From Deltaproteobacteria bacterium (GTDB lineage: Bacteria; Desulfobacterota; Binatia; Binatales; Binataceae), in the NCBI GenBank assembly GCA_021794015.1, contig JAJYRQ010000008.1:1-64000 (forward strand): 64,000 nt of DNA. The letters run 5' to 3'. Made by a program: the position numbers and the translations under genes. Every line of letters begins with the position of its first letter. Position 1 is the stretch's first letter. This document shows positions 1 through 64,000 of the stretch, one piece after another. The notes under the pieces were generated by a model. It ran no database searches. It saw only the letters and a list, made by a program, of their open reading frames with translations, and was not told the DNA's origin.

Positions 1-44
1 ACCGGCACCGCGTGGAGGCCACCATGTCCCGCGTGAAACCAATA

Positions 45-97
45 GCGCTATCCAACCCATCCTCGCAAACACCTTTGGAGGGTGGGTTGGATAGCGC
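45..97. repeat. Hairpin with perfect 15-bp arms
   Basis: Bases 45-59 (GCGCTATCCAACCCA) are exactly complementary to 83-97, with a 23-nt loop. No T-run follows on either strand, so it does not look like an intrinsic terminator. It sits beside the dispersed element at 101-186 and is probably part of the same repeat cluster. Confidence 0.7.
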
Positions 98-100
98 GCG

Positions 101-186
101 ACCCTTTACTTCCAATACGGTCGCTTCGCTGGCGCTCAGGATGACGGCTGGACTTCTCAAAGTTCTTTCCGGCACGGCACACTACG
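101..186 (+). repeat. Dispersed repeat element, copy 1
   Basis: About 86 bp starting ACCCTTTACTTCCAATACGG and ending in GGCACGGCACACTACG. Its right part (about 122-186) recurs in inverted orientation at 63240-63304 with few mismatches. Its left part (101-128) recurs directly at 63366-63393. It contains the core CGCTCAGGATGACGG. Confidence 0.8.
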
Positions 187-360
187 AGCCTATTGGTAGC
201 TGCATATTGCAGTCACAGCGTCGTCCTCACCCGGCTCGTCTCGCGGGTGATTCTCGGCTGCAGCTGCCACGCGGAGAATCGTAACGTTTCGCCCGCGCTG
301 CCACAGCGGAACCCAGGCTTCCCCTCGCCAAGGCTCGGGGCAGGCCGCGCTCGCGCCAAG

Positions 361-464
361 CCATTGCATGGCAGCGGGGATGGAGACGGCCTTCGCCGTG
401 GCATTGTGCTCCCGTTGGTCGGGCAAGCTGCCGTGCGGCGAGCACCGCGCGCGAGGGGTCCCGG
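361..464 (+). repeat. Long direct repeat A, copy 1
   Basis: Starts CCATTGCATGGCAGCGGGGA. It matches 911-968 with two mismatches over 58 bp, then continues to match 1033-1080 with a few mismatches. This copy lacks the 64-bp palindromic segment found in copy 2, so it shows the uninterrupted form. Confidence 0.85.
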
Positions 465-574
465 GGCCGCGGTGCTCAGCCAGGCACGCCGAGGACGGCG
501 CCTGCCTTTCCTTCCCCTCTCCCTATAGGAGAGGGAGAGGCGCCGCCCTGAGCGCAGCGCAAGCGGAGTCGAAC

Positions 575-613
575 GGGTGAGGGTGCTGACGCCGTAGGCC
601 TGCACCCTCACCC
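575..613. repeat. Hairpin with perfect 12-bp arms
   Basis: GGGTGAGGGTGC (575-586) pairs with GCACCCTCACCC (602-613) across a 15-nt loop. Just upstream, 517-538 contains a second palindromic run around CCTATAGG. It resembles a REP/BIME-type noncoding repeat; no protein is implied. Confidence 0.7.
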
Positions 614-910
614 GCGCGTCACGGCGGTTGCGCCAGAGAAACGCAACCGCAGCGCCGTTTGCCCCTTCGACAGGCTCAGGGCAGGTCCCCTCCCACTGGC
701 GCGGGCCAGGGGTCCCGGGCCCACGGCGCAGGTAGGCGAATTGCCCACGCTGCTGGCAGACAAATCGCTTCGCGTAGCCCCTTCGCTACGCTCAGGGTGA
801 CAGGAAGGGAGGCGCAGGGTGACAGAAGCAGGCGCGCCTGCGCGGAGCGGCCACGCGCGGGAATGACAGGGGTGGGGCGTCCGGCTCCTGCTTGTCACCC
901 CCGCGCGCGG

Positions 911-1080
911 CCATTGCATGGCAGCGGGGATGGAGACGCCCTTCGCCGTGGCATTGCGCTCCCGTTGGCCTGCCTGCGCCGCGCCCGGCCTGTCTGCGTG
1001 CGCGCGCACGCACAGGCGGCGCGGCAGGCAGGTCGGGCAAGCCGCCGTGCGGTCAGCACCGCGCGCGAGGGGTCCCGAGG
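911..1080 (+). repeat. Long direct repeat A, copy 2 (interrupted)
   Basis: Second copy of the repeat at 361-464. The two halves match copy 1, but a 64-bp imperfect palindrome (969-1032) separates them, exactly between CCCGTTGG and TCGGGCAAGC. Confidence 0.85.
969..1032. mobile_element. 64-bp palindromic insert within repeat A
   Basis: The segment begins CCTGCCTGC and ends GCAGGCAGG, with further matching blocks inward (CCGCGCC, CCTGT) and a perfect 18-bp palindromic centre TGCGTGCGCGCGCACGCA at 995-1012. Comparison with the uninterrupted copy at 361-464 suggests insertion of a hairpin element. It carries no coding capacity, and no clear target-site duplication is visible. Confidence 0.5.
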
Positions 1081-1220
1081 GCGGGGTGCCCAGTTGGGGA
1101 CGCGCGGAGAGCCTGTCCTGAGCGAAGCCGAAGGAACCGCGCGAGCTCCTTCGACTCCGCGCGGGGACGCGCTTCGCTCAGGATGACAGAGATTGTCGCA
1201 GCACATCGTGCGTTCTTGCC

Positions 1221-2126
1221 CTAGCTCCCTCCCAAGGGGCGAGGGGACACAAAAGGAGCGGCCGCAAACAAACAGGACTCCACGCACGCTCCGGCAGGGC
1301 TAAAGGCGACCAGGCCACCCCACCCCACGGCGCAGATGCTCTCTAGCGACATCCTCAAGTGTGGCCCGGTGACAAGGATCTCCCGTTCCGTAACCCGAGC
1401 CTTCCTCTCACACCCGGGATATTCAAAGATGCCCCTCAAGGTCACCGGGCGAGCGTTGTCATAGCGCACTCGCAACCGCTCGCGACCCATTTGGTCATAA
1501 ACGACAAGCGTGTGTCGATCGGGCCGTTCTCGACGAAACATGTTATTGGGATTCAGGCGGAACTCACCTCCCCTGAGTTGTGCAAGGATCCTCCCGTCAT
1601 ATATGTCGGCGTCGATCGAAAGTTGACCGCCTTTGCGTTCGACCCAAAGCAAGTCGTGCCCGCAGGCGCGCAGGGCCGCGGCCTTCTGCCAGCTGCCCCG
1701 GTACGGAAGCAATATGCCGGAAGTCCCGAGGACCAGAAAGAAGTCGCGCTGGGTGCGAGACGGAGCGAATCTCTGGCAAGCGTTGTTAGCGGGTGCCGGC
1801 TGACCTCCGGGAGTCAGCCAGCCGTGCGTCTCGGTCTCCGCGGGCTGCCCCAAGTACAATCCCGCGTACCAAAAGAGAAGCCCAAGCAGCAGAGAGAACA
1901 CGCTGGTGATTGTCCACCGCTTCAGCCTGGGCCGAGCCTGACGGCGGAGTAGGTCGCCAATAAACAAAGTGCCCAAGGCCCAGGCCCCGATGAAATAGGG
2001 CCAACCGCCGAGATAGGATGCAAGCCCCGTCAGCGCGAGTGTTAGAAAAGCCAGAAGAAGCTGAAAATTGGGGCGCTCAAGAAGCGCCCACAGATTGCGA
2101 GGCGTCTTGGCTGTCGCAGGCATCAT
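1221..2126 (-). CDS. Membrane-anchored protein of unknown function
   Basis: 301 aa. Three hydrophobic segments occupy roughly residues 16-36, 40-60 and 73-93. A soluble, beta-rich domain follows (about 115-250; GGEFRLNPNNMFRRE, then VVYDQMGRERLRVRYDN). I do not recognise a named family. The start ATG overlaps the stop of the upstream tldE-like gene (ATGA at 2123-2126), implying translational coupling and perhaps a shared role. The last 40 or so residues are encoded at the edge of the repeat region and look non-domain-like (ending SPRPLGGS), so the C-terminus may have been altered by repeat insertion. Confidence 0.7.
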   Translation of the reverse strand: MMPATAKTPRNLWALLERPNFQLLLAFLTLALTGLASYLGGWPYFIGAWALGTLFIGDLLRRQARPRLKRWTITSVFSLLLGLLFWYAGLYLGQPAETETHGWLTPGGQPAPANNACQRFAPSRTQRDFFLVLGTSGILLPYRGSWQKAAALRACGHDLLWVERKGGQLSIDADIYDGRILAQLRGGEFRLNPNNMFRRERPDRHTLVVYDQMGRERLRVRYDNARPVTLRGIFEYPGCERKARVTEREILVTGPHLRMSLESICAVGWGGLVAFSPAGACVESCLFAAAPFVSPRPLGGS

Positions 2127-3505
2127 TCGCCGGCGATGGTCATCTCGGCGATTAGCATTGGCGCCGCGGCCACGTTGGAGCGCCAGGCAAGCTCGCTGCC
2201 CACGGCTTCCACGTCGCGCAGCATCCGGGACAAATTCCCGGCGATCGTTATTTCATGAACCGGGTAGGCAAGCTCGCCGTTTTCGATCCAAATCCCCGCG
2301 GCGCCGCGCGAATAATCGCCGGTTGCCAAATTGACCCCCGACCCCATCAGCTCGGTCACCAAAAGGCCGCGACGTACCGCGGATATCATCTGCTCCAGCG
2401 TAACCGTACCCGGTTGCAGGCAGAGATTCGACGGGCCGGCCGAAGGCGCCTCGCCCACGGCCCGCGTCGCGTTGCCGGTCGAGCGCAGACCCAGCCGGCG
2501 CGCCGCGTAGGTGTCCAACAAATAGCTCTCCAGGACCCCGTCGCGCACCAGGTACTTGCGCTTTGGCGCCAGGCCGTCGCCGTCAAACGGGCGCGAACCA
2601 AGCCGGCCCTTTAGCGCGCCGTCGTCGATAATCGTAAGCTTGGGCGCGGCGATCGTTTTGCCCAGCGCGCCAAGCAGGAAAGAACTCTCACGGTAAAGCG
2701 CGGGACCCGAGGCGGCCGCGGCAAGCGAACGCATCAGCGTCGCCGCGGTCTCGGCCTCGAAGACAACCGCGGCCTGCGTCGTCTTCACCCGCCGCGCGCC
2801 GAGGCGGCGCACGGCGCGGCGGGCCGCGGTCCTGCCGACCGCCTCGGGCTCCAGCTCGTCCAACCGGCGCGCGGCGGCATACCAGTAGCCGCGCTGCATC
2901 GCGTCGGCGTCGCCCGCAATCAGCGCTGCGCTCACGCCGTAGGTGGTTGCCGTATAGCGGCCGGAAAAGCCCTGGCTGTTGGCGAAAAGCAGTTCGTAGC
3001 GGCTCGCCTCGAAGCCGGCGCCCTCGGAGTTGCAAATCCGCGCGTCCTCGGCCCGTCCGGCGCGCTCGACCTGATGCGCGATCGCCAGCGCCCGTTCGAT
3101 ATCCGGGACCCCATGTTCGCGGTCGCAAAGCCCGAGATCGGCGTCAACCTGCGAATGATCGGCGCGCGCGGGAAGGCCCGCGTAGCAGTCCGCGGCGCTC
3201 AGGCGCGCCAGCGCCACCGCCTGGGCGGCGAACTGCTCCAGCGCATTTCGGTCGAACTCGGAGGTCGAGAGCGTGGCCGACGACTTGCCGACAAACACTC
3301 TTAGGCCAACGCGGCGCTGCCGGGCGCTCCTGAGCGTCTCAACCTCGCCGAGCCGCACGCCCGCCTCGATCGACTCGCCGCTTAGCGCGAGCACCTCGGC
3401 GCCGTCGGCGCCGCAGCGCGCCGCCTGCGCCAGCAGCCATTGCGCAAATCCCTCGTCGGGCGCCTGCGCTCGGCCCGGGCCGGTTTCAGGTTCGCGTTCC
3501 GCCAA
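2123..3505 (-). CDS. tldE: TldE/PmbA-family metalloprotease subunit
   Basis: 460 aa, PmbA/TldE family. TldE pairs with TldD to form a heteromeric zinc protease known to degrade unstructured peptides and to mature peptides such as microcin B17. As expected for TldE, it lacks the HExxxH motif carried by its partner. The C-terminal half (GSGVNLATGDYSRGAAGIWI) is characteristic. The start is uncertain: the longest frame uses TTG at 3505, overlapping tldD by 20 nt, with no strong ribosome binding site. It is coupled downstream to the membrane protein at 1221-2126. Confidence 0.88.
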   Translation of the reverse strand: MAEREPETGPGRAQAPDEGFAQWLLAQAARCGADGAEVLALSGESIEAGVRLGEVETLRSARQRRVGLRVFVGKSSATLSTSEFDRNALEQFAAQAVALARLSAADCYAGLPARADHSQVDADLGLCDREHGVPDIERALAIAHQVERAGRAEDARICNSEGAGFEASRYELLFANSQGFSGRYTATTYGVSAALIAGDADAMQRGYWYAAARRLDELEPEAVGRTAARRAVRRLGARRVKTTQAAVVFEAETAATLMRSLAAAASGPALYRESSFLLGALGKTIAAPKLTIIDDGALKGRLGSRPFDGDGLAPKRKYLVRDGVLESYLLDTYAARRLGLRSTGNATRAVGEAPSAGPSNLCLQPGTVTLEQMISAVRRGLLVTELMGSGVNLATGDYSRGAAGIWIENGELAYPVHEITIAGNLSRMLRDVEAVGSELAWRSNVAAAPMLIAEMTIAGE

Positions 3506-4934
3506 CGGTTATACCGTCCACTCTGACTGTGGGCAGGCCCACGCCGACCGGGACCCATTGGCCTTCCTTGCCACAAGTTCCGATGCCGGGGTCAAGGGCG
3601 AGGTCGTTGCCGACCATGGCCACCCTGGTCAGAACCTCGGGACCGCTGCCGATTAAAGTCGCGCCCTTGATAGGCCGGGTCACGCTGCCGTTCTCGATGA
3701 GGTAGGCCTCGGAGGCGGAAAAAACGAACTTGCCGCTGGTGATGTCAACCTGGCCGCCGCTGAAGCTGACCGCGTAGACGCCCTTGGCGACCGAGCGGAT
3801 TATCTCCTCGGGCGTGAACTCACCCGGCAGAAGGAAGGTGTTGGTCATCCGCGGCATCGGCGGATAACAGTAGCTCTCGCGCCGGCCGTTGCCGGTCGGC
3901 GCCATCTTCATCAGCCGAGCGTTCAGCCGGTCCTGCAGGTAGCCGCTCAGGATGCCGCGATCGATAAGTACAGTTCGGCCGGTCGGCGTCCCTTCGTCAT
4001 CGACGTTGAGACTGCCGCGCCGGCCAGCCAACGTGCCGTCGTCCACCACAGTACAGGCGGCGCTTGCCACGCGCTGGCCGAGCCGGCCGGCAAAGGCCGA
4101 GACGCCTTTACGGTTGAAATCGCCTTCAAGTCCGTGCCCGACCGCTTCGTGCAGGATGATACCCGGCCAACCCGGCCCCAGCACCACGACCATTTCGCCG
4201 GCCGGCGCCTCGTCGGCCTCGAGTCCGATGACCGCCTGGCGGGCGGCGAGCAGAGCATGTTCTCGCCAGCGCTCGTTCTCGCCAAAGAAGCTGTAATCGA
4301 CCCGGCCGCCGGTGCCCGAGGTCCCTACCTGTCGGCCATGGGCGTCCTGGGCCACCACGCTAACGCTAAGCCGCCAAAGCGGCCGGATGTCGGCGGCGAT
4401 CCGGCCGTCGCTGGTTACCACCATGACGACGCGCTGCTCGCCGGAAAGCGTGGCGATAACGTTTTTCACCCGCGGGTCAAATTGCCGCGCCGCCCGATCG
4501 ACCTCGGCCAGCAGCCGGGCGCGCTCCTCGGGGCCGACCGCGCCCAGCGTCTCGGAAACGTTGTACAGGTCGTGGCCGCGCACGCTTTGGCCGAGCTTGA
4601 CCGGCACCGGCGCGCGGCCTGTGCCGTCGGCGATAGCCCGCGCGGTGCGCACCGCCAGGCGCATCCGCTCCACGGTGATTTCATCCGAGTGGGCGTAGCC
4701 GGTACGCTCCTCGGCGCATACCCGCACGCCCACCCCGCAGTCGGTATGCCGAGCGGCGCGGCTTACCAGCGAATCCTCGATGCCCAGGGTCTCGGCGGTC
4801 CGATATTCAAAATAGAGGTCGGCGTAGTCGGCTTTGCGCTCCAGCGCCGAGCCGAGCACCGCCTCCAGCGCCCGAGGTGTTACACCGAACCGGTCGAAGA
4901 AGAAACTTTCAGGCCGCGCGACTTCCTGGACCAT
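3486..4934 (-). CDS. tldD: TldD-family zinc metalloprotease
   Basis: 482 aa from the ATG at 4934, which has GGGAG five bases upstream; a GTG eight codons earlier lacks this. The metal motif HEAVGHGLEGDFNRKG (HExxxH) is intact, and the C-terminal GTCGKEGQWVPVGVG supplies the third ligand cysteine seen in TldD. With TldE it should form the cytosolic TldD/E protease. It is the first gene of a three-gene overlapping unit (tldD-tldE-membrane protein). No obvious small precursor peptide gene is adjacent, so its substrate cannot be guessed from context. Confidence 0.93.
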   Translation of the reverse strand: MVQEVARPESFFFDRFGVTPRALEAVLGSALERKADYADLYFEYRTAETLGIEDSLVSRAARHTDCGVGVRVCAEERTGYAHSDEITVERMRLAVRTARAIADGTGRAPVPVKLGQSVRGHDLYNVSETLGAVGPEERARLLAEVDRAARQFDPRVKNVIATLSGEQRVVMVVTSDGRIAADIRPLWRLSVSVVAQDAHGRQVGTSGTGGRVDYSFFGENERWREHALLAARQAVIGLEADEAPAGEMVVVLGPGWPGIILHEAVGHGLEGDFNRKGVSAFAGRLGQRVASAACTVVDDGTLAGRRGSLNVDDEGTPTGRTVLIDRGILSGYLQDRLNARLMKMAPTGNGRRESYCYPPMPRMTNTFLLPGEFTPEEIIRSVAKGVYAVSFSGGQVDITSGKFVFSASEAYLIENGSVTRPIKGATLIGSGPEVLTRVAMVGNDLALDPGIGTCGKEGQWVPVGVGLPTVRVDGITVGGTRT

Positions 4935-5068
4935 CACTTCTCCCGGGGAACTCGGCACGCTAGCACAACCGCGACGACGGAGAACCTGAACCCCGGGCAG
5001 CTTGCCGTTTCAACGCGTTGGCGCCAGCGCCGCCCGACTGCAGAAACGACCGCCGCCGGCGCAACCAT

Positions 5069-5662
5069 CTAGGCCTTAAGCGCGGCGATGAACGACTGCG
5101 CGTCGGTTACCGCGCCATACTTGGGCAGGAGCTTCTCGGCCACGACCCTGTGCAATTCGCCCTCCGAGTCGGCGCAACAGTCCTCGAGAAATATCAGCCG
5201 GTAGTCAGCGTCAAACGCATACGCCGCAGTCGACAGCACCACCCAACTGGTTGAGATGCCGGCCAGAACCAGGGTATCGATTCCCTTGGCGCGCAGGATG
5301 ACGTCCAGGTCGGTAGCGAAAAAGGCGCTCACCCGGCGCTTGATCACCAGCGGCTCGCCCGCCCCGATAGCCATCGCCGGGTGCAGTTGCGCCTCGGGAG
5401 CCGACTCCTTGAGCCAGTTATTGTCGCGCACCACGCTAAACAGCCGGTTGCGCGAGCTGACCTCGGGATAACCGTCGCGCAGCCGCACGGCCACGTGGAC
5501 GACGGCCACACCGGCCTTGCGCGCCGCCTCGGCCACGCGCGAAAGCCGCTCCGGCAGATCGGCCCGCTCGGGCATCGCCTGGCGCACCGCGCCGGCTTGC
5601 CAGTTCTGAACGTCCAAGGCCAACAGCGCCGTATGCCTGCTATCGATCTTCAAGTCAGCCAT
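5069..5662 (-). CDS. Isochorismatase-like hydrolase lacking the family cysteine
   Basis: 197 aa from ATG 5662 (GAGGTGG upstream). The fold signature is clear: ALDVQNW (Asp17), VIKRRVSAF (Lys108), LAGISTSWVVLSTAAYAFD and the EDCCADSEGELH segment. In cysteine hydrolases of this superfamily (nicotinamidase, N-carbamoylsarcosine amidase) the nucleophile lies in GxxTxxCVxxT. Here that position, residue 141, is Val. The true isochorismatases EntB and PhzD also lack this Cys, so it may catalyse vinyl-ether hydrolysis or be non-catalytic. Cys162/163 belong to a structural motif, not the nucleophile site. It stands alone between tldD and the lyase gene. Confidence 0.82.
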   Translation of the reverse strand: MADLKIDSRHTALLALDVQNWQAGAVRQAMPERADLPERLSRVAEAARKAGVAVVHVAVRLRDGYPEVSSRNRLFSVVRDNNWLKESAPEAQLHPAMAIGAGEPLVIKRRVSAFFATDLDVILRAKGIDTLVLAGISTSWVVLSTAAYAFDADYRLIFLEDCCADSEGELHRVVAEKLLPKYGAVTDAQSFIAALKA

Positions 5663-5918
5663 TTCAGTTACCACCTCGATTCGCTTGGGGTGGACCTGCA
5701 CTGCAAAGCAGGTCCGCCTGAGCTTTTCCTACCATCCGAGTCCGCCGCCATCAACCTTGCCGCCCCGTTACCGGCTGCCCTACCGGGGCATCAGCTCCGG
5801 CTTCGGCCTTCCTGTCCCGGCTCTCAAGCCGCAACCGGCTGCGCCAGACACCGCTCCCGCCGCACCGGGCGCCTATCCGGTCATAGTCGCTGACTTTCAG
5901 CCAGGGGGCCTGCGCCGC

Positions 5919-6785
5919 CTAAGCGGGGACGGCGTAGCGGGCGCGCAAAGCGTCCCATTCGCCGGCGCCGAAGCGCCTGAAGAGCGCCTTAAGATTGTCG
6001 CCTTCGCCGGCGGGGGGAAGTTCGCCCGTCTGGCGGTAGTGGGCAAGCGCCTGGTCACAGGCCTTGACCGCCGCGCTCAGAAGCATGGTGGGCAGAATCG
6101 CCAGACGATAGCCGTACTGCTCGGCCTCGCGCCGGCTGACCTGGGGCGTCTTGCCGCCCTGGACGACGTTCAGCAGGCACGGTCCTTCGACCAGGGCCGG
6201 GACAGCGCGCAGTTGCTCGGCCGTTTCGGGCGCCTCGACGAAGGCCACGTCGGCGCCGGCGGCCAACGCAGCGCGGGCGCGCTGGATTGCCTCGTCGAAG
6301 CCTTCCACGGCAATTGCGTCGGTGCGCGCGATGATGACGAAGTTCGGGTCTTGACGCTGCTCGACCGCGGCCCGGATGCGCGCCACGAAAGCCTGGCGCG
6401 GAATGATCTCCTTGCGGTCGAGGTGGCCGCACTTTTTGGGGAAGGTCTGGTCCTCGAGGTGGATGGCCGCCACGCCTGCGCGTTCGTACTCCCGGACGGT
6501 GCGCGCCACGTTAAGCTCGTTGCCGTAGCCGGTATCGGCGTCGGCGATGACCGGTATGGCGACGGCGCGGGCGATGGCTGCCGCGTTGGCAACCATTTCG
6601 GTCATCGTCAGCAGGCCGTAGTCGGGCATTGCGGCGCGCGCCGCCGCGCTGCCGGCCCCGGTCATGTAGACCGCGACGAATCCCGCCTGCTCGATGAGCC
6701 TGGCGGTCGCACAGTCGTAAGCGCCCGGCGCAACCACGAGCTTTTCCCGTGCCAGCAGCTCTCGCAACGCTTTGGTGGAATCCAT
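5919..6785 (-). CDS. Isocitrate lyase / PEP mutase family C-C lyase
   Basis: 288 aa from ATG 6785 (AGGAG upstream). TIM-barrel lyase with ADADTGYGN (metal-binding Asp82 and Asp84) and the loop KKCGH at 117-121, whose cysteine is the general acid in 2-methylisocitrate lyase and isocitrate lyase. PEP mutases usually lack this exact loop, so a 2-hydroxy-acid lyase (oxaloacetate hydrolase, methylisocitrate lyase or 2,3-dimethylmalate lyase) is more likely. It lies downstream of rplQ on the same strand, about 107 bp away. A link to the catabolic cluster at 40-56 kb is possible only in principle. Confidence 0.85.
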   Translation of the reverse strand: MDSTKALRELLAREKLVVAPGAYDCATARLIEQAGFVAVYMTGAGSAAARAAMPDYGLLTMTEMVANAAAIARAVAIPVIADADTGYGNELNVARTVREYERAGVAAIHLEDQTFPKKCGHLDRKEIIPRQAFVARIRAAVEQRQDPNFVIIARTDAIAVEGFDEAIQRARAALAAGADVAFVEAPETAEQLRAVPALVEGPCLLNVVQGGKTPQVSRREAEQYGYRLAILPTMLLSAAVKACDQALAHYRQTGELPPAGEGDNLKALFRRFGAGEWDALRARYAVPA

Positions 6786-6892
6786 CGGGATCCGCTCCTG
6801 GGGCCCGGGCTGCCCCTTGGCGCCGGTGCGGCCCTCGGGCCACAGCACCAGCTTACCGAACTGCGCGACGCTGCCCTGGAGGTCGGCGCCGT

Positions 6893-7318
6893 TCAGGCCG
6901 CCGCGGTCGCCTCCCGTTTCGAGGCGGGCTTGGCGCGCTTTTTCTTGGGCGGCGCAGCCTCCGAGGTACCGGTAAACTCGATGATCGAGATCGCCGCCGC
7001 ATCGCCCCGACGCCGCCCAAGCTTGATCACCCGGGTATAGCCGCCGGCGCGGTCCTTGAAGGCCGGAGCGATTTCCTCGAAAAGCCGCTTGACCGCCTCG
7101 TGGGAGCCGATGAAAGCGTAGGCCAAGCGGTGCGCCGCCAAGTCGGCCCGTTTGCCAAGGGTCACCATCCGATCGGCAAAACGGCGCAATTCCTTCGCCT
7201 TCGCGTCGGTGGTCCGGATGCGGCGGTGGTGGATCAGGTTCAACACCAGGTTGCGGTAAAGGGCTTTGCGATGGGCCGAGGTGCGGCCGAGCTTTCTGCC
7301 CTGCTTGCGATGGCGCAT
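6893..7318 (-). CDS. rplQ: 50S ribosomal protein L17
   Basis: 141 aa, starting [20 protein letters not shown] at ATG 7318. L17 lines the peptide-exit region of the large subunit. It is about 14 residues longer than the E. coli protein because of a Lys/Ala-rich tail ([19 protein letters not shown]). Last gene of the alpha operon, 28 bp after rpoA, the usual position. Confidence 0.97.
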
Positions 7319-7346
7319 CGGCGGTTCCCGGGGCGAGTGCGGCCGG

Positions 7347-8372
7347 CTAGGCCGACTCGCGGCTCTGTTGATCCTGGTGCATCCGGTCGAGCTCGGCACG
7401 CACCGGGAAGCTCTGCAGCCGCATCCCGAGCGCGAGGCCCATCTCACCGAGCACCTCTTTGATCTCGTTGAGCGATTTGCGGCCGAAATTCTTGATCTTC
7501 AGCATGTCCTGCTCGCTGCGCTGGACCAACTCGCCTATGTACCTTATATCGGCGCTTTGCAGTCCGTTAAAGGCGCGCACCGAGATTGGCAGCCCGTCAA
7601 CCGGCAGGAGCAGCTTCTCGTCCAGCTTGTCTCCCTCGGCAGTCTTGACCTCGCCGGCGCGCTCCGCTTCTTCTTCCTCCGCCCCGGCAAAGACCTTCAT
7701 CTGGTCGCGCGCGACGCGAGCCGCGTAGAGCAACGCCTGGTGCGGCGTTATCGAGCCGTCGGTCCAGATTTCCAGCACCAGCCGGTCGTAATCGGTGCGC
7801 TGCCCCACGCGCGAGTTGGTCACCGTGAAGTTGACCTTGCGAATCGGCGAATAGATGGCGTCCATCCGGACGGTCCCGATGGGCTCGCCGTCGGGCGCGG
7901 GTTCGGCCGGCACGTAGCCCCGCCCCCGGCGGATCAAAAGTTCGGCGTCCAGCTCTGCGCCGCGTTCGAGGGTGGCGATCTGCTGGTCGGGGGTCAAAAT
8001 CTCGAGGTTGGGGCCGCCCAGGATGTCCTTGGCAGTGACCACCGCTTCGCCCTGCACCTTGAGCGAGGCGGTAAGCTCGGTGGCGTCGTGCAGGCGCAGG
8101 CGAACCTCTTTCAGGTTGAGCACGATGTCGGTGACGTCCTCTTTTACCCCGGGCAGGCTGGAGAACTCGTGCAAGACTCCCTTGAGCCTCACCGCGGTGA
8201 TCGCGAAGCCGGGCAACGAAGAAAGCAGGATGCGTCGCAGCGTGTTGCCGAGCGTGGTTCCATAGCCGCGTTCCAGCGGCTCGGCGATAAACCGCCCGTG
8301 GGATGCCGTCGCCGACTTTTCGTCGATCTCTACGGCGGCAGGCTTAATAAGGTCCGACCAATCGGTATACAT
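7347..8372 (-). CDS. rpoA: RNA polymerase alpha subunit
   Basis: 341 aa from ATG 8372 ([17 protein letters not shown]). The N-terminal domain (about 1-235) assembles beta and beta'; [21 protein letters not shown] is the dimer-interface signature. A charged linker rich in Glu ([15 protein letters not shown]) leads to the C-terminal helix-hairpin-helix domain (about 265-330), where the RAFNGL and [12 protein letters not shown] segments correspond to the DNA/UP-element-binding surface. It ends with TAG, which shows TAG is an ordinary stop codon here. Confidence 0.98.
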
Positions 8373-8443
8373 AACAGCTTTCGTTACACCAGAGGCGCCC
8401 GGCCGAGTTTGCCCCGCGGGGCCACTGTCCTCCGCCCAGCGCT

Positions 8444-9070
8444 CTAGCGCGAGTAATGCTCCACGATAAGTTTTTCGTTCACCGGCATCGTCATGTCGGC
8501 GCGCACCGGCAGGGTACGCAGCCAACCCCGGGACTGGTCCCTCTCCAAGGCCAGCCACGAAGGCAGCCCGCGCCGCTGCGAGCTTTCCAGCGCCTCCGCG
8601 ATGACCTTCTTGCTTCGGCTGGCAGTGGCCACGCTCACTACCTGGTTGGGCCTAAGCAGGTAGGAGGGCAGGTCCACCCGGCGTCCGTCGACCTCGATGT
8701 GGCCGTGGCGGACGAGCTGGCGCGCCTGTGCCGTCGAAGTGGCAAACCCCAGCCGATATGCCACGGTGTCGAGTCGCCGCTCGAGCAGGACCAGCAGATT
8801 CTCGCCGGTGATGCCCGGCATCCTTTCCGCGATGCCAAAGTAGGCGGCGAACTGGCCCTCCATAAGGCCGTACAGCCGGCGCACCTTCTGCTTCTCCCGC
8901 AAGCGCACCGAGAACTCCGAAAAACGGCTGCGCGACTGACCGTGCGCCCCCGGCGGATAGTTGCGCCGCTCGATGGCGCACTTGTCGCTGTAACAACGCT
9001 CCCCCTTGAGGAAGAGCTTCAGCCCCTCGCGCCGGCACAGCCGGCATACGGGCCCCAGGTATCTGGCCAC
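8444..9070 (-). CDS. rpsD: 30S ribosomal protein S4
   Basis: 208 aa with a GTG start at 9070. S4 nucleates 30S assembly on 16S rRNA. The N-terminus keeps the zinc-ligand form: Cys9, Cys12, Cys26 and Cys31 (CRLC, then CYSDKC). The S4 RNA-binding domain (LDTVAYRLGFATSTAQARQL) lies around residues 95-155. In the alpha operon between rpsK and rpoA; S4 is the translational repressor of this operon in E. coli, but no pseudoknot could be established here by eye. Confidence 0.97.
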   Translation of the reverse strand: MARYLGPVCRLCRREGLKLFLKGERCYSDKCAIERRNYPPGAHGQSRSRFSEFSVRLREKQKVRRLYGLMEGQFAAYFGIAERMPGITGENLLVLLERRLDTVAYRLGFATSTAQARQLVRHGHIEVDGRRVDLPSYLLRPNQVVSVATASRSKKVIAEALESSQRRGLPSWLALERDQSRGWLRTLPVRADMTMPVNEKLIVEHYSR

Positions 9071-9091
9071 TTACGTTAACTCCGTCGCCGG

Positions 9092-9514
9092 CTAGACGCG
9101 CCGTCGCTTGGGCGGCCGACAACCGTTATGCGGAATCGGCGTGGCATCCTTGATCGAACTCACGTTCAGGCCGGCGGCCTGCAGCGCCCTGACTGCCGAC
9201 TCGCGGCCGCCGCCGGGCCCCTTGATGTACACCACAACGCTGCGCACGCCGAGGTCGCCAGCCCGCCGCGCCGCCGCTTCGGCGGCCATCTGAGCCGCAA
9301 ACGGCGTGCCCTTGCGTGACCCCTTGAAGCCGACCGATCCGGCACTCGCCCAGGTAATCACTTGCCCCTGCGCGTCGGTAATCGTGACAATCGTGTTGTT
9401 GAAGGTCGCATGCACATGCGCCACGCCTTCGGGCGCCGCGCGCTTTGCGCGCTTGCGCCGTGCCGCCGGGGCGGCCGGCGCGCCGGCTTGCGCTTTGTTG
9501 GTCTCTTCCGCCAT
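9092..9514 (-). CDS. rpsK: 30S ribosomal protein S11
   Basis: 140 aa. The conserved body starts near residue 28 ([19 protein letters not shown]) and ends in [12 protein letters not shown], the S11 signature. It is preceded by an Ala/Lys/Arg-rich extension ([18 protein letters not shown]). S11 lines the mRNA-exit platform. Standard alpha-operon position. Confidence 0.97.
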
Positions 9515-9579
9515 CAGGTTAACTTCCCGACCGCGCGCAATCGGTTGGCCGACTTAGTCGGCGCCCGGTGCGGTCCATT

Positions 9580-9963
9580 TTAGCTCCTGCCCGGCGGCGC
9601 TTTCTTGCCCGCCACGATCTTGCGCGGTCCTTTGCGCGTGCGAGCGTTGGTCCGCGTGCGCTGACCCCGCACGGGCAGCCCCCGCCGATGCCTCAGGCCG
9701 CGGTAACAGCCCAGGTCCATCAGCCGCTTGACCGCCTGTTGGACCTCTCGTCTTAGGTCGCCCTCCACCCGGTAGTCCTGGTCGATCGCCTGGCGAATTC
9801 GCGCCTGCTCGTCGGTGGTCAGGTCGTCGGTTTTTCTGCCGAGTTCGACGTTGGCCTTGGCCAGAATGCGCAAGGCCGAGGCGCGCCCGATACCATAGAT
9901 GTAGGTGAGAGCCACCTCCATGCGCTTGGCCTTGGGCAGTTCCACGCCGGCGATACGCGCCAT
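9580..9963 (-). CDS. rpsM: 30S ribosomal protein S13
   Basis: 127 aa, [20 protein letters not shown], start ATG 9963 behind GGAGGAGAGG. S13 sits in the head of the small subunit and forms intersubunit bridges; the basic tail [20 protein letters not shown] contacts P-site tRNA. It lies 15 bp after rpmJ, the usual order. Confidence 0.97.
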
Positions 9964-9978
9964 AAGCTACCTCTCCTC

Positions 9979-10092
9979 CTAGCCCTGGCGCTGCTTGTGC
10001 CGGGGGTTTTCGCAGATGACGCGGACCACGCCGCGCCGGCGCACCACCTTGCAATCCTTGCAGATTCGCTTGACCGACGATCTGACCTTCAC
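9979..10092 (-). CDS. rpmJ: 50S ribosomal protein L36 (zinc form)
   Basis: 37 aa: [17 protein letters not shown] then [23 protein letters not shown] start at 10092 (a second in-frame GTG lies two codons upstream), TAG stop. Ligands Cys11, Cys14, Cys27 and His32 make the zinc-binding (C+) form. It completes the infA-rpmJ-rpsM-rpsK-rpsD-rpoA-rplQ order. Confidence 0.96.
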
Positions 10093-10117
10093 GTTCACAT
10101 CCCAGTCGCGGCCGGAT

Positions 10118-10336
10118 TTACCGCATGCGATAAGTTATGCGGCCCCGGCTCAGGTCGTAAGGCGACAGCTCAACCGTCACCTTGTCCCCGGGCAGAATCC
10201 GGATGTAGTGCATCCGCATCTTGCCCGAGACGTGCGCCAGCACCTTGTGGCCGTTGTCGAGCGAGACCCGGAACATCGCGTTGGGCAAAGCCTCGACGAC
10301 CGTTCCGGTCACCTCGATGGCGTCACCCTTAGACAC
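10118..10336 (-). CDS. infA: Translation initiation factor IF-1
   Basis: 72 aa, [20 protein letters not shown], single S1/OB-fold domain that blocks the ribosomal A site during initiation. GTG start at 10336, overlapping the end of map by 8 bp. Followed 25 bp later by rpmJ. Confidence 0.97.
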
Positions 10337-11099
10337 GGCGCGCCACGCTCAGTATCTCCGGGCCGTCCCCGCAGATCGCGATGCAATGCTCGAAATGGGC
10401 CGACCTCTTGCCGTCGGCGGTCACCGCGGTCCACCCGTTGGCAAGAATTTTCAGCTCCGGCCCGCCCTCGTTGAACATCGGCTCGATCGCCAGCGCCATG
10501 CCTTCCTTAAGCCGCGGGTTTTCCATGCCCGGCCGAAAGTAGTTGGGCACCTGCGGCTCCTCGTGGAGGCTGCGGCCGATTCCGTGGCCGGCAAACTCCT
10601 CGACCACCGAAAAACCGGCCGTCTCGGCGACCCGCTGGACGGCGGTAGCGATATCGCTTAGCCGATTGCCGGTCCGGGCCTGCTCGATTCCCGCGTAGAG
10701 AGCCGCCCGCGTCACCTCGATAAGCCGTTGATCGCGCCGGCCGATGCGGCCCACCGGCACCGTCCGCGCCGAATCAGCGAAGTAGCCCATGTAGTTTACA
10801 CCGAAATCAAGGCTTACGATATCTCCCGGCTTGATCCGGCGCGCCGACGGTATTCCGTGGACGATCTCCTCGTTAATCGACACACAAAGACTCTTCGGAT
10901 AGGCCAACCCGTGCGGCTTATACCCCTTAAACGCCGGCTTGGCCCCCTTGCTCAAGGTCAGTTCCTCGGCCAGGCGGTCCAACTCATCGGTCGTAACGCC
11001 CGCGCGTACCGCTTTTTCCACTTCATCGAGGACCTCGGCGACGATGCGGCCCGCTTCGCGCATCTGCGCCAGCTCGTCGGGGCCTTTAAGAAGGATCAC
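10329..11099 (-). CDS. map: Methionine aminopeptidase, type I
   Basis: 256 aa, pita-bread fold. It removes initiator Met from nascent proteins. Ligands are visible: the Asp pair in [20 protein letters not shown], His in [17 protein letters not shown], Glu in IEPMFNEGG, and a final Glu near the C-terminus. The short N-terminus without zinc fingers places it in type Ia. The GTG start overlaps the adk stop (GTGA at 11096-11099). Confidence 0.96.
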
Positions 11100-11785
11100 G
11101 CCATCCTCGCTCGGCGGTCCCGGTCGGGCCGGCTCTGATGGTTACCTGCCAGTGCCAGGGCGATACGCTGTTCGACGATCTCGGCGCTTCCCAGTCCGTC
11201 CACCGCGAGCAGGACGCCCTGGCGCCGGTAATAGTCCAAGAGCGGCGTTGCCTGCTCCCGGTAGAGCTCGAGCCGCCGCCGCACGGTTTGCTCGGTATCG
11301 TCGGAGCGCAGGTACAGTTCGCCTCCACAGACGTCGCACACCCCGGCGACCCGGGGCGGTCTGAACCCGACATGGTACATCGCACCGCACTGCCGGCAGG
11401 TGCGCCGTCCGCTCAGCCGTTTTACCAGTTCGTCTTCCGGCACCTGGACAACCACGCTGTAATCCAGTTGGACCTCCTGTTGCTCGAGCATCAGGTCGAG
11501 CTGCTCGGCCTGTGCCAAGGTGCGGGGAAACCCGTCCAGGACGAATCCCCGCCCGGCATCCGGCTCCTTGAGTCGCTCCCTGGTCAACTCGACCACGGTC
11601 TCATCCGGGACCAGGGCGCCCTTGTCGAGGTAGCCGCGCAACTGCCGGCCGATGCCAGTATCGGCCCGCCCCGCCGCCCTCAGCAGCTCGCCGGTGGCCA
11701 CGTGCGGGATGCCCAGGCGAGCGGCAATAAGCCGCGCCTGGGTGCCCTTGCCTGCTCCCGGTCCGCCCAGCAGGACCAGCCGCAT
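11096..11785 (-). CDS. adk: Adenylate kinase (zinc-lid form)
   Basis: 229 aa. It interconverts ATP + AMP and 2 ADP. The P-loop GGPGAGKGTQ starts at residue 7. The AMP-binding segment and the DGFPRTLAQAEQLD motif follow. A long-type LID domain carries four cysteines (CRQC and CDVC, about 131-152), indicating structural zinc as in Gram-positive enzymes. The C-terminus extends by about 12 charged residues past the normal end. ATG at 11785 is preceded by GAGGAGG. Lies 7 bp after secY. Confidence 0.96.
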   Translation of the reverse strand: MRLVLLGGPGAGKGTQARLIAARLGIPHVATGELLRAAGRADTGIGRQLRGYLDKGALVPDETVVELTRERLKEPDAGRGFVLDGFPRTLAQAEQLDLMLEQQEVQLDYSVVVQVPEDELVKRLSGRRTCRQCGAMYHVGFRPPRVAGVCDVCGGELYLRSDDTEQTVRRRLELYREQATPLLDYYRRQGVLLAVDGLGSAEIVEQRIALALAGNHQSRPDRDRRARMA

Positions 11786-11792
11786 CTTGGTC

Positions 11793-13100
11793 TCATCCTC
11801 CTCTTGGCGACCGGACGCGCCCGCGGCGCATAAACCCTTCGTAGTTGCGCGTCAGAAGATGGGTCTCCATCTGCGCCACCGTGTCGAGCGCGACTCCAAC
11901 CACGATCAGCAATGCCGTGCCGCCAAAATAAAACGGCACGTTGAAACGCTGGATGAGAATCGTGGGTAGCACGCAGACCGCGCTCACATACAACGCTCCG
12001 CCCAGCGTAATCCGCGACAGCACCCGGTCGATATACTCCGCGGTAAAGCGTCCCGGCCGTATTCCCGGGATGAAGCCGCCGTATTTCTTCAGGTTGTCGG
12101 CCACGTCGACGGGATTGAAGGTCACCGCCGTGTAAAAGTAGCAGAAGAAGACGATTAGCACCACGTAGATGAGATTGTATACCAGCGTACCGGGAGTCAA
12201 CCAGGCGGCGTAGTCGCGCGCCCCGGGGATGAAGGTCGCAACCGTTGCCGGGAAAACCAGGATCGACGAGGCGAAAATCGGCGGGATGACGCCCGAGGTG
12301 TTGATCTTCAACGGCAGGTGGGAACTCTGGCCACCGTACACCCGCCGGCCCACCACCCGCCGCGCATACTGAATCGGAATCCTGCGCTGCGCGCTCTCCA
12401 CATATACGATCCCGCCGGTAACCCCCAGCACGATCACCATAATCAAGAGCAGCACGAACAGGCTCATCTCGCCCTCGCGCACGAACTGGAAGGTAATCCC
12501 CACCGCCCCCGGTAAACGCGCCACGATCCCGGCCATGATGATGAGCGAGATACCGTTGCCGATTCCGCGCTCGGTTATCTGCTCGCCCATCCACATGACC
12601 AGCATCGTGCCCGCGGTAACGGTAACAATCGTCAGCAGGCGAAAGCCCCAGCCCGGATGGTATACCACCGGCTGACCACCGGGCGCCTGAATATGCTCCA
12701 GCGAATAGGCGATCATCGCTCCCTGCACCAGAGCCAGCGCGACCGTTCCGTAGCGCGTGTACTGGGTTATTTTGCGCCGCCCGGCTTCTCCTTCCTTGTA
12801 CAATTCGTCCAGGTAGGGAGAGGCGATTTTAAGCAAGTCCAGAATGATCGCCACCGAAATGTACGGCATGATGCCCAGGGCAAAAACCGAAAACCGCTCC
12901 AGCGCTCCCCCTGAGAAAAGATTTATCCAGCCAAACAGCGTGCTGCGCGCCGCGTCGAAGAACGAAGCCAGCGCCTGACCGTCAATCCCCGGAGTCGGCA
13001 CCGCCACGCCAACCCGGTAAACCGCCAGCACCGCGGCCGTGAACAGCACCCGCCGGCGCAGTTCGGGAATGCGTGAGGCGTTGGAAAAACCCTCGATCAT
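11793..13100 (-). CDS. secY: SecY translocase channel subunit
   Basis: 435 aa from ATG 13100 (MIEGFSNASRIPELRRRVLF). Ten transmembrane helices are expected; the plug-region signature GIDGQALASFFD and the loop RLPGAVGITFQFV are visible, as is the cytoplasmic-loop arginine in GRFTAEYIDRVLSRITL. It forms the SecYEG protein-conducting channel with SecE, encoded at 38399-38614. Starts 19 bp after rplO. Confidence 0.97.
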   Translation of the reverse strand: MIEGFSNASRIPELRRRVLFTAAVLAVYRVGVAVPTPGIDGQALASFFDAARSTLFGWINLFSGGALERFSVFALGIMPYISVAIILDLLKIASPYLDELYKEGEAGRRKITQYTRYGTVALALVQGAMIAYSLEHIQAPGGQPVVYHPGWGFRLLTIVTVTAGTMLVMWMGEQITERGIGNGISLIIMAGIVARLPGAVGITFQFVREGEMSLFVLLLIMVIVLGVTGGIVYVESAQRRIPIQYARRVVGRRVYGGQSSHLPLKINTSGVIPPIFASSILVFPATVATFIPGARDYAAWLTPGTLVYNLIYVVLIVFFCYFYTAVTFNPVDVADNLKKYGGFIPGIRPGRFTAEYIDRVLSRITLGGALYVSAVCVLPTILIQRFNVPFYFGGTALLIVVGVALDTVAQMETHLLTRNYEGFMRRGRVRSPRGG

Positions 13101-13119
13101 CGCACCCAGCCGACCGCCT

Positions 13120-13578
13120 TCAGATAACCTCCGCCCTGGCCCCCGACGCCGCAATCTTGCGCTTGGCCGACTCGGAAAAGGCGTGCGCCCGCACCGTAAC
13201 CTGGGCGGTCCACTCCCCGGCTCCCAGCACCTTGACTTTCTTGCCGGGTCTCACCAGTCCGCGCGCCTCCATCAGGACGGGGTCGATCGGGTCAGCTCCC
13301 GCGCAAAGCCGCCCGAGCCTTCCCAGGTTGACGGCGGCAAAGCTCTCGCGCCGCATCCGGCTGCGCTTAAGTCTTCTAAAGCCGCGCTTGGGCACGCGCC
13401 GCTTAAGCGGCATCTGGCCGCCCTCGTACCCGGGCGGAGTATTGCCCCCGCTGCGCTGGCCGCGCCCCTTATGCCCTCGGCCGGCGGTCTTGCCGCGGCC
13501 GGAGCCCGGCCCGCGCCCCAATCTGCGCCGCCTGCGCCTGGCACCAAGACCAGGCCTCAAATTGCTCAGTTCCAGCAT
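13120..13578 (-). CDS. rplO: 50S ribosomal protein L15
   Basis: 152 aa from ATG 13578 (MLELSNLRPGLGARRRRRRL). The Gly/Arg-rich N-terminal tail GRGPGSGRGKTAGRGHKGRG penetrates 23S rRNA. It directly follows rpsE with only 85 bp between, so rpmD (L30), normally found here, is absent. Confidence 0.97.
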   Translation of the reverse strand: MLELSNLRPGLGARRRRRRLGRGPGSGRGKTAGRGHKGRGQRSGGNTPPGYEGGQMPLKRRVPKRGFRRLKRSRMRRESFAAVNLGRLGRLCAGADPIDPVLMEARGLVRPGKKVKVLGAGEWTAQVTVRAHAFSESAKRKIAASGARAEVI

Positions 13579-13663
13579 GATAGATTTTGTGGCCCCCAAA
13601 CCTGGTCCCGACGTCAGCATCTGCCGCCGCGCCGCCGGGCTGCCGGCCGCTTCGCACGGCCGC

Positions 13664-14167
13664 TTACGGTTGTGCGCTCCCGCCCGCCGGCTCGCGGAAG
13701 CGAGCCACTTCCTCCGGGCCGCGCAGCATTCGCAGCGCCTCCAACGTAGCCCGAACGATGTTGTGAGGGTTGGAAGAGCCCAGCCGCTTGGTCAGGACGT
13801 TTCGGATGCCCGCCAGTTCGACGACCGCGCGCACTCCGCCGGCCGCAATGACTCCGGTTCCCTCGGCTGCCGGCCGCAGGATCACCTTGCCGGCGCCGAA
13901 GCGCCCGATGACCTGATGAGGGATCGTGCCCTCGCGCAGCGGGGCTCGAATCAGATTGTGCCGCGCCCGTTCGAAGCCCTTGCGAATCGCCGCCGGCACC
14001 TCCTTGGCTTTGCCCAGTCCGAAGCCGACAAGACCGTTTTGGTCCCCGGCCACCACCAGGGCGCTGAAACTGAAGCGTCGTCCGCCCTTGACAACCTTTG
14101 CCACGCGGTTGATGTGGACGACCTTCTCCTTGAGCTCCACCCCCTGGAGGTCTATTCTCGCTGCCAC
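13664..14167 (-). CDS. rpsE: 30S ribosomal protein S5
   Basis: 167 aa from GTG 14167 ([20 protein letters not shown]), chosen because AGAGGG lies five bases upstream and the preceding sequence belongs to the rplR intergene. The S5 double-stranded-RNA-binding domain ([21 protein letters not shown]) and the C-terminal alpha/beta fold are intact. S5 helps decoding accuracy and mRNA helicase function. Confidence 0.96.
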
Positions 14168-14238
14168 GCTACCCTCTTGATTGCCGCGTTGTGCCGCAGT
14201 TTGCGCGACGCGCAGCGCCGCCGCACGCCCCGGCGTCG

Positions 14239-14601
14239 TTAGAAACTCAATCCCGTTTCGCGCGCTGCCTCGGCCAAGGCTTTGATCCGCCCGTGATAGC
14301 GGTAGCCGGCGCGGTCGAACACCACTGCCCTGATTCCCGCCGCAAGGCATCGCGCCGCGACCGCCTTTCCCACGGCCCGCGCGGCCGCGACGTCGTGGCG
14401 TCCTTTAAGCTCGGCCCGCAGTTCCGGGCTGAGCGTCGAGGCCACCGCCAGCACGCGGCGCGACTGGTCGGAGATCACCTGGGCGTAGAGGTGGCGCAGC
14501 GAGCGGAAAACTGCGAGCCGCGGCCGTAAGTCGCTGCCCGACACTTTGCGCCTCACCCGCTCCCGGCGCATCCTGCGTCTGTCAAGTCGCGTTGTCGCCA
14601 T
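14239..14601 (-). CDS. rplR: 50S ribosomal protein L18
   Basis: 120 aa, ends [20 protein letters not shown] then TGLSF, the conserved L18 C-terminus. L18 binds 5S rRNA with L5 and L25 in the central protuberance. Basic N-terminus ([15 protein letters not shown]). Normal spc-operon position. Confidence 0.97.
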
Positions 14602-14625
14602 AGCACCGTCGTCGCCGGGCGCGGC

Positions 14626-15177
14626 TCAGCCGGCCGAGGCTCCGGCTGCGGCCTTGCCCGCCTTGCGTCGTATCACTTCTTCAGCGTACTTTATCCCCTT
14701 GCCCTTGTACGGCTCCGGGGGTCTAAGCCGTCTGATCTCAGCCGCCACGTTGCCCAACAGTTGCCGGTCGGCTCCCTCCAGCGTAATCAGCACCTGCCGC
14801 TCCACCTTGGCGGCGACACCCGCAGGAAGCTGGTAAACCACCGGATGCGAATAGCCCAGCGAGAGGCTGAGCGCGTTGCCTTTGACCTCGGCCCGGTAGC
14901 CGACGCCGTTGATTTCAAGCGTGCGGGTAAAGCCCTTGCTCACGCCCCGCACCATGTTGGCCGCAAGCTTGCGCGTCAGCCCGTGCAGCGCCTTCTCCCG
15001 CTTGGAGTCGCCGCGCCGGGCCACGACCAGCGTCGAGCCCTCCAACTGCATCGTTATCGCGGCCGGCACCGCTAACCCAAGCTGCCCCTTGGGCCCGACA
15101 ACGCTGAGCGCTCCGTCCTTGACGACCGCGCGCACGCCGGCCTCCAGTGCGATGGGCAATTTTCCAATGCGCGACAT
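14626..15177 (-). CDS. rplF: 50S ribosomal protein L6
   Basis: 183 aa, MSRIGKLPIALEAGVRAVV. Two repeated L6 domains; the C-terminal signature RPPEPYKGKGIKYAEEVIRR contacts the sarcin-ricin loop region. The start ATG at 15177 lies 15 bp after rpsH. Confidence 0.97.
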   Translation of the reverse strand: MSRIGKLPIALEAGVRAVVKDGALSVVGPKGQLGLAVPAAITMQLEGSTLVVARRGDSKREKALHGLTRKLAANMVRGVSKGFTRTLEINGVGYRAEVKGNALSLSLGYSHPVVYQLPAGVAAKVERQVLITLEGADRQLLGNVAAEIRRLRPPEPYKGKGIKYAEEVIRRKAGKAAAGASAG

Positions 15178-15192
15178 ATTACGTCTGGACCG

Positions 15193-15591
15193 CTAGCTGA
15201 CCTCAACCAACAGCTCGCCGCCCACCCTGCGCCGGCGCGCCTCCCGATCAGTCATGACGCCTTGGGGCGTCGAGACCACGTAGCAGCCGATGCCGGCCGA
15301 CACGCGCGGCATCTTGGCGCTTGTGCTGTAGCGTCTGAGTGCCGGGCGGCTTACCCGCCGGATCGAGCGGATTGCGCCCTGATGGTTGCTAAGGTAGCGC
15401 AAGCCGAGCACCAGCGCCTTGTTCGGCCCTTCGCCTTTGGTCTCCACCGCCGCCAGGAACCTCTGCTCGGCCAGCACGCGGCAAAGCGCCTCCTTGAGCC
15501 TGGAGTGCGGTACTTCCACCTGGCGGTAGCCGGCCTTCTGCGCGTTGCGCAGCCGGGTCGCCAGCTCTGCAATCGGATCGGTCAGCGACAT
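15193..15591 (-). CDS. rpsH: 30S ribosomal protein S8
   Basis: 132 aa. SLTDPIAELATRLRNAQKAG at the N-terminus and GIGCYVVSTPQGVMTDREAR at the C-terminus are S8 signatures. It binds helix 21 of 16S rRNA and is the spc-operon autoregulator in E. coli. Confidence 0.97.
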   Translation of the reverse strand: MSLTDPIAELATRLRNAQKAGYRQVEVPHSRLKEALCRVLAEQRFLAAVETKGEGPNKALVLGLRYLSNHQGAIRSIRRVSRPALRRYSTSAKMPRVSAGIGCYVVSTPQGVMTDREARRRRVGGELLVEVS

Positions 15592-15612
15592 CGTTTTCGA
15601 CCTATTCCAAGC

Positions 15613-15798
15613 CTACCAGCTTGCCTTGACCACGCCGGGCAGGGAGCCCTCGAGCGCCAGCTTGCGCAGGCACAGCCGGCACATCCGAAAGCGGCGGAAA
15701 AACCCCCGCGACCGGCCGCATAACGGACAGCGATTGTGCTGGCGTACCTTGTACTTGGGCTTGCGCTCCGCCTTGACCTTCAGGCAGGTCCTGGCCAT
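15613..15798 (-). CDS. rpsN: 30S ribosomal protein S14, type Z
   Basis: 61 aa. Short zinc-binding form with CPLC (Cys24/27) and CRLC (Cys40/43). Its start ATG overlaps the stop of rplE (TGATG at 15796-15800). Proteobacteria usually carry the longer zinc-free form, so this points away from typical Gammaproteobacteria. Confidence 0.97.
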
Positions 15799-16535
15799 CA
15801 GGCCACCTCCGCGGCCGCGCCGTCGCGCGGCGGCTCCTCCCGGCTAAGCGCGCCCCGAAACGGCATGCCCAGCATCTTAAGCAGCATGTACCCCTCGAAG
15901 TCGCTCTCAGCGGTCGTCACTATCGAGACCGTGAACCCCTTGACTCGCTCCACCTTGTCCAGGTTCAACTCGGGGAAAATCGTGTGTTCCCGGACTCCCA
16001 GCGCGTAGTTGCCTCGCCCGTCAAAGCCGCGCTCGCTCACCCCCCGGAAGTCGCGCACCCGCGGCAACACCACGCTGACCAGCCGGTCGAAAAACTCGTA
16101 CATCCTGGTCCTTCTCAGCGTCACCATCAGCCCGACCGGCATTCCCGCGCGCAGCTTGAAGTTCGAGATTGCCTTGCGCGCCCGGGTCACCACCGGTTTT
16201 TGTCCGCTTATCTGGGCCAGCTCTTCGCTTGCCGCATCGAGTAGCTTGGCGTCTTCGCGGGCTTCGCCAAGTCCCATATTGATGACGATCTTTTCCAGCC
16301 GCGGCACACGCATCGGGTTGTCAATCCCAAGTTCGCGCATGAGCTGGCCGGCCACTTCCTGCGCGTAGCGCTCGGCCAGGCGCGCCGGTTCGGCCGGTTC
16401 GGCGGGCGCGGGCGGCGGCGCCGGCTGGGCACCTTCCTGGGTCCGCGCGGCCGCTCCCTTCTGGGGATGCCGTGGAGCGCCCGCCTTGTCGCGGCGCGGG
16501 CCCTGTTTTTCGGTTCCCGGTCCTCGCTCGGCCAT
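15798..16535 (-). CDS. rplE: 50S ribosomal protein L5 with N-terminal extension
   Basis: 245 aa from ATG 16535, versus about 179 in most bacteria. The canonical body starts near residue 51 ([20 protein letters not shown]) and contains [15 protein letters not shown] and [18 protein letters not shown]. The first 50 residues are Ala/Pro/Arg-rich and disordered-looking. A GTG one codon earlier is also possible. The start is fused to the rplX stop (TGATG), so the extension is real if rplX ends where shown. L5 binds 5S rRNA in the central protuberance. Confidence 0.95.
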
Positions 16536-16879
16536 CACTGACTTCCCAGCGTTTCGCCGCAGCGCACGCAGAGCCGGCGCCGCTCGCGCTTAGCGCCGCG
16601 CTTAACCCGCGCGCGCACCGGGGCATTGCATCGTTCGCACAAAAGCATCACGTTCGAGGCGTCCAGCGGCGCCTCTTTCTCGACGATTCCACCCGGGCTG
16701 GCCGGCCCGCGCGGCTTGGAGTGGCGCTTGACCAGGTTGAGCCGCTCGACGTGTACCTGCCCGCTGCCGGGCAGCACCCGCATCACTCGGCCTGTCTTGC
16801 CCCGTTCCCGTCCGGCGACCACCATGATCATGTCGTTGCGCCGGATCCGCAAGCTCGCTTTGCCACCCGCGCCGCGCAC
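16535..16879 (-). CDS. rplX: 50S ribosomal protein L24 with C-terminal zinc ribbon
   Basis: 114 aa, GTG start. The KOW domain ([20 protein letters not shown]) initiates 50S assembly. The C-terminus carries CERC and CVRC pairs (about residues 81-106), a zinc-ribbon tail found in some bacterial L24 proteins. Starts 1 bp after the rplN stop. Confidence 0.96.
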
Positions 16880-16880
16880 C

Positions 16881-17249
16881 TTACAGCACCTCGGCAGCCA
16901 GCGAAATTATCTTAAGGAACTTTCTGGCTCTAAGCTCGCGCGCCACCGGCCCGAAGATGCGCGTACCGATGGGCTCGCGCTGATTGTCGATCAGCACGGC
17001 CGAGTTGTCGTCAAACCTGATGTAGCTGCCGTCGGGCCGGCTGATCTCCTTGCTGGTGCGCACGATCACCGCGCGCGCGACATCGCCTTTTTTCACCTTG
17101 GCGTTGGGAATCGCCTCGCGCACCGCGACCACCACGACGTCGCCCACCGTGGCGTAGCGCCGGCGCGAGCCGCCGAGCACTTTGATGCAGCTCACCTTGC
17201 GCGCGCCCGAGTTGTCGGCGACCGTCAGCACCGTTTTCATCTGGACCAT
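16881..17249 (-). CDS. rplN: 50S ribosomal protein L14
   Basis: 122 aa from ATG 17249 ([20 protein letters not shown]). Highly conserved; [13 protein letters not shown] is the C-terminal signature. It forms intersubunit bridges and interacts with L19 and ribosome silencing factor. Confidence 0.97.
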
Positions 17250-17263
17250 GGCTGCCCGGCCCC

Positions 17264-17518
17264 CTACGCATCCGCCTTGGCCAGCACCCGGCTGACGCGC
17301 CAGCGCTTGTGCCTTGAGAGCGGGCGCGATTCGATAATCACGACCCGGTCTCCCTCGGCGCATCGCCCCTGCTCGTCATGGGCCATGAAGCGGGTACGCC
17401 GCTTCAGCCGTTTGCCGTAGAGCGGCTGTTCGACCAGCCGGGTCACCTGCACCACGACGGTCTTGGGCGCGCGGGCCGAGACCACGACACCTTCGCGCTT
17501 TTTGCGCCTGTCATGCAT
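17264..17518 (-). CDS. rpsQ: 30S ribosomal protein S17
   Basis: 84 aa. OB-fold early-assembly protein; [19 protein letters not shown] and [16 protein letters not shown] are characteristic. The start codon overlaps the end of rpmC by 8 bp. Confidence 0.97.
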
Positions 17519-17735
17519 CGCGCTTTTCCACTGGCGCGCCGGGCCGCGCCAGCTCCTTCTCCCGCAGCAGGGTTTTTACCCGCGCCAGGTTGCGCCTGGC
17601 CTGCCGGCAGCTTGCCGGGTTATCGAGCTGGTTGGTACGCAACTTCAGCCTGAGCCGCAGCAGTTCCTCGCGGACGTCCTGTTCTCGCAGGCGCAGCTCC
17701 TCGGGGGCCAACTGTCTAAGTTCCTTGAGTTCCAC
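17511..17735 (-). CDS. rpmC: 50S ribosomal protein L29
   Basis: 74 aa from GTG 17735 (VELKELRQLAPEELRLREQD). Two-helix coiled hairpin around the peptide exit; the helix-2 motif NPASCRQARRNLARVKTLL is typical. The GTG start follows rplP by 16 bp. Confidence 0.95.
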   Translation of the reverse strand: MELKELRQLAPEELRLREQDVREELLRLRLKLRTNQLDNPASCRQARRNLARVKTLLREKELARPGAPVEKRDA

Positions 17736-17751
17736 CGTGGTTGCCGTCCTG

Positions 17752-18171
17752 CTAGGCGCCGGCCGCCTCGCGCTCGACGAATATCGTCTTGACCGGCAGC
17801 TTATGGGAGGCCAGACGCATCGCCTCCCGCGCCGTCTCCCGGTCCACACCTTCCATCTCGAACAGAATTCGGCCCGGGCGCACCGCGGCGACCCAACCTT
17901 CGGGCGATCCTTTGCCCTTGCCCATGCGGGTTTCGGCCGGCTTCCTGGTAACCGGCTTGTCCGGAAAGACCCGAATCCAGACCCGTCCGCCACGCTTGAT
18001 GTGGCGGGTAAGGGCGATACGCGCCGCCTCGAGCGCGCGCGCGTCGACCCGCGCCGTCTCGACGCTTTTGAGCCCGTAATCGCCGAAGGCCATCTCGACG
18101 CCGCGCGACTCGACGCCGCGCACGCGTCCTTTCTGCATCTTGCGGTACTTGACCCTTTTGGGCGCCAGCAT
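17752..18171 (-). CDS. rplP: 50S ribosomal protein L16
   Basis: 139 aa, starting [40 protein letters not shown] is the conserved loop near the A-site tRNA elbow. Lies 12 bp after rpsC. Confidence 0.97.
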
Positions 18172-18183
18172 CGTCGTTTCCGT

Positions 18184-18858
18184 TCACTGCGCCGGGGCGC
18201 CGGCGGCGCGCCGTCCCTGTTCTTCGCGCCGGCCGAGCACTTCCCCGCGGAAAATCCAGACCTTGACGCCGATGCTGCCGTAAGTGGTATGCGCCTCGGC
18301 GAAGCCGTAGCCGACGTCGGCTCGCAGGGTCTGCAGCGGAACCCTCCCTTCGCGGTACCACTCCCGGCGGGCAATCTCCGCGCCGGCCAACCGTCCGGAG
18401 ACCTGGACGCGCACGCCCTGCGCGCCCATCCGCATGGCGCGCGCCACCGCCTCCTTCATCGCCCGCCGAAAGGCGACGCGCCGCTCAAGCTGAAGTGCGA
18501 TGCTTTCGGCAACGAGCTGGGGGTCGAGATCGGGCCGGCGTACTTCGTGGATGTTGAGGTACGCCTCGGTGCCCCGGCTAAGCTTCTGGATTTCGCCCTT
18601 GAGCTTTTCGATCTCGACGCCTTTTTTGCCGATGACGATTCCCGGCCGCGCGGTATGGATGTTGATCCGGGCCTTGTTGGCCATCCGCTCGATGTCGATT
18701 CGCGAGATGCCGGCGTGGTAGAGGCGCTTCTTGATAAACTGGCGCAGCCGCAGGTCCTCGTGCAAAAGCGCGGTGTACCCGTGCGCGGCAAACCAGCGCG
18801 AATTCCAGGTATCGATTACCCCCAGCCGAAGCCCGCGTGGATTTGTCTTCTGTCCCAT
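18184..18858 (-). CDS. rpsC: 30S ribosomal protein S3
   Basis: 224 aa from ATG 18858 ([20 protein letters not shown]). KH domain motif [19 protein letters not shown] and the C-terminal [12 protein letters not shown] are intact. S3 forms the mRNA entry channel with S4 and S5. Follows rplV by 11 bp. Confidence 0.97.
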
Positions 18859-18869
18859 CGCTGCCGTGT

Positions 18870-19208
18870 TCAGAGCGAACGTTCCTCGACCACCACCGTG
18901 AGATGACTGGTCCGTTTTAGGATGCGCGTGGCATGCATGTGCGCTCGCTGCATGACCCGCTTCCAGGTGGGGCCGCGATCGGCGACCGCCCGTTTTACGT
19001 AAAGACGATCCTCGTCCACGCTCTCGCGCTCGCGCGCGTTGGCCACCGCCGAGCGCAGCGTCTTGGCCACCACCCTGGCCGCGCGCTTGGGCGTAAAATC
19101 CAGGACGGCCAGCGCCTCGCCCACCTTCTTGCCAACCACGAGCTGGCAGACCAGGCGAAGCTTTTGCGGCGAAATCCGCACGTGGCGGGTTTTGGCAACT
19201 GCCTCCAT
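18870..19208 (-). CDS. rplV: 50S ribosomal protein L22
   Basis: 112 aa. The beta-hairpin ([20 protein letters not shown]) extends into the peptide exit tunnel, where macrolide-resistance changes occur. Standard S10-operon order after rpsS. Confidence 0.97.
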
Positions 19209-19230
19209 CGCTCAAAGAACCCGCTTGCGG

Positions 19231-19575
19231 CTAGCCGCGCGGCTTGGCCGCGGCCGGGGCCGGCGGCGCGGCGGCCGGCGCGCCCGGCGCCGCCGCGGCC
19301 TTCACTTCCCCTCTTCGGTCGCCCGCATGGCCCCTAAAGGTGCGCGTGGGGGCAAACTCTCCCAGCTTGTGCCCGACCATGTTTTCCGTGCAGTAGACCG
19401 GGATGAACTTGTTGCCGTTGTGTACCGCAAAGGTCAGGCCGACCATCTCCGGCACGACCATCGACCGGCGCGACCAAGTCTTGATTATCCGCTTGTCGCC
19501 GGCCGCCGAAGCTGCGGCCACTTTCTTCATCAGGTGCCCGTCGACAAACGGACCTTTTTTGACCGACCTACCCAT
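19231..19575 (-). CDS. rpsS: 30S ribosomal protein S19
   Basis: 114 aa. [20 protein letters not shown] and the body ending [15 protein letters not shown] are canonical. About 25 extra Ala/Pro residues follow at the C-terminus ([20 protein letters not shown]), another low-complexity tail in this genome. S19 contacts S13 and A-site tRNA in the head. Confidence 0.97.
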
Positions 19576-19590
19576 GGAGGCCTCGACCTC

Positions 19591-20421
19591 TTAGCGCTTG
19601 CCGCGCGGCCGGCGCGCGATGATGTAGCGGTCCGAGGCCTTCTTGCCCCGCGTTTTGTAGCCCTTGGCCGGCATTCCCCAGGGCGACTGCGGATGGTTGC
19701 CCTTGGAGCGCCCTTCGCCGCCGCCGTGCGGATGGTCGACCGGGTTCATCGCCACGCCTCGCACCCGCGGCCGGCGGCCCAAGTAGCGCACGCGCCCCGC
19801 CTTACCGAGCGAGAGGTTTCCATGGTCGAGATTGCCGACCTGCCCGATCGTCGCCCGGCATTCGATCAGCACCATGCGCTGCTCGCCGGAAGACAGCTTG
19901 AGCAGCGCGTATCTGCCCTCCTTGGCCATGAGCTGCGCCTGAGCGCCGGCTGCGCGCGCCAGCTTTGCTCCCGCCCCGGGCTTGAGCTCGACGGCGTGGA
20001 CCACGGTGCCCATGGGGATATCCTGCAGCGCCAGGGCATTGCCCGGCCTGATGTCGGCGGCCGGGCCTGACTCGACCCGGTCGCCGACCTTAAGGCCCTG
20101 CGGCGCCAGGATGTAGCGCTTGTCGCCGTCGGCGTAATGGAGCAGGGCCACGTTGGCCGAGCGGCTGGGGTCATACTCGAGGGCGGCCACTGTTGCGGGG
20201 ACGCCGTCGCGCTGGCGCTTGAAATCGACCAGTCGCAGCCGCCGCTTGTGGCCCCGGCCGCGGTGGCGCACCGTAATGCGCCCGGTATTGGCGCGCCCTC
20301 CGGAGTGCCGAAGCGGCCTCAACAGGCGCTTCTCCACCGGTCCGGGAGCCAGGCCGGAAAAGTCCGCCACCTGGGTAAAGCGCTGACCGGGGGTTCGCGG
20401 CTTCAGTTGGATAATCGCCAT
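19591..20421 (-). CDS. rplB: 50S ribosomal protein L2
   Basis: 276 aa. [19 protein letters not shown] contains the conserved histidine region near the peptidyl-transferase centre. N-terminus [20 protein letters not shown]. Required for subunit association. Confidence 0.98.
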
Positions 20422-20438
20422 CGCTCCAATCCGCTTTC

Positions 20439-20726
20439 TCAGACGCCCTCGAAAAACTCGATCCGGTCGCCCGTCTTGAGGCTCACGTAGGCCTTCTTCC
20501 AGGCCGGCCGCCGCCCTTCGCTCTTTCCGCGCCGGCGCTTCTTGCCGAGAAAATTCGCCGTCCTCACCTTGACCACCGTAACTTTGAACATCTCCTGGAC
20601 CAGCGACTGAATCTGATGCTTGGTCGCCTCCGGCCTCACCCGGAAAACCACCTGCCCCGACCGTTCGCCGACGATCGTCCCCTTTTCGGTGACCACCGGC
20701 GCCACGATGAGCCCCGCCCAGGCCAT
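20439..20726 (-). CDS. rplW: 50S ribosomal protein L23
   Basis: 95 aa from ATG 20726 ([20 protein letters not shown]). It surrounds the tunnel exit and docks trigger factor and SRP. The start is fused with the rplD stop (TGATG). The motif [20 protein letters not shown] is typical. Confidence 0.97.
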
Positions 20727-21382
20727 CAGGCGCGCCCTCCGAGCCGCTGCTCGATGGCGCGGGCCACCGCCACGCTCATCAAGAGCTGGTCGTAGGCCAG
20801 CACGTCGTAAACGTTGAGACCCTGCAGCGGCAGCACCTTGTGAGCGGCCAGGTTGCGCGCGGCCCGCGCCACCTGTTCCTCGCCCTCGCCGAAGACGATC
20901 AGCGCATGCCCCAGCTTGAGCCGCCCGAGCATCGCCTGCGCCGCCTTGGTTTTCAGCTCGGGCAGCGCGTAGCCTTCCACCACGTACATTCGGCCGCCGA
21001 GCGCGCGGTCCGAGATGGCGAGCCGAAGCGCCCGCCGCCACGCCTTTTTCGGCAGGCGGTAACCGTAATCGCGCGGCCGAGGCCCAAAAATCGTACCACC
21101 ATGGCGCCACAGCGGCGAGCGCGTCGAGCCGGCGCGCGCCCGGCCGGTGCCTTTCTGGCGCCACGGCTTGCGCCCGCCACCCGACACCAGCCCCTTGGTC
21201 TTGGTGGCGGCGGTGCCCGCACGGCGGCCGGCCAACTGCATTCGCACCGCCGCGTGGACCACCGCCAGCTCTCCGATCACGCCGAAGACGTCGGCGGCCA
21301 TCTCGATTTCGCCCGCCGGCTCCAGCGTGGCCGAGTAAAGCGGCACGCGCACCGGCGCGCGACCAACGTCAGACGCCGCCAT
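20726..21382 (-). CDS. rplD: 50S ribosomal protein L4
   Basis: 218 aa from ATG 21382, overlapping rplC by 14 bp. The extended loop [20 protein letters not shown] lines the exit tunnel. In E. coli L4 also represses the S10 operon; no S10-leader hairpin could be identified here. Confidence 0.96.
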
Positions 21383-22040
21383 CGCCAGTCTTCCTCGCCT
21401 TTTTCCCCGGGCGCGCCGCGTGGCGGATAACCACATAGCCGCCGCGTGGTCCCGGCACCGCGCCCTGCACGACGATCGCGTCCTGCTCGGCCAGCACTTC
21501 GACCACCCGCAGGTTTTGCACCGTAACCCTTTCGTTGCCCATCTGACCGGCCATCCTGAGCCCTTTGCGCACCCGGCCGGGATAGGAACGGTTGCCGATC
21601 GACCCGCCGTGGCGGAAGTACTCGTGGGTTCCGCGCGAGCCAGGGAATCCCGCGAAATGGTGGCGCTTTATCACCCCGGCATAGCCGCGCCCCTTGGATA
21701 TACCCGAAACATCAACCAAGTCGCCCGGCTTGAAGACTTCGCCGGCGCGCAGCGTTTGGCCAAGGGCCAGCGGACCCTCCGCGCGGCGCTCGAACTCGGC
21801 CAGCCGGGCCGAGACCGCCACCCCGGCTTTGGCGAAGTGTCCGCGCTCCGGCTTGGTCAGCCGGGACGGCTTTTTACGGCCGAAGCCGAGTTGCACCGCC
21901 TCGTAGCCGTCACGCTCGGCCACCTTTAGCTGGGCCACCACGCAGGGACCCGCGGCCAGCACCGTGACGGCGCCCAACTCGCCGCCCGCGCGCGCAAGCT
22001 GCGTCATACCCAGTTTTCTTCCAATGAGGCCGCTTAGCAT
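21369..22040 (-). CDS. rplC: 50S ribosomal protein L3
   Basis: 223 aa, [20 protein letters not shown]. Contains [20 protein letters not shown], the W-finger region where the methylated Gln of Proteobacteria would lie. Early 50S assembly protein. Confidence 0.97.
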
Positions 22041-22057
22041 GGCACACGCCGCTTTGG

Positions 22058-22378
22058 CTACTCAAGCTTGATCTCGACGTCAACGCCGGCCGCCAGGTCG
22101 AGCTTACCCAAGGCGTCGATAGTCTGCTGGGTCGGCTCGAGAACGTCCAACAGCCGCTTGTGGGTGCGCACTTCGAACTGCTCGCGCGACTTCTTGTCGG
22201 CATGCGGCGAACGGTTTACCGTGAACCGTTCGATCCGGGTCGGCAGCGGGATCGGCCCGGCCACCCGCCCGCCGGTGCGCCGGATGGTGTCGACGATCTC
22301 GCGCACCGACTGATCGAGCAGGCGATGATCGTAGGCTCTCAGCCTTATCCGAATCTTGCTATTCGCCCGCTCGGCCAC
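22058..22378 (-). CDS. rpsJ: 30S ribosomal protein S10
   Basis: 106 aa. [20 protein letters not shown] and [20 protein letters not shown] are S10 signatures; it also acts as NusE with NusB in antitermination. Forty-one bp downstream of tuf. Confidence 0.97.
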
Positions 22379-22419
22379 CGCGCTTGCCTCCCTGCCTCGG
22401 CACTGGCCACCGACTGCCG

Positions 22420-23619
22420 CTACTTGAGCACCTTGGAGACCACGCCGGCGCCCACCGTATGCCCGCCTTCGCGCACTGCAAAGCGCAGGCCCTCGTCCAT
22501 CGCCACCGGCGTGATCAGCTCTGCGGTCATGTTAACGCTGTCGCCCGGCATCACCATTTCCACGCCCTCGGGCAGGGTGACGATACCGGTCACGTCGGTG
22601 GTTCTGAAGTAGAACTGCGGCCGGTAGCCGTTGAAAAACGGCGTGTGGCGGCCGCCTTCCTCCTTGGTCAGCACATAGGTCGAGGCCTCGAACCGGGTGT
22701 GCGGCGTGATCGATCCGGGCGTCGCCAGCACCTGTCCGCGCTCCACTTCCTCGCGCTTGGTGCCGCGCAGGAGCACGCCGATGTTGTCGCCCGCCTGTCC
22801 CTCGTCGAGAATCTTGCGGAACATCTCGACGCCGGTCACCACCGTTTTGCGGGTCTCGCGAAAGCCGACGATCTCGACCTCCTCGCTGACCTTGACCCGG
22901 CCGCGCTCGACCCTGCCTGTCACCACCGTACCGCGCCCCGAGATCGAAAACACGTCTTCGATCGGCATCAGGAAGGCCTTCTCGACCTCGCGTTTCGGCT
23001 GGGCCACGTAGCTGTCCACCGCTTCCATCAGCTTAAGGATCGGCCCGCAGTTCTCGCACTCCGCCTTACCGCATCCGCAGTTGAGCGCCTTCAGGGCGCT
23101 GCCGCGGATAACCGGCACGTCATCGCCCGGAAACTCGTACTTCTTGAGCAGATCGCGCACCTCCAGCTCCACCAAGTCGAGCAGCTCCGGGTCGTCCACC
23201 ATGTCCACCTTGTTCATGAAGACCACGATGTAAGGCACGCCCACCTGGCGGGCGAGCAAGATGTGCTCGCGCGTCTGAGGCATCGGGCCGTCGTTGGCGC
23301 CCACCACCAGGATGGCGCCGTCCATCTGGGCCGCCCCGGTGATCATGTTCTTGATGTAGTCGGCGTGGCCGGGGCAGTCGACGTGCGCGTAGTGGCGCTT
23401 GGCTGTCTCGTACTCGACGTGGGCAATGGCGATGGTGATTCCGCGTTCGCGTTCCTCGGGAGCCTTGTCGATCTGGTCGAAAGGCACGAAACTGGCGAGC
23501 TTGCGGGCGGCAAGCACCTTGGTGATCGCCGCGGTCAGGGTGGTCTTGCCGTGGTCGATGTGTCCTATGGTGCCGACGTTGGCGTGCGGCTTGGTCCGCT
23601 CGAATTTGGCCTTGCCCAT
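22420..23619 (-). CDS. tuf: Elongation factor Tu with Cys-rich insertion
   Basis: 399 aa GTPase delivering aminoacyl-tRNA to the ribosome. G1 GHIDHGKTT (19-27), G3 DCPGH and G4 NKVD are intact. Between G5 and domain 2 a short segment replaces the usual acidic loop and carries Cys181, Cys183, Cys188 and Cys191 ([12 protein letters not shown]), a plausible metal-binding turn. This is the only tuf in the window; the second copy often found beside tRNA-Thr is missing from 38974-39025. Confidence 0.97.
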
Positions 23620-23662
23620 GGTTTCAACTCCGCTCTAAGGTTGCTCGCGATTGACTTGCCCG

Positions 23663-25756
23663 TTACGCCCTTGCCCGCTCGCCGTTGTCCGCACCGGCGC
23701 GCGCCATCAACTCCGCGTACACTTGCTGGGGCACCGGCTCATAGGCGCCAAACTGCATCGTGTAGTTGGCCCGCCCCTGGGTGACCGACCGCAGCCGGGT
23801 AGCATAGCCGAACATCGAGGCCAGCGGCACCCGCGCCTCAATCACCTGCGCGCCGGCCCGGCTCTGCAAATCGACGATCTTACCGCGCCGGCCGTTGAGG
23901 TCCCCGATAACTTCGCCCATGAACTCCGTGGGCGTCACCACTTCGACTTCCATCACCGGCTCCAGCAGCATCGGCTGGGCCTTCTGACAGGCCGCCTTAA
24001 ACCCAATCGAGCCGGCTATCTTAAAGGCCAGCTCCGAGGAGTCCACCTCGTGGTACTTGCCGTCGAGCAGCGCCACTTTCAGGTCGACCATCGGGTAACC
24101 CGCCAGCACGCCGTTCTCCATCGCTTCCTTCACCCCGGCCTCGACCGACGGTATGAAGTTGCGCGGAATCACGCCGCCCTTGGTCGCATCGACGAACTCG
24201 AAGCCCAGACCCTTGGCCAGCGGCTCGACCCTGAGCTCGACCACCGCGAACTGTCCGTGGCCGCCGGTCTGGCGGATGAAACGCCCCTCGGCCTCGGCCG
24301 CGCGGCGGATCGTCTCGCGGTAGGTGACCTCCGGCCGGCCCACGTTGGCGTCCACTTTGAACTCGCGCAGCAGCCGGTCGACGATAATCTCGAGGTGCAG
24401 TTCCCCCATCCCACCCAAAAGCGTCTGGCCCGATTCCCGGTCGACCGTAACGTGGAACGAGGGGTCCTCGGCCGCAAGCTTGGCCAACGCCTCTCCCAGT
24501 CGCTCCTGGTCCGCCTTGGTCTTGGGCTCGATGGCCACCTGGATGACCGGCTCGGGGAACTCAATCGACTCCAGCACGATCGGATGGGCCGGGTCGCACA
24601 GCGTATCGCCGGTTGCGGTATCGCGCAACCCGGTGGCGCAGATATCGCCGGCGAACACCTCGGAAATCTCCTCGCGCTTGTTGGCGTGCATTTTGACCAG
24701 CCGCCCGATTCGCTCCCGCCGCCCGCGGGTCGCGTTCAGCACCGAGGTGCCACTTTCGAGCGCGCCCGAGTAGACGCGCAAGAATGTCAGCGTCCCGACA
24801 TACTGATCGGTCATCACCTTGAAGGCGAGCGCGGCAAACGGCGCATCGTCGCGCGGCCAGCGCTCCTCGACGCGCTCCGCGCTACGCCCCATAACCGGCG
24901 GCATATCGGCCGGCGAAGGCAGATAGTCCACCACCGCATCGAGTATCGGCTGAACGCCCCGGTTGCGGAAAGCCGACCCCATCAGCACCGGCACCACCGC
25001 CAGCTTAAGCGTAGCTCCCCGCAGGGCGCTGCGGATTTGCTCGGGCACCGGCCGGCCGCCTTCCAGGTAAAGCTCCATGAGCTTTTCGTCGTAGTCGGCC
25101 AGCGTTTCGACCAGGGCCTCACGCGCCGCCCGGACCGCCTCGCTCAACTCCTGCGGCACCGCCTCATAACGAAACGTGCCGCCCAGCCGGTCCTCCTCCC
25201 AGATAATCGCCCGCTCTTCGATCAGGTCGATGACGCCGATGAACCTGTCTTCGCTGCCCAGCGGGAGCTGCAGCAGCGCCGGCCGTGCCTTGAGCTTTTC
25301 GCGCATCTCGGCCAGCACCCGCTGGTAGTCGGCCCCGACCCGGTCCATCTTGTTGATAAAGGCGATGCGCGGTACCCGGTACTTGTCGGCCTGGCGCCAG
25401 ACCGTCTCGGATTGTGGCTCGACCCCTCCCACCGCGCAAAAGATCGCCACCGCGCCGTCGAGCACCCGCAGACTGCGCTCGACCTCCATGGTGAAATCGA
25501 CGTGGCCCGGCGTGTCGATGATGTTTATCCGGTGGTCGCGCCAAAAGCAGGTCGTGGCAGCCGAGGTTATCGTGATCCCCCGTTCCTGCTCCTGGACCAT
25601 CCAGTCCATGGTCGCCGTGCCTTCGTGAACCTCGCCCATCTTGTAGTTGATGCCGGTGTAGTAGAGCACCCGCTCGGTGGTCGTGGTCTTACCGGCATCG
25701 ATGTGCGCCATGATGCCGATATTGCGGACGCGTTCTATGGGTGTCTGACGTGGCAT
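23663..25756 (-). CDS. fusA: Elongation factor G
   Basis: 697 aa translocase GTPase. G1 [16 protein letters not shown]3 DTPGHVDFT and G4 NKMDR are all canonical; domain IV ([20 protein letters not shown]) completes the protein. The length and its place in the str operon (rpsL-rpsG-fusA-tuf) identify the housekeeping copy, not a paralogue. Confidence 0.98.
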
Positions 25757-25770
25757 TGGAAACCTGGGCT

Positions 25771-26241
25771 CTACCAGCGGTAATGAGCAAAAGCCTTGTT
25801 CGCCTCGGCCATGCGGTGGGTCTCTTCGCGCTTCTTGACCGCGCCGCCCCGGTTGGCGGCCGCCTCGAGCAGCTCGGCCGCCAGCCGCTCAACCGTCGAC
25901 TTTTCGCCGCGCGCGCGCGCCGCCCCCACCAGCCAGCGCATGGCCAGCGACGTGCGCCTGACCGACCTGACCTCGACCGGCACCTGGTAGTTGGCGCCAC
26001 CGACCCGGCGCGAGCGCACCTCGACCGCCGGCCGGACGTTTTCCAGCGCCCGCTTGAGCAGCGCCAGCGGCTCTTCCTTGGCGCGCTCGGCGGCCAGCTC
26101 CATCGCGCCGTAGAGCATCCCCTCGGCCAGCGACTTCTTGCCCCGCTGCATCACCACGTTGACCAGCTTGGCCACCGTTCGGTCGCGGTACCTGGGGTCC
26201 GGGATGATTTCCCGCGCTCGTGTCTGTCCTTTGCGCGCCAT
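25771..26241 (-). CDS. rpsG: 30S ribosomal protein S7
   Basis: 156 aa. [20 protein letters not shown] and [19 protein letters not shown] are S7 signatures. Primary binder of the 16S 3' domain and str-operon regulator in E. coli. Lies 6 bp after rpsL. Confidence 0.97.
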
Positions 26242-26247
26242 CTTGCC

Positions 26248-26619
26248 TTACTTGGGCTTTTTCGCCCCGTACTTCGAGCGGCTCTTGCGCCGATCCTGCA
26301 CGCCGATCGAGTCGAGCGTGCCCCGAACCACGTGGTAGCGCACTCCCGGCAGGTCCTTGACCCGGCCGCCGCGAATCAGCACCACCGAGTGCTCCTGCAG
26401 ATTGTGCCCGACCCCGGGAATGTAGCTGTTGACCTCGTAGCCGTTGGACAGCCGCACCCGCGCCACCTTGCGCAAGGCGGAGTTCGGCTTCTTGGGCGTC
26501 GTGGTCTTCACCTGCACGCAGACGCCCCGTTTCTGGGGCGAGCCCTGCAGCGCCGGGGCGCTCCTCTTGTACCGTTTCTTGATCCGGGCGCCCCGAATCA
26601 ACTGGTTTATCGTCGGCAC
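26248..26619 (-). CDS. rpsL: 30S ribosomal protein S12
   Basis: 123 aa, GTG start at 26619. The decoding-centre loops [12 protein letters not shown] and [13 protein letters not shown] retain the wild-type lysines whose substitution gives streptomycin resistance, plus the Asp that is often methylthiolated. First gene of the str operon, 125 bp downstream of a promoter/hairpin leader. Confidence 0.97.
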
Positions 26620-26647
26620 CGTTTACGCCTGCCTTTTAGGCCGATCC

Positions 26648-26665
26648 TGTCCAAACTTTCGGACA
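26648..26665. promoter_or_regulatory. Near-palindrome upstream of rpsL
   Basis: On the minus strand it reads TGTCCGAAAGTTTGGACA: an 8-bp stem (one G-T pair) that could act as an operator or a small RNA hairpin, 28 bp upstream of the rpsL start codon. No family assignment is possible by eye. Confidence 0.35.
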
Positions 26666-26743
26666 ACCCCGCCCTCGCACAGCTTCGCCCAAACAAGTGC
26701 AATCGCCGCGCGGTCCTTTGCCCGTTTCGCGTTTCGGTCGGGT

Positions 26744-26774
26744 GAAAAGCCCGCCCGGCAGAACGCCGGGAGGC
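26744..26774 (-). terminator. Intrinsic terminator/attenuator-like hairpin in rpsL leader
   Basis: Minus-strand GCCTCCCGGC pairs with GCCGGGCGGGC around loop GTTCT and is followed by CTTTT. The T-run is short. It lies about 20 nt after the predicted start site of the promoter at 26802-26830 and well before rpsL, so it may attenuate transcription into the str operon, end the upstream rpoBC transcript, or both. Confidence 0.5.
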
Positions 26775-26801
26775 TCCGTCGAACCACCGGGTAACGTATG
26801 A

Positions 26802-26830
26802 TTATTAGACGAACCGAAGCTAGCTGTCAA
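26802..26830 (-). promoter_or_regulatory. Sigma-70-type promoter for the str operon
   Basis: The minus strand has a perfect TTGACA (26825-26830), a 17-bp spacer and TAATAA (26802-26807). The expected start site is near 26795, giving a leader of about 176 nt before rpsL. The -35 overlaps the stop codon of the small ORF at 26827-26931. Confidence 0.6.
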
Positions 26831-26931
26831 CCGCCGCTGGACGGCACCAACTCGGCCAGCGGCTCTTTCTCCCCTACCTCCTGTACGGGCATACCCTCCA
26901 CCAGCACCTCGACTTCGCGGTAGCGCGGCAT
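26827..26931 (-). CDS. Candidate 34-aa small protein after rpoC
   Basis: ATG at 26931, 24 bp downstream of the rpoC stop, TGA at 26827. The sequence begins MPRYREVEVLVEGMPVQEV and ends KEPLAELVPSSGG; it is Glu/Val-rich with mostly G or C at third codon positions. The ribosome binding site is weak (GGGAA). I recognise no family. It could be a genuine conserved micropeptide of the rpoBC transcript or a chance frame. Confidence 0.35.
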   Translation of the reverse strand: MPRYREVEVLVEGMPVQEVGEKEPLAELVPSSGG

Positions 26932-26955
26932 CCCGGTTCCCGCCGCAATCCGCCG

Positions 26956-31065
<4,110 letters not shown>

Positions 31066-31088
31066 GCCGAACGCTCCCGCGCCCGGGC

Positions 31089-35204
<4,116 letters not shown>

Positions 35205-35401
35205 TTACCCCTTCTACCTCGCTTAAGGCCGCTGCCTTCCCGCCTGCCGCAACCGGGCGCCACACCCAGCGGCCACCCTCGGCCGCGGCCGCGACGCCTT
35301 GCGTTGCGCCCCTGGCCCTACGGACCAGCGCGCCGCCACGCCGCTTCTTTGCCGGCGTCGTTGGCTTAGACCGGGCCCCGCGCTAACGGCGCCTGGCACC
35401 G

Positions 35402-35800
35402 CTATTTCAACTCCACCGTTGCGCCGACCTCTTCGAGCTTTTGCTTGACCTGCTCGGCCTCGGCCTTGTTCACTCCCTCTTTGACCGGCTTGGGGGCGCC
35501 GTCGACCAACTCCTTGGCCTCTTTGAGACCCAGGCCGGTCAGCTCACGGACGACCTTGATGACCTGGATTTTCTTGTCGCCCACCCCGGTCAGCATCACG
35601 GTAAACTCGTCCTTTTCCGGGGCCGCGGCCTCCGCCACGCCGGCCCCGGGCGCCATTCCACCGGCCATGGCCACCACCGGGGCGGCGGCCGAGACGCCCA
35701 GTTCCTGCTCGAGCTCACGCACCAGAGCTGCGGCGTCGAGCAGGCTCAGGTTTTTCAGGTAGTCCTTGACTTGTTCGCGGCTAAGCTGTGGTTCCGACAT
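35402..35800 (-). CDS. rplL: 50S ribosomal protein L7/L12
   Basis: 132 aa. The N-terminal dimerisation domain is joined by an Ala/Gly/Met-rich hinge ([18 protein letters not shown]) to the factor-binding domain ([20 protein letters not shown]). It forms the stalk that recruits translational GTPases. Between rplJ and rpoB as usual. Confidence 0.97.
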
Positions 35801-35902
35801 TGGCTGCCCTTTCTCCTGTGGCTACTGTGCCGTTGAAAATCGTTGCTTGCCGAAGCCGCCGGGGGCACGGCAGCGCCCAAGGCCGGCCGGCCTACCGGCC
35901 CT

Positions 35903-36442
35903 CTAAGCGGCGGCTGTCCCGCCCGGCTCCCCCTTGGCCTTGGCGATGGCGTCGACCAGCCGCGCCAAGGCGCTGGCCGGCTCGTTTAACAGCCGCACCA
36001 GCCGTTGGGCCGGGGCCAGCAAAAGGCCGCAAAGCCGTCCCAGAAGCACCTCGCGCGGCGGCAGACTGGCCAACTCCTGAATCTCCCCGGGCGACAACGG
36101 CCTGCCGCCGAGCACTGCGCCTCTGACCTTGAGCTTGTCGCCGAAATCGCGCAGCGTGCCGAGCGACTTGGCCAGCGCCACCGGATCGCCCAGCCCAAAG
36201 ACCACCGCCACCGGACCGGAAAGCGTCTGGCCCAGCGGCTGGCAGACCGTGCCGCTGAAGGCGCGGCGCAGCAGCGTGTTCTTGGCCACGCGCCACTGGG
36301 CACCGACCTCGCGCAGGCGCCGGCGCACCTGGTCCGAGTCGCCCGCCTTCATCCCGCGGTACTCGGAGACGACCACCATTCTTGCCCCTGCCAGGGCCTG
36401 TTCGAGTTCGGCGACCACCCGCGCCTTGTCTTCTTTCTTCAC
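35903..36442 (-). CDS. rplJ: 50S ribosomal protein L10
   Basis: 179 aa from GTG 36442 (VKKEDKARVVAELEQALAGA), preferred because GAGGAAG lies just upstream. It anchors L7/L12 dimers through its C-terminal helix and autoregulates rplJL in E. coli. Only 10 bp separate it from rplA, leaving no room for a long L10 leader. Confidence 0.95.
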   Translation of the reverse strand: MKKEDKARVVAELEQALAGARMVVVSEYRGMKAGDSDQVRRRLREVGAQWRVAKNTLLRRAFSGTVCQPLGQTLSGPVAVVFGLGDPVALAKSLGTLRDFGDKLKVRGAVLGGRPLSPGEIQELASLPPREVLLGRLCGLLLAPAQRLVRLLNEPASALARLVDAIAKAKGEPGGTAAA

Positions 36443-36452
36443 CGCTTCTTCC

Positions 36453-37151
36453 TCAGGCAGCCGCTCGCGCCACGCCCAAGTCAACCTTGACGCCCGGGCC
36501 CATGGTGGAGGCCAGGGCGATGCTCTTGACGTAGTTGCCCTTGGCGCTGGCCGGTTTGGCCCGCAGCACCGCGGCGAGCAGCGCGTGCGCGTTTTCCAGC
36601 AGCTTGTCCGCGCCGAAGCTCATCTTGCCCAGCGGGGCGTGGACCACACCTGCCTTGTCGACGCGAAAATCGACCTTACCCGCCTTGATCTCGCGCACCG
36701 CGCGCGCCACGTCCTGGGTGACCGTCCCCAGCCGCGGATTGGGCATCAGTCCGCGCGGGCCGAGTATCCTGCCCACCCGTCCGACCTGTCCCATGATATC
36801 CGGGGTTGCGACCACCGCCTCGAAGTCGAGCCAGTTTTCCTCCTGGATGCGCTTGATGAGGTCCTCGGCGCCCACGTAGTCGGCGCCCGCCTCGCGCGCC
36901 TCGCGCTCCTTGTCGCCCCGGGCCAGCACCAGCACGCGCGCCCGGCGCCCGGTGCCGTTAGGCAGCACCACGGTGCCGCGCACGTTCTGGTCTGCCTGGC
37001 GCGGGTCGACGTTGAGGCGGACTGCGATCTCGACGGTCTGGTCGAACTTGGCCGCCGGGGTCTCGGTCACCAGGCGCATCGCCTGCTCAAGCGGATAGCG
37101 CTCCTGCCGGTTGATCCGGCCTAAAGCTGCGCGATATTTCTTTCCCGCCAT
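36453..37151 (-). CDS. rplA: 50S ribosomal protein L1
   Basis: 232 aa. The signature [21 protein letters not shown] is present. L1 forms the mobile stalk that guides E-site tRNA release and represses its own operon with L11 in E. coli. Confidence 0.97.
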
Positions 37152-37162
37152 AGCAGCGTCCT

Positions 37163-37588
37163 TTATCCAACGACCTCGATCCCCATCGAGCGGGCCGTGC
37201 CTGCGACCGTTCTCACGGCCGCCTCGAGGTCCTTGGCCGTGAGGTCCTGAAGCTTAAGTCTGGCAATCTCCTCGACCTGCTGGCGCGTCACCTTGCCGAC
37301 CTTGGCCTTGTTCGGCGTGGCCGAGCCCTTCTCGATCCCCGCCGCCTTGAGCAGGAGCGCCGCGGCGGGGGGACTCTTGGTGATGAAACTGAAGGAGCGG
37401 TCGGCGTAAACCGTCACCACCACCGGAATCACCATGCTCTGGAGCTGCTGCGTGCGGGCGTTGAACGCCTTGCAGAACTCCATGATGTTGACCCCGCGCT
37501 GACCCAGGGCCGGCCCCACCGGCGGCGACGGATTCGCCTGCCCGGCCGGGATTTGCAGCTTCACCTGACCGATGACTTTCTTCGCCAC
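37163..37588 (-). CDS. rplK: 50S ribosomal protein L11
   Basis: 141 aa. [20 protein letters not shown] and the proline-containing [20 protein letters not shown] are canonical; it forms the GTPase-associated centre with 23S rRNA and the thiostrepton site. First ribosomal gene after nusG. Confidence 0.98.
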
Positions 37589-37677
37589 TTAGCTGAGCTT
37601 TCTACGGTTCCGGGCTGCACAAAGGCGGCGCCGCTTGGGCTGTGCTGCAGCCGCTTCTTGCGCCCGGGCCCGGGCTG

Positions 37678-38259
37678 TTACGCCTTTTCTACCTGGATGA
37701 AATCGAGCTCGACCGGTGTAGCGCGGCCGAAGATCGAGATAAGCACGCGAACCTTGCCCTTTTCGGGGCGGACCTCCTCCACCGTTCCGTTGAAATCCTG
37801 GAACGGCCCGTCAATCACTTTGACCGCCTCGCCCGCCTCGAACAGCACCTTGGGCTTGGGCTTGAGCGCGCCCTCCTCCATCTGCTGGGTAATCTCCTGG
37901 ACCTCGGCGGCCGGCACCTCGGGCGGATTGGTCGCGTGACCGACAAACCCCGTCACGCGCGGTGTCTCCTTGACTACATGCCAGGTCTCTTCGTCCAGCT
38001 CCATGTTGACGAAGATGTAGCCCGGGAAGAACTTGCGGCTGGAAATCTTGCGCTGCCCGCCCTTGCCCAACTCCTGCACCCGCTCCATGGGCAAGAGAAC
38101 GGGGCCGATCCTATCCTCCAGGTTGAGCGCGCGCACGCGTTCCTCGAGCGCAGCCTTGGCCTTCTGCTCGAAGCCCGAGTAAGTGTGCACCACGTACCAT
38201 TTCTTGCCGGTCGGGCCGCTCTCGCCCTGAACCGTCTGCTCAGACGTGGAATCTGCCAT
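37678..38259 (-). CDS. nusG: Transcription factor NusG
   Basis: 193 aa from ATG 38259 (MADSTSEQTVQGESGPTGKK). The NGN domain starts WYVVHTYSGFEQKAKAALEE; the KOW domain is EAVKVIDGPFQDFNGTVEEV. It links RNA polymerase to Rho or to the leading ribosome through S10. About 20 extra polar residues precede the NGN domain. Located between secE and rplK. Confidence 0.97.
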   Translation of the reverse strand: MADSTSEQTVQGESGPTGKKWYVVHTYSGFEQKAKAALEERVRALNLEDRIGPVLLPMERVQELGKGGQRKISSRKFFPGYIFVNMELDEETWHVVKETPRVTGFVGHATNPPEVPAAEVQEITQQMEEGALKPKPKVLFEAGEAVKVIDGPFQDFNGTVEEVRPEKGKVRVLISIFGRATPVELDFIQVEKA

Positions 38260-38398
38260 TAATCCTGTCAAAACGTCACCGTCGACGGCCAAGGAGCCGG
38301 TCCTCCGCGGCCAACCTTGGGCCTTAAGGCCGCCATGGCGTGCCGAGGTCCGCCGTCTTGATCCGGCCCCCGCAGGGCCCGCCCTTCGCGTCACGGCA

Positions 38399-38614
38399 TT
38401 AGTGCAACAAACGCTGAACCAGCCGTGTTGCCGCCAAATCGATCAGCCCCAGCCACAGCGCCACCGTCACGCTTAGCACCACAACGACAACGGTGGCCTG
38501 CGCCGTCTCCTTCGGCGAGGGAAAATGAACCTTCGCAAGCTCTGTGCGCGACTCGAAGACGAAACTAACCAGGTCGCTAACGTACTTCTTTACTTTATCC
38601 ACGAAACCGCTCAA
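38399..38614 (-). CDS. secE: SecE translocase subunit
   Basis: 71 aa, single-helix short form: ELAKVHFPSPKETAQATVVV amphipathic segment followed by one membrane span (about 42-65). It clamps SecY in the SecYEG channel. Between tRNA-Trp and nusG, the classical location. Confidence 0.96.
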   Translation of the reverse strand: MSGFVDKVKKYVSDLVSFVFESRTELAKVHFPSPKETAQATVVVVVLSVTVALWLGLIDLAATRLVQRLLH

Positions 38615-38645
38615 CGATCAAGCCCCCTCCCCAGGCAACCGCAAA

Positions 38646-38723
38646 TGGCGGGCCAGGCAGGATTCGAACCTGCAACCCTCGGATTTGGAGTCCGATGCTC
38701 TGTCCAATTGGAGCTACTGACCC
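38646..38723 (-). tRNA. tRNA-Trp (CCA)
   Basis: Minus-strand cloverleaf: acceptor GGGTCAG/CTGGCCC, anticodon loop CTCCAAA (anticodon CCA, reads UGG), T-arm GCAGGTTCGAATCCTGC, encoded CCA tail. Located 31 bp upstream of secE. Confidence 0.96.
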
Positions 38724-38820
38724 CCCCAAAAACACTCGCTCGGCGGTGCCGCGCCCCCCGATCGGCACCCCCGGGCTTATGCCGCCCGGAACTGTTACGC
38801 TACCAGCCTTGCGCGCCGGC

Positions 38821-38973
38821 CTAAACCTTCGACTCCCGGTGAGCCGTATGAGCCCGGCAACTCGGGCAGAACTTGCGAAGCACCAGCTTGTCCTGTTGCC
38901 GTTTCTTGTTCTTGGTTGTCGTATAGTTGCGCCGTTTGCAACTATCGCATGCAAGGGCAATCAGCTCTCTCAT
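38821..38973 (-). CDS. rpmG: 50S ribosomal protein L33 (zinc form)
   Basis: 50 aa: begins [20 protein letters not shown], contains [19 protein letters not shown] and ends [15 protein letters not shown] and CPSC make the zinc-binding form. ATG 38973, TAG stop. It lies between tRNA-Thr and tRNA-Trp, taking the place where tufB is found in E. coli. Confidence 0.96.
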
Positions 38974-39025
38974 CTCACCATCCTCAAGGCCATCACAACC
39001 CGGCCGGCCCGCTCGAAACCTGGTA

Positions 39026-39098
<73 letters not shown>

Positions 39099-39152
39099 TT
39101 TGACGCTCCGCTTTTCCAGCCATGCTCCGCCGATAGGAACCAAGGCAACGCC

Positions 39153-39228
39153 TGGAGCGGGAAACGGGACTCGAACCCGCGACCCCGAGCTTGGAAGGCT
39201 CGCGCTCTACCAACTGAGCTATTCCCGC
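39153..39228 (-). tRNA. tRNA-Gly (TCC)
   Basis: Acceptor GCGGGAA/TTCCCGC, anticodon loop CTTCCAA (anticodon TCC, reads GGA), encoded CCA. Second in the tRNA-Tyr/Gly/Thr transcript. Confidence 0.95.
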
Positions 39229-39266
39229 CCCGCCACGAGGTCCGGTGAAATTCCCCTCCGGCGTGA

Positions 39267-39352
39267 TGGTGGAGAGGGGAGGATTCGAACCTCCGAAGGC
39301 ATAAGCCGGCAGATTTACAGTCTGCTCCCTTTGGCCGCTCGGGAACCTCTCC
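39267..39352 (-). tRNA. tRNA-Tyr (GTA)
   Basis: 86-nt type II tRNA with a long variable arm; acceptor GGAGAGG/CCTCTCC, anticodon GTA in ACTGTAAATC, encoded CCA. First gene of the tRNA-rpmG-secE-nusG transcript. Confidence 0.95.
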
Positions 39353-39435
39353 GTTTTCGCCACCCGGCCTTCGCACCACGTCCGGCGCGGAGCACCGGCG
39401 TTGAACCGCGCCGCCAAGACCCACAGGGTAGCATC

Positions 39436-39464
39436 ACATTACCATTGCGCGCGGCGCAACGCAA
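39436..39464 (-). promoter_or_regulatory. Predicted promoter of tRNA/secE operon
   Basis: The minus strand reads TTGCGT (39459-39464), 17-bp spacer, TAATGT (39436-39441), about 84 bp upstream of tRNA-Tyr. It is the best sigma-70 candidate in the 281-bp gap between the MarR gene and tRNA-Tyr. The gap also contains two hairpins (39548-39563 and 39586-39608) without T-runs, so no clear terminator for the upstream catabolic operon. Confidence 0.4.
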
Positions 39465-39633
39465 AAATCCTCTGCCCGCCGCCCGGCCAAACCAACATCT
39501 TGCCCGACCCGTATCGCCTTTTTCCAGGTTCCCCTCAGGGCTCGTTCGCGCGCCCTGGCGCGCACCGCGTCGAGAATTCCCTAAGCCCGGTCGGCTTTCG
39601 CAACCGGGAGCCGTCGCGCCGTCTTTGCCGCAC

Positions 39634-40116
39634 TCAGGTCAGCCGCAACAGCAGTTCCAGGAACCGTACGCGATCGGCCGCGCTCAGCGGGCTGAGCGTA
39701 TCACGCGTCACCTGGAAGGCCTTGCCAACCAGGCGAGTCAGCAACCGCCGGGCCTGGGGCGTAAGCCGCAAGAGCTTTCGCCGCCCGTCTCTGGCATCCT
39801 CCAGCCGCGTCACCAGCCCGCGTTCGAGCAACCGTTCGACAACCGACCGGACGGTCGCCGGGTCCATGGCGGTAAGCCGCCCAAGGTGATTCTGCGATAC
39901 GCTGCGCTGCTGGTAAATGCGTACCAGCGTCGTCCACTGCCTGGGGGTGAGCCGATGGCGGCCGAAATGGCGCACAAAAATGGCCGTGGCGCGCTGATGG
40001 GCTTTGCGCAGCAGGAAACCTACCTGCTCTTCGAGCAAGTAGGTTTCCAGCGAGCAAGCGCCAACGGCACGGCCCGAGTGGGAATCGCTGTTTTGTCTGT
40101 AACGTCCGTTGCTCAT
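39634..40116 (-). CDS. MarR-family transcriptional regulator
   Basis: 160 aa from ATG 40116; a GTG at 40173 would add 19 residues, and neither has a good ribosome binding site. Winged-helix core: TPRQWTTLVRIYQQRSVSQN, recognition helix MDPATVRSVVERLLERGLV and wing RLEDARDGRRKLLRLTPQAR, flanked by dimerisation helices. MarR proteins typically repress degradation operons and release DNA on binding a small aromatic acid. As the last gene of the cluster it probably controls the operon starting at 56136. Confidence 0.9.
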   Translation of the reverse strand: MSNGRYRQNSDSHSGRAVGACSLETYLLEEQVGFLLRKAHQRATAIFVRHFGRHRLTPRQWTTLVRIYQQRSVSQNHLGRLTAMDPATVRSVVERLLERGLVTRLEDARDGRRKLLRLTPQARRLLTRLVGKAFQVTRDTLSPLSAADRVRFLELLLRLT

Positions 40117-40211
40117 GGTCGTGAGCGGCGCTTGGTGCTGGCTTACCCGGCAAGCCTGCCTGCGCGCCGCCACAACAACCCGCGCCCTCTTTGCAGCCGA
40201 AAGCCCGTCGG

Positions 40212-41405
40212 CTAAGCCGCAACGACCTCGGGCAGCCGGGTCGCAGGCGGCGTATTGCGGCTACGCCCGGTGCGTACCACGCCGTCGATTATCGTCATGC
40301 CCACCCCCGGGATATCGCCCAAGGCGACACTCTCGAGCAGGGTCTTGCCCGCCGAGTGCTGGGCCCGGTCCATGATGACCAAGTCCGCAGGCCGCCCGAC
40401 CTCGACCAGGCCCGCTTCAAGCCCGCGCATCCGCGCCGTATTCCCGGTTGCAAAACAGAAGGCCTGTTCGGGCGCCAGCTCGCCAACGCCTGAAAGCAGC
40501 GCCACCATCCGCAGGATGCCGAGCGGTTGGACGCCCGAGCCGGCCGGACTGTCGGTGCCGAGAATCACCCGCTGTAGCTGGCTCATTTCCTTGGCCGTGC
40601 GCAGGGTGTAAAGCGCGGCGCGCTCGTTGCCGTTGTGCACCAGCTCCAGCGCGCGCGCCGACGCTTCGCAAAGCACCCGGATTTGGTCGAGCGGCAGCGC
40701 CGTGTGTCCGCCGTTGACGTGGCCGATAACGTCAGGGTCCGCCTCGAGCACCACGTCCTTGTCGATTAGCCCCGAGCCCGGGATAGACGGGCCTCCGGTA
40801 TGGATCGTGCTGTTGATCCCGTACTTGCGCGCCCAGGCAACCATCTGGCGCGCCTCGGCCCCGGTTTTGACGCTGCCCAATCCGATCTCGCCAAGCAGCC
40901 CCACGCCCGCCTCGGCCAACTCCCTGAAGTCGCTCTCCACCATGCCTTGCTCAAGCACGGGCGCGCCCGCGCGCACCTTGACGCCGCTGGGGCGAAACTC
41001 GCTAAAGGCGCGCTGGGCGGTGATGGCCAGCGCCTTGAGTCCGACGATGTCCTTGGGGCGGCCCGGTAGATGCACCTCTCCGGCCGAGACCAAGGTGGTG
41101 ACGCCGCCGTGCAGAAAGCTGTCGATCCAGTTGAGCTGGGACTGGCGCGGCGTCCAGTCGCCGAACACCGGATGGGCGTGGCTGTCGATGAGGCCCGGAG
41201 CAACGGTCGTCCCCTTGGCGTCAATCACCGTGGCCGCCCCCTCGGCGTCCACCTCGGCAGCCCTGCCGACGGCGGCGATGCGGCCGTCCACCGCAACGAT
41301 TGTGTCGGCCTCGAGGATCGGTCGCCCGAGGTCGCCGGAGAGCAGAAGTCCGATGTTGCGAATTACCAGCTTGCCGGCCGCGCCGCTTGCTTGCGCTTGC
41401 GCCAT
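40212..41405 (-). CDS. Enamidase-like amidohydrolase
   Basis: 397 aa. The overall pattern closely follows my recollection of E. barkeri enamidase, which hydrolyses 1,4,5,6-tetrahydro-6-oxonicotinate to ammonium and (S)-2-formylglutarate. Shared features include an N-terminus of the KLVIRNIGLLLSGDLG type, LHGGVTTLVSAGEVHLPGRP, GEIGLGSVK and HTGGPSIPGSG, and a C-terminus of the SRNTPPATR type. Metal ligands expected for this amidohydrolase subtype are present: His76, His78, Glu173, His202, His229 and Asp285. It sits downstream of the ABC importer in the same orientation as the reductase and hydroxylase genes, supporting ring cleavage as its role. A generic imidazolonepropionase-like function remains possible. 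Confidence 0.82.
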   Translation of the reverse strand: MAQAQASGAAGKLVIRNIGLLLSGDLGRPILEADTIVAVDGRIAAVGRAAEVDAEGAATVIDAKGTTVAPGLIDSHAHPVFGDWTPRQSQLNWIDSFLHGGVTTLVSAGEVHLPGRPKDIVGLKALAITAQRAFSEFRPSGVKVRAGAPVLEQGMVESDFRELAEAGVGLLGEIGLGSVKTGAEARQMVAWARKYGINSTIHTGGPSIPGSGLIDKDVVLEADPDVIGHVNGGHTALPLDQIRVLCEASARALELVHNGNERAALYTLRTAKEMSQLQRVILGTDSPAGSGVQPLGILRMVALLSGVGELAPEQAFCFATGNTARMRGLEAGLVEVGRPADLVIMDRAQHSAGKTLLESVALGDIPGVGMTIIDGVVRTGRSRNTPPATRLPEVVAA

Positions 41406-41472
41406 AGTTGCCTCCTTGGCTCCGTGCCGAGGCGCCTGTCTGCCCGAGAGCGCTCGGCTTGTTTGCTGCGCG

Positions 41473-42174
41473 CTAGACGGCCAGGTATGCCGCCCAGGAC
41501 GGCTCGTCGGCCGCCAGTTGCGTCATGGTGCCGCTGTGCCGGATACGCCCTTTTTCGATGACATAGGCGCGGTCGCCGACCAGCGCGGCGAAGCGTAAGT
41601 TCTGCTCGGCCAGCACCACGGTGAGCCCCTCGGACTTGAGTTCGCGCACCATCTGCGCCATGCGCGAGACGATGAGCGGTGCCAGTCCTTCGGACGGCTC
41701 ATCCAGCAGGAGCAGCGCCGGATTACCCATCAGCGTGCGCGCCACCGCCAGCATCTGCTGCTCCCCGCCGCTCATCATGGCGGCGCCCCGCCAGCGCATC
41801 TCACCCAGATTAGGAAAAAGCGCGAAAATCCGATCCACGGTCCAGCCGGGTGCGCCGGGCCGCGCCGGGCGGCGCCCCACCTCCAGGTTTTCCATCACCG
41901 TGAGCTCGGTAAAAATCCGCCGCTCCTCAGGCACGTAGCCGATCCCCAGCCGACTAACCGCGTAGGGCGGCAGGCCCCGAATCGAACGGCCGTGGAAGCG
42001 TATCTCGCCGCAGACCGGACGAACCAGGCCGATAACGCTCTTAAGGGTGGTCGATTTGCCCGCTCCGTTGCGCCCCAGCAGCACCACCACTTCGCCGCGC
42101 GCCACCTCGAGTTCGAGGTCCGACAGGATATGGGCCTGCCCATAAAACGTGTTAAGCCCGCGTACCGAAAGCAT
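41473..42174 (-). CDS. livF: LivF-type ABC transporter ATPase
   Basis: 233 aa. Walker A GRNGAGKSTT, signature MSGGEQQMLAVARTLMG, Walker B LLLLDEPSEGLAP. The high-affinity branched-chain amino acid (HAAT) family also moves amides and aromatic acids. The start is fused to the livG stop (TGATG at 42172-42176). Confidence 0.93.
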   Translation of the reverse strand: MLSVRGLNTFYGQAHILSDLELEVARGEVVVLLGRNGAGKSTTLKSVIGLVRPVCGEIRFHGRSIRGLPPYAVSRLGIGYVPEERRIFTELTVMENLEVGRRPARPGAPGWTVDRIFALFPNLGEMRWRGAAMMSGGEQQMLAVARTLMGNPALLLLDEPSEGLAPLIVSRMAQMVRELKSEGLTVVLAEQNLRFAALVGDRAYVIEKGRIRHSGTMTQLAADEPSWAAYLAV

Positions 42175-42932
42175 CAGGCGGCTCCCGCGACCTGGCCCAG
42201 GTAGACCTCGCGCACCCGAGCGTCCTGGCGCACCCGGCTCGGAGCGCCCTCGGCTATGATCTCTCCGCGGTCGAGCACAATAATGCGGTCGGCGTGGGCA
42301 AAGACGACATCCATGTCGTGCTCGGTGAAGAGGATTCCCATGCGCCGCTCGCGAGCGATCTCGGCGCTAAGCCGCATTAGCGCGCGCCGCTCCTCTGGCG
42401 CCATCCCGGCCGTCGGCTCATCCATCAGCAGCACCACCGGCCAATTGGCCAGCGCAATGGCCAACTCGACCCGCTTGAGATCGCCGTAGGCCAGAAGACC
42501 GCAGAGCCGCTCGGCCTGATCGGCCATCCCGACCCGCTCCAAAAGCTCGATTGCCTCCTCGACGTACAGAGCACCGGCCGGCCGCCAAAGACCGAGGACC
42601 CGGCGCCGGCCTGCGATGAGCGCCATCTGCACATTCTCCCGCACGGTCATCGAGCCGAACACCGCCGCGATTTGGAAGGTGCGCCCAACCCCGAGCCGGC
42701 AGAGCCGGCGCGCAGGCAACCCCACCAGCTCGCGCCCGTTTAACCGGATGCTGCCGCGCTCGGGCCGTAACTGCCCGCCCAGAATGTTAAGGCAAGTGGT
42801 CTTGCCGGCGCCGTTGGGCCCGATGAGCGCCAGAATCTCGCCCTCGCCAAGCTCGAAACTGACGCCGTTAAGCGCCGCCACGGCGCCGAAGCTCTTGGCC
42901 AGGCCGTTGACGGTCAGCAGGCTCACCCTCAC
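42174..42932 (-). CDS. livG: LivG-type ABC transporter ATPase
   Basis: 252 aa from GTG 42932, which overlaps the permease stop and has GGAGG just upstream. Walker A GPNGAGKTTC, signature LLAYGDLKRVELAIAL and Walker B VVLLMDEPTAGM are intact. It pairs with LivF to energise the permease at 42929-44788. Confidence 0.93.
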   Translation of the reverse strand: MRVSLLTVNGLAKSFGAVAALNGVSFELGEGEILALIGPNGAGKTTCLNILGGQLRPERGSIRLNGRELVGLPARRLCRLGVGRTFQIAAVFGSMTVRENVQMALIAGRRRVLGLWRPAGALYVEEAIELLERVGMADQAERLCGLLAYGDLKRVELAIALANWPVVLLMDEPTAGMAPEERRALMRLSAEIARERRMGILFTEHDMDVVFAHADRIIVLDRGEIIAEGAPSRVRQDARVREVYLGQVAGAA

Positions 42933-44788
42933 CGCCCTCCCTGCGCAAGCCTTGCGGCGCGCGCACCGATAAACCCTACGATTCCCCGCGGGAAAGCTAT
43001 CACCAGCGCGATAATGATCGCACCCACCACGGCGCGCCAGTAATCGGTCAGCGAACCAATCTGCTCTCTGAGACCGGTAAAGACCGCGGCGCCGACCGGC
43101 GAGCCCGCCATCGTCTCCAGCCCGCCCAGCAGCACCATCACGATGGCGTCGATCGACCTCGACACCGACATCACGGTCGGAAAGACGCCGCCCTTGGACA
43201 AGGCATAAAGCCCGCCGGAAATGCCGGCAAACAGCCCGGCCAGGCTGAAGGCGAGCCATTGATGGCGGCGCACGTCGATCCCGATTGCGTCGCAGCGCAG
43301 GGCAGAGTCGCGCCCGGCCCGCAGCGTGTAACCGAACGGGGCCCGCAAGACCCGCCGCAGCAGCGCGACGCAGCCGCCGCACAGGCCCAGCGCCAGATAA
43401 CAGAAGACCAGCTTGTTGCCGGCCCACGGCGCAGGCCATACCCCCAGCACCCCGTTGTCGCCCCCGGTCAGCGCGTCCCACTGAACGGCTGCCGCCCACA
43501 CCATCTGGGCAAAAGCCAGCGTCAACATCGCGAAATAAACGCCGGAAAGCCGAACACAAAACCAGCCGAACACCAGAGCGCCCACCCCCGCCAGAACGCC
43601 CGCCGCCGCCAGCGCCGCCGCCATTCCCCAGCCAAGCTTCGCAACCAAGAGGGCCACCCCGTAAGCCCCAAGGCCGAAATACGCCGCATGCCCGAAAGAG
43701 ACCAGCCCACCCGGACCCATCATGAAGTAAAGGCTGGCCGCAAACAGCGACAGTGTCGCCACCTCGGTCAGCACCACGCGGCCATAGTTGCCGCTTACCA
43801 GGGGCACCGCCAGCACCAGCGCGCAAAGCGTGTAGAGCAGCACCGCAGGCACCTGGAAACCGGCCCCTGTCCCAACCTCGACAGCCCGATTCATGCCGGC
43901 CTCGGGCTGCGGCCGGCCCAACAGCCCCTGCGGACGTATCACCAACACCACTGCCATCACCACGAAAATCAGCACCAGCGTCAGCTTTGGAAAAACCAGG
44001 ATGCCAAAGGTTTGCAGCTCTCCGATTATCACCGACGCCAAAAAGGCGCCCGCGATGCTTCCCATCCCGCCGACCACAACCACAACGAAGGCCTCGATGA
44101 TGATGCTCAAGTCCATCTGATGGTCGGCCGCTTCCAGCGGCAGTTGCACCGCTCCGCCCAACCCGGCTAAAAAAGCCCCGACGAAAAAGACGCCGGTGAA
44201 AAGCGTTGCCTGTCTTACCCCAAGCGCCCCAACCATCTCCCAGTCCTGCGTTGCCGCCCGCACCAGCGTGCCCCAGCGCGTGCGATGAACCAGCAGCCAC
44301 AAGCCGCCGGCGACGCCGACTCCCAGCGCGATAAGAAACAGCTCATACGAAGGGAACCGATGGCCGAACACCTCGATCGCGCCCTTCAACCCAGGCGCGC
44401 GAGGACCCAGCAAGTCCTGCGGACCCCAGATTGCCAGCACCGCGTCCTCCACCACCAGCACGACACCGAACGTGGCCAGCAGCGGGAACAACTCCGGCCC
44501 GCCGTACAACCGGCGCAGCACGAAAACCTCCATCGCCACGCCGATCAGTCCCACCGCGGCCGAGGCCAGCAGCAACCCGCCCCAGAAACCCACCGGCCCG
44601 CCGGCTCGGCTCACCAGGCTGTACGCAATGTAGGCGCCCAACATGTAGAACGAGCCGTGGGCAAAGTTGACGATGCGCGTCACCCCGAAGATGAGCGACA
44701 GGCCGCACGAGACCAGGAACAGCACCGCAGCCGTGGCAAGCCCGGTGAGCAACTCAATTGCGACGAAACTCAAAGCCGGATTCCCCAT
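42929..44788 (-). CDS. Fused LivH-LivM ABC permease
   Basis: 619 aa, about twice a single permease. Residues 1-300 are LivH-like (FGVTRIVNFAHGSFYMLGAY); residues 315-619 are LivM-like (GLVSFGHAAYFGLGAYGVAL and KSP-type loop GYTLRAGRDSALRCDAIGID). Around 16-18 membrane spans are expected. Fusion fixes 1:1 stoichiometry of the two halves. Neighbours livG and livF and the binding protein at 45018-46226 complete one importer. Confidence 0.93.
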   Translation of the reverse strand: MGNPALSFVAIELLTGLATAAVLFLVSCGLSLIFGVTRIVNFAHGSFYMLGAYIAYSLVSRAGGPVGFWGGLLLASAAVGLIGVAMEVFVLRRLYGGPELFPLLATFGVVLVVEDAVLAIWGPQDLLGPRAPGLKGAIEVFGHRFPSYELFLIALGVGVAGGLWLLVHRTRWGTLVRAATQDWEMVGALGVRQATLFTGVFFVGAFLAGLGGAVQLPLEAADHQMDLSIIIEAFVVVVVGGMGSIAGAFLASVIIGELQTFGILVFPKLTLVLIFVVMAVVLVIRPQGLLGRPQPEAGMNRAVEVGTGAGFQVPAVLLYTLCALVLAVPLVSGNYGRVVLTEVATLSLFAASLYFMMGPGGLVSFGHAAYFGLGAYGVALLVAKLGWGMAAALAAAGVLAGVGALVFGWFCVRLSGVYFAMLTLAFAQMVWAAAVQWDALTGGDNGVLGVWPAPWAGNKLVFCYLALGLCGGCVALLRRVLRAPFGYTLRAGRDSALRCDAIGIDVRRHQWLAFSLAGLFAGISGGLYALSKGGVFPTVMSVSRSIDAIVMVLLGGLETMAGSPVGAAVFTGLREQIGSLTDYWRAVVGAIIIALVIAFPRGIVGFIGARAARLAQGGR

Positions 44789-45017
44789 GCAACTTCAGGA
44801 CCCGGGCTGCACACGGGCCCCGCCGTCCACCAAACGTCGGCCGCCGGCCGCGCCGAACCCCCACGTTCTGTCCTTTTTCGCAGCCGCGCCTTGCTGCCGC
44901 ACTCCTGGCGGGTGTAACCGAGCATCCGGCACGTCAGTTCCGAGTTGAGGCCAAGGCGCGCTGCCGCAACGCTTTCGCTGCTGTCCGGGGCCGTCGGCCT
45001 CTGCGACCGGCCTCGGC

Positions 45018-46226
45018 TCAGTCGGCCGGACGCATCTTGCGCACCTCGGCATCCGAGGGCAGATAGTCGGCGCCGTCGGCATAGTGCCAGTCAGCCATCA
45101 CTCCCTTGCCGTCCTGGACCGCGATCCGCCCGACGTAGGCCCCCATCGTCGATTGGTGGTCGATCGCCCGGAAAACGACCTTGCCGAAAGGTGTCGTCAG
45201 GCGCAGGCCTTGGGCCGCCTTGATAAGCTTGTCGGTGTCAAGCGAGCCTGCCCGCCGGATGGTGGCCGCCACCGCCATCATTGTACTGTAGCCCACCACC
45301 GAGCCCATGTACGGGTGTTCGTGAAACTTGGCCATATAAGCCTTGAGAAAGCGCGCGTGCTCGGGAGTCTTGATGGCGTACCAGGGGTAGCCGGTTACGA
45401 TCCAGCCGCGCGGCGCCTCGTCCTTGAGAGGTTCGAGGTACTCGGGCTCGCCCGTGAGCAGGCTCAAGACCGCGCGACGGGCGAAAAGGCCGCGGGTTTC
45501 GCCCTCGCGGACGAACTTGGCAAGGTCGGACGCGAAAAGTGCGCTGTAGATAGCCTCGGGCTTGCCTTCGGCCAGCGCTTCCACGGTGGCGCCGGCGTCA
45601 ATCTTGCCGAGTTGCGGCCACTGCTCGGCGACCCATTTAAGGCCCGGCCGTTTAACCGCCAGCAGCTTCTGAAAGTTGCGCACCGCCGACTGCCCGTACT
45701 CGTAGTTCGGCGCCACGGTCGCCCAGCGCCGGGCGGCCAGCCCGGCCGCCTCCCGGGCCAGCATCGCCGCCTGCATGTAAGTGTTGGGACGCAGGCGAAA
45801 CGTGTAGCGGTTGCCCTGCTCCCAGGTGATGGCGTCGCTCAGCGGCTCGCCGGCCATGAAAAAGACCCGGTTCTGCTTGGCAAAGCTGCTGACCGCAAGC
45901 CCTACGTTGGAGAGGTAGGTGCCGCTTATCAGCGCCACATGGTCCTTGCTCACAAGCTGCTGGGCGCGGTTGACCGCCTCGCCCGGCTTTGCGGCATCGT
46001 CGTAGGAGACAACTTCAAGCTTGCGGCCAAGCACGCCGCCCGAGGCGTTCACCTCGTCAACCGCCATGCGCCAGCCATTACGGTACGGGCCGGTATAGAG
46101 CGGGATGACGCTGTAGCTGTTGATGTCGCCGACCCGGATTGGCTCGGCAGCCTGCCCAGGCAAGGCTCCGGCCGCAAGCGCCAATGCCAGAACCGCTGCG
46201 TACGACACTACCCGTGTACTGCTCAT
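45018..46226 (-). CDS. LivK-type periplasmic substrate-binding protein
   Basis: 402 aa. Signal peptide at residues 1-27 (AAVLALALAAGALPGQAAEP). Type I periplasmic-binding fold: DINSYSVIPLYTGPYRNGWR then AVDEVNASGGVLGRKLEVVSYDD. Such proteins in catabolic clusters often bind aromatic acids, not amino acids. The ligand cannot be read from sequence, but the operon suggests a pyridine carboxylate. The 229 bp between it and the permease gene holds no gene. Confidence 0.9.
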   Translation of the reverse strand: MSSTRVVSYAAVLALALAAGALPGQAAEPIRVGDINSYSVIPLYTGPYRNGWRMAVDEVNASGGVLGRKLEVVSYDDAAKPGEAVNRAQQLVSKDHVALISGTYLSNVGLAVSSFAKQNRVFFMAGEPLSDAITWEQGNRYTFRLRPNTYMQAAMLAREAAGLAARRWATVAPNYEYGQSAVRNFQKLLAVKRPGLKWVAEQWPQLGKIDAGATVEALAEGKPEAIYSALFASDLAKFVREGETRGLFARRAVLSLLTGEPEYLEPLKDEAPRGWIVTGYPWYAIKTPEHARFLKAYMAKFHEHPYMGSVVGYSTMMAVAATIRRAGSLDTDKLIKAAQGLRLTTPFGKVVFRAIDHQSTMGAYVGRIAVQDGKGVMADWHYADGADYLPSDAEVRKMRPAD

Positions 46227-46276
46227 AGTTGGTCTCCGTTGGTTGTGGCCGAAACGGTGATCGCGCCGCGCGCCGG

Positions 46277-46864
46277 TCAGCGCAGGCCGTCTTCTCCCTT
46301 GATCTGGTCCTTGGTGAGGCCGCCGACGCGCGCCAGCGGCCGTCCGCTGTCGGTAACCGCCACGGCGACTACGATCTCGGCGGCCCTGGGCGCGTCAGCC
46401 ACCCGGACCTCCATCGCGTCGAAGTGACTGCGCACGAAGGCGGCGTCTTTGTGGCCCAGCGGCACGTCGATTGCGGTGCCGGCGCCGCCGGTTTTTTTGG
46501 CCGACGGCACCAGGGCGGCGCCCTTCTCGACCGCCTTGCGCAGCGGCTTGCCGAGTCGCGGATGCAAAATAGCCGCGGCGTGTTCGAGCTCTCCCGCCTC
46601 TCCCACGATTGCCGCCTTGCCGTAGCTTTCCGCCTGGCCGGGCGAGATACCGAGCGCGGCCACGGCTCTGCGGCCGAGGATTGCGCCCAACTCTTCGCCA
46701 ATTGCGATTAGCGGCTCGAGGTCTTCAACGAACCGCCCGGCGCACGGGTTTTCGACGACCGCGACGGCTGCGGCCTTGCGGGTGGGCGGCGCGATCTCTC
46801 GGCCCATTTCCCGATGGACCTCCTCGACCACGGTGACTAGCTTGCGTACTCGCGCCAAGCTCAT
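46277..46864 (-). CDS. AA_synth / DUF1185 family protein
   Basis: 195 aa. Matches the so-called amino acid synthesis family (DUF1185): RKLVTVVEEVHREMGREIAP, VVENPCAGRFVEDLEPLIAI, GEAGELEHAAAILHPRLGKP, KTGGAGTAIDVPLGHKDAAF and DSGRPLARVGGL. The biochemical role is not established to my knowledge. Here it lies between a UbiD-type decarboxylase and the ABC importer. A 7-bp GCCTGCC/GGCAGGC hairpin with a TTGC loop (46882-46899) sits in its 5' leader. Confidence 0.8.
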   Translation of the reverse strand: MSLARVRKLVTVVEEVHREMGREIAPPTRKAAAVAVVENPCAGRFVEDLEPLIAIGEELGAILGRRAVAALGISPGQAESYGKAAIVGEAGELEHAAAILHPRLGKPLRKAVEKGAALVPSAKKTGGAGTAIDVPLGHKDAAFVRSHFDAMEVRVADAPRAAEIVVAVAVTDSGRPLARVGGLTKDQIKGEDGLR

Positions 46865-47105
46865 GGCATTCGCTCCTTCCCGCCTGCCTTGCGGCAGGCA
46901 CGGTCGTTAGCCAACGCGCCTCGAAGGCCGGCGCGCCAGCGGCCCTACTGCCAGCGCCGAGGCCGCCCTCGCGCGCGCCATTCTACCGCCTCTAAGTCAA
47001 TCGCCGTTGGTTTACTGCCGAAACCATCTCTTCCCACACTTTGCAAAACCGACCCTCAACGCGCCGGGCCCAGACAAGGTCTCTTGGTCAGCGCCCGCCG
47101 GGCGC

Positions 47106-48530
47106 TCAGTCAGCCGAAACTTTTCCGGCCCGGCTGCGCAGGCGCGCCAGGATTTTTTCAAGCATCCCGTCCTCCGCGCCCATCGGCTTGACCCGCTCGA
47201 AGGTGTCGCGGTCCTTCTGGCGCCAGGTCGGAGGTTTGGTCGCGTCGATCGCCATTTTCCCTCCGATCCGCATCACCGTAACCTCGGCCTCGTCGTAGCG
47301 GGGCGCCGAAATATCCAGCGGATGAATCCGCTCGTGCGGGATAACGATCACGTCCTTTTCCGGATTAACCCGGGTCGAGAGCGCCCAGAATACCTCCTTG
47401 GGATCGTACACGTTGACGTCTTCGTCGACTGCTATCGCGATTTTCGGATGCAGATTGGGACTGGTGAGCGCCGCCAGCAACACGTCGCGCGCCTGCCCTT
47501 CCCACCTGGGCGTCATCTGGACAAAGACCACGAACATCGTCACCCAGCTTGGAATGTAGACCTCGTGAATCTCGCTAAAGCCATGCACCTCGCGCAGCCG
47601 GTTGTAAAGCGTCGCCGCCATTGGCAGGGACACCAGCACCTGGTGGTCGGTGAAGAGGGTCGCCTGGACGTGGCGAAAGATTGGGTTTTTCCGATGCGTG
47701 ATGCCGGTGATCTCCCAAACCGGGGCGGGCCCGGCGGCGCCGTGCCGGTAGCCGGTGAACTCGCCGAATGGACCTTCCATCTCCCGTAGTTTGGGCCGCA
47801 CGATGCCTTCGATGATTATCTCGGCATGGGCGGGAACCTCGAGATCGATGGTTTCGCACTTGACCAGTTCGAGAGTTTCTCCGAGCACGCCGGCTCCCAG
47901 CTCGAGCTCGTCCCAGGTGTCGTGCTGGCCGCTGTAGTTGGACAGGATTTCGTAGCCCGGATGGACGCCGATCGCGTAGGCCATCGGCATCGGCTCGCCC
48001 CTGGCCTCATATTTCTGGTAGTGGCGCCAGTTGTGGCGGGCAGCCATCCAGAACGGGATGCGGCGCGGCTCCCGCACCAGCGCCCGGATCATAGCCTCGT
48101 TGCGCACCCCGGTCTCGGGATCCTTGGTGATAGTGACGCCCGACCCGATGTAGCGTCCGGCATCGCCCGCCGAGTGAATCGGCACCGGGATCTGCGTCAC
48201 GTCGGCGTCCTTTCCGAGCCGCTTCACCTCCTTGCACGGACCGTCCGATACGATAACTGATCGGCCAGGACCGTGCTTGAACATCCGCTCGGCCAGGTAC
48301 GGCACCAGGCTCTTTTCGGAAGCCCCGAGGGCGAGCGCCTGGGTCTGCCGGTCGGCCAAGAGCCGGTCGCACAAGCGCCAGCCTGGAAAGCCGCTTAGCC
48401 GGTGCAGCATGAAGGGATGCAAACTTTCCGAGGCAAGCACGCCGGCCTGCCGGATCGGGTCAACCTGGTCGTGAATATTGACCAAACGCTCGCCGAGCTC
48501 TTCAAGAAAACTTCTCAAGCTAGCGGCCAT
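47106..48530 (-). CDS. UbiD-family decarboxylase
   Basis: 474 aa from the second of two adjacent ATGs (48530, AGGAGAG upstream). UbiD enzymes use prenylated FMN for reversible (de)carboxylation of aromatic or alpha,beta-unsaturated acids. Features: SAGDAGRYIGSGVTITKDPE, the Arg in NEAMIRAL, catalytic glutamates in EGPFGEFTGYRHG, and C-terminal VDEDVNVYDPKEVFWALSTR. No UbiX prenyltransferase is in the window. Its position suggests removal of a ring carboxylate from the imported substrate, or action on a downstream unsaturated acid. Confidence 0.92.
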   Translation of the reverse strand: MAASLRSFLEELGERLVNIHDQVDPIRQAGVLASESLHPFMLHRLSGFPGWRLCDRLLADRQTQALALGASEKSLVPYLAERMFKHGPGRSVIVSDGPCKEVKRLGKDADVTQIPVPIHSAGDAGRYIGSGVTITKDPETGVRNEAMIRALVREPRRIPFWMAARHNWRHYQKYEARGEPMPMAYAIGVHPGYEILSNYSGQHDTWDELELGAGVLGETLELVKCETIDLEVPAHAEIIIEGIVRPKLREMEGPFGEFTGYRHGAAGPAPVWEITGITHRKNPIFRHVQATLFTDHQVLVSLPMAATLYNRLREVHGFSEIHEVYIPSWVTMFVVFVQMTPRWEGQARDVLLAALTSPNLHPKIAIAVDEDVNVYDPKEVFWALSTRVNPEKDVIVIPHERIHPLDISAPRYDEAEVTVMRIGGKMAIDATKPPTWRQKDRDTFERVKPMGAEDGMLEKILARLRSRAGKVSAD

Positions 48531-48659
48531 CATCTCTCCTCTCGAAGCCGCCAAGCCGCCCTCTGCCGCCGCGTGCCGCCGGCCTCTTGCTTGCGTCCGT
48601 CGGTTTCCTTCAATAACCGGCCGGCATCAACCCGGGCCGGCTCTTGCGGCTCCCTTTGC

Positions 48660-49976
48660 CTAAGCCGGCAGCTCCTTGCCCCTGGTCTCGATCCCGAAGG
48701 GAATCACCAGCATCGCCAGAAGCAGAACAAGCGAGCTTAGCGCGATCGGCGCACCCACCGTGCCGAAATATTTTATTCCCCCTCCAACGAGGTAAGTGGC
48801 CGCGGCCGTCACAAAACGTCCGACTCCAAGGGCAAAGGCCATGGCGCTCGCCCGTTGTTCAGTGTGATACTGCTCGGGCACCCAGATGGTATAGACAGTG
48901 AAGCTTCCGCCACCGATCCCGAGCACGAAGACACATACCAGAAACCAGCCAAGCGCGCCCGAGGCCATGTAGTAAACGTGGCCAAACCCGACCGCGATCG
49001 CCACCATGGCGAGAAAAAAGTAGACGACACCGGCGCCCTTGCGGCCCAGCCGATCGGCCACCCTGGGGCAAACCAGGTGTCCGACAATGGTGCCGATTGC
49101 AACCACCATGAAGGCGTTCGAGGCGAGCTCGGCCGCCCGTTGGCGGCTAAGCCCGTTGCGCAGCGCCAAAAGGCTTATCGTTGCGGGAACATAGGCGGTG
49201 CCCGCCCAATAGCCGACCATCGCTCCCATGAGCACCACGGCGTTCACGATGGTTCGCCGGCGGTACTCTCTTGTGAAAAGCCCGAAAAGCGGCTCCCGGG
49301 CCGAGAGCTTGCCGCCGATCTCTTGCATCCGCTTCTCCCACCGCTCAGGCTCTTTCACACAGTAGCGGATGAAAGCCACCAGAAGCGCCGGCAGGCCGCC
49401 GAAGAGGAACATGGCGCGCCAGCCGAAATGAGCGCCGATCGTGTAATTGGCCAGCGCCGCCAAGAAAGTTCCGACCGGAAACCCGGTGTTCAGATATCCG
49501 ATTCCACGGGTCCTTGCCTGCTCGGGCCACTCTTCGCTGATGAACGCGCTCGAGATGGAATACTCTCCGCCCACTCCGATACCGGCCAGCAGGCGCAGCA
49601 CCGCCAGGTGCCAGACGTTCGAGGCAAAGCCGCAAAGCGCCGTGAAAAGCGCATACCACAGGACCGTCAAGCTAAGGGTGCGCACCCGGCCGAAGCGATC
49701 GGCAACCGGCCCCCAGCAGGCCGACAGGCCCCACCCGATTAGAAACATCGCGAAAAGAAAGCCGCCCTGGGCGCCCAGGTTCGCCTCGGTCGCGGCCATC
49801 CCCGAGGCGGGCAAAAGCTCGCGCAACGCCGGCACCAGGACCAGGCCGAAGATCGAGGCATCCATCCCGTCCAGGGAGTAGCCGCCCCAGGCGGCCAACA
49901 GGCCCAGTTTCTGATTGCGGGTAAGCGGCTGCCGGGGCGCGGCCTCAACTGCATCCTTGGCGCTTTGAGCCAGCAT
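48660..49976 (-). CDS. MFS transporter, aromatic acid:H+ symporter-like
   Basis: 438 aa, twelve predicted membrane helices. N-terminal LAAWGGYSLDGMDASIFGLV (charged Asp residues in helix 1) and the loop motif GPVADRFGRVRTLSL resemble the aromatic-acid:H+ symporter (AAHS) group of PcaK and BenK. It would offer proton-driven uptake in addition to the ABC importer. Placed between UbiD and UPF0280. Confidence 0.87.
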   Translation of the reverse strand: MLAQSAKDAVEAAPRQPLTRNQKLGLLAAWGGYSLDGMDASIFGLVLVPALRELLPASGMAATEANLGAQGGFLFAMFLIGWGLSACWGPVADRFGRVRTLSLTVLWYALFTALCGFASNVWHLAVLRLLAGIGVGGEYSISSAFISEEWPEQARTRGIGYLNTGFPVGTFLAALANYTIGAHFGWRAMFLFGGLPALLVAFIRYCVKEPERWEKRMQEIGGKLSAREPLFGLFTREYRRRTIVNAVVLMGAMVGYWAGTAYVPATISLLALRNGLSRQRAAELASNAFMVVAIGTIVGHLVCPRVADRLGRKGAGVVYFFLAMVAIAVGFGHVYYMASGALGWFLVCVFVLGIGGGSFTVYTIWVPEQYHTEQRASAMAFALGVGRFVTAAATYLVGGGIKYFGTVGAPIALSSLVLLLAMLVIPFGIETRGKELPA

Positions 49977-50032
49977 CGGTGCTAAAACCTCGTCTCCGGC
50001 CGGGCTCGACCCAAAGACTGCACAAGCCTGCG

Positions 50033-50971
50033 CTACGCTGCCAACGTCTCGGCGAGACGAAGCCAGCGCCGGTCAAGTCCGTGGCTTACGACCCGGTAGT
50101 GGCCGAACAGGGTTATCACCGCGCCATAGATGAGCCCGGATGCGCAAAGCTCTTCGGCCTTGGCTGCTCCCTGGGCCAGCGCGGCGCCAATTTCATCGAC
50201 GCCTAGCGCGCCGACCGAGAAGGTAACCGGGATGTCGCCCAGATCGCTTTGCGGGTCGAGTTGCCGGGCCGCAAGCCGGCGGATGGCCGGGTGGCCGGGG
50301 CCAAGGTCCACGGCGTTGCCGACTACCGTGGCGGCGGCGTCGGCTGCGGCTGCGTCGCCGGCCAGGACGGTTGCCGAATCGGCGATGCCGAGCGAGAAGC
50401 TGCGCCCGCCCCGCCCCTTTGTCGAGCGCCCGCTGGTGGCCACCCCGCGCACCGGCAGCGCCGCATCGATCTCCACGACGCCGAAGATCTCCGGCCTTGT
50501 CACGTCCGCCACAATTCCCGCCCGCAGCATCTCGTCCGGGCCCAGGTAAAGCGCAATATCGCCCCCGTTGTTGACGTAGGCGCGCCGAAGGCGCCGGCCG
50601 CAAGCCATCGCCTCGAGCACTTCGTCGGCAACCGCCCCCGCCACCGCCGCCATCGGCGTGATGAACCGATCGCGGTAGGGCCAGCAGGCAGCCACCATTC
50701 TCTGCGCCACGGGCCCCTCGACCTGGGGAAACGCCTGCCCCAGCGGACGACGCAAGACCGGCAACTCCTCGACCAGCGCGGCCAGCAGACCCTGCGCGCG
50801 CTCCCGCGCTTGTCCATACGCCCGGCGCACCTCCTCGGCCGCGCCAAACGCCTCGATAATCAGGTCTATCGGCCCGTGCTGGATACGCAAGCGCCGGCCG
50901 TCGGGCAGCAAGGCGCAGAACGGCGCTCCGCCCGGCGGCCGGGCCTGGCCCAAGGCCGGCGCACCGCTCAC
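50033..50971 (-). CDS. UPF0280 family protein (ApbE-like fold)
   Basis: 312 aa from GTG 50971, which overlaps the upstream reductase stop (GTGA). UPF0280 signatures: ITPMAAVAGAVADEVLEAM, YVNNGGDIALYL, GVATSGRSTKGRGGRSFSLG, IADSATVLA and DPQSDLGDIPVTF. The family is placed in the same structural superfamily as ApbE, the FAD:protein FMN transferase. Overlap with a homologue of 6-hydroxynicotinate reductase, an enzyme reported to hold covalent flavin, suggests a role in its flavinylation. That is an inference: the canonical ApbE nucleotide-binding motifs were not verified. Confidence 0.85.
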   Translation of the reverse strand: MSGAPALGQARPPGGAPFCALLPDGRRLRIQHGPIDLIIEAFGAAEEVRRAYGQARERAQGLLAALVEELPVLRRPLGQAFPQVEGPVAQRMVAACWPYRDRFITPMAAVAGAVADEVLEAMACGRRLRRAYVNNGGDIALYLGPDEMLRAGIVADVTRPEIFGVVEIDAALPVRGVATSGRSTKGRGGRSFSLGIADSATVLAGDAAAADAAATVVGNAVDLGPGHPAIRRLAARQLDPQSDLGDIPVTFSVGALGVDEIGAALAQGAAKAEELCASGLIYGAVITLFGHYRVVSHGLDRRWLRLAETLAA

Positions 50972-52467
50972 GAGAGCCCCCGGCGCAGCGGCGGCTCGGC
51001 GTCGAAAGGCCACGGGTTGGCCGCGTGCCAAGCGGTGATTCGCACGCGGTCGGCGCGGCCGACCTCTTCGATCCGGCGGATGCTCTTGATATGGCCGCCC
51101 AGCACGCGGTAATCGTCAAGCCGCAGCGTAAACTCGATCGGCGCCACGATCGCCGGAGTCGGCACATAGCCGAAGGCGTTTTCCGGCATCCGCGTCACAT
51201 CGACCATGTAGGTAATTCCGCCGCCGGGCCATACGTAAACCGGCGCGCCGCCCGAGGTAACCCGGGTGAGCGCCGCTTTGACCGAGCGCGTGAGTCTGAC
51301 CGGGTTCTCGGTCACGCCGGCGCGCAGCGAGCCTCCCGCGCCGGCCATGAACAGCACGGAGACCAGGGCCGGCTCGCAGTTTTCCCCGATCCGCTCGACC
51401 ACGGCGCGCACCGCCGGCGGCATCCGGGCCGCCTGCGGCCTTAGCTTATCGTCCAAGATGAAATAGGCGGCATCCTCGCCCGTCGTGCTGACCAGCAAGA
51501 GCCGAAGACCGGGCCACGCGGTCCGAGCGTCGATCGACTCGATGACCGACAGCGGCTCGCTGATATTCGTCCCGCCCCAGCCGGTGCCGGGCTCGGCGAC
51601 CTGGAAGTAGCGGCCCGGCGTCGAGCGCCGCCCGCGCACCCTAATCCCGGCGGGACGCAGCCCGAGGAAACGGCCCGCCTGATGCTCGGTGAGCACGCCG
51701 GTGATATGGTCGTCCACCACGACGACCTCGTCGACGTGACCGGCCCACTGTCTGGCAAAGATGCCGATTGTGGCCGATCCGCAGCCGACCCGCATCCGCT
51801 CCTCCTCGACCCCGTTGATAATCGGCGCTTTGCCGGCCTGGACGGTAAGCCTGGCACCGCCCTCAACGGCCAACTCGACCGGCTCCCGGTTGCATAGCTT
51901 GAGCATCGTCTGGCAGGCGACCCTGCCTTCTTTCTTGCCGCCCCCGGTTAGGTGGCGCACGCCGCCCACGGCCAGCATCTGCGAGCCGTACTCGGCAGTG
52001 GTCACGTGACCGACCTGCTCGTCCTGGCAGCGCACGGCTGCCTGCTCGGGTCCGATGAAGCGGTCGGTGTCGATCTTCAGCTTCACCCCGCAGTAGCTGA
52101 AGATTCCCTCAGTGACCACGGTCACCATATCGACGCCGTGATGTTGGCTGGCCACGATAAAGGGCGCTGGCTTGTAGTCCGGGTAGGTCGTGCCGGACCC
52201 GATCCCGGTCGGGAAGAGCGCCTCGGCCGGCACCGGTGGTCCCGAGACGATCCCGCCGTCCCACTCGGGATTGGCAAGAAACGCCACCATATCGCCGCCC
52301 CGGTCGCGCACCTTTTGTGCGACCACCAGCGAGTCCGTCCGCCTAAGCACGCCGCCGACGTTGCCGTAGCGGTCGCAGGCGCCGGTGCGGCCGGCCCGGA
52401 TGCGGCAGAGCACGGGGCAAGCGTCGCAGACAACGATTCCCGGGTCGGCCTGTTCGCCGTCAGCCAT
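50968..52467 (-). CDS. 6-hydroxynicotinate reductase-like Fe-S flavoprotein
   Basis: 499 aa from ATG 52467 (AGGAGG upstream). In E. barkeri the homologous enzyme reduces 6-hydroxynicotinate to 1,4,5,6-tetrahydro-6-oxonicotinate with covalent flavin and several Fe-S clusters. Here Cys14, Cys17, Cys21 and Cys31 form an N-terminal CX2CX3CX9C [4Fe-4S] motif. Cys126, 147, 185, 192 and 229 could supply further sites. A GCGSAT stretch (228-233) loosely resembles ApbE flavinylation sites, with Thr233 as possible acceptor. It overlaps the hydroxylase gene by 8 bp and UPF0280 by 4 bp. The assignment rests on remembered family resemblance and context. Confidence 0.78.
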   Translation of the reverse strand: MADGEQADPGIVVCDACPVLCRIRAGRTGACDRYGNVGGVLRRTDSLVVAQKVRDRGGDMVAFLANPEWDGGIVSGPPVPAEALFPTGIGSGTTYPDYKPAPFIVASQHHGVDMVTVVTEGIFSYCGVKLKIDTDRFIGPEQAAVRCQDEQVGHVTTAEYGSQMLAVGGVRHLTGGGKKEGRVACQTMLKLCNREPVELAVEGGARLTVQAGKAPIINGVEEERMRVGCGSATIGIFARQWAGHVDEVVVVDDHITGVLTEHQAGRFLGLRPAGIRVRGRRSTPGRYFQVAEPGTGWGGTNISEPLSVIESIDARTAWPGLRLLLVSTTGEDAAYFILDDKLRPQAARMPPAVRAVVERIGENCEPALVSVLFMAGAGGSLRAGVTENPVRLTRSVKAALTRVTSGGAPVYVWPGGGITYMVDVTRMPENAFGYVPTPAIVAPIEFTLRLDDYRVLGGHIKSIRRIEEVGRADRVRITAWHAANPWPFDAEPPLRRGLS

Positions 52468-55294
52468 CGCGGTTGCCTCCTCTGGCCGCGCCGCCGTGCT
52501 CTTGCGAGAGGGCGGCGCGCCCGCGCCGGGCAAGCAACCCGGCCCGCACCCGGTCGGGGGTTGCCGGCAGGCGCCGGATGCGAACGCCGGTTGCGTGGTA
52601 GATCGCGTTGAGAATCGCGGGCGCCGTGGGGATTAGCGCCGGCTCACCGATTCCTTTTGCGCCGAAAGGCCCCTGCGGCTCAACCGTCTCAATCGCCATA
52701 ACCTCGATCGCCGGCATGTCGCCGACGGTCGCAATCAGGTAGTCATGCAGGTTTTCGTTCACGCCGGGAACGAACTCTTCCATTAGCGCCATTCCCAGGC
52801 CCTGAGCGATTCCGCCATGCACCTGGCCCTCGACCTGAGTCGGATTGATCGCTCGGCCGACGTCGTGAGCGGCAACCATCCCGAGCACCTTTACCGTGCC
52901 TAGGTCGAGATCGACTTCCACCTCGGCCATCTGGGCGGCAAAGGCGTAAGTCGCGTAGGGAACGCCCGCGCCGTTTTCATCCAGCGCCGTCGTGGGAGGA
53001 TCGAAACGGCCCATGCCGACCAGCACGTCGCCGCCGTCTGAGGCCTTGAGCGCGCCAAGCTCAATAACCCGCCTGAGGTCGCCGTAGCTGACCACGACGG
53101 TGCTCCCCTCGAGGCTCACGGCCGCCTGCTCGGGCATCCCGGCAAGCTTCAGGATTCGGCTGCGCAGGTCTCGGCCCGCGAGCTCTGCGGCCCGGCCGGA
53201 AATAAATGTCTGGCGCGAGGCCGACGTCTTGCCGGCGTCGGCGGTCAGGTCGGTGTCGCCCGTAACACACTGGAACGAATCGGCCGGCATCCCGAGGGCG
53301 TCCGCGCAGATTTGCACCAGGATCGTGTTCGAGCCCTGGCCGATATCGACCGCGCCGTTGTAAAGCGTAAGCCGCCCCTCGGCGCTAAGGCCGACTTTCA
53401 TGGTCGAGGGGTTTGACATCGAGGTGTTGCCGATTCCGTACCACATGCAGGCGATTCCGACGCCGCGCTGGCGAACACCCCCGATGAGATTGAACTGCTC
53501 GGCCTCGGCGCGCGCCGCCCGCCAGCGCGGCTCAAGCGCCTGCAAGCACTGAAGCAGCCCCGCGCTTTGGCCGAGCCGCTGGCCGCTGGCCGTGATTGCG
53601 CCCGGACCGAGCGCGTTTTGCCGGCGAAACTCCAGCGGATCGATACCGGCACGTTCGGCCAACTCGTCCATCAGCGTTTCATGCACAACCGCGGCCTGGG
53701 GAACACCGAAGCCGCGAAAGGCGCCGGCCGGCGTCTCGTTGGTGTAAACGGCGCGCGTCGTCGCCCTAACCGCTCCGACTTGGTAAGGGCCGCTGGCGTG
53801 AATCGGCACCCGCTGCGCCACCGTAGGCCCCCAGGAAGCGTAAGCGCCGGTGTTGAAGTCGCCGTGGAACTCGACCGCGGTGAGCCGCCCGGCGCCGTCG
53901 CAGGCAAACCGCGCGGTCATCAGCGCCGGATGGCGCTTGGTTGTTGCCGCCATCGATTCGGGGCGCGTGTAAACGCACCGCACCGGCCGATTAAGCAGCC
54001 AGGCCGCGGTCGCCACCAGCGGCTGGAGCGAAATATCCAGCTTGCCGCCGAAGCCGCCGCCTACCGCGGTCGGCACGATCCGCACTTGGTCCGGGCGGGC
54101 CCCCAGGACCGCGGCGATTTCATCCCGGTCCAGGTAAGGCGTCTGCGTGCAGGCGACGACCTCGATTCGGTCCACCCCGCCTTCGCCTCTCACCCGGCGG
54201 GCGTAGCCAGCCTCCGGTTCGATATAGGCATGCTCGACAAACGCAGTCTCGAAGCGGCCCTCGACCACGGCGGCGGCGCCGGCAAAGCCCGCGCCCAGAT
54301 CGCCCCGGCTGACCCGGCCCCGCACCAGCACGTTGTCGGGCCGTTCCGGATGGAGCGCTGGCGCGCCCGGCGCGAGCGCCGCCTCGATCCCAATCAACGG
54401 CTGCTGGGGCTCCCAGCTAATCGGCAACTTCTGGTCGTCAATCGCTTCGATCGCGGCGCGCTCGCCCACCAGAGCCGCTATCGCCTCGCCGCGAAAACGA
54501 ACGAAGCCCTCGGCCAGCACCGGCTGGTCCTTGAGATCGGGGTAGATGCCGAAGCGATTGCGCCCGACAATATCGCGCGCCGTCAGCACGCGCACGAGCC
54601 CCGGATGGCGCGCCTGCAACTCGGCAAACGAGCCCAGCCGAAAGCGCGCGCAGGCGTAAGGCGAGCGCACCGCGTGCAGCCAAAGCGCGTCGGCCGGCGC
54701 CACGTCGTCGCCGAAGCGCTCGGCGCCAAGCAGCTTGGCGATCCCGTCGGTCTTGGGTATCCGCGCGCCCACCGCTGCCTCGACCGAGCCCGGGGCAGGC
54801 TGCGCTGGGCGCCTCTGGCCGGCCAACTCGGGGCGTGCCGCGGCCAGCACCGCCTCGACTATCTTGCGGTAGCCGGTGCAGCGGCAAAGCACCCCGCCCA
54901 AGGCATCCCGCACCGCGCTTTCGTCGGGACTTGGATTGCGCTCAAGCAGATCGGCCGCCGCCATCAGCATGCCCGGCGTGCAAAAGCCGCATTGGGCCGC
55001 GCCGCCTTGGTGAAAGGCGCGCTTGAGCCGGCCCGGCACGCCGCCCTCGGACAAGCCCTCGACCGTCACCACCTTGCGCCCCACCGCCTGCCCCACCGCC
55101 ACCAGGCAGGAACAGACCTGCCTGCCGTCGAGCAGCACGGTGCAGGCGCCGCAGTCGCCGGCCTCGCACCCGACCTTGGTGCCGACCAGCCCGAGCGTCT
55201 CGCGCAGCACGCGGGAAAGCCGCCAGAGCGGCGGCACGCTAAGCGAGACCTGGCGGCCGTTGACCTCGAAGCTCAGCACGGTGTCCTCGCTCAC
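52460..55294 (-). CDS. Fused [2Fe-2S]-molybdopterin hydroxylase (xanthine dehydrogenase family)
   Basis: 944 aa, GTG start overlapping the FAD-subunit stop (GTGA). Residues 1-155 are the small subunit with two [2Fe-2S] sites: Cys43/48/51/63 and Cys102/105/137/139. Residues 175-915 are the molybdenum subunit: [23 protein letters not shown] and the catalytic Glu in [14 protein letters not shown]. Such enzymes hydroxylate N-heteroaromatic rings with water-derived oxygen. With the reductase and enamidase downstream, nicotinate or a related pyridine carboxylate hydroxylation at the carbon next to N is the best guess. The two-domain fusion omits the FAD subunit, which is encoded just upstream. Confidence 0.92.
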
Positions 55295-56136
55295 GCCCCC
55301 TGGCTCCCCAACTCGCCCAGCAGGCGGCGCACCAGCGTAAGCGCCGCGTCGCGCCGGTAGGCGGCAGTTGCGCGAATGTCGTCGATCGGGCGCAGCCCCT
55401 CCAGATGCTCGGCAGACGCCGCGCCGCCCAGGCGCCCGTCAAGCGGCCGGCCAACCAGCACCCGCTCCAGTGCAAAGAGCCGCTGGGCCGCCGCCGAGCA
55501 GGCGCCCACCGCAACCCGCGCCGCCGCCACCTTGCCGTCGGCCGTCGCCTCGAGCAGCGCCGCGACCATGACAATCGAAATGACCAGGTAGGCGCGCGCC
55601 CCAAGCTTGAGGAAGCGGCTGCGCGCCGGCCGGGAAGGCTCCGCGATGAGCAGCGCCGTCACCAGCTCGTCCGGCCGGCGCGCCGTCCGGCGGTTGCCCA
55701 GGATGAACGACCCTATCGGCACCAGCCGCCGCCCGCCGAGCGAGGCAAGCTCCACTACGGCGTCGAGCGCAAGCAGGTTGGGAACGCTGTCGGCGGCCGG
55801 CGAGGCGTTGCAGATGTTACCGCACAGGGTGGCGCGGTTTTGCACCTGCTCGCCGCCGATAGTGCGGGCCGCCTGCTTAAGCCCCTCAAACCAGGAAGGC
55901 AGCGAAGCGTCCCGCAACTCGGCCTAGGTGGTGAGCGCTCCGATACGCCAAGTCGAGCCCTGGCGGGTGATCCCGTTTAGCGCAGGGATGGCGCTGATGT
56001 CGAGCACGTCGTCCGAAAGCGGGCGACCGACCCGCGCGGGGTAGAAATCGGTGCCGCCGGCCAGGACGACGTAACGCCCGGCGCGTAGCGCCCGCAATGC
56101 GCCGTCGAGTTCCGCCGGCCGCACGTAATCGCCCAC
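55291..56136 (-). pseudogene. FAD-binding subunit of the hydroxylase, interrupted by in-frame TAG
   Basis: Read through, 281 codons: the normal length of a CoxM/XdhB-type FAD subunit. GTG start 56136 has GGAGG seven bases upstream. The N-terminal part holds VVLAGGTDFYP; after the break come NRATLCGNICNASPAADSVP and LGARAYLVISIVM. The frame is broken only at 55924-55926: IGALTT-TAG-AELRD, where relatives commonly have Trp (TGG). Both sides remain in the same frame. So this is a recent nonsense mutation, a sequencing or assembly error, or a read-through site. If truly broken, the hydroxylase would need another electron partner. Confidence 0.85.
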
Positions 56137-56167
56137 CGTGGCGCCTCCAACCCGGAAGATCGTTTGT

Positions 56168-56202
56168 GTACATATGAATCAAAACCACGCCCCGCCTGTC
56201 AA
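56168..56202 (-). promoter_or_regulatory. Predicted promoter of the catabolic operon
   Basis: Minus-strand TTGACA (56197-56202) is followed about 19 bp later by an A+T-rich TCATATGTACA run that can serve as -10. The run TTTGTGTACATATG, unusual in this G+C-rich DNA, has partial dyad symmetry (TTTG...CAAA over 21 bp), fitting a MarR or GntR operator. It lies 32-66 bp upstream of the FAD-subunit start. Confidence 0.4.
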
Positions 56203-56313
56203 GAGCCGCCCTCCGGCCACGGCAGAGCGGCTCGCCCCGAGCGCCACCCCGAGCGCGCAGGCATCGCCTGCGGCGCGTCCAGCCCGGATAAGGCCGGCGA
56301 GCAGAGCACGCGT

Positions 56314-56694
56314 CTATTTACCGATCGCCTGGTGGATTAGCGCGGCGAAGGTCGTCTCGGCGGCGCGCAGCTCACGCGCCAAGCCGCGCGCCTGATGGCG
56401 CCGGCCCAGGTAGGCAAAGCTGTTCCACACTACCCACACGGCGCGCGACTTTCCGAGTTCGCACACCAGGAGCTTGGCCGGAAGATCAATTGCGAGGGTC
56501 GTTGCCGCGGCCATCAAGGGCGTTCCAAAGCGCGGATTGCCTGCCAGCAGAACGGTCGCCGGCGGCATACAAAGCCCGACGCGCCGGGCAGCTTCGGCGT
56601 GATCGATGCGCGCAAAAAGCGTCATCCCGTGTGCCTTCAGGGCGCGCTCGAGCCGGGCCACCGTTCGGCGAAATGGATGGCGGCTCCGCACCAT
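56314..56694 (-). CDS. DUF302 domain protein
   Basis: 126 aa from ATG 56694 (MVRSRHPFRRTVARLERALK). DUF302 signatures: GMTLFARIDHAEAARRVGL, NPRFGTPLMAAATTLAIDLP and a C-terminal WNSFAYLGRRH. The function is unknown; the family has been found near redox and heavy-metal genes. Follows the GST-like gene by 26 bp on the same strand, so likely co-transcribed. Confidence 0.85.
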   Translation of the reverse strand: MVRSRHPFRRTVARLERALKAHGMTLFARIDHAEAARRVGLCMPPATVLLAGNPRFGTPLMAAATTLAIDLPAKLLVCELGKSRAVWVVWNSFAYLGRRHQARGLARELRAAETTFAALIHQAIGK

Positions 56695-56720
56695 CCGCAG
56701 GCCGGCCTTCTGGAAGACTT

Positions 56721-57371
56721 TCAGCAATGGATTCCGCTTACTGCCGCGCGCGGGTGCAGGCTCAAGCCGGCCGCCGGCCGCGCCTGCACCGCCGCAAACC
56801 ATCGCCCGACATGGGTCAACTCCGGCACCAAGGGCCAGCCGACGGTCGCGCCGAAATCGAGGGCGGCGAACAATACGATATCGGCCACCGTGAAGCGACC
56901 GGGAACGATCGTCAGGCGGCCGGCGAGCTGAGCGTCAAACCACGCAAGCCCGTCATCCATCAGCGCCTCGAAGCCGGGCACGCATTCGGGCAGAATGCGC
57001 ATGCGGCTTGCGTACATTTTCGCTCCCGGCCCGTAATGAAAAGCCGCGTAAAGCGCCTCCGTGATGCGGCGCTCGACGCGGCGCTGCCACATCCGGGTTT
57101 CCGCGCGCTCCTGGGAGGTCGAACCAATAAGCGCAGGCGTAGGATACAATTCTTCGAGATATTGAAAGATCGCGCCGGTTTCGGCCAGCCAGAAGCCGTC
57201 GTCCAGCTCCAGCACCGGCACCTGGCCCGAGGGGTTCAGCGCCACGAACTCCGGGCGGCGATTTTCGCCCCCATCCACGTCAACGTCGCGCATCTCAAGC
57301 TTGATTCCCTTTTCCAGAAGGAACATGCGCACGGCCCGAGGATTAGGCCGCGCGCCATGATAAAGAAGCAT
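56721..57371 (-). CDS. Glutathione S-transferase family protein
   Basis: 216 aa. Thioredoxin-like N-domain (MLLYHGARPNPRAVRMFLLE; SGQVPVLELDDGFWLAETGA with the cis-Pro and the ETGAI glutathione-contact motif) and an all-helical C-domain with FTVADIVLFAALDF. ATG 57371 follows GGAGG. The substrate is unknown. The 244 bp upstream (57372-57615) contains no gene I can support. Confidence 0.93.
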   Translation of the reverse strand: MLLYHGARPNPRAVRMFLLEKGIKLEMRDVDVDGGENRRPEFVALNPSGQVPVLELDDGFWLAETGAIFQYLEELYPTPALIGSTSQERAETRMWQRRVERRITEALYAAFHYGPGAKMYASRMRILPECVPGFEALMDDGLAWFDAQLAGRLTIVPGRFTVADIVLFAALDFGATVGWPLVPELTHVGRWFAAVQARPAAGLSLHPRAAVSGIHC

Positions 57372-57615
57372 TGAACGATGCCTCCCCGCTCAGCCGCATT
57401 GTGTCGTGCCGGCCTGGATTGCAGTCCCGTTCAGTCCACCCATTGGCCCCCGTCATCAGCCCAGCGCAGCAACGACCATGGATCAAGCAGCGTGTCATCC
57501 TTACGGTCTGCACCTGCGCCGCCCCTTTGCCTGTCCGAGGCGGGCGGCTGTGCTCGTTGGCACTCTGCGGTTGGTGTTGTTTCCATGACGGCCAGCCCGT
57601 CGATCCCGGCGCACC

Positions 57616-58098
57616 CTATGCCGAACCCCTGGCGCCGGCAGTTAGCCTGGCGATCTCGGCCTCGAGCGCGGCAAGGCGTTTTTGCAACTCCTTGTTCTGA
57701 TTCCAGCGCTCGGTGACGTCGCGCAAAATCGCTGCGGCTCCCAAGAGCTTTCCGTCCTCGCCGCGGACGACAACGATCGTGAACTCGATGGAAACGCGGG
57801 TGCCGTCTTTGCGCAGCGCGGGCACCGCCAGCAGGCTGCGGCTGTACTGCGTGCGTCCGGTTTTCATGGTCTGGTCGTAGCCTTCCCAGTGGCGCTCCCT
57901 CAGGTTCTCGGGAATTATCGGGTCCATTGATTTGCCGACCATTTCATCGGCCCGAAAGCCGAAGATTCTTTCCGCACCGGCATTCCAGAGGCGCACCGTT
58001 CCTTCGGCGTCCGCGAAGATGATCGCGTCGCCGGCGTTGTCGACGATCTGTTGGCACAACCATGCGTGACTCTGTTCCGGCATTTCGGTTCCCTCCAT
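57616..58098 (-). CDS. PAS-domain protein
   Basis: 160 aa from ATG 58098 (a second good start is at 58083). Single PAS domain at about 14-130 (IVDNAGDAIIFADAEGTVRL, WNAGAERIFGFRADEMVGKS) with a PAC motif (LLGAAAILRDVTERWNQNKE) and a short C-terminal coiled coil. No output domain is present, so it is probably a stand-alone sensor or adaptor. Last gene of the redox unit that begins with the ferredoxin at 59455. Confidence 0.9.
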   Translation of the reverse strand: MEGTEMPEQSHAWLCQQIVDNAGDAIIFADAEGTVRLWNAGAERIFGFRADEMVGKSMDPIIPENLRERHWEGYDQTMKTGRTQYSRSLLAVPALRKDGTRVSIEFTIVVVRGEDGKLLGAAAILRDVTERWNQNKELQKRLAALEAEIARLTAGARGSA

Positions 58099-58154
58099 GC
58101 TTCGCCTCCGCTCCTCCGGCGGTCTTCCCGGCCGACCGCCGCATCCCGGGCCAA

Positions 58155-58514
58155 TCAAGCGTCCGGATCGAGTCCCCACTTGCGCTTATTGTCCGCGACC
58201 TCATCCGGCGTCGGGCTTGGCTTCTCCTCGTACTTCTTGACGCGGAAGCGCTTGGATGCCTCCACCGTCTTGGCGTTGAGGGCTATATCGTCCTTGAACA
58301 GTCCCGGAACCGCCGGCTCTTCGTAAATCGCCTGCCAGGGACATTCCGGCTCGCAGGCGCCACAGTCGATACACTCCTCCGGATTGATGTAAAGCTGGTT
58401 GGGCAACCCGTCTTTGCCCGGTTCAAGCGGCTCATAGATGCAATCCACCGGGCAAACGCTGACGCATCCGGTATCCAGACAATCGATACAAAGCCTTGTT
58501 ATCACCCAGGGCAT
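58155..58514 (-). CDS. fdxA: 7Fe ferredoxin ([3Fe-4S]/[4Fe-4S])
   Basis: 119 aa, FdxA type. First motif Cys9, Cys12, Cys17, Cys21-Pro; second Cys48, Cys51, Cys54, Cys58-Pro ([13 protein letters not shown]). The long C-terminal tail (about 45 residues) matches the FdxA class. AGGAG precedes ATG 58514. Low-potential electron carrier; partner unknown. Confidence 0.95.
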
Positions 58515-58553
58515 CGTCGCTCCTGCGCCTGCGCCTACGCTTACACGCGCCGC

Positions 58554-59063
58554 TTAGTTAAGGGCGTTGGCCGACGACCGAGGACGCACCGTGTCGGCCC
58601 ATCGCAGAAGGTCCAAGTTGTCGCCAAGCGAGCCGGCCCGCACCTTCAATACCGTCTCAATCGCCTGCTCGGGCAGAAGCTCGGCCATGATTGACAGGCC
58701 GTCACACTCGAAAACGTGGGGGAGCAGGTTGCGAGCCAACCTTGCGCCGCGCACCGCCTCCTCCTGGCCCAACTCGGCGCGGGCCGCCAAAGCCTTAAGC
58801 TCGCGTGCCGCTTCGATCGCACTATCATGGGCCCTTACCAATTCGCCCACCTGCTCTTCATCCAGGACCGCCGTTAGCGCCGGATAAAGCGCCTCCTCCT
58901 CGTAGCGAAAATGCGGCCCAGCCAGCGCTGCAACCCGACCAAGAAACTCCCTCATCTGCGCCGGGTCGCCCTTGCGAAAGGCCTGGATAAGGCCGAGCAG
59001 CGCGTCCCGAATCGCACGATGCTCGGCTCTGAAAACCTCAGCGAATTCCACCTTATCGGCCAT
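58554..59063 (-). CDS. Hemerythrin HHE-domain protein
   Basis: 169 aa four-helix bundle. Candidate di-iron ligands: His15 (FRAEHRAI), His51 and Glu55 (GPHFRYEEEAL), His79 (RAHDSAIEA) and His115 (LLPHVFECDG). Bacterial HHE proteins bind oxygen or NO, or repair Fe-S clusters. Lying between two ferredoxin genes behind an NsrR-like operator, a nitrosative or oxidative-stress role fits best. AGGAGG precedes the start. Confidence 0.92.
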   Translation of the reverse strand: MADKVEFAEVFRAEHRAIRDALLGLIQAFRKGDPAQMREFLGRVAALAGPHFRYEEEALYPALTAVLDEEQVGELVRAHDSAIEAARELKALAARAELGQEEAVRGARLARNLLPHVFECDGLSIMAELLPEQAIETVLKVRAGSLGDNLDLLRWADTVRPRSSANALN

Positions 59064-59074
59064 CTCAACCCTCC

Positions 59075-59455
59075 TTACGAAGCCAGGCGAACTCCCTCGC
59101 CGAGCTGATTGACGGTAAAGCGCGGCACCACCACGACGATTTCCGCCGACTGATCTTCAATAACCGCCTGGCAGCCGAGCCGCGACGTCATTGTCAGTCC
59201 GGGCGCCTTGTCCAGCAGATCTTCTTCTTGCTCGGCGGCCTCGGAGAGCTCCTCGAAGCCACGCTTGACGAACACGTGACAGGTCGTACACGCGCAGTTG
59301 CCGCCGCAAGCATGCTCCAGGCGAACTCCGTGCCCGAGCAGGACGTCAAGAATCGAGCCTGGCAGGCCGTCGTGCTGAAACGGCGCCTTAAGCGGGTCGA
59401 ACTGGATCAGCCGCTCAGGCTCGCCGCTCTCAAAGATAACCCGGATGGTCGCCAT
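59075..59455 (-). CDS. [2Fe-2S] ferredoxin, adrenodoxin/Fdx type
   Basis: 126 aa from ATG 59455. Cluster motif HACGGNCACTTCHVFV (CX5CX2C) and a fourth Cys in SRLGCQAV. This class serves Fe-S cluster assembly or monooxygenases. First gene of the ferredoxin-hemerythrin-ferredoxin-PAS unit, starting about 40 nt after the predicted transcript start. Confidence 0.93.
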   Translation of the reverse strand: MATIRVIFESGEPERLIQFDPLKAPFQHDGLPGSILDVLLGHGVRLEHACGGNCACTTCHVFVKRGFEELSEAAEQEEDLLDKAPGLTMTSRLGCQAVIEDQSAEIVVVVPRFTVNQLGEGVRLAS

Positions 59456-59490
59456 CCTTTCAACAGCTCCCGGACGCCAAGGGGCGGGTG

Positions 59491-59513
59491 AACATGTATT
59501 TATAATACATGTT
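59491..59513. promoter_or_regulatory. Perfect 10-bp-arm palindrome, NsrR/Rrf2-like operator
   Basis: AACATGTATT, three bases (TAT), then AATACATGTT: exact dyad symmetry over 23 bp. It agrees well with the NsrR-type layout (AA-ATG-ATTT...AAAT-CAT-TT) and overlaps the -10 of the ferredoxin promoter, so binding would repress. No rrf2/nsrR gene is in the window. Confidence 0.6.
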
Positions 59514-59529
59514 TCACCGCCAACGTCAA
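59502..59529 (-). promoter_or_regulatory. Promoter of the ferredoxin-hemerythrin unit
   Basis: Minus-strand TTGACG (59524-59529), 16-bp spacer, TATTAT (59502-59507); the start site is near 59495. The palindrome at 59491-59513 covers the -10 and start site. Confidence 0.55.
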
Positions 59530-59702
59530 GCAGGCGGCTGCCCAACGGCGCGTGCTTCGACCATGACCGCGTTTTCCGTCTGGGAGGAGCCTCATCAACG
59601 CCTGCCCAGGATTTAAGAAGGACCCTCACCTGCGCCTTCGGCGCGACCCCTTCAGGAGGTTGGGAGCGCTAAAGAGCGGCGCGCGCCGGCGCCTATTCTG
59701 TC

Positions 59703-59951
59703 GTGGCGGGCTGGCTGCTATTCAGCCCGGGCGTGCCCTGGTCAGCGGTGGTGTCTGGTGTTATTCGCCGGCCCGGCTATCTCGGCGTGCTGCTCGATAC
59801 GCTGGGCTGGAGTCTTGCCTTTCGGGCGGGCGCCGGCGTACTGCTGACGGCGCTGCTCATTGCGCCGCTGCCGGCACGCATCGGCGCGCGGGAGAACCTA
59901 TTGCGGGCACAGTTTAAGGGCGAATACGAGGCCTACTTCGCCCATACGTAG
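59703..59951 (+). pseudogene. Remnant of an isoprenylcysteine-methyltransferase-like protein
   Basis: 82 codons. VVSGVIRRPGYLGVLLDTLG, then FRAGAGVLLTALLIAPLPAR and ENLLRAQFKGEYEAY match the C-terminal half of ICMT/PEMT-type integral-membrane methyltransferases. The N-terminal membrane half is missing, the usual Y-R-W-x-R-H-P is damaged (SGVIRRPGYLG), and TAG at 59949 replaces the expected Trp, after which RLI..Y still matches the family's C-terminus. A decayed, probably non-functional fragment. The rest of 59456-60060 holds only promoters. Confidence 0.65.
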
Positions 59952-59976
59952 CGGCTCATTTTGCGGTTCTACGAAA

Positions 59977-60005
59977 TTGTTCCCCCTTTCATGATGTGCT
60001 AATAA
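59977..60005 (+). promoter_or_regulatory. Promoter of the 60061 membrane-protein gene
   Basis: TTGTTC (59977-59982), 17-bp spacer, TAATAA (60000-60005); the start site is about 49 nt before the ATG. Same -10 variant as the rpsL promoter. Confidence 0.5.
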
Positions 60006-60060
60006 ATCGTGGGCCGGGAACACGACGGGACAAAACTCTCGCTAAGGAGAGGTAACGACC

Positions 60061-60579
60061 ATGTACTGGGGGATGTTTGCGGCCCAGTGGCTGCATGTCC
60101 TGCTCGGCACGTTCTGGTTTGGTTGGATTCTTGGCGTAGACTTCATCCTGATCCCGGCGCTCTCCGGCTTGCCGGTCGAGCGGCGGCACGAGGCGGTGGA
60201 GCGGATCGCTCGCCACGCTGTCCGCTTGGTCCGTCCGGCGGCAATCCTGACGATTCTGACCGGGATTCTGCGGGGCATCGTCTGGGGCAGAATCCGGAGC
60301 GTCACGGTCCTCTTTGAGACTCGGTATGGAGTCGCCTGGCTGGTCGCGCTGGTCGCTGCGAGTCTTACTTTCGCTTGGGCCGAATTGGTGGTTAGGCCGG
60401 CTGTGGAACGCTTGCGGGAAATCGAAACCGCCGAGATCGCCGCGAGCAGCGCTGAGCCGGCGGTGCCGGACGCAGGCGGCCCCGCCGGCCAGCTCGGCAA
60501 AGTGCGGCTATTCGCTTTGCTTGAGCTCCTCGGCCTGCTCGTCGTATTTACTGCGATGATCCTGATGAGCTTCAGCTAG
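60061..60579 (+). CDS. Four-helix integral membrane protein of unknown function
   Basis: 172 aa, AAGGAGAGG eight bases before ATG. Membrane segments at about 10-34, 59-78, 89-111 and 148-172. The first helix (WLHVLLGTFWFGWILGVDFI) with its His and the ERRHEAVERIARHAVRLVRP stretch recall CopD/DUF2269-like membrane proteins, but I cannot assign a family firmly. Single gene with its own promoter; first intact plus-strand gene of the window. Confidence 0.75.
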   Translation: MYWGMFAAQWLHVLLGTFWFGWILGVDFILIPALSGLPVERRHEAVERIARHAVRLVRPAAILTILTGILRGIVWGRIRSVTVLFETRYGVAWLVALVAASLTFAWAELVVRPAVERLREIETAEIAASSAEPAVPDAGGPAGQLGKVRLFALLELLGLLVVFTAMILMSFS

Positions 60580-60696
60580 GCGAAAGCAAGCCCAAGCGCC
60601 ATAAGCAGCTCTTCTACGCCGCGCACTCCCGCAATGGTGGCACATTTACTGTCGCGTTCTCCCCGAATTAAGGAAGGCGGGGGAACGCGGGATTTT

Positions 60697-60787
60697 TGGC
60701 GGAGAGGGGGGGATTTGAACCCCCGGTGCCACGAGGGCACACGTGATTTCGAGTCACGCCGGTTAAACCAGACTCCCGAACCTCTCC
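60697..60787 (-). tRNA. tRNA-Ser (CGA)
   Basis: 91-nt type II tRNA with a long variable arm; acceptor GGAGAGG/CCTCTCC, anticodon loop CTCGAAA (anticodon CGA, reads UCG), encoded CCA. Downstream of the DUF4236 gene on the same strand. Confidence 0.95.
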
Positions 60788-60864
60788 GCAACGCTTAGGA
60801 AAGCCGGCTGCCCGCCCAAACCGTACACTTGCAGCCCCGCCTCAGCCGAACTGCCGCGCCCACG

Positions 60865-61191
60865 TCAAGACAACAGGAGGAAGCCAAGCCCCACCAGCAC
60901 AGCCAGGCCGACCAGCGCCACGATAAGGTCGGCGACGACCCCGACCACACCCGCTTTCTCAGCTCCGGCGGGCGTCTCGACGTGCGCCGAATGGACCCCG
61001 CTGTGGTTTCCCTGCCGGGAGGTATAGTACAGCCCGGTGCCGGGAATTCCGACCGTCCGCCTCACCCCGCGCCGGCCAACGGTCAGGTGGGCGCCGCGGA
61101 CCCCGAATGTAAGACTGGCGCCCGATTTCGACAGGTTGACCGAGAGTCCCGGAAAAATCTGCTTGCGGCGATAAAAGCGGAAATTGCCCAT
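60865..61191 (-). CDS. DUF4236 domain membrane protein
   Basis: 108 aa from ATG 61191 (MGNFRFYRRKQIFPGLSVNL). The DUF4236 pattern is clear: NLSKSGASLTFGVRGAHLTV then GRRGVRRTVGIPGTGLYYT, giving beta repeats. A C-terminal helix (about 86-107; VVADLIVALVGLAVLVGLGF) anchors it. Function unknown. Likely co-transcribed after tadA (28 bp gap). Confidence 0.88.
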   Translation of the reverse strand: MGNFRFYRRKQIFPGLSVNLSKSGASLTFGVRGAHLTVGRRGVRRTVGIPGTGLYYTSRQGNHSGVHSAHVETPAGAEKAGVVGVVADLIVALVGLAVLVGLGFLLLS

Positions 61192-61219
61192 CGCTACGTC
61201 ACCCGAAAAGGCGCGCCCG

Positions 61220-61795
61220 TCACTCCGGGCTGGAGTCACGTAGACTTGCCGGCGAGCAGCCAGCGGCGTTGCCGGGCGCCGGCGAATTCCACTCCAAGGC
61301 GCGCCGGTGCGCGAAAAACATGCGCATCAGGGCCGCGCATTCCTGCTCCAGGATGCCGCCGTAGACCTCGATCCCGTGGTTCAACCGCCCGTCGCGGCCG
61401 ATATCGTAAACCGAGCCAAGTGCGCCGGCCTTAGGGTCGCGGGCGCCGAAGTAAACCCGCGCGATCCGCGCCAGGATGATCGCCCCGACGCACATCACAC
61501 AGGGCTCCAAGGTAACGTAGAGCACAGCGCCGGGAAGCCGGTAGGTACCGCGAGCGGCGCACGCCTGGCGCAGCGCCAGCAGCTCGGCGTGCGCGGTACA
61601 GTCGTTGAGCGCAATCGGCTGATTATGAGCCGCACCCAGAACTGCGCCGTCGAGCGCCACCACGGCGCCTACCGGCACCTCGTTCCGGTCAAGGGCCGCG
61701 CGCGCCGACTCCAGCGCGCGACGCATCAGGGCGGTTTGCTCAGAGCACTCCATTGCCGGCGACCCCTGCGATCCGGTCTTGCCATTAGCGCCCAT
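61220..61795 (-). CDS. tadA: tRNA adenosine(34) deaminase
   Basis: 191 aa from ATG 61795 (GGAG nine bases upstream); a shorter start at 61753 (MECSEQTALMRRALESARAA) is equally plausible. It converts A34 to inosine in tRNA-Arg(ACG). Zinc/catalytic motifs: TAHAELLAL (HAE) and EPCVMCVGAI (PCxxC). The C-terminal ARDPKAGALGSVYDI is typical. Essential housekeeping gene. Confidence 0.95.
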   Translation of the reverse strand: MGANGKTGSQGSPAMECSEQTALMRRALESARAALDRNEVPVGAVVALDGAVLGAAHNQPIALNDCTAHAELLALRQACAARGTYRLPGAVLYVTLEPCVMCVGAIILARIARVYFGARDPKAGALGSVYDIGRDGRLNHGIEVYGGILEQECAALMRMFFAHRRALEWNSPAPGNAAGCSPASLRDSSPE

Positions 61796-61887
61796 CACCA
61801 CGCTCTCCGCGACCTCGCCTCTTCCCAACCGCTGCCCTGCAGCGATTCTCGTCCTGCAGCGATCAGGATAGCGACCGGGCCTTCAGG

Positions 61888-61916
61888 TTGACAGTGCCGC
61901 CCGCAGCCTCGACAAT
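61888..61916 (+). promoter_or_regulatory. Promoter of the rhodanese-nitrilase genes
   Basis: TTGACA (61888-61893), 17-bp spacer, GACAAT (61911-61916), about 115 bp upstream of the rhodanese start and divergent from tadA. Confidence 0.5.
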
Positions 61917-62032
61917 GTACCAGGCCAGGGTAAACACTTGCACTGCGCCTGCAAACCGGCGCTCCGACCCGGCAGGCACGGGCGGGCGGTTTGTTCGCCG
62001 TCCCGATGGCCGGCCGCAGCAGCGGTGGAATG

Positions 62033-62344
62033 ATGAACAGCATCCGAGAGCTGGAGCCAGGCGAATTAAAGGCGATGCTCGACCGGGGTGAAGAACTCGT
62101 CGTCCTGGACGTGCGCGAGCACTGGGAGGTCGAGGCGGCCCCGTTTCAGGGCGCCGTCCATATTCCGATGGGTGAACTCTGCTCGCGGCTGCACGAGCTG
62201 GACCAGGAACGGCCAACCGTCGTGCTCTGCCACCGCGGATGGCGCAGCGCCCAGGCGGCCGCCTACCTTGCCCAGGCCGGATTCGCACAGGTCCTGAACC
62301 TCTGCGGAGGACTCGAGGCCTGGCGGCTTGCGCCAGCCGCCTAG
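62033..62344 (+). CDS. Single-domain rhodanese
   Basis: 103 aa (an adjacent ATG at 62030 is possible). Rhodanese fold: VVLDVREHWEVEAAPFQGAV, HIPMGEL, catalytic Cys in VVLCHRGWRSAQAAAYL and GGLEAW. The active-site loop CHRGWRS is of the GlpE/PspE kind, for persulfide transfer. Followed 61 bp later by the nitrilase-family gene. Confidence 0.94.
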   Translation: MNSIRELEPGELKAMLDRGEELVVLDVREHWEVEAAPFQGAVHIPMGELCSRLHELDQERPTVVLCHRGWRSAQAAAYLAQAGFAQVLNLCGGLEAWRLAPAA

Positions 62345-62405
62345 GCGGCAGGGCGGTGCGCAGGCAGCACAGGGGCGCGCCCGGCCGGACGCGCAGGGAG
62401 ACGTC

Positions 62406-63242
62406 ATGACCCATCTGGCTGCAGCCCTACAGATGTCGGCGGGCCCCGACAAGTCACGCAATCTCGAAAGCGCAGGGCGTTTGGTGCGGCTGGCCGCGGC
62501 GCGCGGCGCCCGGCTCGTCGTGCTGCCCGAGGTGTTTAACTGGCGCGGCAAGCGCTCCGAGGAACCCTCCCAGGCCGAAGGCCTCGACGGACCGTCGCTT
62601 ACGTTGATGGCGGGACTGGCCCGCGAGCTCCAACTGCACCTGGTGGCGGGCTCGATAACCGAGCGCGCCCTGGGCCAGGAAAAAAACTACAACACTTCGG
62701 TCGCGTTCGGTCCGGACGGCAGACAGCTTGCCGTCTACCGGAAAATCCACCTCTTCGACGTCGAGCTTTCGGGACGGCTGAGGGCCAGGGAGTCGGAAGC
62801 GAAGCTTTCGGGCGAAAAGGTTGTCACGGCCGAGACAGCCCTGGGGCCGATCGGTCTTAGCATCTGCTACGACCTGCGATTCCCCGAACTTTACCGCGAG
62901 CTGGCCTTGCGCGGCGCCAGGGTGATAACCGTCCCCAGCGCCTTTACCTTCCCTACCGGAGAAGCGCATTGGGAGGTCCTGATTCGAGCACGCGCCATCG
63001 AAAACCAGGCCTACGTGATCGCCGCCGCCCAGATAGGCCCCAATCCTCACGGCTTCAGCGACTACGGCAACAGCATGATCGTCGATCCCTGGGGGCGAGT
63101 CTTGGCGCGTGCACCGGACCGGCAAGAGGCCGCAGCGATCGCGCCCATCGACTTCGAGTACCAGGACCAGGTCCGGCGTGAGCTCCCGGCGCTCGAACAT
63201 GTCCGCCTGCTCCATCGGCCGGGTGATAAACGGCAACCCTAG
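62406..63242 (+). CDS. Nitrilase-superfamily amidase (Nit1-like)
   Basis: 278 aa from ATG 62406 (AGGGAG upstream). Catalytic triad: Glu in VVLPEVFNWRGK, Lys in VYRKIHLFDVEL and Cys in LSICYDLRFPELYRELA. The KIHLFDVEL context is that of deaminated-glutathione amidase and omega-amidase relatives, so repair of a metabolite side product is likely. Its TAG stop (63240-63242) is part of the dispersed repeat that begins there, so the C-terminus could have been set by the repeat. Confidence 0.92.
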   Translation: MTHLAAALQMSAGPDKSRNLESAGRLVRLAAARGARLVVLPEVFNWRGKRSEEPSQAEGLDGPSLTLMAGLARELQLHLVAGSITERALGQEKNYNTSVAFGPDGRQLAVYRKIHLFDVELSGRLRARESEAKLSGEKVVTAETALGPIGLSICYDLRFPELYRELALRGARVITVPSAFTFPTGEAHWEVLIRARAIENQAYVIAAAQIGPNPHGFSDYGNSMIVDPWGRVLARAPDRQEAAAIAPIDFEYQDQVRRELPALEHVRLLHRPGDKRQP

Positions 63243-63304
63243 TGTGCCGTCCCGCAAATAACTTTGAGAAGTCCAGCCGTCGTCCTGAGCGCCAGCGAAG
63301 GATC
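63240..63304 (-). repeat. Dispersed repeat element, copy 2 (inverted)
   Basis: Begins TAGTGTGCCGT, then AACTTTGAGAAGTCCAGCCG and TCCTGAGCGCCAGCGAAG: the reverse complement of about 122-186 with few mismatches. It abuts the nitrilase-family gene. Confidence 0.85.
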
Positions 63305-63365
63305 GCGTCCGGTCTTCCGGGCGAACTGGCTGGGCGCGGGGCTCTGACGCGCGGCGGGTCGCGCG

Positions 63366-63393
63366 AGACCCTTTACTTCCAATACGGTCGCTT
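63366..63393 (+). repeat. Dispersed repeat element, left part
   Basis: GACCCTTTACTTCCAATACG followed by GTCGCTTC, matching 101-128 almost exactly, then TCAGGATGACGG after a divergent spacer. The rest of 63243-63760 has no gene I can support; it is repeat-derived sequence plus the leader of the next gene. Confidence 0.8.
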
Positions 63394-63760
63394 CACTCCA
63401 GCAGCCTCCGTTCAGGATGACGGATTATTGGCTGGCCTTGAGCATTTCGTAACTCATTTGCGGGACACAACCCTGAGGCGCTCCCGAAGGAGGGCGTTTT
63501 AGGAGAGCCTCAGCGCCGCCTGCTGCAAGGACGCGCCGCCTCTTTTCACGGAGCAGCCGGGCTAACGATGGTTCCTTTTGTCCGGGCGGCCGGCGGGCGC
63601 CGACGGCGCTGCTTCCCGGGCGGCGCGGTTGTATGGCCGGCGGCGGGAAAAGCGCTAGAATATGCGGCACAATCGCCTTTGCCTTTGCGCTGCGCGGCTT
63701 GGCTGGGCAAGGCAGGCCTGGATGGGCCGCGCTTTGGCTGGAGCACGGTAGGGGAAAAGC

Positions 63761-64000
63761 ATGGCTTCGGGACCATTAGATGGATTACGTGTCCTTGACC
63801 TGACGGCGGTCGTCGCCGGTCCGTTCTGTACGATGCTTTTGGGCGACCTGGGGGCCGACGTGATAAAGATCGAGCCGCCCGAGGGTGACTCGACCCGCCG
63901 CTTCGGCCGGCCGCAGAAAAACGGCGTGACCGCTTCCTTTCTCGCCTTCAATCGCAACAAGCGCAGCATCGTTGTCGACCTCAAGAAGCCCGACGGGCCG
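63761..64000 (+). CDS. CaiB/BaiF family III CoA-transferase, N-terminal part
   Basis: 80 codons from ATG 63761 (GGGGA upstream) to the window edge, frame open. [20 protein letters not shown] and [20 protein letters not shown] are the family III signature; [20 protein letters not shown] follows as expected. The catalytic Asp lies beyond the edge. Substrate unknown. Confidence 0.93.

Follow-up and report, generated by a model that had tools for sequence, protein, structure and literature searches.

The neighbouring UbiD-family decarboxylase and DUF1185 protein of this cluster are probably not a functional pair: DUF1185 would be an enzyme of the nicotinate route acting after the enamidase, and UbiD an added accessory decarboxylase. 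We conclude this because DUF1185 follows the route in clusters without this UbiD, and because close relatives of the UbiD occur in genomes in which DUF1185 was not found. The window (the whole stretch of 64,000 nucleotides that was analysed) holds a known type of nicotinate cluster carrying one extra decarboxylase, encoded next to an MFS permease. Identities by homology, counts, tree placements and residues are observations, from which we infer all substrates and reactions assigned to the cluster below.

Gene content and order of the cluster

A sequence-only reading of this DNA had described a UbiD decarboxylase beside a DUF1185 protein within a nicotinate cluster. Both genes were confirmed by profile matches (PF01977 and PF06684) as neighbouring minus-strand open frames with an intergenic gap of 241 nt (Table 1), and the position 48530, at which that reading ended UbiD, fits a later start codon in the same frame. 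The nicotinate character of the cluster was likewise upheld, the enamidase, 6-hydroxynicotinate reductase (Hnr) and molybdenum hydroxylase all being identified by homology. These three occur together here, as in the gene set of the reductive nicotinate (THON) route and, judged from sequence, the cluster with its UPF0280 and ABC transporter genes is of that type. The same hydroxylase, Hnr, enamidase and ABC transporter are found in the reductive clusters of Eubacterium barkeri, Azorhizobium and Bradyrhizobiaceae SG-6C, which were compared via their description, and the plasmid loci L102 and L103 have the gene content of the window cluster.

Table 1. Genes of the cluster, their positions in the window and the basis of each assignment.
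Feature	Position	Strand	Basis
MarR-family regulator	39634..40173	-	PF01047 E 1.8e-11
Enamidase-type amidohydrolase	40212..41405	-	2vun enamidase E 6.3e-115; 73% vs amidohydrolase of plasmid locus L102
ABC transporter ATPase, LivF type	41473..42174	-	Named by reading, and position as annotated ABC ATPase genes of L102, L103
ABC transporter ATPase, LivG type	42174..42926	-	C-terminal part of ORF 42174-44300; position as in L102
Fused ABC permease, LivH-LivM type	42929..44788	-	UrtB/UrtC/LivM-type matches below cut-offs; 57% vs L102 permease
ABC substrate-binding protein	45018..46226	-	PF13458 E 9.8e-66; 57% vs L102
DUF1185/AA_synth, AA2 subtype	46277..46864	-	PF06684 E 3.1e-73; AA2 clade in tree; 75.5% vs second AA_synth of L102
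UbiD-family prFMN decarboxylase (predicted), Rokubacteria-type, HmfF-like	47106..48554	-	PF01977 E 1.3e-55; 69-71% vs 11 Rokubacteria proteins
MFS transporter, aromatic-acid symporter-like, directly upstream of UbiD	48660..49976	-	PF07690 E 4.1e-37
UPF0280 protein	50033..51031	-	NF003322 ('hypothetical protein') 348.3 bits vs cut-off 290; 2o34 E 9.8e-9; 47% vs L102 UPF0280
6-hydroxynicotinate reductase (Hnr)	50968..52533	-	61-66% vs Hnr of plasmid loci L102, L104, L105, L251
Fused 2Fe-2S and molybdopterin subunit, presumed nicotinate dehydrogenase	52460..55294	-	PF02738, PF20256, PF01799; 52% vs L103 cluster protein
FAD subunit of hydroxylase	55291..56190 (outer bound approximate, upstream start not fixed)	-	PF00941 (later half of model), PF03450

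The Hnr of the window had no match in Pfam and NCBIfam scans; the plasmid-borne proteins that it matched in L102, L104, L105 and L251 are all annotated as 6-hydroxynicotinate reductase. For the amidohydrolase, which we take to open the ring of tetrahydro-6-oxonicotinate, the enamidase 2vun was the sole solved chain below E 1e-15. The best solved matches of the molybdenum hydroxylase were aldehyde oxidoreductases (3.5e-116), with weaker matches to nicotinate dehydrogenase 3hrd (3hrd_A, E 1.4e-73; 3hrd_B, 6.6e-67), and nicotinate as its substrate therefore rests on cluster context. Its FAD subunit contains an in-frame TAG at 55924-55926. The UPF0280 protein, presumably ApbE-like, is a possible candidate for the flavin transferase of Hnr. 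The MFS transporter scored 160.9 bits against TIGR00895, under the cut-off of 418.55, and had no informative close plasmid relative, the best being an unannotated Caballeronia stretch (45%) and the next a Streptomyces plasmid (39%).

The gene order UPF0280-AA1-AA2 of the relatives L102, L103 and L216 reads UPF0280-MFS-UbiD-AA2 in the window. AA1, the first DUF1185 copy, is absent and MFS-UbiD, with 105 nt between the two genes, occupies that place. The window differs from the THON clusters in that MFS-UbiD separates UPF0280 from DUF1185 and AA1 is lacking. No sigma-70-like site came up when the cluster was scanned for promoters; terminator-like sites numbered 22 where 15.3 were expected, a difference that does not lend itself to interpretation.

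The UbiD decarboxylase and its relatives

Besides PF01977, the UbiD protein matched UbiD_C (PF20696, 3.2e-28) and TIGR00148 ('UbiD family decarboxylase') at 264.8 bits, above the cut-off of 244.85. R157, E260 and E265, which from their role in the family and the alignment to HmfF we take to be the catalytic Arg and the two Glu of UbiD enzymes, were invariant across 27 aligned sequences. The protein is a predicted prFMN-dependent decarboxylase, and two UbiX-family prenyltransferases scored above cut-off in the genome (contigs C43 and C2). The phylogenetic check that had been proposed for this UbiD placed it outside both UbiD sensu stricto and phenylphosphate carboxylase. The NCBIfam cut-off for UbiD sensu stricto was not reached (142 bits vs 788), nor were those for phenylphosphate carboxylase alpha (156 bits vs 565), menaquinone decarboxylase (156 bits vs 496) and VdcC (252 bits vs 650), and in the tree the protein did not group with E. 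coli UbiD or PpcA, both of which are long branches there.

HmfF was the best solved relative by sequence and by fold (6h6v, Z 48.0; next family, 42.3), with 34% identity in the fold alignment and the catalytic residues kept. However, the window UbiD and ten Rokubacteria sequences formed one clade (100/100), whilst HmfF fell in another of 12 rows (100/99). HmfF would be expected beside the furoate genes hmfABCDE; the cluster genes named around the window UbiD are of the nicotinate type. The tree included three of the four other UbiDs of the genome (L192 yielded no motif-bearing ORF), together with 26 of 79 loci from the relative search, which itself covered the best 80 of 174 matches. As far as sequence and fold can place it, the window UbiD is therefore nearest to HmfF yet outside the HmfF clade, and would belong to a neighbouring, Rokubacteria-type clade of prFMN decarboxylases that is uncharacterised.

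Relatives at 65-71% identity were found at 12 Rokubacteria loci (L110-L120 and L122, among the best 80 of 174 matches), with 771-782 bits for the 11 full-length copies. Their surroundings, in which ORFs were picked by a codon-position rule, differ from those in the window. An HpaB-type monooxygenase adjoins UbiD in eight of the 12 (as fragments only in L114) and TctA and xdh-like genes do so in three; Hnr, DUF1185 and enamidase were found in none, the stretch examined being just 3.5 kb in L115 and 5.3 kb in L122. No UbiD above 44% identity was among the matches listed for the 147 other genomes of the host class, and ten loci around 40-44% relatives in that class, contig C17 of the host itself included, showed no Hnr or DUF1185 and no clear substrate hint.

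An orthologue of the window UbiD (300 bits or more) was present in none of the 118 loci examined, namely 51 from the host phylum, chosen for DUF1185, and 63 alpha- and 4 gammaproteobacterial loci, chosen for Hnr; some UbiD was carried by three host-phylum loci, at 122-132 bits. This agrees with the earlier statement that the nicotinate route normally runs without such an enzyme. The genes and the cluster type in the sequence-only reading stand, but its pairing of UbiD with DUF1185 is not supported, as DUF1185 accompanies the route without UbiD and PF06684 was found in none of the 11 Rokubacteria genomes tested (of unstated completeness) that have a close UbiD relative.

Possibly, if somewhat against our expectation, UbiD is a passenger that arrived with its permease and whose aromatic-acid substrate has no link to nicotinate; this would fit both the absence of UbiD from all 118 loci and the HpaB-type monooxygenases or tricarboxylate-type transporters beside its relatives. 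However, UbiD lies mid-cluster, on the same strand and at short gaps. The collinear, closely spaced MFS and UbiD genes also count against an accessory role, as they may be transcribed with the cluster and UbiD may work within the route. As the accessory decarboxylase that we prefer, UbiD would most likely decarboxylate a (hetero)aromatic acid that the cell imports, the MFS permease being encoded just upstream, and its product may feed the nicotinate route. One version of this feeder part, a narrower form of the main idea in the sequence-only reading that we regard as rather doubtful, is that UbiD, without DUF1185, converts a pyridine dicarboxylate (e.g. 2,5- or 2,3-pyridinedicarboxylate) to nicotinate or 6-hydroxynicotinate, the dicarboxylate being the true growth substrate and imported by the MFS transporter. 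The nearest enzyme, HmfF, turns 2,5-furandicarboxylate into 2-furoate (excerpt of PMC12064950), and UbiD adjoins an aromatic-acid-like MFS gene within a pyridine cluster. Moreover, the active-site His of HmfF is kept, His296 of chain 6h6v aligning with H304 of the window; the HmfF position, written H297, is described as specificity-determining (excerpt of PMC7976604). Against this, Arg304 of HmfF is not kept, the Rokubacteria relatives were searched for nicotinate genes and showed none, and our literature search, at title and abstract level, found no paper on a pyridine UbiD.

DUF1185 as a companion of the enamidase

DUF1185 is a regular companion of the enamidase in the reductive nicotinate route. 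Across 395 genomes of the host phylum, Hnr and DUF1185 were found together in 56, Hnr only in 3, DUF1185 only in 3 and neither in 333, so that DUF1185 occurs in 56/59 Hnr-positive genomes vs 3/336 others; of 67 Hnr matches, the 8 weak ones (E 9e-5 to 9e-4) had been removed before this count, and the association statistics ignore the shared ancestry of genomes. In 55 of the 56 double-positive genomes the two genes lie on one contig within 13 kb (within 5 kb in 45). The phylum has 58 other DUF1185-positive genomes, of which 51 supplied the phylum loci; L063, on the contig of L285, and L091, where one genome gave a second, weak match without the cluster, were set aside. Proteobacterial Hnr loci, for which four of the six gamma matches were used (the remaining two being weak), had AA2 in 16/16 cases with enamidase and in 1/21 with HyuA, at locus thresholds of >150 bits for Hnr, >250 for enamidase, >600 for HyuA and >60 for others. 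HyuAB is the alternative ring-opener to enamidase. DUF1185 was out of reach in 24 of the 67 proteobacterial Hnr loci, some of which end at a contig edge, and is thus not required by every Hnr cluster; because several contigs end there, the absence of a neighbour near Hnr is weak evidence.

The window DUF1185 scored 245.4 bits against PF06684 (cut-off 27) and fell in the AA2 branch of a quick tree (54 rows, SH-aLRT 85), AA2 being a subtype defined in the present analysis. Nine polar residues (K83, E92, E94, H95, H101, R109, R145, R175 and R179) had a conservation of 1.00 in all three DUF1185 groups (55, 31 and 6 rows); this count excluded rows L252_7246, L250 and L106, and its AA2 group took all phylum rows, L066 and L068 lying outside the AA2 branch in the tree. 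A single-sequence AlphaFold2 model had a pLDDT of 40.6 and was kept out of the fold search. The best solved chain was 2qtp (E 4.3e-85), the close homologue SPO0826, which, together with BB2672 (3byq), has had a public structure since 2010 and, like the window DUF1185, adjoins branched-chain-type ABC transporter genes (excerpt of PMC2954203). The same excerpt proposes amino-acid metabolism or sensing, whereas the context in the window points to nicotinate breakdown. Our literature searches turned up no assigned reaction for DUF1185.

It has been proposed that DUF1185 senses pH or salt, several of its conserved residues being explained as salt bridges between subunits (excerpt of PMC2954203), and TgnF, a DUF1185 relative, stimulates the dehydrogenase TgnE (excerpt of PMC7913881). 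A stabiliser or regulator of dehydrogenases, or an environmental sensor, in place of a route enzyme nevertheless seems fairly unlikely to us, as the nine fully conserved residues suggest an active site that binds an acidic ligand and DUF1185 co-occurs with differing dehydrogenases, or with none.

As a route enzyme, our preferred reading, DUF1185 would follow a sequence leading from nicotinate via 6-hydroxynicotinate and 1,4,5,6-tetrahydro-6-oxonicotinate to 2-formylglutarate. The AA2 protein would act on this enamidase product or its enol, most likely as an acid-base enzyme, and the step would be a tautomerisation, or a decarboxylation to glutarate semialdehyde, giving the form used by the next enzyme. 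TgnF may act likewise on the 2-formyl product in trigonelline breakdown, a pathway that ends in succinate semialdehyde, whilst the nicotinate route ends in C5/C6 acids. TgnF-type proteins adjoin the alpha/beta hydrolase gene in the plasmid cluster that carries the annotation tgnA-C, as well as in three built like it; they share the conserved polar residues with the window DUF1185 but form a separate group of the tree. However, DUF1185 is also found outside both pyridine routes in the plasmid contexts L107-L109 and L250. HcdD of 7-hydroxycoumarin breakdown, likened here by description, belongs to the same Pfam family, and we know of no 2-formyl acid in that pathway. A further point against our preferred reading is that HcdD was not stimulating in tests by its authors (excerpt of PMC7913881). 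We think it unlikely that DUF1185 is a 2-formyl-dicarboxylate tautomerase/decarboxylase common to two pyridine pathways (2-formylglutarate for nicotinate, 2-formylsuccinate for trigonelline) and, at the same time, UbiD the first pyridine-carboxylate prFMN decarboxylase, widening the cluster to a pyridine dicarboxylate.

Carboxyl loss, origin of the cluster and meaning

The earlier view that the route needs no UbiD holds in that this UbiD is absent elsewhere, but it is incomplete: the aerobic route passes via glutarate (excerpt of PMC3511419), so one carboxyl must still be lost on the way. Candidates for this step are DUF1185 or an aldehyde dehydrogenase of the methylmalonate-semialdehyde-dehydrogenase (MMSDH) type rather than UbiD. 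The latter lies inside the cluster in 27/51 phylum loci and could itself decarboxylate, and a 3-hydroxyisobutyrate-dehydrogenase-type enzyme, present in 2/40 phylum loci (L064 and L095), would reduce 2-formylglutarate without loss of CO2; both weaken the case for DUF1185 as the necessary decarboxylase. UbiD could instead decarboxylate within the route, acting either on the enol of 2-formylglutarate or on tetrahydro-6-oxonicotinate, which is a cyclic acrylic acid, and the carboxyl loss of the glutarate branch, the action of UbiD enzymes on alpha,beta-unsaturated acids (excerpt of PMC8988006) and the absence of AA1 at this place would all fit. We consider this quite improbable, as this UbiD is absent from the 118 other loci, and neither Hnr nor DUF1185 nor enamidase turned up beside its Rokubacteria relatives. 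Replacement of AA1 by UbiD is similarly weakened, AA1 being missing also in 6/16 proteobacterial enamidase loci, none of which has UbiD.

An assembly or binning artefact is very improbable despite the 61 contigs of the genome, the in-frame stop in the FAD subunit and the absence of Hnr and DUF1185 from all 15 genomes listed for its family or class, as rpoB, ribosomal-protein and tRNA genes lie in the same window and contig and G+C is alike across the junction (0.62-0.72). RpoB shares 72% identity with that of two MAGs labelled Deltaproteobacteria, and 60% and 57% with that of a Sphingomonas and a Paraburkholderia. The cluster was probably gained horizontally.

For the reading of such clusters, the insertion shows that a decarboxylase-permease unit can turn up within a heterocycle cluster, which is a warning against taking each neighbour for a partner. 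In the host phylum, the data suggest that 2-formylglutarate is turned into glutaryl-CoA by way of an MMSDH-type enzyme. The tie of DUF1185 subtypes to particular ring-opening enzymes narrows an open function to a short list of reactions on 2-formylglutarate and, if true, a role on 2-formyl dicarboxylates would assign a function to a family in which two structures have been solved.

The nicotinate-type cluster and its genomic setting

The window's contig (101 kb, of a 3.33 Mb genome in 61 contigs) carries a nicotinate-type catabolic cluster. From 39634 upward the genes are MarR, enamidase, LivF, LivG, fused LivHM, a substrate-binding protein, DUF1185, UbiD, MFS, UPF0280, 6-hydroxynicotinate reductase (Hnr), a fused molybdenum hydroxylase and an FAD subunit, confirming that UbiD and DUF1185 are adjacent within it, as the sequence-only reading had claimed. 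The enamidase is the firmest assignment, matching the solved enamidase 2vun (E 6.3e-115), which we take to be that of E. barkeri. Four plasmid proteins annotated as 6-hydroxynicotinate reductase (L102, L104, L105, L251) share 61-66% identity with Hnr. Among solved structures the molybdenum hydroxylase best matches aldehyde oxidoreductases, nicotinate dehydrogenase 3hrd ranking lower, and its role is assigned by context. The FAD subunit of this presumed nicotinate dehydrogenase contains an in-frame TAG, which reflects either gene decay or a fault in the assembly.

Of the 116 Hnr loci, 109 had UPF0280, an ApbE-like protein, within reach of Hnr (47/49 from the phylum, 62/67 proteobacterial). Hnr carries a covalent flavin, and UPF0280 may therefore attach it.

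The cluster adjoins rpoB, ribosomal-protein genes and four tRNA genes. Neither Hnr nor DUF1185 was found in the 15 listed genomes of the host's family or class which, together with this position, suggests horizontal gain of the cluster.

Positions of features within the window
Feature	Position	Strand	Remark
tRNA-Trp, Thr, Gly, Tyr genes	38646-39352		rpoB near; cluster begins directly after
Nicotinate-type cluster	about 39634-56190 (up to 57371)	minus	
DUF1185 (AA_synth, PF06684)	46277-46864	minus	
UbiD	47106-48554	minus	
UPF0280	50033-51031		
In-frame TAG	55924-55926		in FAD subunit

Distribution of DUF1185 and UbiD

Among 395 genomes of the host's phylum (host included), 59 contained a strong Hnr match and 59 contained PF06684. 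Both occurred in 56, Hnr alone in 3, PF06684 alone in 3 and neither in 333 (Fisher, p = 1.7e-60, shared ancestry ignored). The two lay on one contig within 13 kb in 55/56 genomes and within 5 kb in 45/56, the common order at the phylum loci read being hydroxylase-enamidase-Hnr-UPF0280-DUF1185.

Hnr was also found in 63/376 sampled Alphaproteobacteria genomes, with strong matches in 4/369 genomes of Paraburkholderia's class. The 67 proteobacterial Hnr loci (L204-L243, L258-L284) had in reach an enamidase (16), a HyuAB-type (hydantoinase/oxoprolinase) pair (21) or neither (30), and never both; these are two alternative ring-opening modules. Proteobacterial DUF1185 proteins split into two main groups in a quick tree of 95 rows: AA1, which adjoins UPF0280 (31 rows, SH-aLRT 99), and AA2, the window's type (54 rows, 85). 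AA2 accompanied enamidase in 16/16 loci and HyuAB in 1/21 (L233; p = 1.3e-9, uncorrected); AA1 showed no preference (10/16 and 10/21). DUF1185 was not in reach in 24/67 Hnr loci, and neither ring-opener in 30/67, so DUF1185 is tied to enamidase rather than to Hnr itself. Plasmid locus L104, with HyuAB and two DUF1185 copies, also departs from the pattern, and DUF1185 occurs outside both pyridine routes in plasmid contexts L107-L109 and L250. A Rieske-type dioxygenase alpha subunit whose part in the route is not apparent is present in 12/67 proteobacterial Hnr loci and two plasmid clusters (L103, L104, L205, L207, L208, L211, L214, L223, L242, L259, L274, L277, L279, L281).

None of the 118 loci (51 phylum, 49 of these with Hnr; 63 alpha; 4 gamma) contained an orthologue of this UbiD at 300 bits or more, in line with the earlier view that the nicotinate route does not need UbiD. 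Three of the 51 phylum loci contained a distant UbiD at 122-132 bits. In a genome-contig scan (best 80 of 174 matches), relatives at 65-71% came only from 12 Rokubacteria loci, followed by a Poribacteria MAG (43%) and then ≤38%. The host's class (148 genomes) gave none above 44% among the matches listed, the window's copy aside. Hnr, DUF1185 and enamidase were not found in any of the 12 Rokubacteria loci within the stretch around UbiD, nor PF06684 in any of the 11 tested genomes of these Rokubacteria, whose completeness is not given. Beside UbiD lay an HpaB-type monooxygenase in 8/12 loci (fragments only in L114) and a TctA transporter gene with xdh-like genes in 3/12; the remaining locus (L115) is too short for UbiD's neighbours to be read. 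The nearest gene orders (L102, L103, L216) read UPF0280-AA1-AA2, whereas the window reads UPF0280-MFS-UbiD-AA2, and the host has a single DUF1185. Since no orthologue of this UbiD was found in the 118 loci and no DUF1185 with its close relatives, the two were not co-inherited in what was sampled, and UbiD is an addition to the nicotinate cluster. The earlier interpretation is thus partly supported: DUF1185 keeps company with nicotinate genes, but not with this UbiD, and the proposed pair is not supported. Separately, L160 (10-20 kb), from a MAG labelled Deltaproteobacteria RIFCSPLOWO2_12_FULL_60_19, carries five UbiD-type genes on one strand over ~10 kb.

Possible functions of UbiD and DUF1185

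The window's UbiD keeps the catalytic Arg and two Glu, and the genome encodes two UbiX-family proteins at other sites, making an active prFMN enzyme plausible. It falls below curated cut-offs for UbiD sensu stricto, phenylphosphate carboxylase, menaquinone decarboxylase and VdcC and, in a 35-row tree, groups with ten Rokubacteria proteins at 100/100 support, separately from the clade of HmfF; the first two identities, which would have counted against the sequence-only reading, are therefore not indicated. Among solved structures, HmfF (2,5-furandicarboxylate decarboxylase, 6h6v) comes closest to it in both sequence and fold. HmfF His296, reported as specificity-determining in PMC7976604 (numbered H297 there), is kept as H304, but HmfF Arg304 is not. 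The known route opens tetrahydro-6-oxonicotinate to (S)-2-formylglutarate (PMC9304392), and its aerobic form goes on by way of glutarate (PMC3511419); passing from a C6 acid to glutarate loses one carboxyl, so this route includes a decarboxylation even without UbiD. As an MFS gene lies 105 nt upstream of UbiD, the simplest reading is that the MFS protein would import, and UbiD decarboxylate, a (hetero)aromatic acid, possibly a pyridine dicarboxylate feeding the cluster.

The nicotinate and trigonelline routes both pass through a 2-formyl-dicarboxylate. A third DUF1185 group (7 rows, 99) includes copies from trigonelline-type clusters on named plasmids: that of Acinetobacter sp. PK01, where tgnA, tgnB and tgnC are annotated, and three similarly composed ones in Rhizobium etli p42c, Sinorhizobium meliloti pSymA and Leisingera, DUF1185 directly preceding an alpha/beta hydrolase in each. 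In a trigonelline-like cluster on an Arthrobacter dokdonellae plasmid (L252), two DUF1185 genes lie in tandem and a gene of the tautomerase family is also present. According to PMC7913881, the DUF1185 homologue TgnF stimulates TgnE-dependent succinate semialdehyde oxidation, and HcdD had no such effect in the authors' own tests. Residues K83, E92, E94, H95, H101, R109, R145, R175 and R179 show complete conservation (1.00) in each of the three groups (of 55, 31 and 6 rows), which would suit an acidic ligand; several such residues are read as subunit salt bridges in the structure paper (PMC2954203).

A CoA-acylating methylmalonate-semialdehyde dehydrogenase (MMSDH)-type gene occurs in 27/51 phylum nicotinate loci (including L065, L078, L080, L088-L090 and L297), within 220 nt of DUF1185 in 13 of them. 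MMSDH was the best family for 5/5 scanned members of this phylum set (over cut-off in 1/5), and one member matches three solved chains, all MMSDH enzymes. As MMSDH-type enzymes act on 2-formyl acids with CO2 loss, conversion of 2-formylglutarate to glutaryl-CoA is a natural prediction that these genes suggest for the phylum; the host's best relative (37% identity) lies on a different contig. A 3-hydroxyisobutyrate-dehydrogenase-type enzyme, as expected of a reductive branch, is present in 2/40 phylum loci (L064, L095).

That DUF1185 is found alongside all these dehydrogenase types argues for a step before them. It may act in 2-formyl-dicarboxylate chemistry, where it would tautomerise the enol released by enamidase or catalyse some similar acid-base reaction; alternatively, it might decarboxylate its substrate to the semialdehyde. 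The openly licensed literature searched on DUF1185/PF06684 and on nicotinate with UbiD contained no proposal of such a role. Overall, this is a cluster of known kind with an unusual addition, UbiD, and it provides a useful, testable lead on DUF1185.
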